Source: a bacterium (lineage in GTDB: Bacteria > JAHJDO01). Taken from it: a stretch of 42,520 nt of DNA. Numbering within the stretch: the first letter of the stretch is position 1; each line of letters starts with the position of its first letter. The DNA lies in assembly GCA_030611945.1 (NCBI GenBank), contig JAUWOV010000003.1, forward strand, positions 1-42,520, given 5' to 3'. Below the pieces are notes generated by a model, which searched no databases, was not told where the DNA came from, and saw nothing but the letters and a program-made list of their open reading frames with translations. Positions 1 to 42,520 of this stretch are shown one piece after another. The position numbers were made by a program, and so were the translations under genes.

Positions 1-153
1 GAGAAAGAGAGATTGATATATCCGTTAGCGCAATTGCCTCTGGAGATGGTGAAGGATGAAAACGGTTCCATAATCAGACCGTTCTTCAAGAGCAGGATAA
101 TGTGGTTGGGATTTGCCATTCCATTCACAATCAGTTCAATAGTAAGAGTTTAG
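1..153 (+). CDS. C-terminal fragment of a DUF6785-like membrane protein
   Basis: Frame 1 is open from the first base to a TAG at 151-153, giving about 50 residues with no start in the window. The text includes [11 protein letters not shown] and [15 protein letters not shown], which resembles the conserved LPLEM...LFRNRLFWIGFAIP stretch of DUF6785-type multi-spanning membrane proteins. In that family the similarity normally continues (…INGLH…), but here the frame stops a few residues later. The gene may therefore be truncated or broken just before the IS. Family assignment is from remembered motif similarity only. The fragment is too short to support a function. Confidence 0.4.
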
Positions 154-511
154 TTACAAAAAGTAATGGGAAAATTTTAGGATGAGAAAATCGGACGATT
201 ATTATTTTGTTACTATTTGCGCTCATAGAGGCAGCCCTAATATCAGATAATATAGAGTTGATGCGTTCTTATGTCTACCCATTTTTATATGATTTTTGTT
301 TTTAATCTGGATGAAGAGAGGTTTCTCAGAAAAAGACTCCTGCAAAATAGGGAAATAGTGGAAGACAGGTAGGGAAACTGAGGGTAAAAAAGATAAAAAT
401 GCCAACGGAAGATAGAAAAGAAAGAATAAGAAGAATTTCAGAAGAAATTAGGCGAATTAAGGCATAGTTTGCCTGCTGTAGAATAAATTGTTCTTTGAAA
501 ATTAGTGTATG
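154..511. other. Intergenic stretch before the IS
   Basis: About 360 bases between the membrane-protein fragment and the IS transposase. The only plus-strand ORF with an ATG that looks tidy is a 22-codon one at 399-467, rich in Arg/Glu/Ile, without further support. The 60-aa minus ORF at 223-405 has no ribosome-binding site or recognisable composition. I see no clear terminator or tRNA. Confidence 0.5.
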
Positions 512-1828
512 TCAAGCGGCTCTAGGCAAAACAGAATGGTTAGCAAAAGTGCGATAGCATCTGATTTTCTCAGGCTGTTTCAAGAGAAGCGCAGCAGCGT
601 ATGCAACCAGACTCAAAGAAAGATGAGCAATAGTCATCTGATTCTGAACAGAACGGAGTTTGTAATGAGTGGTTTGTTCAGCTTCTCTGTCACCAAGACG
701 AGCAAAGTATCGCTCAACTTCAGTGCGAAGATTATAAGTATCTTTAAACAGCTTTGTGTCACGCGGCACTTGAGAGCGAGCGTCGTCAGTCAAGTCTAAA
801 TATTTAGTGCATCCGTAAGCTTTGTCTTGAGAGAATTTAGAATGAGAGATTGGACAACCTTTCGGATATTTTTTGGCTACTTTAGGATTAGTTTTAATAG
901 GACAGCGGAACTTGATTCTTGTTCTGGGTCCCTCTGTCCAGATGCCGTCGGATTTCATTTCTAGTCCAGCATCACATAAAGGGCAGCCATGAGAACCAAA
1001 TGTTTTTGGTTCCTGCTGATTTCTGGGATTAATTGGGATAAAAGCTTGGCACTTTAATTCATTAACAATAAAGTTATAAAGCTCTCTTTGATCATATGCA
1101 GCGTCAGCAATAAAGATAGAACCTTTTTTAAAGCCAAAAACACGTTTGAGTTTTCTAATAAGTCTTTTTGCTACTTTTGCGTCTGGAACATTGTTGGGAA
1201 GAGTAAGTTCAACAAGAGAGATACCTTCTTTGGATACAATGACATGAGTGCGGTATCCCCAGAAAAAGACAAGGTTATCTTTCTTGCCATGGATTTCCTG
1301 ACAGGAATAATAACCTAGAGTTGCAGAAAGATTACGTTTAGGTTTTTTGCGCTTATTCCTTGTATTACGATTTGGATTTTTGAAATTATTTTCTCTGGTA
1401 GCAGCCATAACAGGTTTGGAATCAAGTATGAATTTATCAAGAGAAAGAACTTTTTCTTTGACAAGTCCACGATTGAGTTGGGTATAAGGATGTTCAAGTA
1501 TAGAATTAGGAGTTTTTCTAAGAAAGCGATAGAACTGTGTTTCATCAGGAAGGTTATGCATGTTGAAGCCGCACATTTCAATAAGGGTTGGATGGGAATC
1601 AAGAAATTCAATAAGACCTGGAATAGTTTCAATTCGTTCAAGATGTTTGACAATAAAGGCTCTGAGCATGGCATGACGAGAATAGCCTGTACGGCCAACA
1701 CCGTAATTTTTATCAGGCATATTAGGTAGATCAAGAGCCTTAAAGAGCAGATAATATTTTCTGTAGAAGTTTGATGTTTGAATTAATAGTTGAAAATCAC
1801 AGAAGAGAGAAAGTTGAAAGTTTTGCAT
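512..1828 (-). CDS. DDE transposase of an IS4/IS1182-type element
   Basis: A 438-aa transposase of the IS4-like DDE superfamily that would cut and join the ends of its own IS. The three acidic positions are visible: Asp in LDSKPVMAAT, Asp in IFIADAAYDQR, and Glu in YNLRTEVERYFARLG. The last has the Y-(2)-R-(3)-E-(6) spacing typical of the group. Two Cys/Pro-rich segments (GCPLCDAG, RCPIK…KGCPI) lie between the second Asp and the Glu. The start is moved from 1870 to the ATG at 1828 because AAAAAGGAAAAG sits just before it. The frame is full length, so the copy may be active. A strong promoter lies upstream. I could not define its terminal inverted repeats by eye. Confidence 0.88.
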   Translation of the reverse strand: MQNFQLSLFCDFQLLIQTSNFYRKYYLLFKALDLPNMPDKNYGVGRTGYSRHAMLRAFIVKHLERIETIPGLIEFLDSHPTLIEMCGFNMHNLPDETQFYRFLRKTPNSILEHPYTQLNRGLVKEKVLSLDKFILDSKPVMAATRENNFKNPNRNTRNKRKKPKRNLSATLGYYSCQEIHGKKDNLVFFWGYRTHVIVSKEGISLVELTLPNNVPDAKVAKRLIRKLKRVFGFKKGSIFIADAAYDQRELYNFIVNELKCQAFIPINPRNQQEPKTFGSHGCPLCDAGLEMKSDGIWTEGPRTRIKFRCPIKTNPKVAKKYPKGCPISHSKFSQDKAYGCTKYLDLTDDARSQVPRDTKLFKDTYNLRTEVERYFARLGDREAEQTTHYKLRSVQNQMTIAHLSLSLVAYAAALLLKQPEKIRCYRTFANHSVLPRAA

Positions 1829-1878
1829 GACTTTTCCTTTTTGTTTTGATTGTAACTTATTATTTAACAACTGGTTAC

Positions 1879-1906
1879 ATTATATCAAGGCTGGAGGAAA
1901 AGTCAA
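1879..1906 (-). promoter_or_regulatory. Sigma70-type promoter of the IS transposase
   Basis: On the minus strand TTGACT (1906-1901) is followed after 16 bases by a perfect TATAAT (1884-1879). This lies about 50 bases upstream of the transposase ATG. Sequence match only. Confidence 0.65.
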
Positions 1907-1994
1907 GAAATTAATGTTTGCAACTTTCTGTGTAACAGTGAGTTGTGAATTTTGCAGTAGTCATATATGCTAATGCGAAAGGAGAAATAAAGAG

Positions 1995-3155
1995 ATGGGT
2001 ATGTGGATTGGGAGAGGAAGAAAAGCGCGAAGATCCTATGGATTTGATGAAATAGCGCTTGTGCCGGGAAATTTAACTGTTAATCCAAACGATGTGGATA
2101 TTAATTGTGAGATAGGAAATATAAAACTGAGTATTCCTATCATGGCAGCTGCAATGGATGGTGTAGTTGATCCAAAGCTTGCAATTGAGATGTCCAGACT
2201 CGGCGGACTTGCTGTCATGAATCTGGAAGGCATTCAGACAAGATATGACAATCCTGAATCAATCCTAAAGGATATTGCAAAAGCAACACCCGAAAAAGCC
2301 ACAAAACTCGTTCAGGGCATTTATGACAAACCTATAAAAGAAGATTTAATCGTTAAAAGAATAAAAGAAATAAAAAAAGCAAAAGCATTATGCGCAGTAT
2401 CATCTATTCCCCAGAAAGCCGAACGCTTTGGAAAGCTGGCAGAAGAAGCAGGAGCAGATATGTTTGTTGTGCAGGCAACAGTTATATCAATAAAACATAT
2501 ATCCAGTGAATATAAAACAGTTGATTTCACGCGGCTCTGCAGGAATATGAAAATCCCCGTAATAATAGGCAATTGTGTTACTTACTCTATGGCTCTTGAA
2601 CTTATGGCTACGGGCGCAGCAGGAATCTTTGTTGGAATAGGCCCGGGAGCGGCATGTACTACACGAGGAGTGCTGGGAATAGGCGTTCCTCAGGTTACTG
2701 CTACATGCGACTGTGCTGCCGCAAGAGACTTTTATTATAAGCAGACAGGAAAATATGTTTCTATTATCACTGACGGAGGCATGTCTTTAGGCGGAGATAT
2801 TGCTAAGGCATTTGCATGCGGCGCAGACGCGGTGATGATCGGTTCTGCCATGGCGCGCGCAAAAGAAGCCCCGGGAGGAGGATTTCACTGGGGTATGGCA
2901 ACTCCTCATGCTAATCTGCCAAGAGGCACAAGAATAAAAGTAGGAACAGCAGGTTCCCTCAAACAGATACTTCTTGGTCCTGCAGAACTGGATGATGGCT
3001 CACAAAATCTTGCAGGCGCCCTAAAGACTTCAATGGGTAATCTCGGCGCAAGAAATATAAAAGAAATGCAGTTAACAGAAATCATTATCGCTCCTTCCAT
3101 AAAGACTGAAGGAAAAGTCTTTCAGGTTGCTCAGAAAATAGGTATGGGGAAATAA
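1995..3155 (+). CDS. guaB3: GuaB3-family IMP dehydrogenase-related protein
   Basis: A 386-aa TIM-barrel protein of the IMP dehydrogenase/GMP reductase superfamily in purine nucleotide metabolism. The catalytic loop GPGAACTTRGVLG (around residue 217) carries the Cys that forms the covalent intermediate with the nucleotide. It is followed by phosphate-binding glycine motifs (ITDGGMSLGGDIAKA, CGADAVMIGSAMA). The CBS pair found in GuaB is absent, and length and N-terminus (GRGRKARRSYGFDEIALVP) fit the GuaB3 subgroup. The reaction of that subgroup is less certain than that of GuaB; some members act as GMP reductases. The start ATG follows AAAGGAGAAATAAAGAG. It is probably chromosomal rather than part of the mobile element, and it is convergent with miaB. 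Confidence 0.85.
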   Translation: MGMWIGRGRKARRSYGFDEIALVPGNLTVNPNDVDINCEIGNIKLSIPIMAAAMDGVVDPKLAIEMSRLGGLAVMNLEGIQTRYDNPESILKDIAKATPEKATKLVQGIYDKPIKEDLIVKRIKEIKKAKALCAVSSIPQKAERFGKLAEEAGADMFVVQATVISIKHISSEYKTVDFTRLCRNMKIPVIIGNCVTYSMALELMATGAAGIFVGIGPGAACTTRGVLGIGVPQVTATCDCAAARDFYYKQTGKYVSIITDGGMSLGGDIAKAFACGADAVMIGSAMARAKEAPGGGFHWGMATPHANLPRGTRIKVGTAGSLKQILLGPAELDDGSQNLAGALKTSMGNLGARNIKEMQLTEIIIAPSIKTEGKVFQVAQKIGMGK

Positions 3156-3159
3156 ACTA

Positions 3160-3237
3160 ATTAAAAAAATCCGAAGCACTAAATCCGAAATCCTAAACAA
3201 TATCAAATTGCCAAAATACAAATGACAAAAATAGTGT

Positions 3238-3241
<4 letters not shown>
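3160..3241. repeat. Dispersed intergenic repeat next to the miaB 3' end
   Basis: The stretch with AAATCCGAAGCACTAAATC and CCGAAATCCTAAACAATATC, followed by CAAATGACAAAAATAGTG, resembles a multicopy intergenic repeat I recall from several uncultivated bacterial genomes. Only one copy is in this window, so its repeat nature is recollection, not observation. It begins just after guaB3 and runs to the stop codon of miaB, where the normal MiaB C-terminus is missing. Confidence 0.45.
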
Positions 3242-6193
<2,952 letters not shown>

Positions 6194-6197
6194 AATC

Positions 6198-6227
6198 TTA
6201 CTATACGGAATTATACATCTATGTCAA
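6198..6227 (-). promoter_or_regulatory. Possible promoter of the excisionase/recombinase pair
   Basis: Minus strand TTGACA (6227-6222), 18 bases, TAGTAA (6203-6198), immediately before the excisionase ATG at 6193. A TATAAT also occurs at 6215-6210 but too close to this -35. The -35 overlaps the end of the small upstream gene. Confidence 0.35.
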
Positions 6228-6403
6228 GTTTTTTCTTTTTGAAGCAAATATTGCGCTAAAAACATTTTTGATAAAGTTTCTATCCCTTTATAAAAAGAAT
6301 TTCTTGCTTCTTCCAGTTCTACTTCTGTTAATCCTTGTTCCTGAAGTATTATTTCTAATGCTTCCCAACCGCGCTTATTCTTTCTGTTTTCTTTCTTTTC
6401 CAA
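6224..6403 (-). CDS. Small hypothetical protein with TTG start
   Basis: A 59-aa frame missed by the ORF track because it starts with TTG. It is preceded by GAGGGCGGT about 7 bases upstream and lies 27 bases after the next upstream gene, in the same operon orientation. The protein is basic at the N-terminus and then helical: WEALEIILQEQGLTEVELEEA, SFYKGIETLSKMFLAQYLLQ. No family recognised. The three-base phase is clean and the spacing fits an operon member. Confidence 0.6.
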   Translation of the reverse strand: MEKKENRKNKRGWEALEIILQEQGLTEVELEEARNSFYKGIETLSKMFLAQYLLQKEKT

Positions 6404-6430
6404 TCATAGGCACCGCCCTCTTTGCAAAAT

Positions 6431-6625
6431 TCAGCTCTTGCCTGCCCTTTCCTTTAGTAATTCTCTTACCTTGCCCTCTGCCCCGCTTATACCCATCTCA
6501 TCAAGAATTAATTTTCTTAAAGGTCTAAATCTTTCTGGAGGAACAGATGCCTCTATATAAAGCAATATGCGATTTTTTGCCTCGTTATATACTTTGAAGA
6601 TTTTTTCCGGCAGATTATTCTCCAT
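6431..6625 (-). CDS. Small hypothetical protein
   Basis: 64 aa, mostly helical and charged (IFKVYNEAKNRILLYIEASV, PERFRPLRKLILDEMG, KVRELLKERAGKS). Not recognised. It sits near the downstream end of the long leftward operon, 84 bases after the 236-aa acidic protein gene and before the TTG-start small gene. The plus-strand ORF at 6268-6528 is its shadow. Confidence 0.6.
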   Translation of the reverse strand: MENNLPEKIFKVYNEAKNRILLYIEASVPPERFRPLRKLILDEMGISGAEGKVRELLKERAGKS

Positions 6626-6709
6626 TATCTTTGCCTTTAAGCTAAATTAATTTTTAAATACTTATTGCTATTTTCCCTTATAACTGACTGTTGATCTTAG
6701 GTGTTTCAT

Positions 6710-7420
6710 CTATTTCTCTTCTTCTTCACTTTCACATTCATCTTTATTGTTTCCAAAAGGCAATTCTGAAGCATTTATATATTTCCATAACTCATCATGT
6801 GCTGCTAAAGCCATTGTGTCATCAAACTTTTTTCCGATATCGCCAAGTTTGTCATAGGTAATGCCTACGCCTCCAAGCCCGGATGCTGTAGATAACCTGG
6901 CTTTTTTTCTAAGCAGCGACAACCTGTCAAGTTCCGCTACTTCCGGAGATTTTCTCTTTTTTTCCACTTGCCTGTCTATCCACCCTTCCTCTGACTTTAA
7001 ATTTTCATACCTATCGTGGATTTTCCTGGCATTATCCGGAGGAGTAAGGTAACCAGCCAGAAATCTTTCCTCTTCCCATGACTCACTTTCCCCTTTTTTA
7101 ATTCTATTGGTAGCTCTTGTCATAGCCTCTCTGCTGCCCTTGATAATCTCGTGACTAGGATCATTTTCATCATAAGCTTCTGTCTCTGTTTTCTGTTTAT
7201 TGTAGACTGCATATATTCGCGGTAGATATTGCTCCAGTTCTTCATCAGACACTTCTTTTTTTTCTCTTTCTTTTTTAGCCTCTTCTGTCCATCTTACATC
7301 TGCATCATCGGCTTCAAGAGAAGATGTTGCTTCTAAATCAGTTTCTTCTTCAGACTCTGTAAATTCCTTTTCGTTTTCTTCCCGGCACTCATCAAAGCTA
7401 TCACTTTCTTCTTCTATCAC
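6710..7420 (-). CDS. Acidic hypothetical protein
   Basis: A 236-aa soluble protein with a very acidic first 80 residues (Glu/Asp/Ser-rich) and an acidic tail ending ECESEEEEK. The middle is helical: YLPRIYAVYNKQKTETEAYD, and LDRLSLLRKKARLSTASGLG, followed by a Gly-rich turn. The start is GTG at 7420, preceded by AAAAGGGG. No domain recognised. It follows the lipoprotein gene by 36 bases in the operon. The acidic ends suggest a flexible scaffold or partner protein, which is inference. Confidence 0.65.
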   Translation of the reverse strand: MIEEESDSFDECREENEKEFTESEEETDLEATSSLEADDADVRWTEEAKKEREKKEVSDEELEQYLPRIYAVYNKQKTETEAYDENDPSHEIIKGSREAMTRATNRIKKGESESWEEERFLAGYLTPPDNARKIHDRYENLKSEEGWIDRQVEKKRKSPEVAELDRLSLLRKKARLSTASGLGGVGITYDKLGDIGKKFDDTMALAAHDELWKYINASELPFGNNKDECESEEEEK

Positions 7421-7456
7421 TTTTTCAGCCCCTTTTAATCCAATATTTTCGCATTT

Positions 7457-7987
7457 TTACATCTCAGCTTTTTTAAATAATCGTATGACTTCCGGAGTGA
7501 ATATATATGGGTCTATTTCCTTTTCCTTAACACCGAGCCTTTTTGCTCTCTTAAACATAGCTTTTGCATCTCTGTCTAAATTTCCAGTGAGATATAAAAT
7601 TGAGCCTAAATAGAGACAAGCGTTTCCTGCTTCTATTCTTTTTAAATCCCCTGAAGTGATAGATTTTATTAAATAATCTTTTGAGCTTTTATAATCAAAA
7701 CCCCTGTATGCTGTTAGCCCTCTTTCCAGATAAACATGCCCATTAATTCTTGGAATGGTATTTGCATAATTTTTAACCTGTCTGGGCTTAGTTGATGGGC
7801 TTTCAACGGGTTTCATATTAACTACATCGTCCAGGATGTCAAAAACGGTTTCTGGTATAGTAAAAACAACTTCAGCAAAGTCATACAGTCCACGGGCAAA
7901 ATCACCTGAAGAGAATCTCGTATGAGCGCAGCCTGTGCTGCTGACAATAATCATGCTCAGCAGAATAATATTGATTTTTTTCTTCAT
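7457..7987 (-). CDS. Lipoprotein with TPR-like C-terminal helices
   Basis: A 176-aa predicted lipoprotein. The N-terminus has a Lys-rich start, a hydrophobic core and the lipobox SSTGC (Cys at about residue 19), so it should be lipidated and anchored in a membrane. A linker follows, then helices that resemble tetratricopeptide repeats (GHVYLERGLTAYRGFDYKSS, ACLYLGSILYLTGNLDRDA, MFKRAKRLGV). It follows the PEGA-like membrane protein by 13 bases with TGGTGAG as ribosome-binding site. In context it may be the envelope part of the same complex as the RDD and PEGA-like proteins. Confidence 0.72.
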   Translation of the reverse strand: MKKKINIILLSMIIVSSTGCAHTRFSSGDFARGLYDFAEVVFTIPETVFDILDDVVNMKPVESPSTKPRQVKNYANTIPRINGHVYLERGLTAYRGFDYKSSKDYLIKSITSGDLKRIEAGNACLYLGSILYLTGNLDRDAKAMFKRAKRLGVKEKEIDPYIFTPEVIRLFKKAEM

Positions 7988-8000
7988 AATAATCTCACCA

Positions 8001-8549
8001 CTAATTTAGCTTTTTAATTTGGTATTTACCTGTTTCACAATTAGCCATGACTTGATATTTTGTTCCACCAGTAAAATCATAGACAATTTCTACTTTTCTT
8101 AGCTGTGGATTAATAGGAGCAACTACTATTCTTCGCTTACCTGGCCTGACTTTTATTATATCTCGGGCTGGAGTATTAATTTTTCTTCTGCCAATCTTGG
8201 TAGAGCCAGCAGGATAGCTTCTTAAAACAAGATAAGAATAACGTGAACTCATATTAGATACATTGTTTCTGGAGGGAACAGTTTCTGCAATAGACCTGAC
8301 TCCCTGGCGATGATGTTTTCTTGCTCGACTTTCCGCTGAACCATAGCACTTAAGCACCATCATTATTGCAAAAATTATGGCTACTACCTTAACTGGCACA
8401 GGAACATTTTCAAGCCCATTATATGCCGGTGCTGGCTGCCTATGAACATGGTAATGCGGTTGCTCATATTGTATATCTGCGTCCCTATAACCAGCATCAT
8501 GTCTTCTTGCGCCTCTAGGATTTACAGGAATTGGATCTGGTATGGCCAT
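8001..8549 (-). CDS. Membrane protein with PEGA-like C-terminal domain
   Basis: 182 aa from the ATG at 8549, which has TAGGAGTGATA before it; the longer start at 8570 lacks this. The N-terminal 50 residues are Pro/Arg/His-rich and look disordered. A single membrane helix (VVAIIFAIMMVLKCYG) follows, then a beta-rich domain: VLRSYPAGSTKIGRRKINTP, IIKVRPGKRRIVVAPINP, YDFTGGTKYQVMAN. The order P-(A/G) … I-G … T-P … V-x-P-G-x-x-x-(I/V) is that of PEGA domains, which occur on envelope surface proteins. It overlaps the JAB-E1 gene end by 35 bases, so translation is coupled. Confidence 0.62.
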   Translation of the reverse strand: MAIPDPIPVNPRGARRHDAGYRDADIQYEQPHYHVHRQPAPAYNGLENVPVPVKVVAIIFAIMMVLKCYGSAESRARKHHRQGVRSIAETVPSRNNVSNMSSRYSYLVLRSYPAGSTKIGRRKINTPARDIIKVRPGKRRIVVAPINPQLRKVEIVYDFTGGTKYQVMANCETGKYQIKKLN

Positions 8550-9987
8550 TATCACTCCTATCAACTCCATCTATATCAGGAATTTTCTCTTTAATCTTAC
8601 TCATTAAAGGGGCCGCATTACCCAACCCTAAAAGACCATCTTGTGAGCAAATTGGGCACTCCATATTTTCATCAGATTGATCTATCTCCACAGCATCAAG
8701 TTTCCAATCTTTAAGCTCAGTATAAATTTTAACTGGCTGGCAACCAATGCTGGAACAAAATCTCATCATCATCCAGACAGCTAAAGAAGCTACATTCATA
8801 TTAAGAAAATATACTGCTGGCCGTGGTATATCAGCGCCATGAACATAGCCAGCTTGTGATAGAGCTTCTCTGCGTTTTTCCTGCAAAAGGTCTGTAACTG
8901 CATCCCAACTAGAAAATGAGCCCATACAACTTAAACAGTATTCAGCTCCCGGGATAATTTTGAAAATTTGTCCTGATATATATTCAGTTTTATTATTTTT
9001 AACCTGTATACCAGAGCCGCAGTCAAAATATGGAATTCCATGGGCTATAGCCAGTCTATTCATAATTAATCTTGGCCCAATTCTATCAACAGAACCAAAC
9101 AAAATATCTGCCTGTTTAACAGTTTCCTGGGCTTCAGGTTGGGATATATCAGACTGAATAGCTATGACATTAAGGTCAGGATTTACATTCCATAAATACC
9201 TTTTGAGGCAGTTGACCTTTGGAGTATGGTTAAGTGCGTCAAATCTCGTTGTCCCAGGCAATCTGTTCATATTTGAAAATTCAACAATATCAGGGTCAAC
9301 TATGATTAAAGTGGAGACCGGCAATCTAGCTAGCAGCTTACAAATAACAGCTCCCAATCCTCCGACACCAACCACGGCAACTGTTAGATTGTTATATATT
9401 TTCTGAGCTTTTTCCCCAAATGCCAGAATAGTCCTTGAATAAACATCTGCGTCAAAAGTAGTATTTTTAAGTGGAGAAGATGCCGGAATAATCATGTGCA
9501 TTTGTTCAGAGCTAAGCACCTTAATAATATCTACAGGCTGAACACCCTTGCAATTACTGGAGCAAATTCTGGCATCAAGTTTAGTAAAATCAGTGTTAGT
9601 TACAATACTAACAGCAGTTAATCCCTTAAATGTGCGCATGAGATAAGGGAATAATTTTTCTAGGTCATTCCCATCATCAATAAAACTGAAACAAGGAGAG
9701 ATGCTATTTACATGAGAATGGATCTTTATAAGATCTCTCTGTTCTGCAAGGCATTTAAGATAAATTTTTGTCATGAAATCTTTTGTTGGAGAGACAATAT
9801 ATGGGGAGCGTTTTCTGTAATCTTTTGGACCAGCTATCATAAGGTCTTTAACAATCAATCGATTATGATATGAGCTTGAGCTTCTTTCGGCAAATGCAAA
9901 AGCAAGGCTCTCTAAAGAAGATTCAGTTGAAAAAGCTTCCCGAAGTTTTTTGCATTCCTTTTCAAAAAATAAGATTTCTTTTTTCAT
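8515..9987 (-). CDS. JAB-E1 fusion: JAMM peptidase plus ThiF/E1-like ubiquitin-activating domain
   Basis: A 490-aa two-domain enzyme of prokaryotic ubiquitin-like systems. Residues 1-170 form a JAB/JAMM metalloprotease-like domain with KIHSHVNSISPCFSFIDDGND: His90, His92, Ser101 and Asp104 match the zinc-binding HxH…SxxD signature. Residues 185-450 form a ThiF/MoeB-type adenylating domain with the nucleotide loop VVGVGGLGAVI (207-212), IIVDPDIVEFSNMNR and FDCGSG. Two CxxC pairs (CLSC 351-354, CPIC 444-447) would bind structural zinc. By family knowledge the E1 half adenylates the Ubl C-terminus and the JAB half cleaves Ubl from precursors or targets. Which Cys carries a thioester is not clear; Cys323, Cys411 and Cys416 are candidates. 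Start ATG has GAGGTGAC. It directly follows the E2-like and Ubl genes. Confidence 0.85.
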   Translation of the reverse strand: MKKEILFFEKECKKLREAFSTESSLESLAFAFAERSSSSYHNRLIVKDLMIAGPKDYRKRSPYIVSPTKDFMTKIYLKCLAEQRDLIKIHSHVNSISPCFSFIDDGNDLEKLFPYLMRTFKGLTAVSIVTNTDFTKLDARICSSNCKGVQPVDIIKVLSSEQMHMIIPASSPLKNTTFDADVYSRTILAFGEKAQKIYNNLTVAVVGVGGLGAVICKLLARLPVSTLIIVDPDIVEFSNMNRLPGTTRFDALNHTPKVNCLKRYLWNVNPDLNVIAIQSDISQPEAQETVKQADILFGSVDRIGPRLIMNRLAIAHGIPYFDCGSGIQVKNNKTEYISGQIFKIIPGAEYCLSCMGSFSSWDAVTDLLQEKRREALSQAGYVHGADIPRPAVYFLNMNVASLAVWMMMRFCSSIGCQPVKIYTELKDWKLDAVEIDQSDENMECPICSQDGLLGLGNAAPLMSKIKEKIPDIDGVDRSDNGHTRSNSCKS

Positions 9988-9996
9988 TTTGTCACC

Positions 9997-10425
9997 TCAT
10001 TTTGCAAAACGATTCATTCGCTGGTAAATAATATCAATCACTGTTAGTAAATTATCTCCAGAAATTACGTCCCTTCTGGGGTTCCATGTCTTAATATGAA
10101 TAGAAAGGTAAGCATAATTCTTATCTTCAAGATCATTAACACCGTCAGATTCAAAATAGTGTTCAGGTGTTCTCCCTGATGTAGTTCTTAACCGTTTGTC
10201 CACATAAAAACCATATGGCGCGGTCTCAAATCCGCTATCCAGCCCGGGCATTCTTATTAAAAGGTTGGAATAGGAAGGACGCCACCCTTTTGGCAAATTA
10301 AAATCCTTGATAAAAACCCAGGTATAAGTACTCTTGTCATATTTAATAAACTTGTCAGAAAAAACTCTTTGGACAAGTTCAATATTCTCGTGATACCACT
10401 TTCTTATAATATTATACGTAGCCAT
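9997..10425 (-). CDS. Prok-E2_E-like protein without cysteine
   Basis: A 142-aa protein matching the prokaryotic E2 family E pattern: FNLPKGWRPSYSNLLIRMPG (the P-x-GW…L-I-R-x-P strand), APYGFYVDKRLRTTSGRTPE, and YLSIHIKTWNPRRDVISGDN near the end. The H-x-x-x-W-x-P…D element is kept. The translation contains no cysteine at all, so it cannot form a ubiquitin thioester like classical E2 enzymes. It may bind the Ubl, act with a His, or be a structural remnant. It lies between the Ubl gene and the JAB-E1 gene; its stop is 9 bases before the JAB-E1 start. The ribosome-binding site AAAGGAGGGCATAAA is strong. Confidence 0.72.
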   Translation of the reverse strand: MATYNIIRKWYHENIELVQRVFSDKFIKYDKSTYTWVFIKDFNLPKGWRPSYSNLLIRMPGLDSGFETAPYGFYVDKRLRTTSGRTPEHYFESDGVNDLEDKNYAYLSIHIKTWNPRRDVISGDNLLTVIDIIYQRMNRFAK

Positions 10426-10443
10426 TTTATGCCCTCCTTTAGA

Positions 10444-10471
10444 AAGGGAGAGAAGACATACTCTCTCCCTT
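10444..10471 (-). promoter_or_regulatory. Perfect hairpin between the Ubl and E2-like genes
   Basis: AAGGGAGAGA at 10444-10453 and TCTCTCCCTT at 10462-10471 form a 10-bp perfect stem with an 8-base loop. It stands in the 62-base gap between the Ubl stop and the E2-like ribosome-binding site. No U-run follows on the minus strand, so a processing or stability element, or partial attenuation, is more likely than a terminator. Confidence 0.55.
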
Positions 10472-10487
10472 CCTCTATAAATTGAAA

Positions 10488-10715
10488 TTATCTACCGTCT
10501 TCCACAACTGGCTGGGTTTCAAATCTTTCTCCTGGTTGGACTTGGATTCTCGCATTTTTGTAAATAAGTTTGTTAGTGCCGTCAGGATTTACCCGAACCA
10601 AATCTTTACCAGAACCCTGATTTATGGCGTTTAAGATTCCTCCCCCAGTTATTGTAGAAGGTACTGTGACTGAACGACCAGCAACATTGATGGTTCTTGT
10701 AACGTCTTTTCCCAT
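10488..10715 (-). CDS. Ubiquitin-like protein (Multi_ubiq/BilA-type single unit)
   Basis: A 75-aa predicted beta-grasp protein. The pattern TRTINVAGRSVTVPSTITGG, ILNAINQGSGKDLVRVNPDG, KNARIQVQPGERFETQP follows the Multi_ubiq-type repeat (short strand pair, ITG-x-x-I helix, late strand ending G-x-x-F). The order Ubl, E2-like, JAB-E1 downstream supports the call. The C-terminus is …VVEDGR, without a terminal diglycine, so the residue to be activated is uncertain: Arg75 directly, or Gly74 after trimming. The ribosome-binding site is AGAGGTGAG. The gene is the first of the three Ubl genes, following a 27-aa membrane peptide. Confidence 0.7.
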   Translation of the reverse strand: MGKDVTRTINVAGRSVTVPSTITGGGILNAINQGSGKDLVRVNPDGTNKLIYKNARIQVQPGERFETQPVVEDGR

Positions 10716-10822
10716 TTTTACTCACCTCTCTTTCCGCAGCCAAGATGTTTTGTTTTAAACATCTTTCACTACTTGCCTTTTAGATAAGGCCTTTTTATAT
10801 AACTTAATAGCTCTTTGAAATC

Positions 10823-10906
10823 CTATCTCTTTAGAAGCTTAATAACCCCTACAAGAGCGATTAACAGCAAAGCAAGCTTTGTAATCTGAAAAATTTCAGG
10901 ACTCAT
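10823..10906 (-). CDS. 27-aa single-span membrane peptide
   Basis: Too short for the ORF track. ATG at 10906 preceded by AGAGGATAAAGAT. The peptide is one hydrophobic helix, LALLLIALVGVIKLL, with a Lys/Arg end. It lies 16 bases after the RDD protein gene and before the Ubl gene, in the same direction. Function unknown; perhaps a small subunit of the membrane complex. Confidence 0.55.
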   Translation of the reverse strand: MSPEIFQITKLALLLIALVGVIKLLKR

Positions 10907-10922
10907 ATCTTTATCCTCTATA

Positions 10923-11945
10923 TTAAACGATGCTGCCATCTTCTTTACTCTTCCCTTCTAAGCGATCTCTCCATTTAGAAGGCGATAAACTAATGGAATG
11001 TTTTCGCCAAGAACTCGCAATGCCGATGTCGTATCCATAAGTTACCGTTATCTTGATAATATCTTTATCTCTAAATTGTGGATATCCATTCAAAATAACC
11101 CTAGCAACCTGTTCTGCTTTTGTTTCAAGAACAACAGGTTCCTGTTTGTAGAAAACATTAGCGCTGATATAACTACTAATACCTTTTGGGGTAATAGCTT
11201 TGTCAACAATTACATAAGCGAATGACACATTCTCCATTTTATACAGATGTCTTTGAAGGTTTTGAGGAATAAAGGTCTCTGTGAACGCTTTTTTTGATAT
11301 CAATCTAGGAACTATATCTACACAAAATGCTAGAACACATATAAGAGTTATTGCAAGAAAACCCAGTGAGCGATCAATCGGATTAACTGTAATAGGATCC
11401 ACTGTATCTGTTTTCACAACATATGTCTTACAAACTACATCATGAAGAAATTGTCTAGTGCTACCGGAATAAAAACTGATAATAATTAAACCAATACCAA
11501 AAGCGAATAATTGAATAGCTGTTCTTATTAGTGTTATCAATGATGATGGTGGTAACATAATTCCGGTAAGAAAGAATGGCAGTGTTAATATAGTAGTGCG
11601 GAGTAATGAGGTTCTAAAGGGAATATACTCACCAGTATAGCCTACGACACAAATTTTGGTTATTTTTTTGCCAATGCTTTGACCTTTCCCAAAGCGACTG
11701 TTTAAAAGCCCAAAATAACCTAAACTAATTGCAAATCCGAACAAGCGTCCCCACCCACCTATCTGAGCCAACTGTTTACCAAACAAAAATCCAAGGAATA
11801 TTCCCACAACACCTAAAAATATCCCATCAAGAAATAAAGCTAATATACGCTTCCAAAACCCGCAAATTGGAGAATCTCTTTTCACTCTTTTAACTTTTAA
11901 AGGGGCACCCGATGCTATCTGGCTTAATTGAATATTATTTGTCAT
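10923..11945 (-). CDS. RDD-family membrane protein with extracytoplasmic C-terminal domain
   Basis: 340 aa. The RDD domain covers about residues 25-180: Arg in GFWKRILALFLDGIFLG, Asp in the same helix, and SRFGKGQSIGKKITKICVV after the second helix. Four hydrophobic helices follow this plan. A further helix (LGFLAITLICVLAFCVDIV) is followed by about 130 hydrophilic residues that would lie on the outer side. RDD proteins are poorly defined membrane proteins, some linked to transport. Start ATG has AAAGGAT. It directly follows the winged-helix/nuclease-like gene. Confidence 0.75.
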   Translation of the reverse strand: MTNNIQLSQIASGAPLKVKRVKRDSPICGFWKRILALFLDGIFLGVVGIFLGFLFGKQLAQIGGWGRLFGFAISLGYFGLLNSRFGKGQSIGKKITKICVVGYTGEYIPFRTSLLRTTILTLPFFLTGIMLPPSSLITLIRTAIQLFAFGIGLIIISFYSGSTRQFLHDVVCKTYVVKTDTVDPITVNPIDRSLGFLAITLICVLAFCVDIVPRLISKKAFTETFIPQNLQRHLYKMENVSFAYVIVDKAITPKGISSYISANVFYKQEPVVLETKAEQVARVILNGYPQFRDKDIIKITVTYGYDIGIASSWRKHSISLSPSKWRDRLEGKSKEDGSIV

Positions 11946-11947
11946 TG

Positions 11948-12784
11948 TTAAAATCCTTTCTTTTTATTATCTTCATAAACAAGGTTTTTATATTCATATA
12001 TTTCTTTGAAATCACATTGCATTACATGCCACAAAAGACAGATTGTGATTCTATGGTCAGGATTTTTATCAATATTATCTGAAAAGTTTTTCTGAACTAA
12101 TTTTAAAGATTTAGTATCAAGACATACAATTACAACCCGTTCATACCCTGCGAATAAATTTTTAATTGCCTGCATGTATTCAGTGTTCTCCGTAGAAAGC
12201 ATAACCTCAATTGAGACCTTTCTATTATTTTCAGGATCTATTACCTTAACATCCACCTTTTTGCCATTTATATCTCCCTCTACGGTTGTATTGAAGTTTC
12301 TGTCCTGAAGTCTTTTAGCTATTAAATTCTGAATAAAGCGATGCTGTAAGCTTCTTCCTCCTCTGCCAGAATCAGTAGCAGGTAGAAGCTGGGCTTTAAT
12401 GCGACCTTTTGCAGTTAGAAAGTAAAATTTGGTCTTTCTACCGCGAGCAGATAGCTGCAAATCAAGGTTTTTAGTAAATCCATCAGCTACGAGTTTTTCA
12501 AAGATAACAATACCACGATCCATGCTAAGAGTCTCAATCCCAGCCAGTGTAATTGATTTACATCTTTCAGCTACCCCAAAGAAAGGCCTTTGATTGAAAT
12601 CTTTTAGAACAGCTTTTTCTAAATCGCTTTCAACCTCAACTATTCTTGGAGCGCGAACACTCCACGCCTGCCTTGGCACAATTGGTGATAGTTTTTTAAG
12701 TATTTCTTTATTATTTTTTATCATTTCTTCTTTGCTAATTTTAGGCAATGGAAACAAGTTAACTTTCAATTGGATATCCCCCAA
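11948..12784 (-). CDS. Winged-helix plus PD-(D/E)XK-like protein, replication-relaxation type
   Basis: 278 aa. The middle (about 80-145) looks like a winged helix: IETLSMDRGIVIFEKLVADG and KTKFYFLTAKGR, the latter the common Y-x-L-T-x-x-G wing. The C-terminal part has GDINGKKVDVKVI … KVSIEVMLSTEN, a restriction-endonuclease-fold pattern (Asp, then xEx on the next strand). Arrangement and position beside a TraG/HerA-like ATPase recall Replic_Relax-type proteins of conjugative elements. The third catalytic Lys is replaced (IEVM), so nuclease activity is doubtful. The start is uncertain: TTG at 12784 overlaps the ATPase gene by 26 bases and has GGGGG-like context, while an internal ATG lies at EEM. 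Confidence 0.5.
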   Translation of the reverse strand: MGDIQLKVNLFPLPKISKEEMIKNNKEILKKLSPIVPRQAWSVRAPRIVEVESDLEKAVLKDFNQRPFFGVAERCKSITLAGIETLSMDRGIVIFEKLVADGFTKNLDLQLSARGRKTKFYFLTAKGRIKAQLLPATDSGRGGRSLQHRFIQNLIAKRLQDRNFNTTVEGDINGKKVDVKVIDPENNRKVSIEVMLSTENTEYMQAIKNLFAGYERVVIVCLDTKSLKLVQKNFSDNIDKNPDHRITICLLWHVMQCDFKEIYEYKNLVYEDNKKKGF

Positions 12785-14111
12785 CTTTCATTAAAAACGG
12801 CTTCGTATATCTGTCTGCGAGCTTTGTAACACACACGAATTGAGGTAGATGTGCTAAGCTAATAGTTTGTTCTGATGTTAAAAACATCGATTGTTTAACA
12901 GCCCAGATATCCTCAGTATTAAATAAGTGAAATGCAAAATATGAAAAAACGTTTGACTGGTATGAATTTGCAAGAGCAGATGGGTTTGTTGTTCCTACCA
13001 TGCATCCGATGCCTGAAAAACGGACCTGGCTCTGCAATTCAAGAATTGGTTTAGTTGCCTTGTCATTTGTAAATATATGTCCGCCTTCATCAAAAACAAA
13101 TACTTGTCTTAGTTCATCAATATAATTAAAAGCATCGCTTTGAAGGTCTGTATATGCCTGATTTAAAGATTGCGTTTCTATTAATAACTCATGTTTATTT
13201 GATACAGAAAAAGTTTCAATTATAAGGCTTATGCCTTTTCGGGCTAATTCTCCTGGTATAATTCCTTTGCAGCAATCAAATGAAACAGCCAAGGGAGACT
13301 CTAGAATTCCATTTGAGATAGAAAGTTGCGAACTCTTTAAATCCTTTCGTATTGATAATCCTGGAGGCATTTTCATAAACTGAAGTTCTTTATTGATTTC
13401 ATATTCCGAAAAATAGATATCCTTTTTTGGATCACACAATGACAAAAGGTTGTTTATAGCTTGATTGAACAAAATCTGTGAATCATGCCTTTCAAAAATC
13501 CTTGCTCTATAGTCAGACCTGCGTGATAGATATGCCATTCTGTTGCAGTTTTTTGGCCATCCATTAAAATTTAAAAATTTATCAATCCCAATTTTCATAA
13601 TTAGAACCCTGTCTGGAAACAGCTTTTGTAATCCAGAGAACTGGCCGCCTTTACGGTCAAATATAACTACAGAAATGGATTTTTGAATCAGTTTTTCTAA
13701 TATAGAGATCAGAAGGCTTGTCTTGCCACATCCTGTAATCCCTGCAACGCAAAAATGTTTTGTGAACTCTGAAAGCTTGAGCATTACAGGAATATTGCCC
13801 TCAAGAGTTCTGCCAACTTCAATATCGCCCTCAGAGATTCCGCTATTTGCGTCAGGTTCAGGCCTATAAGGCTTTCTGTAATCATATTCATTTTTATTCT
13901 CTTTTCGCTTATCAAGAAAATAATTTACCCTGGCTTTACAATTAATATAAATATTTCTGTCTACTCCTGGAAAATTCGGATTTTTCAAAATTAATGCCAT
14001 TCTGCGGATGCCATCATCCTTGTGCTCAAGCCCTTCCTCTTCAATTTGTTTTAGCAAGTTATCTCTCATTTTCGGAGTGATAGTTATTTCGTTTCTGTTA
14101 TAGAGCGCCAT
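12759..14111 (-). CDS. HerA/TraG-type DNA-pumping ATPase
   Basis: 450 aa from the ATG at 14111, chosen because GAGGATTACGAAA precedes it. The Walker A is FCVAGITGCGKTSLLISILE (around residue 125), the Walker B FVFDEGGHIF (around 335). Other conserved pieces are VVIFDRKGGQ after Walker A, as in VirD4/TraG/HerA proteins, and SQVRFSGIGCMVGTTNP, resembling the sensor region. Such hexameric ATPases move DNA or protein through conjugation and secretion channels or act in DNA processing. It overlaps both neighbours, so the genes are translated together. No N-terminal membrane anchor is visible; nearby RDD and 107-aa membrane proteins might supply one. Confidence 0.75.
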   Translation of the reverse strand: MALYNRNEITITPKMRDNLLKQIEEEGLEHKDDGIRRMALILKNPNFPGVDRNIYINCKARVNYFLDKRKENKNEYDYRKPYRPEPDANSGISEGDIEVGRTLEGNIPVMLKLSEFTKHFCVAGITGCGKTSLLISILEKLIQKSISVVIFDRKGGQFSGLQKLFPDRVLIMKIGIDKFLNFNGWPKNCNRMAYLSRRSDYRARIFERHDSQILFNQAINNLLSLCDPKKDIYFSEYEINKELQFMKMPPGLSIRKDLKSSQLSISNGILESPLAVSFDCCKGIIPGELARKGISLIIETFSVSNKHELLIETQSLNQAYTDLQSDAFNYIDELRQVFVFDEGGHIFTNDKATKPILELQSQVRFSGIGCMVGTTNPSALANSYQSNVFSYFAFHLFNTEDIWAVKQSMFLTSEQTISLAHLPQFVCVTKLADRYTKPFLMKVGGYPIES

Positions 14112-14655
14112 TTTCGTAATCCTCATTATGTTGGTTAAAATCGTTAACTTCCTGTGTATTATGTCCCAGTGGAGACGCTAACATATTAAATGCCCAGCAG
14201 AATGGTGCAGTAAGAACTCGTTTAGAAAGCTCAATAAGCCAACAATGACGGCAATACCGCACTTTTTCATGTACTTGAGACGATTGAGTTGTGCCATTTC
14301 TAAGAGTTTTCTCAACCGTTCTAATTCTTCCAGTTTCCTCTTCATATCCCAAATGACCTATATAATAGAGGTGCTTGCACCGCGAACACTGGAATCCATC
14401 TTTTAAACGATTAATTTGTTTGTCCATGTGACAGAAAAAAATCTTTTCACCGGCTTCTAGCTCGACACCAGACTCTGTAATAGTTGAATCTATAGTCTGA
14501 TAATTCTCTATACCATTATCTGAGTTGGCTTTTTTTGAAATATCTTCTCGGCGGTAAGTCACGCCTGAGTCTAAATCAAAGCCTTTTATTCTTTTTTCTC
14601 TAATGTTTGAGCTAATAATGTCTTCAGAATTAGACATATTTGTTGACCGAGTCAT
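14098..14655 (-). CDS. Zinc-ribbon protein
   Basis: 185 aa from ATG 14655, with GGAGGAGAATAAAA just before it. The first 80 residues are polar and probably disordered. A zinc-binding module follows: IFFCHMDKQ, then FQCSRCKHLYYIGHLG, then VRYCRHCWLIELSKR, i.e. two CxxC knuckles about 40 residues apart. A hydrophobic C-terminal segment (VLTAPFCWAFNMLASPLG) could touch a membrane. It overlaps the ATPase start. No named family recognised. Confidence 0.62.
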   Translation of the reverse strand: MTRSTNMSNSEDIISSNIREKRIKGFDLDSGVTYRREDISKKANSDNGIENYQTIDSTITESGVELEAGEKIFFCHMDKQINRLKDGFQCSRCKHLYYIGHLGYEEETGRIRTVEKTLRNGTTQSSQVHEKVRYCRHCWLIELSKRVLTAPFCWAFNMLASPLGHNTQEVNDFNQHNEDYENGAL

Positions 14656-14657
14656 TT

Positions 14658-14981
14658 TTATTCTCCTCCTCTCCATATTATTCTATAAATAATGAGTACG
14701 ATTATGGTATTTACAATAATACCCATGACTAAAATGAGCGATGTGATTTCATTAGATACCCGGAATATAGAATCAAAGGAATTGGCGTACAATGCTGCGA
14801 AAAAAATCCCAAGCATAATTCCAAACAGAGAACCTATAATAGAACTGGTTATTGTAACTCTTCTGATAAATCCAGTTAAAATACCAATTACAAAGGCGAA
14901 TGCACCTAAGAAAGCCAGTAGATGTATTAGGTAATTTAATATTTGGGATACAATTTTTGTTCCCGGAAAATCAAAAAACAT
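14658..14981 (-). CDS. Small multi-span membrane protein
   Basis: 107 aa with three to four hydrophobic helices: ILNYLIHLLAFLGAFAFVIG, IIGSLFGIMLGIFFAAL, LILVMGIIVNTIIVLIIYRI. Ends RGGE at a stop embedded in the next gene's ribosome-binding site. Not recognised. It may be the membrane subunit of the ATPase complex. Ribosome-binding site GGAAAGGAGAAAT. Confidence 0.65.
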   Translation of the reverse strand: MFFDFPGTKIVSQILNYLIHLLAFLGAFAFVIGILTGFIRRVTITSSIIGSLFGIMLGIFFAALYANSFDSIFRVSNEITSLILVMGIIVNTIIVLIIYRIIWRGGE

Positions 14982-15002
14982 ATTTCTCCTTTCCTTTCAA
15001 TT

Positions 15003-15050
15003 AAGGCAGTCTCAGAGGCCAGAGCCAGAAAACTCCAGCCCCTGACTGCT
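15003..15050 (-). terminator. Imperfect GC-rich hairpin between two operon genes
   Basis: Arms around AAGGCAGTC and GACTGCTG with inner GGCCAGAGCCAG against CCAGCCCCTGA can fold into one long interrupted stem. It fills the gap between the 122-aa and 107-aa genes. There is no strong U-run after it on the minus strand, so it may attenuate rather than end transcription. Confidence 0.4.
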
Positions 15051-15054
15051 GTAC

Positions 15055-15423
15055 CTACTTTACTCGTAGAAACCGGGAAATTTTTAGTCTCTCTTCCCCT
15101 TCAAACGTATCCAGTTTTGTGCGAACGCGCAGCTGGCTTCCTATTAGTTTCGTTGCGATTTTTACATCACTCTTGTTGCAAGCTTCAAGGAATTCCTTGT
15201 ACCGCCATTTGCTGTTTTTCAACAAAGAAATGGTGGCTATTATCAATTTGCCTGCACTAACTCCATCCATGACGCGGAGTGTGTATACATGTACAGGTTC
15301 TTTCTGTGCAGAAGTACGGCATTTTATATTAACAACTTCTACATGATAGTTTCCTGCTATAACAACAAGCTGGCTAGATGACTCTACTCCCTCTAGGTTC
15401 GGAATCGCATACTGTTTATTCAT
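15055..15423 (-). CDS. DUF669-like protein
   Basis: 122 aa with a strong ribosome-binding site (GAGGAGGTGAG). Pattern: AGNYHVEVVNIKCRTSAQKE, YTLRVMDGVSAGKLIIATIS, WRYKEFLEACN, KLIGSQLRVRTKLDTFEGEE. The G-x-Y-x-V…V-x-x-G-x-x-x-G-K…L-I-G-x-x-x-x-x-V order resembles DUF669, a phage/plasmid family thought to bind DNA near recombination genes. The assignment is by pattern memory. Position upstream of the ATPase is compatible with DNA processing. Confidence 0.5.
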   Translation of the reverse strand: MNKQYAIPNLEGVESSSQLVVIAGNYHVEVVNIKCRTSAQKEPVHVYTLRVMDGVSAGKLIIATISLLKNSKWRYKEFLEACNKSDVKIATKLIGSQLRVRTKLDTFEGEERLKISRFLRVK

Positions 15424-15451
15424 TTTTTTCTCACCTCCTCTTTTTTTGGTT

Positions 15452-15778
15452 TTATAGTGCTTTTAGCTTTAAAGGACTCTTAAAAAGTAAAAGTTGATTA
15501 AGTTCGTCTTTTTTAAACATCCTTTGTCTTTTACGTTGCTTCTTGTCAGGTTTTTTGATAGATGGTTTATTTTCTTGGCATCTGTTTAATTTATCTGATT
15601 GTAATGAGATCTTTTCAAAACACTGTGAGCAAAGGGCTTTTTCTTTATCAATATAAATTCCCAGGTTCTTTCCGCACAGAAAACAATAAGAACAGGCTTT
15701 ACCATCAGTGATTTTAATAACTTTAGCATTAAAGAAATTTTTAATCATCTCAACAGAGTCAGCAGGAGAAATATTCAT
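15452..15778 (-). CDS. Small zinc-finger protein
   Basis: 108 aa. Centre: KACSYCFLCGKNLGIYID followed by KALCSQCFEKISL, a four-Cys zinc site of treble-clef/ribbon type. The C-terminal 40 residues are strongly basic (KKPDKKQRKRQRMFKKDE), suggesting nucleic-acid binding. Its ATG follows the upstream stop directly (TAAATG), so it is coupled to the 288-aa acidic protein. Confidence 0.6.
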   Translation of the reverse strand: MNISPADSVEMIKNFFNAKVIKITDGKACSYCFLCGKNLGIYIDKEKALCSQCFEKISLQSDKLNRCQENKPSIKKPDKKQRKRQRMFKKDELNQLLLFKSPLKLKAL

Positions 15779-16645
15779 TTAAAACCCTCCACTAAACGGT
15801 TCTGTCATTTCAGGTGGTTCTTCAGGAAAAGGCTGTTCAAATCCTGGTTCATCCGCCATAATAGATTCAAGATTTTGTCCATGAGGGGTTAAATTCCCAG
15901 AATCCTGAAACTCCATATCAGTATTACCTATTTCTCCTGCTAAATTATTCTCTTCTCTGTTATTTACATCTGGTTCTTCTATTTCATGTTCTTTTAAGGA
16001 TTCTCCCTCTAAAGTTTCATTACTGTCTTTTTCAATAGGACAATCCAGCTGCTGATGCAATTCATCGCTATAAAGATTTGTACCTTTGGTATAATTTTTT
16101 TCTTTATTGACAGCCTGCTCAGTTGTCTCTCTGTCATCAACTTGTCTGACTGCTTCTTCCAGCGCTTGTTCTTCACTAGCATATACAATGTCTTCAATCG
16201 CTTTTCTTATTTCCTTCTCTTCTCCGCTATATATAATCTGTTCAATTAGCTCTTTTATCTCTCTTTTTTCCGGTTCATACTGGATATTATCAACCGCTTT
16301 GAATAACTTCTTTTTAATTTCGCTTACTTGTAATTTTTTATCCTCTGGGTATGCTTCATTCTCGTTTCCTTTGTTGATAAAATCTTCTCGCTCAGTCCTT
16401 TGTTTAATAATTTCCTTTAATTTAGCAAGAGTTTTTTCTGCAAAAAAAGCACTCCAATTTGAAGAGTACTTTGGGGGATACTCCACATCCTTATCTCTAA
16501 TAACAGGAGGACATCTCCTTGGTAAAGGTGTTTTTATTACCCTAAAATTATCTCTGCTGATATGTGATTTATTTCTATAAGGGCTTTTTTGAGATGTTTC
16601 CTGGTCGTAGAGGCTTGCATTATAGTTTTCACTGTATGGATACAT
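15779..16645 (-). CDS. Acidic repeat-containing protein ending in GGF
   Basis: 288 aa, low-complexity and acidic. Residues 1-75 are polar with Pro/Arg. Residues about 105-170 hold three or four short helical repeats of 16-20 residues (KLFKAVDNIQYEPEKRE, IKELIEQIIYSGEEKE, IRKAIEDIVYASEEQA). The rest is Glu/Asn/Pro-rich and ends FSGGF. No family recognised. It could be a flexible scaffold. The terminal GG plus one residue is curious beside a Ubl cassette, but no beta-grasp fold is apparent. Plus-strand ORFs here are shadows. Ribosome-binding site GGAGACTATAGCC. Confidence 0.6.
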   Translation of the reverse strand: MYPYSENYNASLYDQETSQKSPYRNKSHISRDNFRVIKTPLPRRCPPVIRDKDVEYPPKYSSNWSAFFAEKTLAKLKEIIKQRTEREDFINKGNENEAYPEDKKLQVSEIKKKLFKAVDNIQYEPEKREIKELIEQIIYSGEEKEIRKAIEDIVYASEEQALEEAVRQVDDRETTEQAVNKEKNYTKGTNLYSDELHQQLDCPIEKDSNETLEGESLKEHEIEEPDVNNREENNLAGEIGNTDMEFQDSGNLTPHGQNLESIMADEPGFEQPFPEEPPEMTEPFSGGF

Positions 16646-16684
16646 GGCTATAGTCTCCTTTTATTTTCACAACAGAATCGTTTC

Positions 16685-17482
16685 CTAAACATCCATTCCT
16701 ATCTCAGTTAGGCTTTCAATTTCCAATATCTTTTTGAACGAATCTTTCCATCTAATCAACGGTTCATCTTTTAATATCTTATAGTAATACCGCACACTAT
16801 CTGGATGTTTTGCCTTCATAGCTTTCTTAAGAAATTTATATTCAACAGTACCCCATCCATCTTTATTTACTCTCTGTTTATGTTTATTTAGTGCTCCAAG
16901 CCATATACTATCTGTCGCATATGGCTTAAGCAGGTTAAATAATTTTACAGCGTGGATATCTAACAACGGTTCACAAGAAACAGATGTTTTATATCCTTTG
17001 GAATAGGCAAGCATTAGCGAAGTGTACCTTTCCTGAAAATTTGGAGCTCCTGGTTCCCAAAATTTCAATACATTATTGCTGTAAGAGCCAATGGTAAACC
17101 TAAATAGTATCTGTTCTTTGTAATCCTTCAATTTTCCGCAGAGACTAGCAATACATTCAAGATGGGGCTTACTTACAATGAGAACTTTATTGCCAGGCTT
17201 GAGAATTTTATCAAGAAAGACAATACTTTTATCAAGGATTGAGGGTGTGATATCATGTGTGGTGGGGAACATTATAGTTCCATTTTTATTGCTATAATGT
17301 TTAGGAACGCAATCATGTTTTAGTTCCATGTTTAACCAGTCATCGGCAGTCTTAATTCTTTTGAAGCGTAAAGCCATATGTTTGGCATAACAGTACCTGC
17401 AATTATGTTCACATCCGCGAGCGATATTTGCATTAATTGATGTCCATTCTTTTGTTCCTGTGGGTTTTGGTTTATTTTCCAT
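16685..17482 (-). CDS. Radical SAM protein, SplB-like
   Basis: A 265-aa radical SAM enzyme. The cluster motif is ARGCEHNCRYCYAKHMALRF, CxxxCxxC near residue 23-30, as in COG1533/spore photolyase-like proteins. Later parts fit the barrel: GTIMFPTTHDITP, KVLIVSKPHLECI, ILFRFTIGS, KTSVSCEPLLD, DSIWLGALN. The substrate cannot be told from sequence; related proteins act on DNA lesions or nucleotides or are uncharacterised phage proteins. It is the first large gene of the leftward operon, with AGGAGAAAGAA before ATG. A 22-aa zinc-knuckle peptide gene may precede it. Confidence 0.75.
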   Translation of the reverse strand: MENKPKPTGTKEWTSINANIARGCEHNCRYCYAKHMALRFKRIKTADDWLNMELKHDCVPKHYSNKNGTIMFPTTHDITPSILDKSIVFLDKILKPGNKVLIVSKPHLECIASLCGKLKDYKEQILFRFTIGSYSNNVLKFWEPGAPNFQERYTSLMLAYSKGYKTSVSCEPLLDIHAVKLFNLLKPYATDSIWLGALNKHKQRVNKDGWGTVEYKFLKKAMKAKHPDSVRYYYKILKDEPLIRWKDSFKKILEIESLTEIGMDV

Positions 17483-17511
17483 TTCTTTCTCCTAAAGGAG
17501 CTCAATAACTT

Positions 17512-17580
17512 TTATGAGTTCCTGTTATTTTTTTTATTTACTTTCTTAACTATATTTTGACATTTTGGACATCTCTTCAT
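17512..17580 (-). CDS. Possible 22-aa zinc-knuckle peptide
   Basis: ATG at 17580 with AAAAAGGAGCTCGCA upstream. The peptide is MKRCPKCQNIVKKVNKKN plus four residues, a CxxC knuckle with basic tail. It would be the first gene of the leftward operon. The short length makes it uncertain, and an in-frame ATG at 17604 would add eight residues. Confidence 0.35.
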   Translation of the reverse strand: MKRCPKCQNIVKKVNKKNNRNS

Positions 17581-17860
17581 TGCGAGCTCCTTTTTTATTG
17601 GCATTTTTTTATCTATTATTTTTTCTAATTCTTATAAGCAGCAATTTCTATACCAAGGTTGAAAACTTTTTTTTGTAATTCTTCATAACTATGTCGTTGA
17701 TAAGGGATTACGAAATCTTTATTAGGTTAAAAACTTTAAAAAAGCCAATCAAACTAATCAATTAAATATCTAATTTTTTAGATAAAATTAAAGTAAAAGT
17801 CCAATTTTTTGGAGTCACTGATAGAAAGATTTAAAACATCCAGAAAAACTCTTATTCCTT
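17581..17860. other. Divergent intergenic region
   Basis: AT-rich spacer between the leftward operon and the rightward ART-like gene, presumably holding both promoters. A small inverted repeat ATCTAA-TTTT-TTAGAT lies near 17768-17783. No convincing -35/-10 pair stands out, and the ART-like ATG has no Shine-Dalgarno. Confidence 0.4.
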
Positions 17861-18553
17861 ATGGAACTTGAGATTAAACTTAAACAAAAGCACAAAGAAG
17901 ATTTTTTAAAAGAAGGTTTACCTAGACTACTTTATACTGGAACTTGTGAAGAATATTTTCAACAGAAGATATTAAAGGAAAAATTTGATAACCAATCAGG
18001 CAGACACAGTGGTATCGTTTATATGAGTGATTCCTTTGTTTCGGCTACGGGCTATGCGATAAAGAGAGCTGCTTTTTACAAAGATCTTCCCTTGCTGTTA
18101 ATCATTGATACTAAAAAATTGGATGAAAAAGTTGAATATAGTGGTGAATATAGTACATCGTCTTTGAATGCAAATTGTTTTTTAACTTATGCGCTTTCTT
18201 TGGGTATTGATTCTTATGAAGGATTAAAAGTGCGTTTTAAAGACAATTTACAGAAAGATATTAAGTGTATTAAAGATACAGTCTCACGTCTGTCTAAAAA
18301 AGAAATTGAAAGTTATTGGAAAGATTATAGTTATGGTTTAAAAGAAGGAACTTATTTGCCTCAAAGTTATGCTCCTTGTTTTTTTGCTGTCGCTAATAAA
18401 AGGATTCTATATTCAAATAATCAACGAGAACTTATTAATGGAGTTCAAATATTAAAAGGCAAAAAGGTTATAACTCCATTCTTTTTATTGGACAAGTTTG
18501 ATGATAAAGTTATTGTTATGAATATGGACTATACTAAAGTCTTTAAGTCTTAA
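17861..18553 (+). CDS. Possible ADP-ribosyltransferase-fold protein
   Basis: 230 aa. The N-terminal half follows the order seen in PARP/KptA-type ART folds: RLLYTGTCEEYFQQKILKEK (LYHGTS-like strand and helix), GIVYMSDSFVSATGYAIKR (the Y-x-(S/T)…A…YA strand-helix), LPLLLIIDTKKL (edge strand). The usual His of HGT is Thr here, so NAD binding may differ or the similarity may be accidental. The C-terminal half has KRILYSNNQRELINGVQILK and KVITPFFLLDKF. It is convergent with the AAA+ regulator, overlapping 11 bases. Low-GC codons match the neighbouring NACHT genes. Defence or toxin function is inferred from context. Confidence 0.45.
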   Translation: MELEIKLKQKHKEDFLKEGLPRLLYTGTCEEYFQQKILKEKFDNQSGRHSGIVYMSDSFVSATGYAIKRAAFYKDLPLLLIIDTKKLDEKVEYSGEYSTSSLNANCFLTYALSLGIDSYEGLKVRFKDNLQKDIKCIKDTVSRLSKKEIESYWKDYSYGLKEGTYLPQSYAPCFFAVANKRILYSNNQRELINGVQILKGKKVITPFFLLDKFDDKVIVMNMDYTKVFKS

Positions 18554-20330
18554 TTTTGGGAAACAAATTCTTTATGTCTTCCTGTAAATTATACTTTCTT
18601 AAATTATTGTAAAATGTATTTTGCTTCATATCTAATAATTTCGCCGCAGCTGTTCTATTTCCCTTAGTTTGTCGTAAAGCATTTAATATCGTATTTTTGA
18701 CTGCGTCCTTTATGCTTATTTGTTCTCTATTAGAGATCGTATCTTTACAATGTTCTAACATTAGGTCTTCCTCTCTAATAATCCTTCCTTCTGCAAGAAT
18801 AACTGCCCTTTCAATAGTATTCTCCAGTTCTCTTGTATTCCCATTCCAATCATGTAGTAATAATTTATTTTTGGCTTCTTGTGCTAAAGCTTCTTCCCAA
18901 TAATAGGATTTATTACCGTACTTTTCTAAAAAATGGTTTACTAAGAAATAAATATCTTCCCTTTGCTCACGCAATGGTGGAATTTTAATTGGAAATTTAT
19001 TTAATCGATAAAATAAATCTGGTCGAAAAGTTCCTGTTTTAATAGCATCTTTTAAATCTATATTTGTAGCTGCGATGACTCTAACATCTATCTCTATGGT
19101 ATCCTCTCCTCCCACTCTTTTAAACTCTTTTTCCTGAAGAATTCTCAAAAGCATTGCTTGGGCTGGTAGACTCATATCTCCTATTTCATCTAAGAATATT
19201 GTTCCTCCATCTGCCAATTCAAACATGCCTTTTCTTCTCGACGCAGCATCAGTAAAAGCCCCTTTTTCATGTCCAAATAATTCGCTCTCAATTAACGTTT
19301 CTGGGATTGCTGCACAGTTAACTCCGATAAATTGTCCTTCCTTTTTTACGCTATTATAATGGATAGCTTTTGCTATAGATTCTTTACCTGTTCCGCTCTC
19401 GCCTTGAATGAATACAGCTATATCTTCTTTTTCAAGAGTTCTAAGTAAAACAATTATTTCCTTAATAGCATCACTCTCGCCAATAATATTGATAACTTTA
19501 TTCTTTCCAATAATAATATGTTTATACTTATCGCTTCTTTTAGGTTCTTTTTTTAAATTTTCTATTTTCATATATATTCTATCTAATTCTCTATCTTTAT
19601 TAAGTTCTTTTTTACGCTCTATTTCTTCTATGTTTTTTTGAGTCGTACTTTCACTACTTTTTTTATCTTGCTCAACATCTACGGCTAAGCGAGGAGCTTT
19701 TTCTAAATGTATTTTTTCGCTTTTTCTCTCCTTTTTGCCATAAGGCACAACCATAGGATAACATCCTTCTGAAGTTTTTGTCGGGTCACTATCAGAAACT
19801 GCTTTAAGAACAAGCTGATATTCACCTTCAGGGATTAAAGTTCTCTCTTCTGGCAGGTTACATATCACTTCAATATCTACTTCATCCTGAATGCCCGTTG
19901 GATAGATTTTCAGTGAATTCTTAATATTATGAATTGTACTATCGCGTGATATTGGTCTTGTTATATCTATATCAGGCCATTTGTCAGTAACATTTTCTTT
20001 CCGCTTCCCGGCAATAACATTGTAAACTTTTGCATACACGCTAAACGAATCTTTCTCTTTTCCTGTATTTTTTATAGTAAACCTGTATTTCCATCTTTTA
20101 TTATGTGTATTATTATCGTCGAATACTTCTGGGCCTTTACCAGTAAATTGAGGGACAATGACAGCTACTGAAAATTCTGTACCTGCTCGTTCTATTTTTT
20201 CTTCACATAATTTTATCTTTTCTTCTAGCTCTCTTTGCACGTTCTCAGGATTTTCAGGATTTAAAAGTTCTGTGAAGAGTTCTTTAGCAATCTTGTATCT
20301 TTTTATCTTTTGCTCTTTTGTTTCTTGCAT
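18543..20330 (-). CDS. NtrC-family AAA+ transcription activator with Ig-like N-terminal domain
   Basis: 595 aa. Residues 1-45 are helical. Residues about 50-210 are beta-rich (FSVAVIVPQFTGKGPEVFDD, WKYRFTIKNTGKEKDSFSVY, IPEGEYQLVLKAVSDSDPTK), not a receiver, GAF or PAS domain. A linker leads to a sigma54-interaction AAA+ domain: Walker A IQGESGTGKESIAKA (about 308), L1 loop ELFGHEKGAFTDA, Walker B GGTIFLDEIGDMS, arginine-finger region DLFYRLNKFPIKIPPLREQ. A Fis-type helix-turn-helix ends it (KGNRTAAAKLLDMKQNTFYN). The canonical GAFTGA loop is GAFTDA, so sigma54 contact may be altered. It is divergent from the NACHT gene and may control it, though I saw no clear -24/-12 promoter. Confidence 0.88.
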   Translation of the reverse strand: MQETKEQKIKRYKIAKELFTELLNPENPENVQRELEEKIKLCEEKIERAGTEFSVAVIVPQFTGKGPEVFDDNNTHNKRWKYRFTIKNTGKEKDSFSVYAKVYNVIAGKRKENVTDKWPDIDITRPISRDSTIHNIKNSLKIYPTGIQDEVDIEVICNLPEERTLIPEGEYQLVLKAVSDSDPTKTSEGCYPMVVPYGKKERKSEKIHLEKAPRLAVDVEQDKKSSESTTQKNIEEIERKKELNKDRELDRIYMKIENLKKEPKRSDKYKHIIIGKNKVINIIGESDAIKEIIVLLRTLEKEDIAVFIQGESGTGKESIAKAIHYNSVKKEGQFIGVNCAAIPETLIESELFGHEKGAFTDAASRRKGMFELADGGTIFLDEIGDMSLPAQAMLLRILQEKEFKRVGGEDTIEIDVRVIAATNIDLKDAIKTGTFRPDLFYRLNKFPIKIPPLREQREDIYFLVNHFLEKYGNKSYYWEEALAQEAKNKLLLHDWNGNTRELENTIERAVILAEGRIIREEDLMLEHCKDTISNREQISIKDAVKNTILNALRQTKGNRTAAAKLLDMKQNTFYNNLRKYNLQEDIKNLFPKIKT

Positions 20331-20392
20331 CTTTATTTCTCCATTTCTCCTGCAACTGTTTTTGATTTTACCACATTTCTTTAAAAAATCAA

Positions 20393-20422
20393 TTGACTAA
20401 GATGGATAAAGCAGGATAATCT
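20393..20422 (+). promoter_or_regulatory. Promoter of the NACHT-HEAT operon with direct repeat
   Basis: TTGACT (20393-20398), 18-base spacer, TAATCT (20417-20422), 27 bases before the NACHT ATG. The 10-mer AGATGGATAA occurs at 20400 within the spacer and again at the gene start near 20446, which could be an operator pair. Sequence match only. Confidence 0.5.
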
Positions 20423-20448
20423 ATATGAGAGCAAAAAGGCCAATATAG

Positions 20449-21939
20449 ATGGATAACAATATTAAGTCATTATTAGATGAGTTGTCTTATGGTTCTGTCC
20501 AGAAGATTATAGATCAATATCCAAGCAGTTTAAAAGAAGCTACTTCTTTTAAAAAGTATATTATAGCGACCTGTTGTCTGATTGAAGATTTAAGAAAGCA
20601 TGAAGATGTAAAGATAGCTATTGAGAGTGCAAAAAGACAAGTAGGATATAAGTATTTCTTAAGCCAATATTACATAGATAATTATCTTAATAGTATCTTA
20701 AATAAAGAAAGTTATACTGTTTTTGATAATCTATATGTAGAGCCTAGTGTTGAGAAAATAAAAGATAAACAAACGGCAGAAAGGGCTCCTCTCCCTTATG
20801 AATTTAATGGAACTACTCTTCAAGATTTTCCGACTAATAGTCCTAAGCAAAATTCCAAGCCAAAAGAAAAAGAAGTTCCAATTATTACTGCAATAGAAAA
20901 CAATCCTAATTTAGTAATTGTTGGTGAACAGGGTGCTGGCAAAACATCCACTTTAAAGCATTTATGTGTATATTTTGCAAAAAACGCTAAAAATAAAGCA
21001 AAGATAATTCCTGTATTTGTTGCTCTTGATGCTTATGGTATCAATCATTCAAAGCTTGAATATGTTATCCGTGATTCCATAGACCCTTCTATAGATATCT
21101 CTCTATCGGATTTATTAAAAAATTATAAGTGTATTATTTTCCTTGATGGTTACAATGAAATTCCTAAAAAATATAGAGGTACAGCTTTAAACCAGATTCA
21201 GAACTTTTTCAAAGGTAAAACATATAACTGTGTTTTGACTTCCAGACGTGAAGGTTACCACGGGGAAATTGATTCTAAAACTATGGAGGTTGAACCTTTT
21301 GGCTATGAAAAAATAAAAGAGTTGACAAAGAAATATCTAAAGCATTTTAAGGGCAAAAAAACTGTCGATGGTATGTTAGATACGTTAGAATCAAACTCAA
21401 AACTGATGGACTTGGCTAAAAATCCATTTTATCTTGTAATTATGGTTCTTATATACAATGAAAAAGGGACAATTCCTCCACAATTAGGTTTAATTTTTGA
21501 ACATCTTATGACTGTTATATATGAGGGAGATAACAATTGGGAAGATAAAAAAAATAAAAACAAATTCCAAAAAATAAAGACAGAAATTCTTGCTGATTTG
21601 GCTTATAAAATAATTGAGCAAGGCAATGTAGCTATAAGTATTTATGATTGCGAAGATATTATGGGTAAGAAAAGGGCTGACTTGATTAGCAAAGGGAAAT
21701 TTTTACAGGACGAAGGCACAGTTTATGACATTCTTTCAGAATTAAAGGATAATAACTTATTAGATGAAATTAGTGGTATAGTGAAGTTTGTGCATCAAAG
21801 TTATGGTTCGTATTTTGCTGCTTGTTATCTTAAGAGAATGTCTCCAGAAAAGTTATTACGTAAAATTCGAGATGAACTATTAGAATACATGAGATGGGAT
21901 GAAACAATCTCGCTATTACTAGGTATAGTAGATGTCTAA
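20449..21939 (+). CDS. NACHT-family STAND NTPase
   Basis: 496 aa. Residues 1-110 are helical with no recognised effector domain. The NACHT NTPase follows: P-loop VIVGEQGAGKTSTLKHLC (159-167), Walker B KCIIFLDGYNEIP (about 230) and the sensor-type CVLTSRREGYHGE. The region near 440-460, IVKFVHQSYGSYFAACYLKR, matches the F-x-H-x-(S/T)-x-x-E-(Y/F)-x-A-A element that closes NACHT modules in NLR-like proteins. Bacterial NACHT proteins of this sort are known anti-phage factors. The sensor part is absent from this ORF but is encoded by the next one, whose ATG lies in this gene's last codons (8-base overlap). Confidence 0.82.
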   Translation: MDNNIKSLLDELSYGSVQKIIDQYPSSLKEATSFKKYIIATCCLIEDLRKHEDVKIAIESAKRQVGYKYFLSQYYIDNYLNSILNKESYTVFDNLYVEPSVEKIKDKQTAERAPLPYEFNGTTLQDFPTNSPKQNSKPKEKEVPIITAIENNPNLVIVGEQGAGKTSTLKHLCVYFAKNAKNKAKIIPVFVALDAYGINHSKLEYVIRDSIDPSIDISLSDLLKNYKCIIFLDGYNEIPKKYRGTALNQIQNFFKGKTYNCVLTSRREGYHGEIDSKTMEVEPFGYEKIKELTKKYLKHFKGKKTVDGMLDTLESNSKLMDLAKNPFYLVIMVLIYNEKGTIPPQLGLIFEHLMTVIYEGDNNWEDKKNKNKFQKIKTEILADLAYKIIEQGNVAISIYDCEDIMGKKRADLISKGKFLQDEGTVYDILSELKDNNLLDEISGIVKFVHQSYGSYFAACYLKRMSPEKLLRKIRDELLEYMRWDETISLLLGIVDV

Positions 21940-23635
21940 TACTTTAGATAAAATTATAAATCTTCTTATTGACTTAGATCCATTTTTTGCTGCCCAATGT
22001 TTTCCAATGGCAAAAAACGCAACTTCTGAAACAGAAGACAAGTTAATAAAAATATTATCAGATAAAGCTAAAGATGACACTTATTTAGGATTAAGTGCTA
22101 TCTATAGTTTAGGTATAATAAAATCAGAAAAAGCTGTAGAACCCCTTCTTGCATTGTTAGAGAATGGCGGCGACCTTTGGTATGTGGTACATGCGTTAAG
22201 TGCAATAAAATCAGAAAGAGCTGTAGAAGCGCTTCTTGCGCTACTAGAGAAAACAAAAGATAATAACTTTGGGTGGATTGCACATGCGTTAGGTGCAACA
22301 GAATCAGAAAGAGCTGTAGAAGCACTTCTTGCATTGTTAGAGAAAAGTAAAGATAATGATATTATCGAGAGTATAGCAGATGCGTTAGGTGCAACGAAAT
22401 CAGAGAAGGCAGTAGAGCCTCTTCTTGTATTGTTAAAGAAAAGTAAAGATAATGATGTTATTGAGAAGATAGCAGAGGCATTAGCTGAGATAAAATCAGA
22501 GAAGGCAGTAGAGCCTCTTCTTGCGCTACTAGAGAAAAGTAAAAATAATAGTGTTCTTTGGTATGTGGTATGTGTATTAGGTGAAATAAAATCAGAAAAA
22601 ACTATAAAACCTCTTCTTGTGCTGTTAGAGAAAAGCAAAGATAATAGTGTCCTTTGGTATGTGGCAAGTGTATTAGCATGTGTGTTAGGTATAACAAAAT
22701 CAGAAAAGGTAGTGGAGCCTCTTCTTGCATTATTAGAGAAAAGTAAAAATAATAGTGTTCTCAGCAGTATAGCACGTGTATTAGGTGAAATAAAATCAGA
22801 AAAGGCAGTAGAACCTCTTCTTGCACTACTAGAGAAAACTAAAGATGATAGTGTTCTTATAAGTATAGCACGTGCATTAGGTGAGATAAGATCAGAGAAG
22901 GCAGTAGTCCCTCTTTTTGCACTCCTACAGAAAACTAAAGATGATAGTGTTATTGAATATGCAATATATGCATTAGGTGAGATGAAATCAGAGAAGGCAG
23001 TAGAGCCGCTTCTTGCATTGTTAGAGAAAAGCAAAAATAATAATATTCTCAGGCGTATAGCAGATGCACTAGGTGAAATAAAATCAGAAAAAGCAGTAGA
23101 ACCTCTTCTTGCGCTGCTAGAGAAAACTAAAAATGATAGTGTTCGTTGGGGTGTGGAACGTGCATTAGGTGGAATAAAATCAGAAAAGGCAGTAGAACCT
23201 CTTCTTGCATTGTTAGAGAAAAGTAAAGATGATAATGTTATTAAGAGTATAGGAGATGCATTAGGTGGAATAAAATCAGAAAAAGCAGTAGAACCTCTTC
23301 TTGCATTGTTAGAGAAAAGTAAAAATAATAATGTTCTCAGCAGTATAGCACGTGCATTAGGTGGAATAAAATCAGAAAAGGCAGTAGAACCTCTTCTTAC
23401 GCTACTAGAGAAAACTAAAGATGATAATGTTATTAGTGGTACAGCATATGCTTTGCGTGAAATATCTTCTGTATGTTCAGAAACAAGGAATAAAAAGACA
23501 ATAATTTCTTTGGTTAAGATGCGTAAAACATTTAATAGAGAAAATTTGAAGAACGATATTTATGTATCTGTTGAAGATTTAAAAAAGAACTCACGTAGAA
23601 GATTTTTAAATAAGTTAAAAGGATTTTATGAATGA
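21932..23635 (+). CDS. HEAT-repeat (PBS-lyase type) protein, putative sensor partner of NACHT
   Basis: 567 aa. After a 45-residue start it consists of about 14 tandem two-helix repeats, mostly 32 residues long, with core SEKAVEPLLALLEKSK. One unit has a four-residue insertion. The first helix is nearly invariant, while the loop and second helix differ from unit to unit (VLWYVVC, VIEKIAE, VLSSIAR, VRWGVER, VIEYAIY). About 60 C-terminal residues are basic and non-repetitive. This is the architecture of a superhelical binding scaffold. The start overlaps the NACHT stop (ATGTCTAA), so both are made together. The pair looks like a two-polypeptide version of an NLR-like receptor. The antisense ORFs at 22102-23034 are shadows of the repeats. 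Confidence 0.82.
   Translation: MSNTLDKIINLLIDLDPFFAAQCFPMAKNATSETEDKLIKILSDKAKDDTYLGLSAIYSLGIIKSEKAVEPLLALLENGGDLWYVVHALSAIKSERAVEALLALLEKTKDNNFGWIAHALGATESERAVEALLALLEKSKDNDIIESIADALGATKSEKAVEPLLVLLKKSKDNDVIEKIAEALAEIKSEKAVEPLLALLEKSKNNSVLWYVVCVLGEIKSEKTIKPLLVLLEKSKDNSVLWYVASVLACVLGITKSEKVVEPLLALLEKSKNNSVLSSIARVLGEIKSEKAVEPLLALLEKTKDDSVLISIARALGEIRSEKAVVPLFALLQKTKDDSVIEYAIYALGEMKSEKAVEPLLALLEKSKNNNILRRIADALGEIKSEKAVEPLLALLEKTKNDSVRWGVERALGGIKSEKAVEPLLALLEKSKDDNVIKSIGDALGGIKSEKAVEPLLALLEKSKNNNVLSSIARALGGIKSEKAVEPLLTLLEKTKDDNVISGTAYALREISSVCSETRNKKTIISLVKMRKTFNRENLKNDIYVSVEDLKKNSRRRFLNKLKGFYE
22112..23456 (+). repeat. Tandem about 96-bp coding repeats
   Basis: About 14 copies of a roughly 96-bp unit encoding HEAT repeats, with words such as TCAGAAAAGGCAGTAGAACC and CTTCTTGCATTGTTAGAGAA recurring nearly unchanged. 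The near identity at DNA level implies recent duplication or gene conversion. Confidence 0.85.
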
Positions 23636-23658
23636 ATAAAAAACCTGCTATCACACCG

Positions 23659-23690
23659 GGCAACTAGAAGTTCTTTGGTTGCCTTTCTTT
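23659..23690 (+). terminator. Putative terminator after the NACHT-HEAT operon
   Basis: GGCAAC (23659-23664) pairs with GTTGCC (23678-23683), followed by TTTCTTT, 24 bases after the HEAT gene stop. A short six-pair stem with T-rich tail, moderately convincing. Confidence 0.5.
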
Positions 23691-24012
23691 GTGTGCCCCT
23701 GGCGCGAGTGGCAGACTGTACTATATACTATCTACAAGGCAGGATTAGATAGTATTTAAACTTTTCGCAATAGCTTAACTGCTCAATGCCAACACGCCCA
23801 CCCTCCGCCCTTTTTTCTTAAATAACATTCCAAAGCCCCAAGGTCAATGGTAGATGTGGATCAAAAACAATTATTAAAATATCTATAAATCAGCTATAAC
23901 CTCTGCTTGTTTTTTCACTTTACGGAAAAAACAATCATTGAGTCAGATAAGGCTTGAGAGGTGATTAAAAATGGGGCAATACTTTAAAATTCTTAATCTG
24001 GATAAAAAAAGT
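23691..24012. other. Intergenic stretch with an inverted repeat
   Basis: No gene seen. It holds a perfect 10-bp inverted repeat, ATACTATCTA (23725-23734) and TAGATAGTAT (23746-23755), with an 11-base spacer. This could be an operator or a transcript hairpin. The rest is mixed AT-rich sequence. Confidence 0.5.
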
Positions 24013-24297
24013 TTAAGTACTAGGCAAATTATGCTTTATTCTTTCTTCTTCTGCTATCACAATAATAGCTTCAAAAAGGATTCTCATACCATCTAATGAA
24101 ATATATGCTTTTGAATCAACGCCTTGTTTAGTTATCGCATTTACACATGATGTTACTAAATCGCGAAAGGCAGGTATTTCATCTGCTCTTCTCTTGAGAT
24201 CTTTTTTAGCCTTTCCCTTTTTTGCATACATAATTTCTTTAACACAAGCACTCAATTCTTCTGATGTGATTTGTTTTAAATACTCTAACAAGTTCAT
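24013..24297 (-). CDS. Small hypothetical protein
   Basis: 94 aa, helical: MNLLEYLKQITSEELSACVK, KKDLKRRADEIPAFRDLVTS, SLDGMRILFEAIIVIAEEER. No family recognised. It stands alone on the minus strand between the defence block and the rightward replication block. Its size and charge would fit a small regulator, which is a guess. Confidence 0.5.
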   Translation of the reverse strand: MNLLEYLKQITSEELSACVKEIMYAKKGKAKKDLKRRADEIPAFRDLVTSCVNAITKQGVDSKAYISLDGMRILFEAIIVIAEEERIKHNLPST

Positions 24298-24420
24298 AAG
24301 AACCTCTTGGCAACAAATAGGGTTAACTCATCTATTGTGATTTTATCTCAATACATTATATTTGCAACAACAAAAAAGTCAGAAGGTGGACTAAAAGACA
24401 ATTCTTTTTTTATTAAATTA

Positions 24421-24454
24421 AGTAAATTTCTCTTTAAAATGCGAGAAATTTACT
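24421..24454. repeat. Perfect 12-bp inverted repeat (A/T hairpin family)
   Basis: AGTAAATTTCTC (24421-24432) and GAGAAATTTACT (24443-24454) with a 10-base loop, in the region upstream of the first gene of the rightward block. The inner TTTCT…AGAAA core is shared with hairpins at 26282, 27997, 29625, 31243 and 33534. Confidence 0.65.
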
Positions 24455-24510
24455 CTTAGTGTCTAAAAGCAAAATAAGAGAATATCTTTATTGTATAAGG
24501 TGACTAAGTT

Positions 24511-24702
24511 ATGGGAATTATAAGAAATCGCGTAGAAGGGGCTTATAGAGGGTACATGAAGGATAAAAACCTGCCAAAGCTTTTAAGAAAATTGGTTGAT
24601 ATTGCTGACCATTTAGTTCATTACCAGCATCATAGAGACTGCCTGGATAGAGCAATGGACGAATTCTTTCCTATGAAAGAAAAACAACAAAGAGATGTTT
24701 AA
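24511..24702 (+). CDS. Small basic hypothetical protein
   Basis: 63 aa, start ATG after AAGGTGACTAAGTT. Helical and His-rich in the middle: KLLRKLVDIADHLVHYQHHR, DCLDRAMDEFFPM. Not recognised. First gene of the rightward block; next gene starts 33 bases later. Confidence 0.5.
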   Translation: MGIIRNRVEGAYRGYMKDKNLPKLLRKLVDIADHLVHYQHHRDCLDRAMDEFFPMKEKQQRDV

Positions 24703-24735
24703 AGAGCTTAAAAATAATCATTAGAGGTGGACATA

Positions 24736-25137
24736 ATGCCAGAAAACAGCTTAATCATAAACAAGGCATTCTTTGGCGGCAGGTCTGGCGCAAAGAATGT
24801 GCTGAAGATAACCCTGAATAAAAACAAAGAGTGTTATTTTAATTTCGGGATAGAGCAGCAAAACAGCAAATACCTGTGGATACCCTGTAAAATGAATGCT
24901 TCAGAGTTAGGAGATATAATAAACGTTTTGGCAGGAAAGATATCATCGATAGCCTTTTTCCATAAGTTTAATGGGAAAAAAGGAGAAACAACAAGGCAGA
25001 TATGGATTAACAGAAGCAATGATAATAAGGCTGTTTTTATAAAAATTAAGGAATTAACAAAGCCTCTAAGCCTGGGAGAGCAAAAGGTTCTCGAGCTTTT
25101 ACTTTCGCAGATTATAGTGAGGATGAGTTTATCTTAG
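24736..25137 (+). CDS. Possible Whirly/PC4-like single-strand DNA-binding protein
   Basis: 133 aa from ATG 24736, chosen over GTG 24727 because the GTG lies inside the ribosome-binding site AGAGGTGG. Beta-rich: NVLKITLNKNKECYFNFGIE, KYLWIPCKMNASELGDIINV, AFFHKFNGKKGETTRQIWIN, then a helix near KPLSLGEQKVLELLLSQIIV. The strand-strand-helix plan with W-I-P-x-K…E-x-x-x-I resembles Whirly/MRP-type ssDNA-binding proteins. This is a weak pattern match. Its place just before a primase (13 bases) fits a role in replication. Confidence 0.45.
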   Translation: MPENSLIINKAFFGGRSGAKNVLKITLNKNKECYFNFGIEQQNSKYLWIPCKMNASELGDIINVLAGKISSIAFFHKFNGKKGETTRQIWINRSNDNKAVFIKIKELTKPLSLGEQKVLELLLSQIIVRMSLS

Positions 25138-25150
25138 TAAAAGAGGGAAA

Positions 25151-26209
25151 ATGGCAATAAAAACACCTGATTTAATTACACAGGCTAAAAGGTTTGATGA
25201 GAATACCCTAAGAAAGTTTCTGCAATTTCTTAACCATAAAATCCCATTCAAATATCAGGTATTTAAGCCAAACATTAATGGAAAACCACAGGGAAGCGGG
25301 AGATGTATATTTGTGGGGGATATAAACGAATTTATTAAGTTTTCAAAGCAGGACAATGGAACAGGCATGGTCTGCGTTGGAATAAATGAGTTAAGGAATA
25401 CCAATGATATTACCGGCATTACAAAATTACAGGCATTGGTGTTTGATATTGATGCAAATAAAAAAACAAAGTTTGTAAGCTCTATTAAAGACCATAATTA
25501 CGCTATAAGCCTGGCTAAAACCAGGGCAAGGGAAAGATTAGAAAGACTGGGATTTAAGGTTGGTTGCATAGTGGACTCTGGAAATGGAGCTCATATCTAT
25601 ATCAAGGTTAATATTCCGCTAAAAAGAGTGAAATCCAGAGAAGAATGGTTTAGTACAGATGTCTATAAAAAACTGGCTGTAATTGAAAAAAAGATGCAAA
25701 AGCTTAATGATGGCATAGTGCATATTGACTGTCTAACCAAAGACCCTGTAAGAAGGATGAAAGTGCCTGGAACATTAAACTATAAAGATACTCAAGAGGC
25801 AGAACACAGAATGTGCAGAATAGTCTGTCTTTTAGATGATCCTGCTGAAAAAGAAAATACAAAAGCATTTTACAGGATAAACCCAGCTGAATCAGACAGT
25901 ACTTTTGAAAATGCTGATGTGAAATCACTAACTAAAGAGCAAATTAGAAATATGTTTAGACAAGACAAGAAAATGAAGGACTTATATTTTGGGGACTGGC
26001 AGAAATATGGCTATAGGTCAAGATCAGAAGCAGAAATAGCTCTAATATCAAAAATGGTGCACTATCATTTTTCAAATAAAAACATTTACGAGCTTATGGA
26101 CAATTGCAAGATAGGCAAGTGGCAGGATGAAATAATAAGTAATAATTACAAAAGAAGAACAATAGCCAGTGCAAGGAATTTTATTAAAGCAGCAGAGTAT
26201 AACCAGTAA
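25151..26209 (+). CDS. Archaeo-eukaryotic-type (RepB-like) primase
   Basis: 352 aa. Three diagnostic motifs of AEP primases appear in order: LQALVFDIDANKKTKF (metal-binding D-x-D, about residue 98), GCIVDSGNGAHIYIKV (s-x-H motif, about 140), and VHIDCLTKDPVRRMKVPGTL (third acidic motif followed by the R-x-P-G-T-x-N element, about 195). This matches primases of plasmid and phage replication modules. The C-terminal 100 residues are charged and helical with a possible winged helix (SRSEAEIALISKMVHYHFSN). It probably initiates element replication with the DUF932 and ssDNA-binding-like proteins. Confidence 0.82.
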   Translation: MAIKTPDLITQAKRFDENTLRKFLQFLNHKIPFKYQVFKPNINGKPQGSGRCIFVGDINEFIKFSKQDNGTGMVCVGINELRNTNDITGITKLQALVFDIDANKKTKFVSSIKDHNYAISLAKTRARERLERLGFKVGCIVDSGNGAHIYIKVNIPLKRVKSREEWFSTDVYKKLAVIEKKMQKLNDGIVHIDCLTKDPVRRMKVPGTLNYKDTQEAEHRMCRIVCLLDDPAEKENTKAFYRINPAESDSTFENADVKSLTKEQIRNMFRQDKKMKDLYFGDWQKYGYRSRSEAEIALISKMVHYHFSNKNIYELMDNCKIGKWQDEIISNNYKRRTIASARNFIKAAEYNQ

Positions 26210-26281
26210 GGTTCAGGATAAGACTTCCACAAACATCTAATTCCCCCTTCCCTCTCCCCTAAAACAAAAAATGGATTCTTA

Positions 26282-26309
26282 AATTTTTTCTAATAATTGA
26301 GAAAAAATT
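26282..26309. repeat. A/T hairpin
   Basis: AATTTTTTCT (26282-26291) and AGAAAAAATT (26300-26309), perfect 10-bp stem, 8-base loop, downstream of the primase gene and upstream of the next ribosome-binding site. Member of the TTTCT…AGAAA family. Confidence 0.65.
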
Positions 26310-26368
26310 CAGATAAAAAGGTCATTCATTGAATAAGATTATTCCAAGCAAAAGGAAAAGAGGTAAAA

Positions 26369-26623
26369 ATGGAAATAAAAAGAACAATAAGTTTAGGCTT
26401 GAGCAGGAAGGGAAAGTGCATAGTATGCAGCGACTTAAACACCTTGATTTTAGTAATGGGAACATCATCAATATCAGGAAACCTGCATTATTACGGAATT
26501 AAAAAAGAAAAAAACAGATGGATAGTGAGCATTGAAAAAATAAAGCAGAGAATAGCAGAGCTTGAGAACAGAAAAAATAAAATAGAACAAAAATTAGAGA
26601 TAATGAAACAGGTAGTTAAGTAA
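26369..26623 (+). CDS. Small protein with C-terminal coiled coil
   Basis: 84 aa. N-terminal LSRKGKCIVCSDLNTLIL contains one CxxC; the C-terminal half is a coiled coil (IEKIKQRIAELENRKNKIEQ). Ribosome-binding site AGAGGTAAAA. Not recognised. It may dimerise through the coiled coil. Confidence 0.55.
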   Translation: MEIKRTISLGLSRKGKCIVCSDLNTLILVMGTSSISGNLHYYGIKKEKNRWIVSIEKIKQRIAELENRKNKIEQKLEIMKQVVK

Positions 26624-26722
26624 AAAATGGACTGAAATCCCCTTTTTTCTGCATGTAAACCTTAAAGCATTCATACCCGATTCTATTACAAAAGTTTTCT
26701 TCTTTTCAATAAAAATTCAGAG

Positions 26723-27502
26723 GTGATTAAAATAGTAGGACCACTAACCAGAATGAGGCTGAAAGGTGAAAAGATACCATATAGAGGCAAAGAGTATCCT
26801 ATTAAGCATAAATACAACAAATTTAGATTTGTCTGCGATAAATGCGGCAGGTGCTGCTGTGATATTGATATTATGCTTAACCCTTATGACATTATAAGAA
26901 TCTGTAATAGGCTGAAGATTACTTCAGTCCGGTTTCTTAAAGATTATGCCAGTATAACATTAGGCGCGGATTCAAGGGTTCCTATTGTGCTTTTGAATAC
27001 AAGACCCCGCTGCGTATTTAACAAAAAGATATGCACCATATATGAAGACAGGCCGACAAATTGCAGAGGCTATCCTGTAGGCAGAATCACAATGACAGAT
27101 AAAGATACAGGAGAAGAGGAAGCGGGATATATAGTAAATGATAACTGCTCGGCAATACAGACGAAAAAAAGGCAGACAATAGAGGAATGGCTTAGAAAGG
27201 AAAAAGCAGATGAATATTTTAATATCTCAACAAGATGGAACAGATTTATTACAAAGCTTATCCAAAAAGGGTTTCCAAAAAATAATGAGATGTTTAATTT
27301 TCTCTTTATCAAGGCCTGCTATGATTTTGATAATAACCTATATAATAAGCTGATGGCTGCAAAAGGAATAAGCCAGTTCAAAACAGCAGAGGATAAGTTC
27401 AATTTCATTCTTGATAATGCAGAACCTCTTATACTGAATATAGCATCCAAAGTTAATTTTGACAAAGTAAGAGAAATGTTAGAGAAAAATAAAGACAAAT
27501 GA
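26723..27502 (+). CDS. YkgJ-family zinc/iron-cluster protein
   Basis: 259 aa. The cysteine cluster FVCDKCGRCCCDIDI is the CxxCGxCC signature of the YkgJ family (CxxCxxCC domain), followed by the other conserved pieces RPRCVFNKKICTIYEDRPTNC and RGYPVG. These proteins are thought to bind zinc or an iron-sulfur cluster; function is undefined. About 110 helical C-terminal residues are added. The start is unclear: GTG at 26723 lies within AGAGGTGATT, and an ATG occurs at 26753. The same GTG-in-SD arrangement recurs at 29669 and 38158. Confidence 0.75.
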   Translation: MIKIVGPLTRMRLKGEKIPYRGKEYPIKHKYNKFRFVCDKCGRCCCDIDIMLNPYDIIRICNRLKITSVRFLKDYASITLGADSRVPIVLLNTRPRCVFNKKICTIYEDRPTNCRGYPVGRITMTDKDTGEEEAGYIVNDNCSAIQTKKRQTIEEWLRKEKADEYFNISTRWNRFITKLIQKGFPKNNEMFNFLFIKACYDFDNNLYNKLMAAKGISQFKTAEDKFNFILDNAEPLILNIASKVNFDKVREMLEKNKDK

Positions 27503-27633
27503 AATGCGAAATCCCAAGGTGCAGAAATGAGGCAGACCTAATTTATTATGGACACGGGGTCTGTCAAAAGCATTATGATATGGATTGCGATGGTGCTATC
27601 TGCCTAAAAGAAAAGTTTGGAATAAAAAAATAG
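27499..27633 (+). CDS. 44-aa Cys/His-rich protein
   Basis: Below the ORF-track cutoff. ATG overlaps the YkgJ stop (ATGA). The peptide has MKCEIPRCRNEADLIYYGHG, then VCQKHYDMDCDGAICLKEKF, giving C-x4-C, C-x2-H and C-x4-C spacing that suits a small zinc site. Translationally coupled. Confidence 0.55.
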   Translation: MKCEIPRCRNEADLIYYGHGVCQKHYDMDCDGAICLKEKFGIKK

Positions 27634-27649
27634 GCTTGATGTGAATAAA

Positions 27650-27823
27650 ATGGAAGATATGGCAATTGAAAAAATAGTTGGCGATAAGGCAATCTTTACT
27701 CACAAATACTACAAAAAGCTATGCGAAGAAGCAAAGAAGAGAGGAATTACACCTGAAAAACTGTTCAATAAAATAGTGGCAGATTATTTAAGAAAGGTAA
27801 AGAATCAAAAAAGAGATGATTAA
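27650..27823 (+). CDS. Small basic protein, possibly ribbon-helix-helix
   Basis: 57 aa from the ATG at 27650 (GATGTGA upstream); the ORF track used GTG 27641. The part AIFTHKYYKKLCEEAKKRGI, then KLFNKIVADYLRKV has a strand-helix-helix order like Arc/MetJ repressors, but the match is loose. Confidence 0.45.
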   Translation: MEDMAIEKIVGDKAIFTHKYYKKLCEEAKKRGITPEKLFNKIVADYLRKVKNQKRDD

Positions 27824-27825
27824 AA

Positions 27826-27996
27826 ATGTTATTAATGCTTATTAATAAAGCGACTCACAGCAATAGCAAATGTTTCCTTTGTGGCAAAAGAATTCTTAAA
27901 GGACAAGAGGAGTATATTTGGGATTGTGGACGATATAAATCCCACAAAAAATGTGAAGAACAAAGAGAAAAAGAATTAGTTCAAAAGGTGACATAA
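27826..27996 (+). CDS. 56-aa zinc-finger protein
   Basis: Missed by the ORF track. ATG after AAGAGATGATTAAAA. Residues SNSKCFLCGKRILKGQEEYI and WDCGRYKSHKKCEEQ make a CxxCG…H-x-x-C treble-clef-like zinc site. A hairpin begins at the base after its stop codon. Confidence 0.55.
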   Translation: MLLMLINKATHSNSKCFLCGKRILKGQEEYIWDCGRYKSHKKCEEQREKELVQKVT

Positions 27997-28022
27997 AAGA
28001 TTTCTAATAAATGAGAAATCTT
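27997..28022. repeat. A/T hairpin directly after a stop codon
   Basis: AAGATTTCT (27997-28005) and AGAAATCTT (28014-28022), perfect 9-bp stem, 8-base loop. It abuts the TAA of the zinc-finger gene and contains the ATG assigned to the next ORF in its loop. Confidence 0.65.
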
Positions 28023-28196
28023 ATTAAAATGTTAAGGATAAATATATTCTTCAAAAGCGGAAAGATGCAGTCTCTGGAAACTCCAATCATAACAGAGAAA
28101 ATATCCAGCCAGATAAACGAGAAATTAAGAAGCAGCATTATTCTAAAAACAGACTTGTTTATCTTTCAAAATAGAAAATGGGTGAAGTTAGAATGA
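28011..28196 (+). CDS. Small hypothetical protein
   Basis: 61 aa; the start could also be ATG 28029. Basic and hydrophobic: MLRINIFFKSGKMQSLETPI, IILKTDLFIFQNRKWVKLE. No clear ribosome-binding site for either start. Not recognised. Confidence 0.4.
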   Translation: MRNLIKMLRINIFFKSGKMQSLETPIITEKISSQINEKLRSSIILKTDLFIFQNRKWVKLE

Positions 28197-28330
28197 AATC
28201 ACCTAATAACCGGATAAAGAAATATAAGTGATAAAAAAGATATATCCTATTAGGTATATTTTGTATAAGTTTCCTTTATCTTTTGTCCTAAATAGACAGA
28301 TTTATATAGTAGTAGAGGTGTAATATAACC

Positions 28331-29566
28331 ATGGTAACCAAATATGATGTTTTTCTATATCTGGCTGATAAAGGCACTGCAATAAAAACGCCAGAGGTTA
28401 TGAAGAACTTTAAAAGAATAAAGCATGAATATCAGAATATCTATCACATACTTTCTGGTTTAGTGAAAGAGGATTTAGCTACAAGGTCAGGAAAAGGATT
28501 TCAGGTAAAGCTATCACTAAAATCCCGGCTGTTGCACAGGCTGATAACATACTGCATTAATAATGGCATAAATTATAATCATTTAATTGATGTAAACCTT
28601 GCAGATTTTGTTGCAAAGGCATTGTTAAAAACAGAGTTCACTTTAAAGGATTTTAAAATTAACCCAAAGACATTTAAAAAATATACAGAGATACTAAAAA
28701 GATACGGCTTAATTATTATAATTTCAACCAAGCCATTTAAGGCAAGGATTACATGGAACCACCTTTTAAGCAATATTCTCCAGTACTTTGACATGCCTGT
28801 TTTTGTAAGAAAGGAAAACAAGATTGACTTTTTGGACAGGATTGAAAAGGAATTAAAAATATTCAACAGAAAAATAAAACAGAACGAAACAGCCTATAAT
28901 GCTTTAACCGAGGATTTTGAAACTAGGTTTATTCATTCAAACCTTTCGATAGAAGGGAATCCTGTGACCTTGCCAAATACAATTAAAATTTTAAAGGATA
29001 AAATCATGCCAAAAGATCTCAGGGATTCTGATATCAAAGAGATACAAAATTACCAGATTGCTCTGAGAGCAATGATGAAGGATTCCAGAAGCGGAAATGC
29101 CTTAAATAAGGGAAAAATTCTCAATTACCATTTTCTGGCAATGCAGCATAATGAAGAAATTGCGGGAAAGCTCAGAAAAATCAGTGTGCGTATAAAAGGC
29201 AATCCTAACTTTAAAGTAGCTCCTGTAGATAAAATTGGATTCTGTTTTGACCAGCTTATGAAAAGATATGATATTTTTACAGCAAAGAGGCATACCATTA
29301 AAGAGATAATTGATTTTGCCTCTTATTTCCATAACCAGTTTCAGTATATTCATCCATTTGCTGATGGAAACAGCAGAGTAGCCCGCTTAATAACTTTTCA
29401 TCTTCTTCAGTACTTTAAAATACCCATTCTTGACATCCCTCTCGGCATACTAGATCAATATCTAACCAATACTAAAAGCTATATAAAGCGTGATGATAGG
29501 GATTTAAGCAAAACATTGCAGCTAATTATTCTTTACAATCTGAAAATTATTAATGATAAGCTGTAA
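28331..29566 (+). CDS. Fic-family protein with N-terminal winged helix
   Basis: 411 aa. Residues 1-75 look like a winged helix (VFLYLADKGTAIKTPEVMKN, HILSGLVKEDLATRSGKGFQ). The Fic core follows; its active-site motif is YIHPFADGNSRVARLITF (about residue 340), a full HPFxDGNxRxxR. Upstream lies FIHSNLSIEGNPVTL, the (S/T)xxxE(G/N) alpha-inh helix that blocks the active site in auto-inhibited class II Fic enzymes. Such enzymes attach AMP or related groups to proteins. The DNA-binding domain suggests autoregulation. Ribosome-binding site AGAGGTG; a TTTATATA element lies about 40 bases upstream. Confidence 0.88.
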   Translation: MVTKYDVFLYLADKGTAIKTPEVMKNFKRIKHEYQNIYHILSGLVKEDLATRSGKGFQVKLSLKSRLLHRLITYCINNGINYNHLIDVNLADFVAKALLKTEFTLKDFKINPKTFKKYTEILKRYGLIIIISTKPFKARITWNHLLSNILQYFDMPVFVRKENKIDFLDRIEKELKIFNRKIKQNETAYNALTEDFETRFIHSNLSIEGNPVTLPNTIKILKDKIMPKDLRDSDIKEIQNYQIALRAMMKDSRSGNALNKGKILNYHFLAMQHNEEIAGKLRKISVRIKGNPNFKVAPVDKIGFCFDQLMKRYDIFTAKRHTIKEIIDFASYFHNQFQYIHPFADGNSRVARLITFHLLQYFKIPILDIPLGILDQYLTNTKSYIKRDDRDLSKTLQLIILYNLKIINDKL

Positions 29567-29624
29567 TATTTTTTAAGAGATACTGATAGCAATAAAGCCA
29601 TAAAAACTCTGATTCTAAAAAAAC

Positions 29625-29657
29625 AAATTTTTTCTTATTGCATAGAGAAAAAAATTT
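29625..29657. repeat. A/T hairpin
   Basis: AAATTTTTTCT (29625-29635) and AGAAAAAAATTT (29646-29657), one-base bulge, 10-base loop, just upstream of the DUF932 gene. Confidence 0.6.
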
Positions 29658-29668
29658 CTTAAAACGAG

Positions 29669-30532
29669 GTGGTAAAACTGAAACAAGAACTAAATATGGC
29701 TGAGTTAAAAAATAAAGCTCTGAATTTTGATAAGGCAGAGACGAGAGATGTGCATGTTATTAAGGATGAAAACAACTATCTCTGCAAAAGGACAATGGCT
29801 GTATGGAACATTAGCAAGAATGTATTAGCGTGCCTTGCTCCAAAAAATTATGCAGTTATTCAGCATAAGCATGCAACAGAATCTATTATAGGAGCAATAA
29901 CCAGCCTAAATATCAAGGCAGCAGCAAAACTAAAAACATCAAAGCACGGCATACATATTGACTTTGATTTCCCGGAGTCTAAGTTTGAGTTAAAAACTGT
30001 GGGGGAATCATACACAACAGGTATACGCATTGTAAGCGATTATTCAAAAGTAGCTGGCCTTGTAATCAGCCCAAGGGTAACCAGACTGGCATGCTCAAAT
30101 GGAATGATAGTTACAGACATAGTGAAATCCCAGAGAATAAAATATACAGAACAGCTGACAATAACAGTAGAAGGTCTAATTGACAAGATGGTAAAGGATA
30201 TAATCACAAATGATGAGAAACTAGCCAATATGGTAAGTATTTGTATGGAAGACAGCACAGAATGGAACGCTGTAAAGTTATTGTTAAAAATGATGTTTAA
30301 AAAGAAGAAATATGCCAAAGAGATTTTTAATAACTTAGATATCAGTAAAAAAAGAGTTACCAGGTGGGATCTTTATAATGCAGTAACTAATTTTGCGACA
30401 CACGGGGAAAGATTAAAACCGCATATGGAAGCATGGCTGCAAAATAAGGCAAATGAGATAATGAAGACTTCTTTTAACGAGCTGTCGGAAATCAACAAGC
30501 CTGTGAAAAAGACTGTTGCTCAGACAGCCTGA
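29669..30532 (+). CDS. DUF932-family plasmid/phage protein
   Basis: 287 aa. Diagnostic pieces in order: APKNYAVIQHKHATESIIGA, TTGIRIVSDYSKVAGLVISP, RVTRLACSNGMIVTDIV, and RWDLYNAVTNFATHGERLKP. This is the arrangement of DUF932 (phage/plasmid-like TIGR03299-type) proteins, often encoded near replication genes and PRTRC clusters. Molecular function is not established. The start is GTG at 29669 within GAGGTGG, or possibly the ATG at 29696. It follows the Fic gene and precedes the methyltransferase-like gene in the same direction. Confidence 0.78.
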   Translation: MVKLKQELNMAELKNKALNFDKAETRDVHVIKDENNYLCKRTMAVWNISKNVLACLAPKNYAVIQHKHATESIIGAITSLNIKAAAKLKTSKHGIHIDFDFPESKFELKTVGESYTTGIRIVSDYSKVAGLVISPRVTRLACSNGMIVTDIVKSQRIKYTEQLTITVEGLIDKMVKDIITNDEKLANMVSICMEDSTEWNAVKLLLKMMFKKKKYAKEIFNNLDISKKRVTRWDLYNAVTNFATHGERLKPHMEAWLQNKANEIMKTSFNELSEINKPVKKTVAQTA

Positions 30533-30552
30533 TTTTTTATTTTTTCCTTAAA

Positions 30553-31242
30553 ATGGTAACAGATATTACAACTCCTGGTTGTCAAACACAGCTTTTTGAT
30601 TTTGAGAAGCACTATGTTACCCCATCAAAATCCCTGCCCTCTTCTTTTCAGATAAAAGTTGAACCAAAGCATGATATGGCAAAAAGCCAAAGTTGTGTAA
30701 AGGAACTGGCAAAATACCTAAGGAAAGTTAACTATAGCTTTACAAGATTTCTTGATATTTCCTTAGCAGCAATTGAAGGCAAGGAAGAAGATTATATGAA
30801 ATTAATAAATGGCTTAGAAAAAGATGAATTACATGATTACACAAAGGCATTGGGAGTTTTAATGGGGTTTTTCATGGAAGGATATTATGATGATATTTTA
30901 GGGATGTATTATCCTTCTTATGAAGGAAAACTCGGCAATGGTTATTTTTCAACGCCCTTTCATATTTCTTGTTGCATGGCAGAAATTTCAGATATCAAAC
31001 CGACAGATACTCTCAATGATCCATGTTGCGGAAGCGGAAGTTTCCTGCTTGCAGCTAAGTTTGTGATTCACAAAAAATATGGATGGAAAGAAAGCTGTTA
31101 TTATATTTCAAAGATGACTGCAATTGATATCGGAGCAACACAGGTTAAGATGTGCAAATTGCAGCTTTTACTTTCAAATTACTTATACATGATATCACGC
31201 GCTTATGATGTTGTTATGAAAGCTAAATCTTTGGTTAAATAG
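30553..31242 (+). CDS. Truncated N6-adenine methyltransferase-like protein
   Basis: 229 aa. YFSTPFHISCCMAEI matches the Y-x-T-P-x-x-(V/I) region of HsdM-type methylases. LNDPCCGSGSFLLAAKFVI is the SAM-binding motif I (DPxCGSG). TAIDIGATQVKMCKLQLLLS is the acidic strand and following helix. The protein then ends after about 20 more residues without the catalytic NPP(Y/F) motif. It could bind SAM or DNA without methylating, act with a partner, or be a truncated copy. The stop TAG is immediately followed by a hairpin. Confidence 0.72.
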   Translation: MVTDITTPGCQTQLFDFEKHYVTPSKSLPSSFQIKVEPKHDMAKSQSCVKELAKYLRKVNYSFTRFLDISLAAIEGKEEDYMKLINGLEKDELHDYTKALGVLMGFFMEGYYDDILGMYYPSYEGKLGNGYFSTPFHISCCMAEISDIKPTDTLNDPCCGSGSFLLAAKFVIHKKYGWKESCYYISKMTAIDIGATQVKMCKLQLLLSNYLYMISRAYDVVMKAKSLVK

Positions 31243-31272
31243 ATTTTTTTCTTATTATATACAGAAAAAAAT
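31243..31272. repeat. A/T hairpin directly after a stop codon
   Basis: ATTTTTTTCT (31243-31252) and AGAAAAAAAT (31263-31272), perfect 10-bp stem, 10-base loop, beginning at the base after the methyltransferase-like TAG and before a GAGGTGAT ribosome-binding site. Confidence 0.65.
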
Positions 31273-31292
31273 TATCATTGAGGTGATATAAA

Positions 31293-31478
31293 ATGAAAGG
31301 ATACATCGCCTGGGACCAAAAAGGAAATCCCCTGTTTGCTATTATAGATATAAATGCAGATACTGACAAGCATACAGCAATCAACAAAGGAAATTTAACT
31401 ATTAGCAATTTAGATGTTGATAATACAAGTGAAGAGGAACTTATTATAGAAAATGACAAAATAAGAGAAGTGATATAA
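31293..31478 (+). CDS. Small acidic hypothetical protein
   Basis: 61 aa with a strong ribosome-binding site (GAGGTGATATAAA). Beta-like start MKGYIAWDQKGNPLFAIIDI, then acidic (DNTSEEELIIENDKIREV). Not recognised. The next small gene starts at the base after its stop. Confidence 0.55.
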   Translation: MKGYIAWDQKGNPLFAIIDINADTDKHTAINKGNLTISNLDVDNTSEEELIIENDKIREVI

Positions 31479-31649
31479 ATGGCTTTTACAGATAAAGATA
31501 AAAACAGAATGGCTGAATTAGAAACAAAAGCCAAGGAGAAATATATAGAGAATACTGACTGGGATGCAGTTATTGAGATGTTGGATGAAGGCGAGCAAAA
31601 GGAATACTGGAAATTAAAGAAAAAGATGGATAAAGAATATAATCTATAA
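31479..31649 (+). CDS. 56-aa charged helical protein
   Basis: Missed by the ORF track. ATG with GAAGTGATATAA upstream. Sequence such as RMAELETKAKEKYIENTDWD and MLDEGEQKEYWKLKKKMDKE is helical and highly charged. Not recognised. It lies 17 bases before the 622-aa gene. Confidence 0.5.
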   Translation: MAFTDKDKNRMAELETKAKEKYIENTDWDAVIEMLDEGEQKEYWKLKKKMDKEYNL

Positions 31650-31666
31650 AAAGAGGCGCATATAAA

Positions 31667-33535
31667 ATGGACAATATAGACAAGCAGATTGAAACGCTTA
31701 AAGTTCTAAACAAGGTAGACAATCTGAATTTAACTGATGAGCATTACGGCATATTAAAAGAAAAGGCAGTAAAATTCTACAATGATTACAAAGAGACTGG
31801 CGTGAACATAACAATTAATGTTTCACTGGATAATAAGCATGTATTCAGGATTTCCATATATGATAAAAAATCCATTTCAATAAGATATAACCGGCAACAA
31901 GAGGGATGCTCAGAAGAAATATATTCTATAAGGAATGTTGACTTGCTGTTTAAGCCAACACCCATGGAATTAAAGCATATTTCAAATCTTAGTTCTGATA
32001 TAACTTACCGGGATAAAAAAACATATAAAAATACAGTTCATTTTGTAAACAGCAGGCTAAAACATATAGTGGAATTAAGAGTAGACGAAAATCAAATCGA
32101 TTCTCTGTTCTGGCTGTTTAGAGAGGAAAAAGCAGATATAATAAAAATAGATGACGAAAGCAGATTGAATGTAATTACGCACGTGTTTGAAAAGAAGAAT
32201 AAGAGGTATTATCTTGCTAAAGACTATTCTTACTATAAAGTGCATGTAATAACCCCTGAAGATGAAAAATACAATTACATAGATAAAGGCAGGTTGTTTC
32301 ATCGTGACATTTTCTTTGAAGGCATGGAGCTTTACGAAATAGAGGATGATGTTCTAACTAAAATAATAAATGAAACCAATAATTTTGCAATTATAACCCC
32401 TCAAAGATACAGTACATATAAAGCAATGGTTGAAGAGGAGAAAAGGCAGAAGGAAATAAACGAGCATTATGTTGATGCCATAAAAAACCGATTAGACCAG
32501 GGGTTTGAACAGGATGGAATAAAGTTTAGAAAACACTCAATAGAGTATGCCGGATTAAGGATTGAAAGCGAAGCTCTGGATATAGAGGAATTAGTAAACA
32601 GCATAAACTTTGACCAGAATCTTGACTTTAATAATATCTTCAATCAAGTATGTTCAATAATAACTGATAGATTATTCCCCGACAAATATAAAAACATGGT
32701 TATTCACCTTGGCTCTTTTCCTGTAAGGCTGGATGTTGAAACAAAAAGAAACGGGAAATCAGTTCAAAGACTAATCAATAATGCTGAACAAAAACAGGTT
32801 AAAACAACAATAACCAATAAATATCTTGTTGACAACATAAGAATAAACAAGTCAGAGATAAAGGAAGTCATCAGGAGAGCGATCTGCTTCAGAAAAAGGT
32901 ATGATTATGATGTTTTTCTTAAGTCAGTCAGCACTATGTCTATAAAGCTGCATTACTTTCTCGCCAATGGTGTAAAGATATCTTACACTAAAAATGATAA
33001 ACTTTTAACAATGAAATTGAATCTTGTTAGAAGAGACAATAAAAATTATGTTGCTGTAAAAGATAAATTCCACAAGGTTAAGAACAGCAACCAGCTGTTT
33101 GCAGCAAGTTGTGATCCATTATATTCAAGAGGCTACAGGAATCATAACTTCCAGGCTCTTGTAAAAATGCTTATAGATTTTTTTGAAATCAAGGCAGATG
33201 ATGTCATAACCATGATGGAAGAGAGCTTAAAGGCCTACAAAGAGGCAGAAGAAAGGGCAAAGAAATTGCTAAATGAAACTATGAAGAAACTGGATATCAA
33301 AGAGGTTACAATTAAAGATAAAGAAGGATTTAAAATAAAGGGGAAATCCGGCAAAGAGTATTTTGTGGAGAGAAAAACAAATGGTGTTTACGAGCTTCCT
33401 GCCATGAAATATATCTGTATCGTGGAAACCAGCATGGACAACAATTTCAAGTCAGATAAGCTGGTAACATATTTCTATGCTTTAAAAAATGATTCCTATC
33501 TGGCAAGCGATATCTACACTCTGAATGTCAATTAA
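31667..33535 (+). CDS. Large hypothetical protein (622 aa)
   Basis: The largest unrecognised gene of the window. The N-terminal 270 residues are mixed alpha/beta and charged. A helix-rich centre has YKAMVEEEKRQKEINEHYVD. About 330-480 is again mixed, with NMVIHLGSFPVRLDVETKRN. A coiled coil follows near 545-575 (ESLKAYKEAEERAKKLLNET), then a beta-rich end (GFKIKGKSGKEYFVERKTNG). No catalytic motif stands out. Its position 58 bases before the Ubl gene makes it a candidate member, target or effector of that cassette. Ribosome-binding site AGAGGCG. Confidence 0.6.
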   Translation: MDNIDKQIETLKVLNKVDNLNLTDEHYGILKEKAVKFYNDYKETGVNITINVSLDNKHVFRISIYDKKSISIRYNRQQEGCSEEIYSIRNVDLLFKPTPMELKHISNLSSDITYRDKKTYKNTVHFVNSRLKHIVELRVDENQIDSLFWLFREEKADIIKIDDESRLNVITHVFEKKNKRYYLAKDYSYYKVHVITPEDEKYNYIDKGRLFHRDIFFEGMELYEIEDDVLTKIINETNNFAIITPQRYSTYKAMVEEEKRQKEINEHYVDAIKNRLDQGFEQDGIKFRKHSIEYAGLRIESEALDIEELVNSINFDQNLDFNNIFNQVCSIITDRLFPDKYKNMVIHLGSFPVRLDVETKRNGKSVQRLINNAEQKQVKTTITNKYLVDNIRINKSEIKEVIRRAICFRKRYDYDVFLKSVSTMSIKLHYFLANGVKISYTKNDKLLTMKLNLVRRDNKNYVAVKDKFHKVKNSNQLFAASCDPLYSRGYRNHNFQALVKMLIDFFEIKADDVITMMEESLKAYKEAEERAKKLLNETMKKLDIKEVTIKDKEGFKIKGKSGKEYFVERKTNGVYELPAMKYICIVETSMDNNFKSDKLVTYFYALKNDSYLASDIYTLNVN

Positions 33536-33564
33536 GATTTTTTCTTTTTTTGGGAAAAAATCTT
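33534..33564. repeat. A/T hairpin at the stop of the 622-aa gene
   Basis: AAGATTTTTTC (33534-33544) and GAAAAAATCTT (33554-33564), perfect 11-bp stem with 9-base T-rich loop. It begins within the TAA stop codon and stands before the Ubl gene. Confidence 0.65.
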
Positions 33565-33593
33565 TTCTCTATAAATATGTGAGGTGTACTAAA

Positions 33594-33806
33594 ATGGTAA
33601 AATTTAGAATTTTAGATGACAAAGGCGATACTGTGTTGGAACTGCAACCAGAGGAAACAATGGAAAAGATGAGGCAGGAGGCAGAAAGAGGCAGATGGCT
33701 CTATCTTAACGGCGAGGTTGTGAATATAGACCACGTTACTATGGAAGACATTAATAAAGCAAATGAAATAGTTTCAACACCAATGCTGAAAGGGGGTTCT
33801 TTATAG
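33594..33806 (+). CDS. Putative ubiquitin-like protein with GG-SL C-terminus
   Basis: 70 aa from the ATG at 33594, with GTGAGGTGTACTAAA before it; the ORF-track start at 33525 is not supported. Predicted beta-grasp order: MVKFRILDDKGDTVLELQPE (beta hairpin), TMEKMRQEAERGR (helix), WLYLNGEVVNIDHVT (strands), then EIVSTPMLKGGSL. The end is a diglycine with two extra residues, the form expected of a Ubl precursor trimmed by a JAMM protease. The next gene encodes such a protease, and a ThiF/E1 follows. PRTRC clusters of plasmids have the same trio. The fold is inferred, as sequence identity to known Ubls is low. Confidence 0.55.
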   Translation: MVKFRILDDKGDTVLELQPEETMEKMRQEAERGRWLYLNGEVVNIDHVTMEDINKANEIVSTPMLKGGSL

Positions 33807-33815
33807 AACCCTTTT
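33794..33815 (+). terminator. Hairpin overlapping the Ubl diglycine codons
   Basis: GGGTTCT (33794-33800), TTAT loop, AGAACCC (33805-33811), then TTTT. A perfect 7-bp stem at the Ubl stop codon, 9 bases before the JAB ATG. The T-run is short, so it probably attenuates downstream expression or stabilises the Ubl message. Confidence 0.5.
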
Positions 33816-33819
33816 AAAA

Positions 33820-34185
33820 ATGATAAATATCCTGAAAGAGATAGAAAGGATTTCAGAAACAAGCGATAAGGAAGTGTGCGGAATAGTAACAGAGGAAGAC
33901 GGCAGAGCAAAGGTAACAGAGTTGAAGAATGTTTCAGACAACGAAGAGATTTGCTTTATAGCTGACCAAAGGCAGTTTTTTGATGCAATAAAAAAAACCT
34001 CTTTTTATGATAAAAGCAGGAGAAGCAATATAGTGTGTTTTTTCCATTCTCATATTCATAAGAATGAAACGCCTTCCGCAACTGACATGAAATACAGGTT
34101 GAAAAATATTCTTCATATCATATACAGCCTGACAACAAAAAGATTCTTTTTGCTGTATCCAGAAGGTGGTAGAAATGCTGAATAA
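33820..34185 (+). CDS. JAB/JAMM metalloprotease (PRTRC-A-like)
   Basis: 121 aa, a minimal JAMM domain. DKEVCGIVTEEDG supplies the conserved Glu (Glu18) and VCFFHSHIHKNETPSATDM the exact HxHx7SxxD signature (His76, His78, Ser86, Asp89). By family knowledge it is a zinc isopeptidase or processing protease for a Ubl; here the likely substrate is the GG-SL tailed protein encoded just upstream. No clear ribosome-binding site is present apart from the hairpin, so expression may depend on coupling to the Ubl gene. Its 3' end overlaps the next small gene. Confidence 0.82.
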   Translation: MINILKEIERISETSDKEVCGIVTEEDGRAKVTELKNVSDNEEICFIADQRQFFDAIKKTSFYDKSRRSNIVCFFHSHIHKNETPSATDMKYRLKNILHIIYSLTTKRFFLLYPEGGRNAE

Positions 34186-34423
34186 TTCAGTTACAACCAA
34201 AATCAAGGACAAAGGCAATGATGCTTCTAATATTTCCATTTATTTAAACAATAATGCAGCTTATCCTAACATTGAGATAGAGATTGAAAGGAGAAAGGTA
34301 TTTGAAACACTCGCTAATAAAGATTTAATTGTTGCTTCCTTAAACAAAAAATTAACTGAAATGATTCAGATGTATTTGGAAGCTCAGGCAAAAAAAGAAA
34401 AAGAGGTGCGGGAAAATGTATAA
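34175..34423 (+). CDS. Small cassette protein of unknown fold
   Basis: 82 aa from ATG 34175 (GAAGGTGGTAGAA upstream) rather than GTG 34166. Strand-rich start NISIYLNNNAAYPNIEIEIE, then a helix ending in a charged tail (MIQMYLEAQAKKEKEVRENV). It overlaps the JAB gene by 11 bases and the E1 gene by 8, so it is tightly tied to the cassette. It is too short for an E2 domain. It may be an adaptor or a second small substrate. Confidence 0.6.
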   Translation: MLNNSVTTKIKDKGNDASNISIYLNNNAAYPNIEIEIERRKVFETLANKDLIVASLNKKLTEMIQMYLEAQAKKEKEVRENV

Positions 34424-35015
34424 GAAAATTCTGATTTTAGGAGCAGGAGGCATTGGCTCTATGTTTAGTTCAAGGATATATGATTTAGTTATTAAAAGAC
34501 AGATAAACATTAATGACAGCGAGTTTTTTATTGCTGATAATGATAATGTAAAGCTGGAGAATATACAAAATAACCAGAAATTTGACAAAGAGGATTTGAT
34601 GATGAATAAGGCAGAAGCAATAGCGAAAAAGCACGGCTTTGTTGCTATAAAAAAGAAAATAGAAACAGAGGAAGAGTTAAAAGATTATGATGTCTTTGTA
34701 ATCTGCGTTGATAATAAAAAGGCAAGAGAGCTTATTTTCAATTACTGCAATAAAAATCCTGATAAATATTTTATTGATCTGCGTGCTGAAGGCAGGGGAG
34801 TAGCTGCATTTACAACATGCAAAGAAAACACTATAGAAAAATTATTAAAAACATTGCCGGATGATGATGAAAGCGGCTCTTGCCAAAGAAAGGCTGATAA
34901 AGAGCAAGGCATTTTCCAGTTAGGCAGCGTTATTATTGCAGAGATAGGCGCTCAACTCTTGCTTAATAATTTAAGAGAAGAAATAAACCCGCCAAAATTT
35001 ATCCAGATGTTTTAA
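34416..35015 (+). CDS. ThiF/E1-like activating enzyme (PRTRC ThiF-like)
   Basis: 199 aa. Nucleotide loop KILILGAGGIGSMFSSRIYD (GxGGxG), EFFIADNDNVKLENIQNNQK (D-x-D…N…Q, Mg-ATP and Arg-finger region), DVFVICVDNKKARELIF, and DLRAEGRGVAAF. Near the end DDDESGSCQRKADKEQGIFQ has the S-C followed by Q-x-(I/L)-F seen in PRTRC ThiF proteins; that Cys is the likely thioester or structural residue. The protein lacks the zinc CxxC pairs of MoeB. It should adenylate the GG-Ubl encoded upstream. Ribosome-binding site GAGGTGCGGG. Confidence 0.82.
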   Translation: MYKKILILGAGGIGSMFSSRIYDLVIKRQININDSEFFIADNDNVKLENIQNNQKFDKEDLMMNKAEAIAKKHGFVAIKKKIETEEELKDYDVFVICVDNKKARELIFNYCNKNPDKYFIDLRAEGRGVAAFTTCKENTIEKLLKTLPDDDESGSCQRKADKEQGIFQLGSVIIAEIGAQLLLNNLREEINPPKFIQMF

Positions 35016-35056
35016 AGGCTAAAGAGCAGGAAAGTAATTCTAAAAGAGGTGCTCCC

Positions 35057-35218
35057 ATGAAAATACCATCATTAAAAGAGCAGGTTTTTGGAAATGATCT
35101 GAATGAAAGGCTGAACAAAAGCAGGGGAAACCTTAATAATGAAATCAGGCAGAAATGCATGGAATTATTGAAAAAGAAAAGGGAAGGCAAGCCAATAGAA
35201 AATAAAATTATGGTTTAA
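35057..35218 (+). CDS. 53-aa hypothetical protein
   Basis: Too short for the ORF track. ATG after AAAGAGGTGCTCCC. Charged and helical: KEQVFGNDLNERLNKSRGNL, EIRQKCMELLKKKREGKPIE. Last gene of the PRTRC-like cassette, 41 bases after the E1 gene. Not recognised. Confidence 0.5.
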   Translation: MKIPSLKEQVFGNDLNERLNKSRGNLNNEIRQKCMELLKKKREGKPIENKIMV

Positions 35219-35220
35219 AA

Positions 35221-35402
35221 CTAAAATATTAAGGCAGTTAAAATGGCATCACAGACTGGAGTTGATAATATAACACCTGCCCTTTGCCACCCAGGATAAT
35301 CTTCTATTTCAGCGAGTATGAACTCATCTCCCATAAGATGAATAAGTTTACCAGCTATTTTACTTAATTTAATTGGTAATTCTATAAGTATATTCTCAAA
35401 TT
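35221..35402 (-). pseudogene. Start-less coding remnant
   Basis: On the minus strand about 58 codons are open to a TAG at 35221-35223 and read like protein: IELPIKLSKIAGKLIHLMGD, EFILAEIEDYPGWQRAGVIL, STPVCDAILTALIF. There is no start codon, and a stop lies just upstream in frame. It is probably the 3' remnant of a lost gene. It lies 9 bases beyond the TIR gene stop. Confidence 0.4.
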
Positions 35403-35411
35403 ATTGTCTTT

Positions 35412-36510
35412 TTACCTACTACAATATCGGTCTTTTTTAAAACGAATTTCTTTGATTAATTTTTCTAATTCTTTATTTCTATTGTTGATATTACGCATAT
35501 CTAAAGCTTTTCTATCTTTTAAACGTAAAGGAAGTATTTTTTTCATATTTCCTTCAATAACAATAGGAATTATTCTATCTTTATCTTTAGAAGATAAATT
35601 TGAAAGAGCTTGTTCAACTTCTTGTCTTACCCAATCTGACTTTCTTATATTATTTGAAACAATAACTAAAGTTAACAGACTATTTTTAATAGCTTTTATA
35701 ATTGAGGATTCTAGTATTTCACCCAAATGAAGGTCATTAACATCCAACCAACAATCAATTCCTGCTTTTAAAAGACCATCTCTCATCCAAGTTGCTATGT
35801 AATTATCTTTTGATGAATGACTTATAAATACATCATATTTATATTTAGACGAAAATAAATTGTTTTGCTTTGAATTAAAAAGTACAATCTCACTATTTCC
35901 ATAGTCATTGTCTTTAAATGATCTATTAAAAATAACTTCTGCAATTCTTAAATCTGCTTTATTATTTTTAAACTCATTAACAGCTTCATAACCCTTAAAT
36001 CCACAAATTTGGTCATTATCAGTTTTTAACTCAAAAGAAATTTCTTCTTTTTCATATTTTATTTGAAAAACATAGAAATAATATGTAATTCCTTTAACAA
36101 TGTTTTTTACAACACCTATAAAATTAATTGATGAGGGTTTTTATACCGCATTTAACTTCATCGTAATAATATTGTAGAATATCTTCGAAATTGTGAGGGT
36201 AAATTTTTCTATTTGGCACATAAAATGGCGAAAGAGATTGTAATATACTAAACCCTTTTGTAATTAAATGTGTATCCTTTCTTTCAATTAGAAGAACATC
36301 ATTATTTTTATTAGTTATAACAAAGCTAAATTGAATAATGTCTAGATTTCTTTTTTCTTTATCGCTTAATCTCTTACAATCTGTTGACTTAAATAGTTGA
36401 GATAGTGAAATAATTTTTTCTCTTTCGAAAAATTGAGCTATCTTTTTAGAAAATAATCGATTGTTGATTTTATGAATATATCTTTTGGGATCTGCTATTG
36501 ATTTTCTCAT
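35412..36510 (-). pseudogene. TIR-domain protein with degenerate Nudix-like N-terminus, frameshifted
   Basis: Two ORF-track pieces (36124-36510 and 35412-35786) join into one gene of about 365 codons if the frame shifts near 36138-36142, a run of five T. The frame between them is open and reads …SSINFIGVVKNIVKGITYYF…, continuing to KYDVFISHSSKDNYIATWMR, the start of a TIR domain. The TIR part goes on GIDCWLDVNDLHLGEILESS, LTLVIVSNNIRKSDWVRQEV; the Glu after DWV is the NADase catalytic residue. The N-terminal half (VLLIERKDTHLITKGFSIL, then DILQYYYDEVKCGIK) resembles a Nudix fold lacking the catalytic box. Bacterial TIR proteins deplete NAD in anti-phage defence. Sequencing error or true inactivation cannot be told apart. 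Confidence 0.65.
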
Positions 36511-36547
36511 AGTTCTACTTCTTTTATATATAAAAGACCAACACTAA

Positions 36548-36748
36548 TTATTGTATACTCACTTCCATTTTAATATTACCACCATACCTCAAATTGCTTA
36601 AAACCTCAACAAAAATAGACACAAAAAGCCAATCAGATGAAACCCCTTTGGTTTCAAGCTTCCCGCAATTAGGACAAGATGCCAAAACTCCTTCACTCTG
36701 TTCACTGGCAGGCTTTTGTAAACGTTTGTATAACTTATATAGTTGCAA
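36548..36748 (-). CDS. Questionable small ORF with one CxxC
   Basis: 66 aa: VLASCPNCGKLETKGVSSDW gives one zinc-knuckle-like pair, then a hydrophobic stretch LFVSIFVEVLSNL. No ribosome-binding site noticed and no partner gene. It could be a remnant. Confidence 0.3.
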   Translation of the reverse strand: MQLYKLYKRLQKPASEQSEGVLASCPNCGKLETKGVSSDWLFVSIFVEVLSNLRYGGNIKMEVSIQ

Positions 36749-36819
36749 AATCTGAGCAGTTCACGAGTTCAGCAAGTTTTGCTCGAGGGGGCGCGAACAG
36801 GGAACTCTTCCTTTATAAA

Positions 36820-36977
36820 ATTTCCCCCTTTTCCTATTATTTAGAGTTATTTATAACGGAAAAGGGTCGGGGACGATACCCCTAAAACTTTATAAATCCA
36901 GCCTCCCCCGTTCCTCCCCGCTCTGAGTCTTGTCTATACTTCTATTCTCAGCCACTTCACAAGAATGAGAAGTGGCT
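36820..36977. promoter_or_regulatory. Regulatory region with two inverted repeats before the 230-aa gene
   Basis: CCCTTTTCC (36826-36834) and GGAAAAGGG (36858-36866) form a 9-bp inverted repeat with a 23-base spacer. AGCCACTTC (36950-36958) and GAAGTGGCT (36969-36977) form a 9-bp hairpin followed by TTTC, 37 bases before the next ATG. Two TTTATAAA elements lie nearby (about 36812 and 36890). No gene is seen in 36749-37013. Confidence 0.5.
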
Positions 36978-37013
36978 TTCAACAATTAGATTGAGAGGCG
37001 CGAGGTAAATAAA

Positions 37014-37706
37014 ATGATAGGTAGAATGGAATGGACAGATTGGGATAAATTGGAAACATCAGAAGATAGGATGCAGCAGGATGAGCTGGAAAATAACTTA
37101 GAAACATTTGACAGGGATGAGCTTCCTGTAAGCCCTACAATAAAGGTTATAAAAAAATACTCTGAGGATTCAACACTTCCAGACTTAAGTCCGGAGGAAT
37201 TGCTTGACTGGCAGGAAATGGCATATCAGTTGTTTAAAAAGGATTATGAGGCAGTAGCTGATTTGGGCAGGATAAAAACAAAGGCAAGGTTAATAGTAAA
37301 AAGTCTCAAAATAGAAGAAACAGAATACATTGATTCACACAATGAAAAAAGGACAAAATTCAGATACATCGGCGACATTAAGTATAAAATTTACACAGTA
37401 AAGCAGGAGCAAAAAGCGCCGGATTACAGAAACTTTGAAAAAATAAATGGAGTCGAGGTTGATATATCAGCATTCAATACAATTGATTTCAAAAGGCAGA
37501 TGCAGATGCCAAGATTCAACAAATTCGGCTACAAGATAGGAAAGCTAAAAGAAAAGCTACTGGACGCAGTAATAGCATACTCTGTCTTTGTTGAAAGCAG
37601 CACGCCAAATCCAGAAAGCATAGAAAGAGCCAAGCAGAAGCTTTTAGCAATATATGATATCTGTAGAGAGGCAATACAAGACTATTATAGAAAATCTCCT
37701 TTCTGA
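37014..37706 (+). CDS. Hypothetical plasmid-type protein (230 aa)
   Basis: 230 aa, soluble and charged. The acidic N-terminus contains WTDWDKLETSEDRMQQDELE. The middle is alpha/beta (YQLFKKDYEAVADLGRIKTK, FRYIGDIKYKIYTVKQEQKA). The C-terminal part is helical (FGYKIGKLKEKLLDAVIAYS, AIYDICREAIQDYYRKSPF). No motif recognised. Ribosome-binding site GCGCGAGGTAAATAA; an internal ATG at 37026 is an alternative start. A T-run follows the stop. Confidence 0.55.
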   Translation: MIGRMEWTDWDKLETSEDRMQQDELENNLETFDRDELPVSPTIKVIKKYSEDSTLPDLSPEELLDWQEMAYQLFKKDYEAVADLGRIKTKARLIVKSLKIEETEYIDSHNEKRTKFRYIGDIKYKIYTVKQEQKAPDYRNFEKINGVEVDISAFNTIDFKRQMQMPRFNKFGYKIGKLKEKLLDAVIAYSVFVESSTPNPESIERAKQKLLAIYDICREAIQDYYRKSPF

Positions 37707-37788
37707 TTTTTTATTATAAAAAACTTCTTCAACATAGATGTATCAGAAGTTTTCCACACTTAGATGGATTACTTCAGAGGATATAAAA

Positions 37789-38097
37789 ATGACAGATGGA
37801 AACAAGCCAATAAAGAAGTTTAGAGCAGCAGGTGTATTAAGCGTTGCAGTATGGGAAAATACAGGAACCAGCAAGAGAACAGGAGAACCAGTGAAATTCC
37901 ACACAATATCAACAGATAGAAGATACAAAAACAAAGATGGAGAATGGAAATCAACAGGAACATTAAGGATAAACGATATACCAAAGATGGTTTTATTGTT
38001 GCAGAAAGCCTATGAATACTTTGTTTTGAAAGACACTAATAATGGAAATGGCAACAGCGAAACTATACCAGTTAATGAGGAAGAAATAGTTGTGTAA
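37789..38097 (+). CDS. Small beta-rich protein of a recurrent plasmid/phage family
   Basis: 102 aa from ATG 37789 (CAGAGGATATAAAA upstream); the ORF-track start at 37738 is not supported. Pattern: KFRAAGVLSVAVWENTGTSK, KFHTISTDRRYKNKDGEWKS, LRINDIPKMVLLLQKAYEYF. The order K-F-R-A-G…W-E-N…R-x-Y-K-(D/N)-x-D-G-x-W-x-x-T…N-D-(L/I)-P-K…A-Y-E-Y recurs in small uncharacterised proteins of many mobile elements. They look like OB-like or PC4-like nucleic-acid binders, which is inference. The acidic C-tail (VNEEEIVV) would fit an SSB-like protein. Confidence 0.6.
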   Translation: MTDGNKPIKKFRAAGVLSVAVWENTGTSKRTGEPVKFHTISTDRRYKNKDGEWKSTGTLRINDIPKMVLLLQKAYEYFVLKDTNNGNGNSETIPVNEEEIVV

Positions 38098-38157
38098 GCT
38101 ATTTCTTTTTTTATTTTTTTGCTTTCTCTGAATCCCAATATAATAACTAATATTGAG

Positions 38158-38418
38158 GTGGTAAAAATCAATACAAACACACCAATAAAACAGGCAAATG
38201 AAGAAACAAATAAGGTTTATTGCAGGAAATGCGGAATAGAAATAGAGCTGGATATAACAAATCCCTATGATATATGTAATGGATGCTGGGAAGAAAAAAT
38301 AACCAGACCAGTAATAGAAGCAATTGAAGAGGTGGAGAAAAAGTTTAATGTGCAAATATGGGCTGAATGGGTTAATAATAAAGATAAGGAGCCTAAAAAA
38401 GTGCATAAAAATTATTAA
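38158..38418 (+). CDS. Zinc-ribbon protein
   Basis: 86 aa if translation starts at GTG 38158 inside ATTGAGGTGG; the ORF track used TTG 38119. NKVYCRKCGIEIELDITNPY and DICNGCWEEKITRP form a four-Cys zinc ribbon. A helix and basic tail follow (EEVEKKFNVQIWAEWVNNKD). Confidence 0.55.
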   Translation: MVKINTNTPIKQANEETNKVYCRKCGIEIELDITNPYDICNGCWEEKITRPVIEAIEEVEKKFNVQIWAEWVNNKDKEPKKVHKNY

Positions 38419-38542
38419 GAATCAATAATATCTTAAAAACTAATTAAGCCCATTAGTGTTTCTCAGGTGTTTGAATGGGCTTTAGAAGTAAAAATAGAAT
38501 CAATAAAAATCAATCTAAAATAATTTAGACAGGTGATTCAAA

Positions 38543-38857
38543 ATGTGGAAGGCATTTAACACAAAAAAAGGCAGATGGGTTGAGGGATGGATAAACTATC
38601 ATATCAGGGTTGACGCCTATATGTTTGACAAGGTAATGGTTGATAAATGGGGAAATAAAATTAAAAGGGCTTTTCCATTTGAGGAAATATCTTATAGAGT
38701 AAAAACAGGAAAGCAGTTTGTATGGCTTAACAAAGAGCAGGTTAATGATATTGTAAAGGCAGTCAATGAGCTTGAGCAGTCAGTAAAATCAAGAATGACA
38801 GAAAAAGAGGAAATTGAACTTGCAGTCAGAGAAGCGCAGAAAGGCAAGATAAGATAA
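38543..38857 (+). CDS. Small hypothetical protein
   Basis: 104 aa, ATG after ACAGGTGATTCAAA. Begins WKAFNTKKGRWVEGWINYHI; later EEISYRVKTGKQFVWLNKEQ and a charged helix (VKAVNELEQSVKSRMTEKEE). Not recognised. Confidence 0.55.
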   Translation: MWKAFNTKKGRWVEGWINYHIRVDAYMFDKVMVDKWGNKIKRAFPFEEISYRVKTGKQFVWLNKEQVNDIVKAVNELEQSVKSRMTEKEEIELAVREAQKGKIR

Positions 38858-38895
38858 AAATTCCATATTTATGTTGTATAAAGAGGTGGTGTTAA

Positions 38896-39057
38896 ATGCT
38901 AAGAGAACTAAAAAAGGTGAAACTAAAAGGCAAATTATACTATTCGGATGCAAGACTCAAAGAATTGAGAAATATTAATAATCCAAATGACAGAATAGAG
39001 TTAAATGACTTTGAAGTTTATTTTTTTGAGAATATCTATAAAGGAGAAGATTTGTAG
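38896..39057 (+). CDS. 53-aa hypothetical protein
   Basis: Below the ORF-track cutoff. ATG with AAAGAGGTGGTGTTAA upstream. Basic helix then acidic end: LRELKKVKLKGKLYYSDARL, IELNDFEVYFFENIYKGED. Not recognised. Confidence 0.5.
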   Translation: MLRELKKVKLKGKLYYSDARLKELRNINNPNDRIELNDFEVYFFENIYKGEDL

Positions 39058-39109
39058 GAACTATAAATTGGAATAACAAATAATACTATATTTATAACGT
39101 TTATATTGT

Positions 39110-39197
39110 GCTGTTACACAGCTAAAGGTTTAAAAGGCGCTTGCTCATCGCAAGCTAACCATTTAAACCTTTCCCCTTTCAGGGTCGCTTACAGCAG
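39110..39197 (+). ncRNA. Candidate structured RNA
   Basis: Nested pairings: outer TGCTGT (39110-39115)/ACAGCA (39192-39197); AAAGGTTTAAA (39125-39135)/TTTAAACCTTT (39163-39173), 11 bp; within it GCTTGC (39140-39145)/GCAAGC (39151-39156); and a small CCC…GGG hairpin near 39175-39185. It lies in a gene-free 268-base gap behind AT-rich sequence. It could be a small RNA, a leader or an origin-linked structure. No known class recognised. Strand not determined. Confidence 0.45.
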
Positions 39198-39325
39198 AGC
39201 TATAAAAAAGAAGTCCATCTAGTTCTAGCTAATTCCAATGTTTCTTTTTCTAAAATTGCAAAAGAAATCTTGTCTATCAAGGGATAAAACATAAGGCAAA
39301 AGACAGGATTTCAGAGGTTCAAAAA

Positions 39326-39697
39326 ATGATTAAAGACTTAAAAAGCTTTAGATATACTGATAGAGAAAGACTGGAAATAAATGAAGAAAATGAAATAGAT
39401 AAAGAAGATGAGGTAAGAGAAGCAGAAGAAATAATCGGTCAGATTGCTTATGATGAGCGCAAAAAAAGGAAACAGATTATTGATGCTGAAGAAGGAGACT
39501 GGTTCAGGCCAATGCCTAAAAAGTTAGACTATGGTCATGGTATAAAAGTAATACCACATCTGCCATGGATGAGGTATCAATATACATGCCAGAAGTGCAA
39601 GTGCCATGTGGTCTCAACGCCGGGCATAAGTGATGCCATAGAAGGCTGGGAACTGGTTGTATGTAGAAATTGCGGGTACGCGTGGAAAGTGCCATAG
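39326..39697 (+). CDS. Protein with C-terminal zinc ribbon
   Basis: 123 aa. Acidic, helical first half (RERLEINEENEIDKEDEVRE, AEEIIGQIAYDERKKRKQII), then PHLPWMRYQYTCQKCKCHVV and WELVVCRNCGYAWKVP, a CxxC…CxxC zinc ribbon at the C-terminus. A TCAGAGG lies before ATG. Likely nucleic-acid binding. No family name known to me. Confidence 0.55.
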   Translation: MIKDLKSFRYTDRERLEINEENEIDKEDEVREAEEIIGQIAYDERKKRKQIIDAEEGDWFRPMPKKLDYGHGIKVIPHLPWMRYQYTCQKCKCHVVSTPGISDAIEGWELVVCRNCGYAWKVP

Positions 39698-40320
39698 CAA
39701 TAGCAGATAAAGCGATAGCAGGCAGGTAGATAAATAGAGAGCATAATAGAGCATATAAGAATCTTAGATGCATATAGCAGGATACTAAGCAGGATAGAAT
39801 AGTGAGAGGAAATAACTAAGCGTATAAAGCATAAAGCAGGCCAATGCTGACAGTTTATAGCTTGTAGTTTTTATTTAACAAATAAAATTGAGGATAAAAC
39901 AAAATTGATGGTGGAGATATTAATAAATAATATAATAGTGATAGTAATAATAATATAAAAAATTAATTATAAAAAGGGCTGTTAATCACAGCCCGCCTGC
40001 TTCGCAGCCGGGCTGAAGGTGCTGGTAAAGGTAAGTGTGTAGAAAATAGGTGAGTAAAGGGAGTGAAGTTTTCGGTTTACGGGTTTAATATATAAACTGG
40101 AACGGTAAATCGAAAGCGAAATAACGATAAATAAACGTATTTGATTATAGTGTGTAAGTTAAGATAATATAAGGAGTTAGATTTGATTCGGAAGGGATAA
40201 TAAGTAAAATGAAATCCCCGAATTAAATCAATTATCCACACTACCTTAAAAAGGCAAAAATGTGGTAGGAAATCTAAAAATATACAAATTGGGCTATTTC
40301 TAAAAAAGGGGGATAATGGA
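39698..40320. other. Gene-free, structured region; possible origin or regulatory region
   Basis: 623 bases without a supported gene. First part: degenerate recurring words ATAGCAG/AGCAGG between about 39700 and 39845. Middle: a very AT-rich run (39900-39975). Then two competing hairpins at 39976-40015. After that, words such as GGTAAA and CGGTTTACGGG recur loosely. The combination would suit a replication or transfer origin, but no initiator site is recognised. Confidence 0.4.
39976..40015. promoter_or_regulatory. Two mutually exclusive hairpins
   Basis: Stem 1: GGGCTGT (39976-39982)/ACAGCCC (39988-39994). Stem 2: CAGCCCG (39989-39995)/CGGGCTG (40009-40015) enclosing CTGC-TTC-GCAG, with one mismatch. 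Both use CAGCCC at 39989-39994, so they cannot form together. Confidence 0.6.
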
Positions 40321-40575
40321 TTAAGAATAGGTTTCTTTAGTTTTAATCGTATTTCTGATTATATTATCAATTGGAGGTATATCAGGCACGTCTTCCTTTC
40401 TAATCATTTTTTCCAATGTTCCACTATAAACTCTTATAATGGCTGGAGCATCCGGACAAGTTCCACACAGGAAAACATTATACAGCTCAACATTGCCCCT
40501 GCCAGTATGCGGGCTTTCCTGATTGAAATACTTTTCTTCTTTTATGTAAGTAAAGTTATGTTGGTGTTTTTCCAT
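40321..40575 (-). CDS. Small Cys/His hypothetical protein
   Basis: 84 aa. Starts MEKHQHNFTYIKEEKYFNQE; later VFLCGTCPDAPAIIRVYSG, giving H-x-x-H and C-x-x-C that may bind zinc. Not recognised. Downstream partner of the next small gene on the same strand, 24 bases away. Confidence 0.5.
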   Translation of the reverse strand: MEKHQHNFTYIKEEKYFNQESPHTGRGNVELYNVFLCGTCPDAPAIIRVYSGTLEKMIRKEDVPDIPPIDNIIRNTIKTKETYS

Positions 40576-40599
40576 TCTTGTTCCATAGCTTCTTAATTT

Positions 40600-40839
40600 T
40601 TATTGCATTAAATTACGAACTGACTCGGGAATATGCGGGGATTTATTTATATCGCTGGTATTGCAGATAGTGTCTATAACGCTGTAGTCTGCAAAAAATT
40701 CTTCTAAGCCATAGATCGGATAAAAACCGCAGAATTCTTTTTTACCGCATTGATTATACCCGATATTAATCTTGCCATCTCTTATCCCTGCAATAAGATA
40801 ATTAGGCTTTTTGGGCGTAATATATGGACATTTGCCCAT
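40600..40839 (-). CDS. Small Cys-rich hypothetical protein
   Basis: 79 aa from ATG 40839; the ORF-track start at 40869 lies in IS-derived DNA. Contains MGKCPYITPKKPNYLIAGI and YNQCGKKEFCGFYPIYGLEE. Not recognised. It begins exactly where the transposase remnant ends, so its own promoter may have been displaced or supplied by the IS. Confidence 0.45.
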   Translation of the reverse strand: MGKCPYITPKKPNYLIAGIRDGKINIGYNQCGKKEFCGFYPIYGLEEFFADYSVIDTICNTSDINKSPHIPESVRNLMQ

Positions 40840-40840
40840 T

Positions 40841-41970
40841 TTAAAAAGATAACATACAGTTTTCCACAAAAAAAACCCTGCATGCTGTAGAGGGAACGGT
40901 CAACACATCATTACCCCCCTTGGCAGAAAAAGACTGATCTAATCTGATCGCAACATCAAGGTCCAGAGGTGGAATCGTAAGCAGTCGTTTGTCCAAATCA
41001 GGCACCTTCTCTCTAGCTAACTGCCATGGCGTTTTATTCTCTTTGTAAGTATTGGGTCTATGAAGATTAAAGAATAGCTGGTAAGATTAAGCTTTTTGCA
41101 TAAAGTCTAACCTGTTTTTTGGAGATTCTATCTCATAGAATTCTATCTCAATGAGATTATGGACAGTTTCAACATCGGCCTGCATTCTATGCGCTCCGGG
41201 AAATATGGTTCTGTGCACTTGCCCCGGCATAGATTCTATGGCTAATGTGTAGGCGGAAGGGGATTTGGACTGCCAGCTGCCGCAGTATTCCGATCCATTG
41301 TCCGTTTGTCTTATGGAATCAGCAGGCAGGACATTAAATTTATCCAACCAGTAGTTTATGTAGTTAGCGAATATGGTGGAATGAGTTAAGCTTCTTTCGT
41401 CGGCAAATCCTAAAAACTGGATACCACAGCTTATTTCTCTGTAGGTATACTGAACTTTTGGCAGTTTAAGCTGAGTCATTTGAGTCCAGTATTCGGGGAT
41501 ATCGATTAAGTCTTTGGTATCCTCACAAGCGCGTTCAAACAAAGCGAACCGTTTCTTAACTTCGCGAAGGTTGTTTTTGGTCTTATACTTTTTAATCCTT
41601 CTTCTTGAATGGACGTTGGCTTCCCGCCAAATCTTACGCATTGTTTTAGGAGACAAATTAATATCTTCCAACGCTTTTATTTGTTCGGCTCCCAGCCGTT
41701 TGTATTTCTTCTTTAATTTAATAGCCTGCTGTTTAATTTCAGGCGGTGTTTCCCTTGGTGAAGTATGAGGTCTTCTCGAACGGTCTGCTAAACCAGCATA
41801 ACCATTCTCCGTAAGACGCATTATCCACTTACGCACAACACGGGACTGGTATTATATGTCCTGGCAGCAGGCTTACAGCCATGCTTTAAGGCATATTGTA
41901 CCATCTGGTAACGGTGAGCCCTTTTATCTTTACAATTTCTCATAATTTGATAGTATCGCACTGGGCACAT
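40841..41970 (-). pseudogene. IS3/IS481-like transposase, inactivated
   Basis: An rve-type transposase with N-terminal helix-turn-helix (HRYQMVQYALKHGCKPAART, then GLADRSRRPHTSP). In the core, IRQTDNGSEYCGSW holds the second Asp and ADVETVHNLIEIEF the Glu; the first Asp is probably in DLIDIPEYW. It is broken twice. A one-base shift near 41841-41844 separates the N-terminal 50 codons from the track ORF, and an in-frame TAA at 41087-41089 cuts off the C-terminus, which continues in frame as SYQLFFNLHRPNTYKENKTP and KVPDLDKRLLTIPPLDLDV to 40841. The element is therefore dead unless supplied in trans. Confidence 0.78.
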
Positions 41971-42023
41971 AATGATATCCTCCTCTTTATTTGGGGAAAA
42001 TTTAAGGAAGATACCTTAATATA

Positions 42024-42410
42024 TTATGTGCCCTTTTTAATTACCATTTTATCCATAGGATCGTTAATGTAGTTATCCCATTCTTTAACCCTTTGCCATT
42101 TCCGGGAGTAACTGTCCCGCGCAGGCCAAACAGTAACCGGCGCGTATTGCTCGTAATATGCGATTTCATTAGTTTGGATAGCAAGAATTTTGTCATCTAT
42201 CTGTTTCTTTCTTGGTTTTCGCTCTCTTGGAACCAGTTCAGCAAACCATCTTTTAAAAAGTCTGGACTCTGTACTTATCTCCCTAAACAGATTACCGTTA
42301 ACTATCAATATTTTCCTGACCCCATCCCGAAAGCTTTCGGGATGGGGTCTCTTGTCTCCTCCACCTAGGGGGTAAGGATGTATCTTACTATTTCCATATT
42401 TTCGCAACAT
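42024..42410 (-). CDS. Unrecognised ORF, possibly cut by the IS and holding a palindrome
   Basis: 128 aa. The part after the palindrome, LFREISTESRLFKRWFAELV, PRERKPRKKQIDDKILAIQT, SYSRKWQRVKEWDNYINDPM, is basic and helical. Its last codons (KKGT, stop) lie in the sequence GTGCCC next to the IS remnant, so the natural C-terminus may be lost. The 32-bp palindrome encodes PHPESFRDGVR near the N-terminus, which suggests an inserted repeat or a wrong upstream start. No family recognised. Confidence 0.4.
   Translation of the reverse strand: MLRKYGNSKIHPYPLGGGDKRPHPESFRDGVRKILIVNGNLFREISTESRLFKRWFAELVPRERKPRKKQIDDKILAIQTNEIAYYEQYAPVTVWPARDSYSRKWQRVKEWDNYINDPMDKMVIKKGT
42318..42349. repeat. Perfect 32-bp palindrome
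   Basis: GACCCCATCCCGAAAG and its exact reverse complement CTTTCGGGATGGGGTC meet without a spacer. It would form a strong hairpin as RNA. GC-rich compared with its surroundings, it resembles REP-type intergenic palindromes or a terminator. Confidence 0.75.
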
Positions 42411-42520
42411 ATGCCTTGCTTTAGATTTTGTTTTATGATTTAATAAGTAATGAAGAGAATGTAATTACTCGAAAGGACGAGAAGATAGTCAAACAAAAAA
42501 ACAAAACAAGGAGGGAAAAG

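Follow-up and report, generated by a model that had tools for sequence, protein, structure and literature searches.

A ubiquitin-like protein, a JAMM protease and an E1-like enzyme on a bacterial contig probably belong to a protein-tagging system of viral origin

Conjugation of ubiquitin-like (Ubl) proteins in prokaryotes has so far been discussed mainly as a part of host metabolism or of antiphage defence. The haloarchaeal SAMPs undergo E1-only conjugation that is reversed by a JAMM protease, in a system that lacks conserved E2 and E3 homologues (PMC4895103). The Caldiarchaeum JAMM protease CsRpn11 cuts the CsUb precursor exactly past its GG, thereby releasing nine residues, and acts on conjugates as well (PMC6043591). 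The operon types described by Iyer et al. in 2006 encode or fuse an E2-like domain, and the same work predicted that the phage protein TAPI is released at a Gly (PMC1779556). Here, we describe a Ubl-JAMM-E1 locus on a bacterial contig that is probably part of a protein-tagging system of viral origin that has not been described previously. Our literature search found neither a description of the module nor a magrovirus paper that mentions ubiquitin, with subscription journals and preprints lying outside its coverage.

The window, by which we mean the whole 42,520-nt stretch analyzed here, comprises positions 1-42,520 of contig JAUWOV010000003.1. The preliminary description had singled out a 70-aa protein ending in LKGGSL, followed by a JAB protease gene with a full HxHx7SxxD motif and then by an E1 gene. 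The ORF of the first protein, with the sequence MVKFRILDDKGDTVLELQPEETMEKMRQEAERGRWLYLNGEVVNIDHVTMEDINKANEIVSTPMLKGGSL, was located together with its GG and S-L codons (Table 1) and ends at the stop codon 33804-33806. An alternative longer in-frame start lies at 33525; GAGGTG is found directly upstream of the start given in Table 1, which is also where the homologue alignments begin. The JAB gene starts 14 bases past the Ubl stop codon. The E1 gene does follow the JAB gene; it is not directly adjoining, since an 82-aa ORF lies between the two, for which we found no Pfam family match and, in the viral loci that we examined, no counterpart at this place. At 33789-33816, an inverted repeat (AAAGGGGGTTC/GAACCCTTTT) covers the Ubl stop codon and the JAB start region and could serve in expression coupling or attenuation.

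Table 1. Features of the window, with the evidence on which each assignment is based
Feature	Position	Strand	Evidence
Ubl, 70 aa, beta-grasp, C-terminus LKGG-SL	33594..33806	+	sequence, AlphaFold2, Foldseek PDB, homologues
GG motif (33792-33797) and two-residue S-L tail (33798-33803)	33792..33803	+	sequence, homologue comparison
JAMM/MPN+ (Prok-JAB) metalloprotease, 121 aa	33820..34185	+	PF14464, profile matches, homologues
82-aa ORF overlapping JAB and E1	34175..34423	+	ORF list; without family match
E1-like adenylyltransferase, 199 aa; GAGGIGS; invariant Cys156 (34881-34883)	34416..35015	+	ThiF match, alignment
Large companion protein, 622 aa; C-terminal YICIV motif, invariant Cys584 (33416-33418)	31667..33535	+	alignment, viral adjacency, hhalign
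DUF932 protein, neighbour outside the conserved module	29669..30532	+	Pfam
N6-adenine methylase-like protein, neighbour outside the conserved module	30553..31242	+	Pfam
Second system: ThiF/E1 protein with long N-terminal region	8515-9987	-	
Second system: Prok-E2_E protein	9997-10425	-	
Second system: 75-aa ORF, not GG-ended, which may be its Ubl	10488-10715	-	

The Ubl has no significant family match in Pfam, NCBIfam, PHROGs or PDB sequences, in keeping with the earlier proposal that it may represent a new Ubl family. An AlphaFold2 model built from a 12-member homologue alignment (mean pLDDT 92, pTM 0.78) has the strand-strand-helix-strand-strand-helix-strand topology, in ubiquitin order, with a disordered GG-SL end. 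When this model was compared with the PDB using Foldseek, ubiquitin and Ubl entries made up nearly all of the best 50 matches (probability 0.90-0.99), with E-values of only ~0.006-0.03 and TM values of about 0.45-0.56. Because the matches are dominated by ubiquitin but have weak E-values and TM values near 0.5, the prediction of a beta-grasp ubiquitin fold is secure, but which relative is closest is not.

The protein encoded by the next gene matches Prok-JAB (PF14464, 9.4e-9, above the Pfam cut-off), and its HxH-x7-SxxD motif, HSHIHKNETPSATD at 34045-34086, is intact, as the preliminary description had it. Solved JAMM proteases are matched by the JAB profile (2kcq, 5ld9, and 6fjv, with PfJAMM1 and CsRpn11 among them), and the H, H, S and D of the motif are kept in 93/93 distinct homologues. 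A candidate for the upstream catalytic Glu, E18, is invariant in an 11-member alignment and present in 36/93 sequences of a 93-member alignment that is poorly aligned in this part. The E1 matches PF00899 (ThiF) at 3.1e-13, and its profile matches ThiF-type proteins, Cap2, MccB and eukaryotic E1s. Eleven of its residues (G9, G11, G12, G14, S15, D41, D43, K65, D99, D121 and C156) are invariant in all 93 distinct homologues, and C156 is the putative thioester Cys. Most members are 185-216 aa long, begin at the first Rossmann strand and are without conserved CxxC pairs. PADLOC matches to the window E1 and JAB were weak.

Single-protein queries with the window Ubl, JAB, E1 and 622-aa protein retrieved no relatives from viral contigs, and tblastn searches of phages (E1, 622-aa protein and Ubl) and plasmids (E1, JAB and Ubl) returned weak, chance-level matches only. 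The family was opened by a masked E1 query that retained likely-motif positions only, and real members seeded later scans. The first relatives were two phage contigs with E1 identities of 40% and 34%. Each has a large gene and a small GG-ended gene together with the E1, and one of them has a JAB as well. The counts reported here come from pattern-based scans with 7-kb flanks (at least 80 archaeal-class loci), and absences apply within these flanks; marker genes suggested the hosts of the viral contigs.

The scans revealed that the large orphan protein, the Ubl, the JAMM and the E1 form a four-gene module, which is found in bacteriophages that encode sigma factors and in archaeal viruses resembling magroviruses. 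No E2 was recognized beside the module in the loci examined, nor by Pfam among the neighbours in the window. The phage class consists of 26 distinct E1s, the window and two genome loci included, and its typical order is large protein, Ubl, sometimes one extra gene, JAB and E1. This order was found in 22/26 loci with the window counted; the exceptions are L052 and L048, which are without JAB, L049, in which JAB lies past E1, and L164, in which the Ubl is upstream of the large gene. A sigma-70 factor is encoded on 20/26 of the phage-class contigs, and a class II ribonucleotide reductase (RNR) gene lies just upstream of the module in 15/26. The archaeal-virus class is larger, with at least 80 loci and at least 67 distinct E1s, and has the Ubl a few kb upstream of E1, a protein X between them, and JAB downstream or adjacent. 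TFIIB-like proteins were found in 60/80 and TCP-1/cpn60 chaperonins in 63/80 of the loci listed, an RNR lies within reach in 36/80, and the larger contigs are ~90-97 kb. Magroviruses have been described as 90-100 kb viruses with TFB and chaperonin genes (PMC10768690), and since size, TFIIB and chaperonin match that description, we take the archaeal class to be putative magroviruses. Examples of class II RNR genes near the module in both viral classes are L130 1514-3514, L050 1459-3438 and L081 1823-3697.

The genome collections yielded only two loci. One (L048, 6150-7585) is on a Methanoperedens MAG contig; a homing-endonuclease-like gene sits between its large gene and E1, and its only Ubl-like protein, of 166 aa, is located past E1. 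The other (L049), from a MAG labelled Acidiferrobacter, is on a probably archaeal-viral contig with a TFIIB-like gene. Among 385 diverse genomes, the only strong match was in the window's own genome, while one MoeB/ThiF-like protein and one ThiF of PRTRC type made up the other two matches. In this set and in a set of 192 diverse genomes, the E1 matches resembled MoeB/ThiF or, in a single genome, were of PRTRC type, so chromosomal copies are rare. Dozens of bacterial and marine archaeal viruses carry the same gene set, which argues that the system is virus-derived. That the Ubl-JAB-E1 arrangement recurs in many viral contigs, and that the GG is invariant in 61/61 distinct Ubls among the matches listed, makes it more than a chance arrangement.

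Two further observations concern other viral gene sets. L047 (3210-6660) carries a separate viral Ubl/JAB/E1 set in which a 78-aa protein ending in KEGGLL, without relation to the window Ubl family by HMM, accompanies a JAB, an E1 and a 370-aa protein with an E2-like HPCINNSTLCLG stretch. Adjacent JAB and E1 genes are also present in cultured crAss-like Bacteroides phages, namely crAss001 (L184, 6256-8654; gp77 and gp76, annotated as metalloprotease and ThiF 'thiamine biosynthesis') and DAC15 (L183, 6551-8660), and no Ubl of the window family was found near them.

The gene upstream of the Ubl encodes the large companion protein, which is 622-871 aa in aligned phage-class members. It is homologous to protein X of the archaeal viruses (383-467 aa; hhalign 97-98%, E 3.8e-13 / 2.7e-10), and the two have a common C-terminal motif, ICI-D ... 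GD ... R ... AL-ND ... TL. The cysteine in this motif is invariant in 13/13 large proteins and, among 61 X sequences, is conserved in 95% or more. Since the gene is adjacent in the viral loci and its product is homologous to X, the 622-aa protein is, by comparative sequence evidence, a part of the Ubl system. The preliminary description had noted neither this membership nor the viral nature of the system. The AlphaFold2 model of the large protein has a moderate mean pLDDT of 73 and matches nothing, and no enzyme fold is recognizable. We rejected an E2-like C-terminal domain (helix, beta meander, Cys, helix), which was without structural support: no UBC was among the best 50 Foldseek matches of this model (pLDDT 73), and no match of any kind reached E <= 0.001.

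The preliminary description proposed that the S-L tail is clipped by the JAB before activation. To evaluate this, we compared the Ubl C-termini, whose residues past the GG are the most variable part of that segment in both length and sequence. As counted over 61 distinct Ubls, leaving out L048, whose GG is not aligned with the core, 22 have no residue past the GG, eight have one, 27 have two, one has three, two have four, and one has 160. Ubl lengths range over 70-88 aa in the phage class and 66-85 aa in the archaeal-virus class. Identical 66-aa bodies carry different tails (QY, SY or LY, and likewise NE or NEEE), and the S-L tail itself occurs in three other distinct Ubls. All 38 distinct Ubls with tails of one to four residues are in loci or records with a JAMM match, of which that of L054 is only partial and runs across a contig end. 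The 160-residue extension is a domain fused past the GG of a phage Ubl whose gene adjoins a JAMM gene (L158 and L159, 5753-6460). JAMM also accompanies 21/22 of the distinct tailless Ubls; L052, with a tailless Ubl, has no JAMM anywhere in its 197,958-base record, and L048, whose doubtful Ubl is tailless, has no adjacent JAMM. Tailed Ubls were always accompanied by a JAMM match, either in the locus or in the record, a pattern that is not significant alone given only these two JAMM-less loci.

Taken together, the invariant GG, the hypervariable tails, the long fused extension beside a JAMM gene and the lack of a tailed Ubl without a JAMM match give strong comparative support to the idea that the JAMM would clip the Ubl tail. 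The search outlined in the preliminary description, for homologues with GG plus one to five residues beside JAB genes, supported its precursor reading, and neither of the adverse outcomes it named, a non-beta-grasp fold or homologues without the GG, was encountered. However, clipping cannot be the only role of the JAB, because about one-third of the Ubls end at GG and nearly all of these keep it, and deconjugation is probably the general role. The same third has another reading, in which the S-L tail is a product of drift, either harmless or blocking activation in a decaying copy, while Ubl, E1 and large protein cooperate and the JAB only deconjugates. The window JAMM would fit such decay in being short (121 aa, against 141-196 aa in phage-class homologues) and in reading HSHIH, without the near-invariant Pro, where 92/93 homologues read HxHP. 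Yet tails are the rule in the archaeal-virus class (32/36 distinct Ubls), tailed phage-class Ubls are scattered over the E1 tree (bootstrap not fully settled) with the GG never disturbed, and the window JAB and E1 have kept all of their motif residues, which leaves drift of the tail improbable, at odds somewhat below those of the sulfur-carrier explanation considered below.

Our preferred reading, to which we assign a probability of roughly 0.64, is that the locus is an E2-less, virus-derived Ubl modification module on an integrated mobile element, in which the JAMM clips the Ubl and then deconjugates it. The sequence, the Ubl fold prediction, the invariant GG, JAMM and E1 residues, the four-gene arrangement and the viral distribution are directly established; we infer all of the enzymatic steps, as well as the target and the biological purpose. 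The Ubl would be made as a GG-SL precursor, from which the JAMM would remove S-L to expose Gly68. The E1 would then adenylate Gly68 and probably hold the Ubl as a thioester on Cys156, and the Ubl would be transferred to protein amines without a dedicated E2, possibly via or onto the large protein. Both of these steps are modelled on knowledge of the E1 family and on the SAMP system. The JAMM would remove the Ubl tag again from targets, which would explain why it is kept in tailless lineages. The large protein would be an obligate partner, as the main target, an adaptor or, least supported of the three, a cysteine-dependent ligase.

The main rival is a viral sulfur carrier of the ThiS/MoaD/CysO type. 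Here, the E1 would convert the Ubl to a thiocarboxylate, the sulfur would pass to a small molecule, nucleotide or tRNA, and the JAMM would free the Ubl from the product or adduct, much as Mec+ frees CysO from CysO-cysteine. A short ThiF-like E1 without an E2 fits this scheme, a GG-ended Ubl, an E1 and a JAMM also occur together in sulfur-transfer pathways, and the RNR genes beside the module in both viral classes make a link to nucleotide metabolism possible. Against it, no sulfurtransferase, rhodanese or cysteine-synthase gene was among the annotated neighbours, and the invariant partner is the large protein without a recognizable enzyme fold rather than a sulfur-using enzyme. To our knowledge, sulfur carriers end exactly at GG, whereas most Ubls here carry variable tails past it. 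We consider the sulfur-carrier explanation unlikely, with perhaps a one-in-five chance at best.

The modification module appears to be embedded in a mobile element. At 3238-6011 of the window, on the minus strand, a large serine recombinase gene overlaps a miaB-like gene and continues from it, which suggests that the element is integrated at miaB. Elsewhere in the window, 20449-29566 and 35412-35786 hold defence-like cargo (NACHT ATPase, HEAT-like repeat protein, Fic protein and a TIR-domain ORF), and the minus strand at 8515-10715 encodes a second, separate ubiquitin-like system (Table 1). The same genome has a third E1-like gene (L041, G000:C89:3-882), which is cut by the contig end and lies beside a RadC-type JAB gene.

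If the modification reading is true, viruses run their own protein tagging via a compact, E2-less Ubl-JAMM-E1 cassette, and a cassette common to large phages and marine archaeal viruses could help to trace movement between domains. More speculatively, phages and magroviruses may share an undescribed, self-contained and reversible Ubl conjugation system that is used during genome replication and that cellular mobile elements acquired, and the fourth protein, through its invariant cysteine, could be a transfer enzyme of a new type; we regard this extension as tentative. The small size of every part and the exactness of the predicted cleavage site make the module directly testable, and the Ubl with the 160-aa extension (L158/L159) is the best natural substrate for precursor cleavage.

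How the module relates to described systems can be considered from the most distant to the nearest. In the PRTRC system, too, mobile elements carry genes for a Ubl, a JAB and a ThiF protein together, and a divergent PRTRC system (Ubl as C, JAB as A, E1 as ThiF) was weighed on the grounds that the window E1 scores 1.1e-9 against PRTRC_ThiF and that hhalign relates the E1 family to the ThiF of a PRTRC-type locus (L039; protein labels assigned from gene order) at 98.5%. However, the E1 reaches 38 bits against a TIGR03736 cut-off of 144.75, and the L039 E1 falls outside the viral clade of the E1 tree (88/76, weak). The Ubl, JAB and large protein show no relation to the L039 C, A, E, F and B proteins in single-sequence hhalign comparisons, and the window neighbours have no NCBIfam PRTRC match. 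The Ubl had been described as divergent from PRTRC-C, and it indeed has no detectable relation to the one C protein compared, which ends in GRKGR and lacks a GG. PRTRC membership was consequently rejected and retains a very low probability; apart from the gene content, a distant relationship of the E1s is what the two systems share.

The E1-E2-JAB-Ubl operons of Iyer et al. and the Bil/Bub-type antiphage systems resemble the module in placing Ubl, E1 and JAB in one operon. In contrast to Bil/Bub and the Iyer 6a-6e operons, the module has no recognized E2 gene or domain, and unlike Bil/Bub it is carried by viruses rather than aimed at them. Phage lambda and T1 also encode a Ubl (TAPI) adjoining a JAB (TAPK), and the window JAB weakly matches the PHROG tail-JAB profile. 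The tail cluster is E1-less (PMC1779556), whereas the module has an E1 and is located close to RNR, polymerase or primase genes. CsUb and CsRpn11 offer a closer parallel, in that one JAMM both removes a tail past the GG and acts on conjugates (PMC6043591), but CsUb uses E1, E2 and also a RING E3, and its tail has nine residues, compared with mostly one or two here. The SAMP/Urm1 system (UbaA, SAMPs and HvJAMM1) combines a GG-ended beta-grasp modifier, a ThiF-like E1 and a JAMM, with no E2 or E3 found (PMC4895103). By comparison, the module described here is viral or mobile, forms a fixed cluster with a large orphan partner, has a short E1 without conserved CxxC pairs, and has Ubls that are unrelated by sequence and commonly carry tails past the GG. 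The best analogy is thus SAMP/Urm1-type E1-only conjugation with reversal by a JAMM, to which CsUb-like precursor processing would be added.
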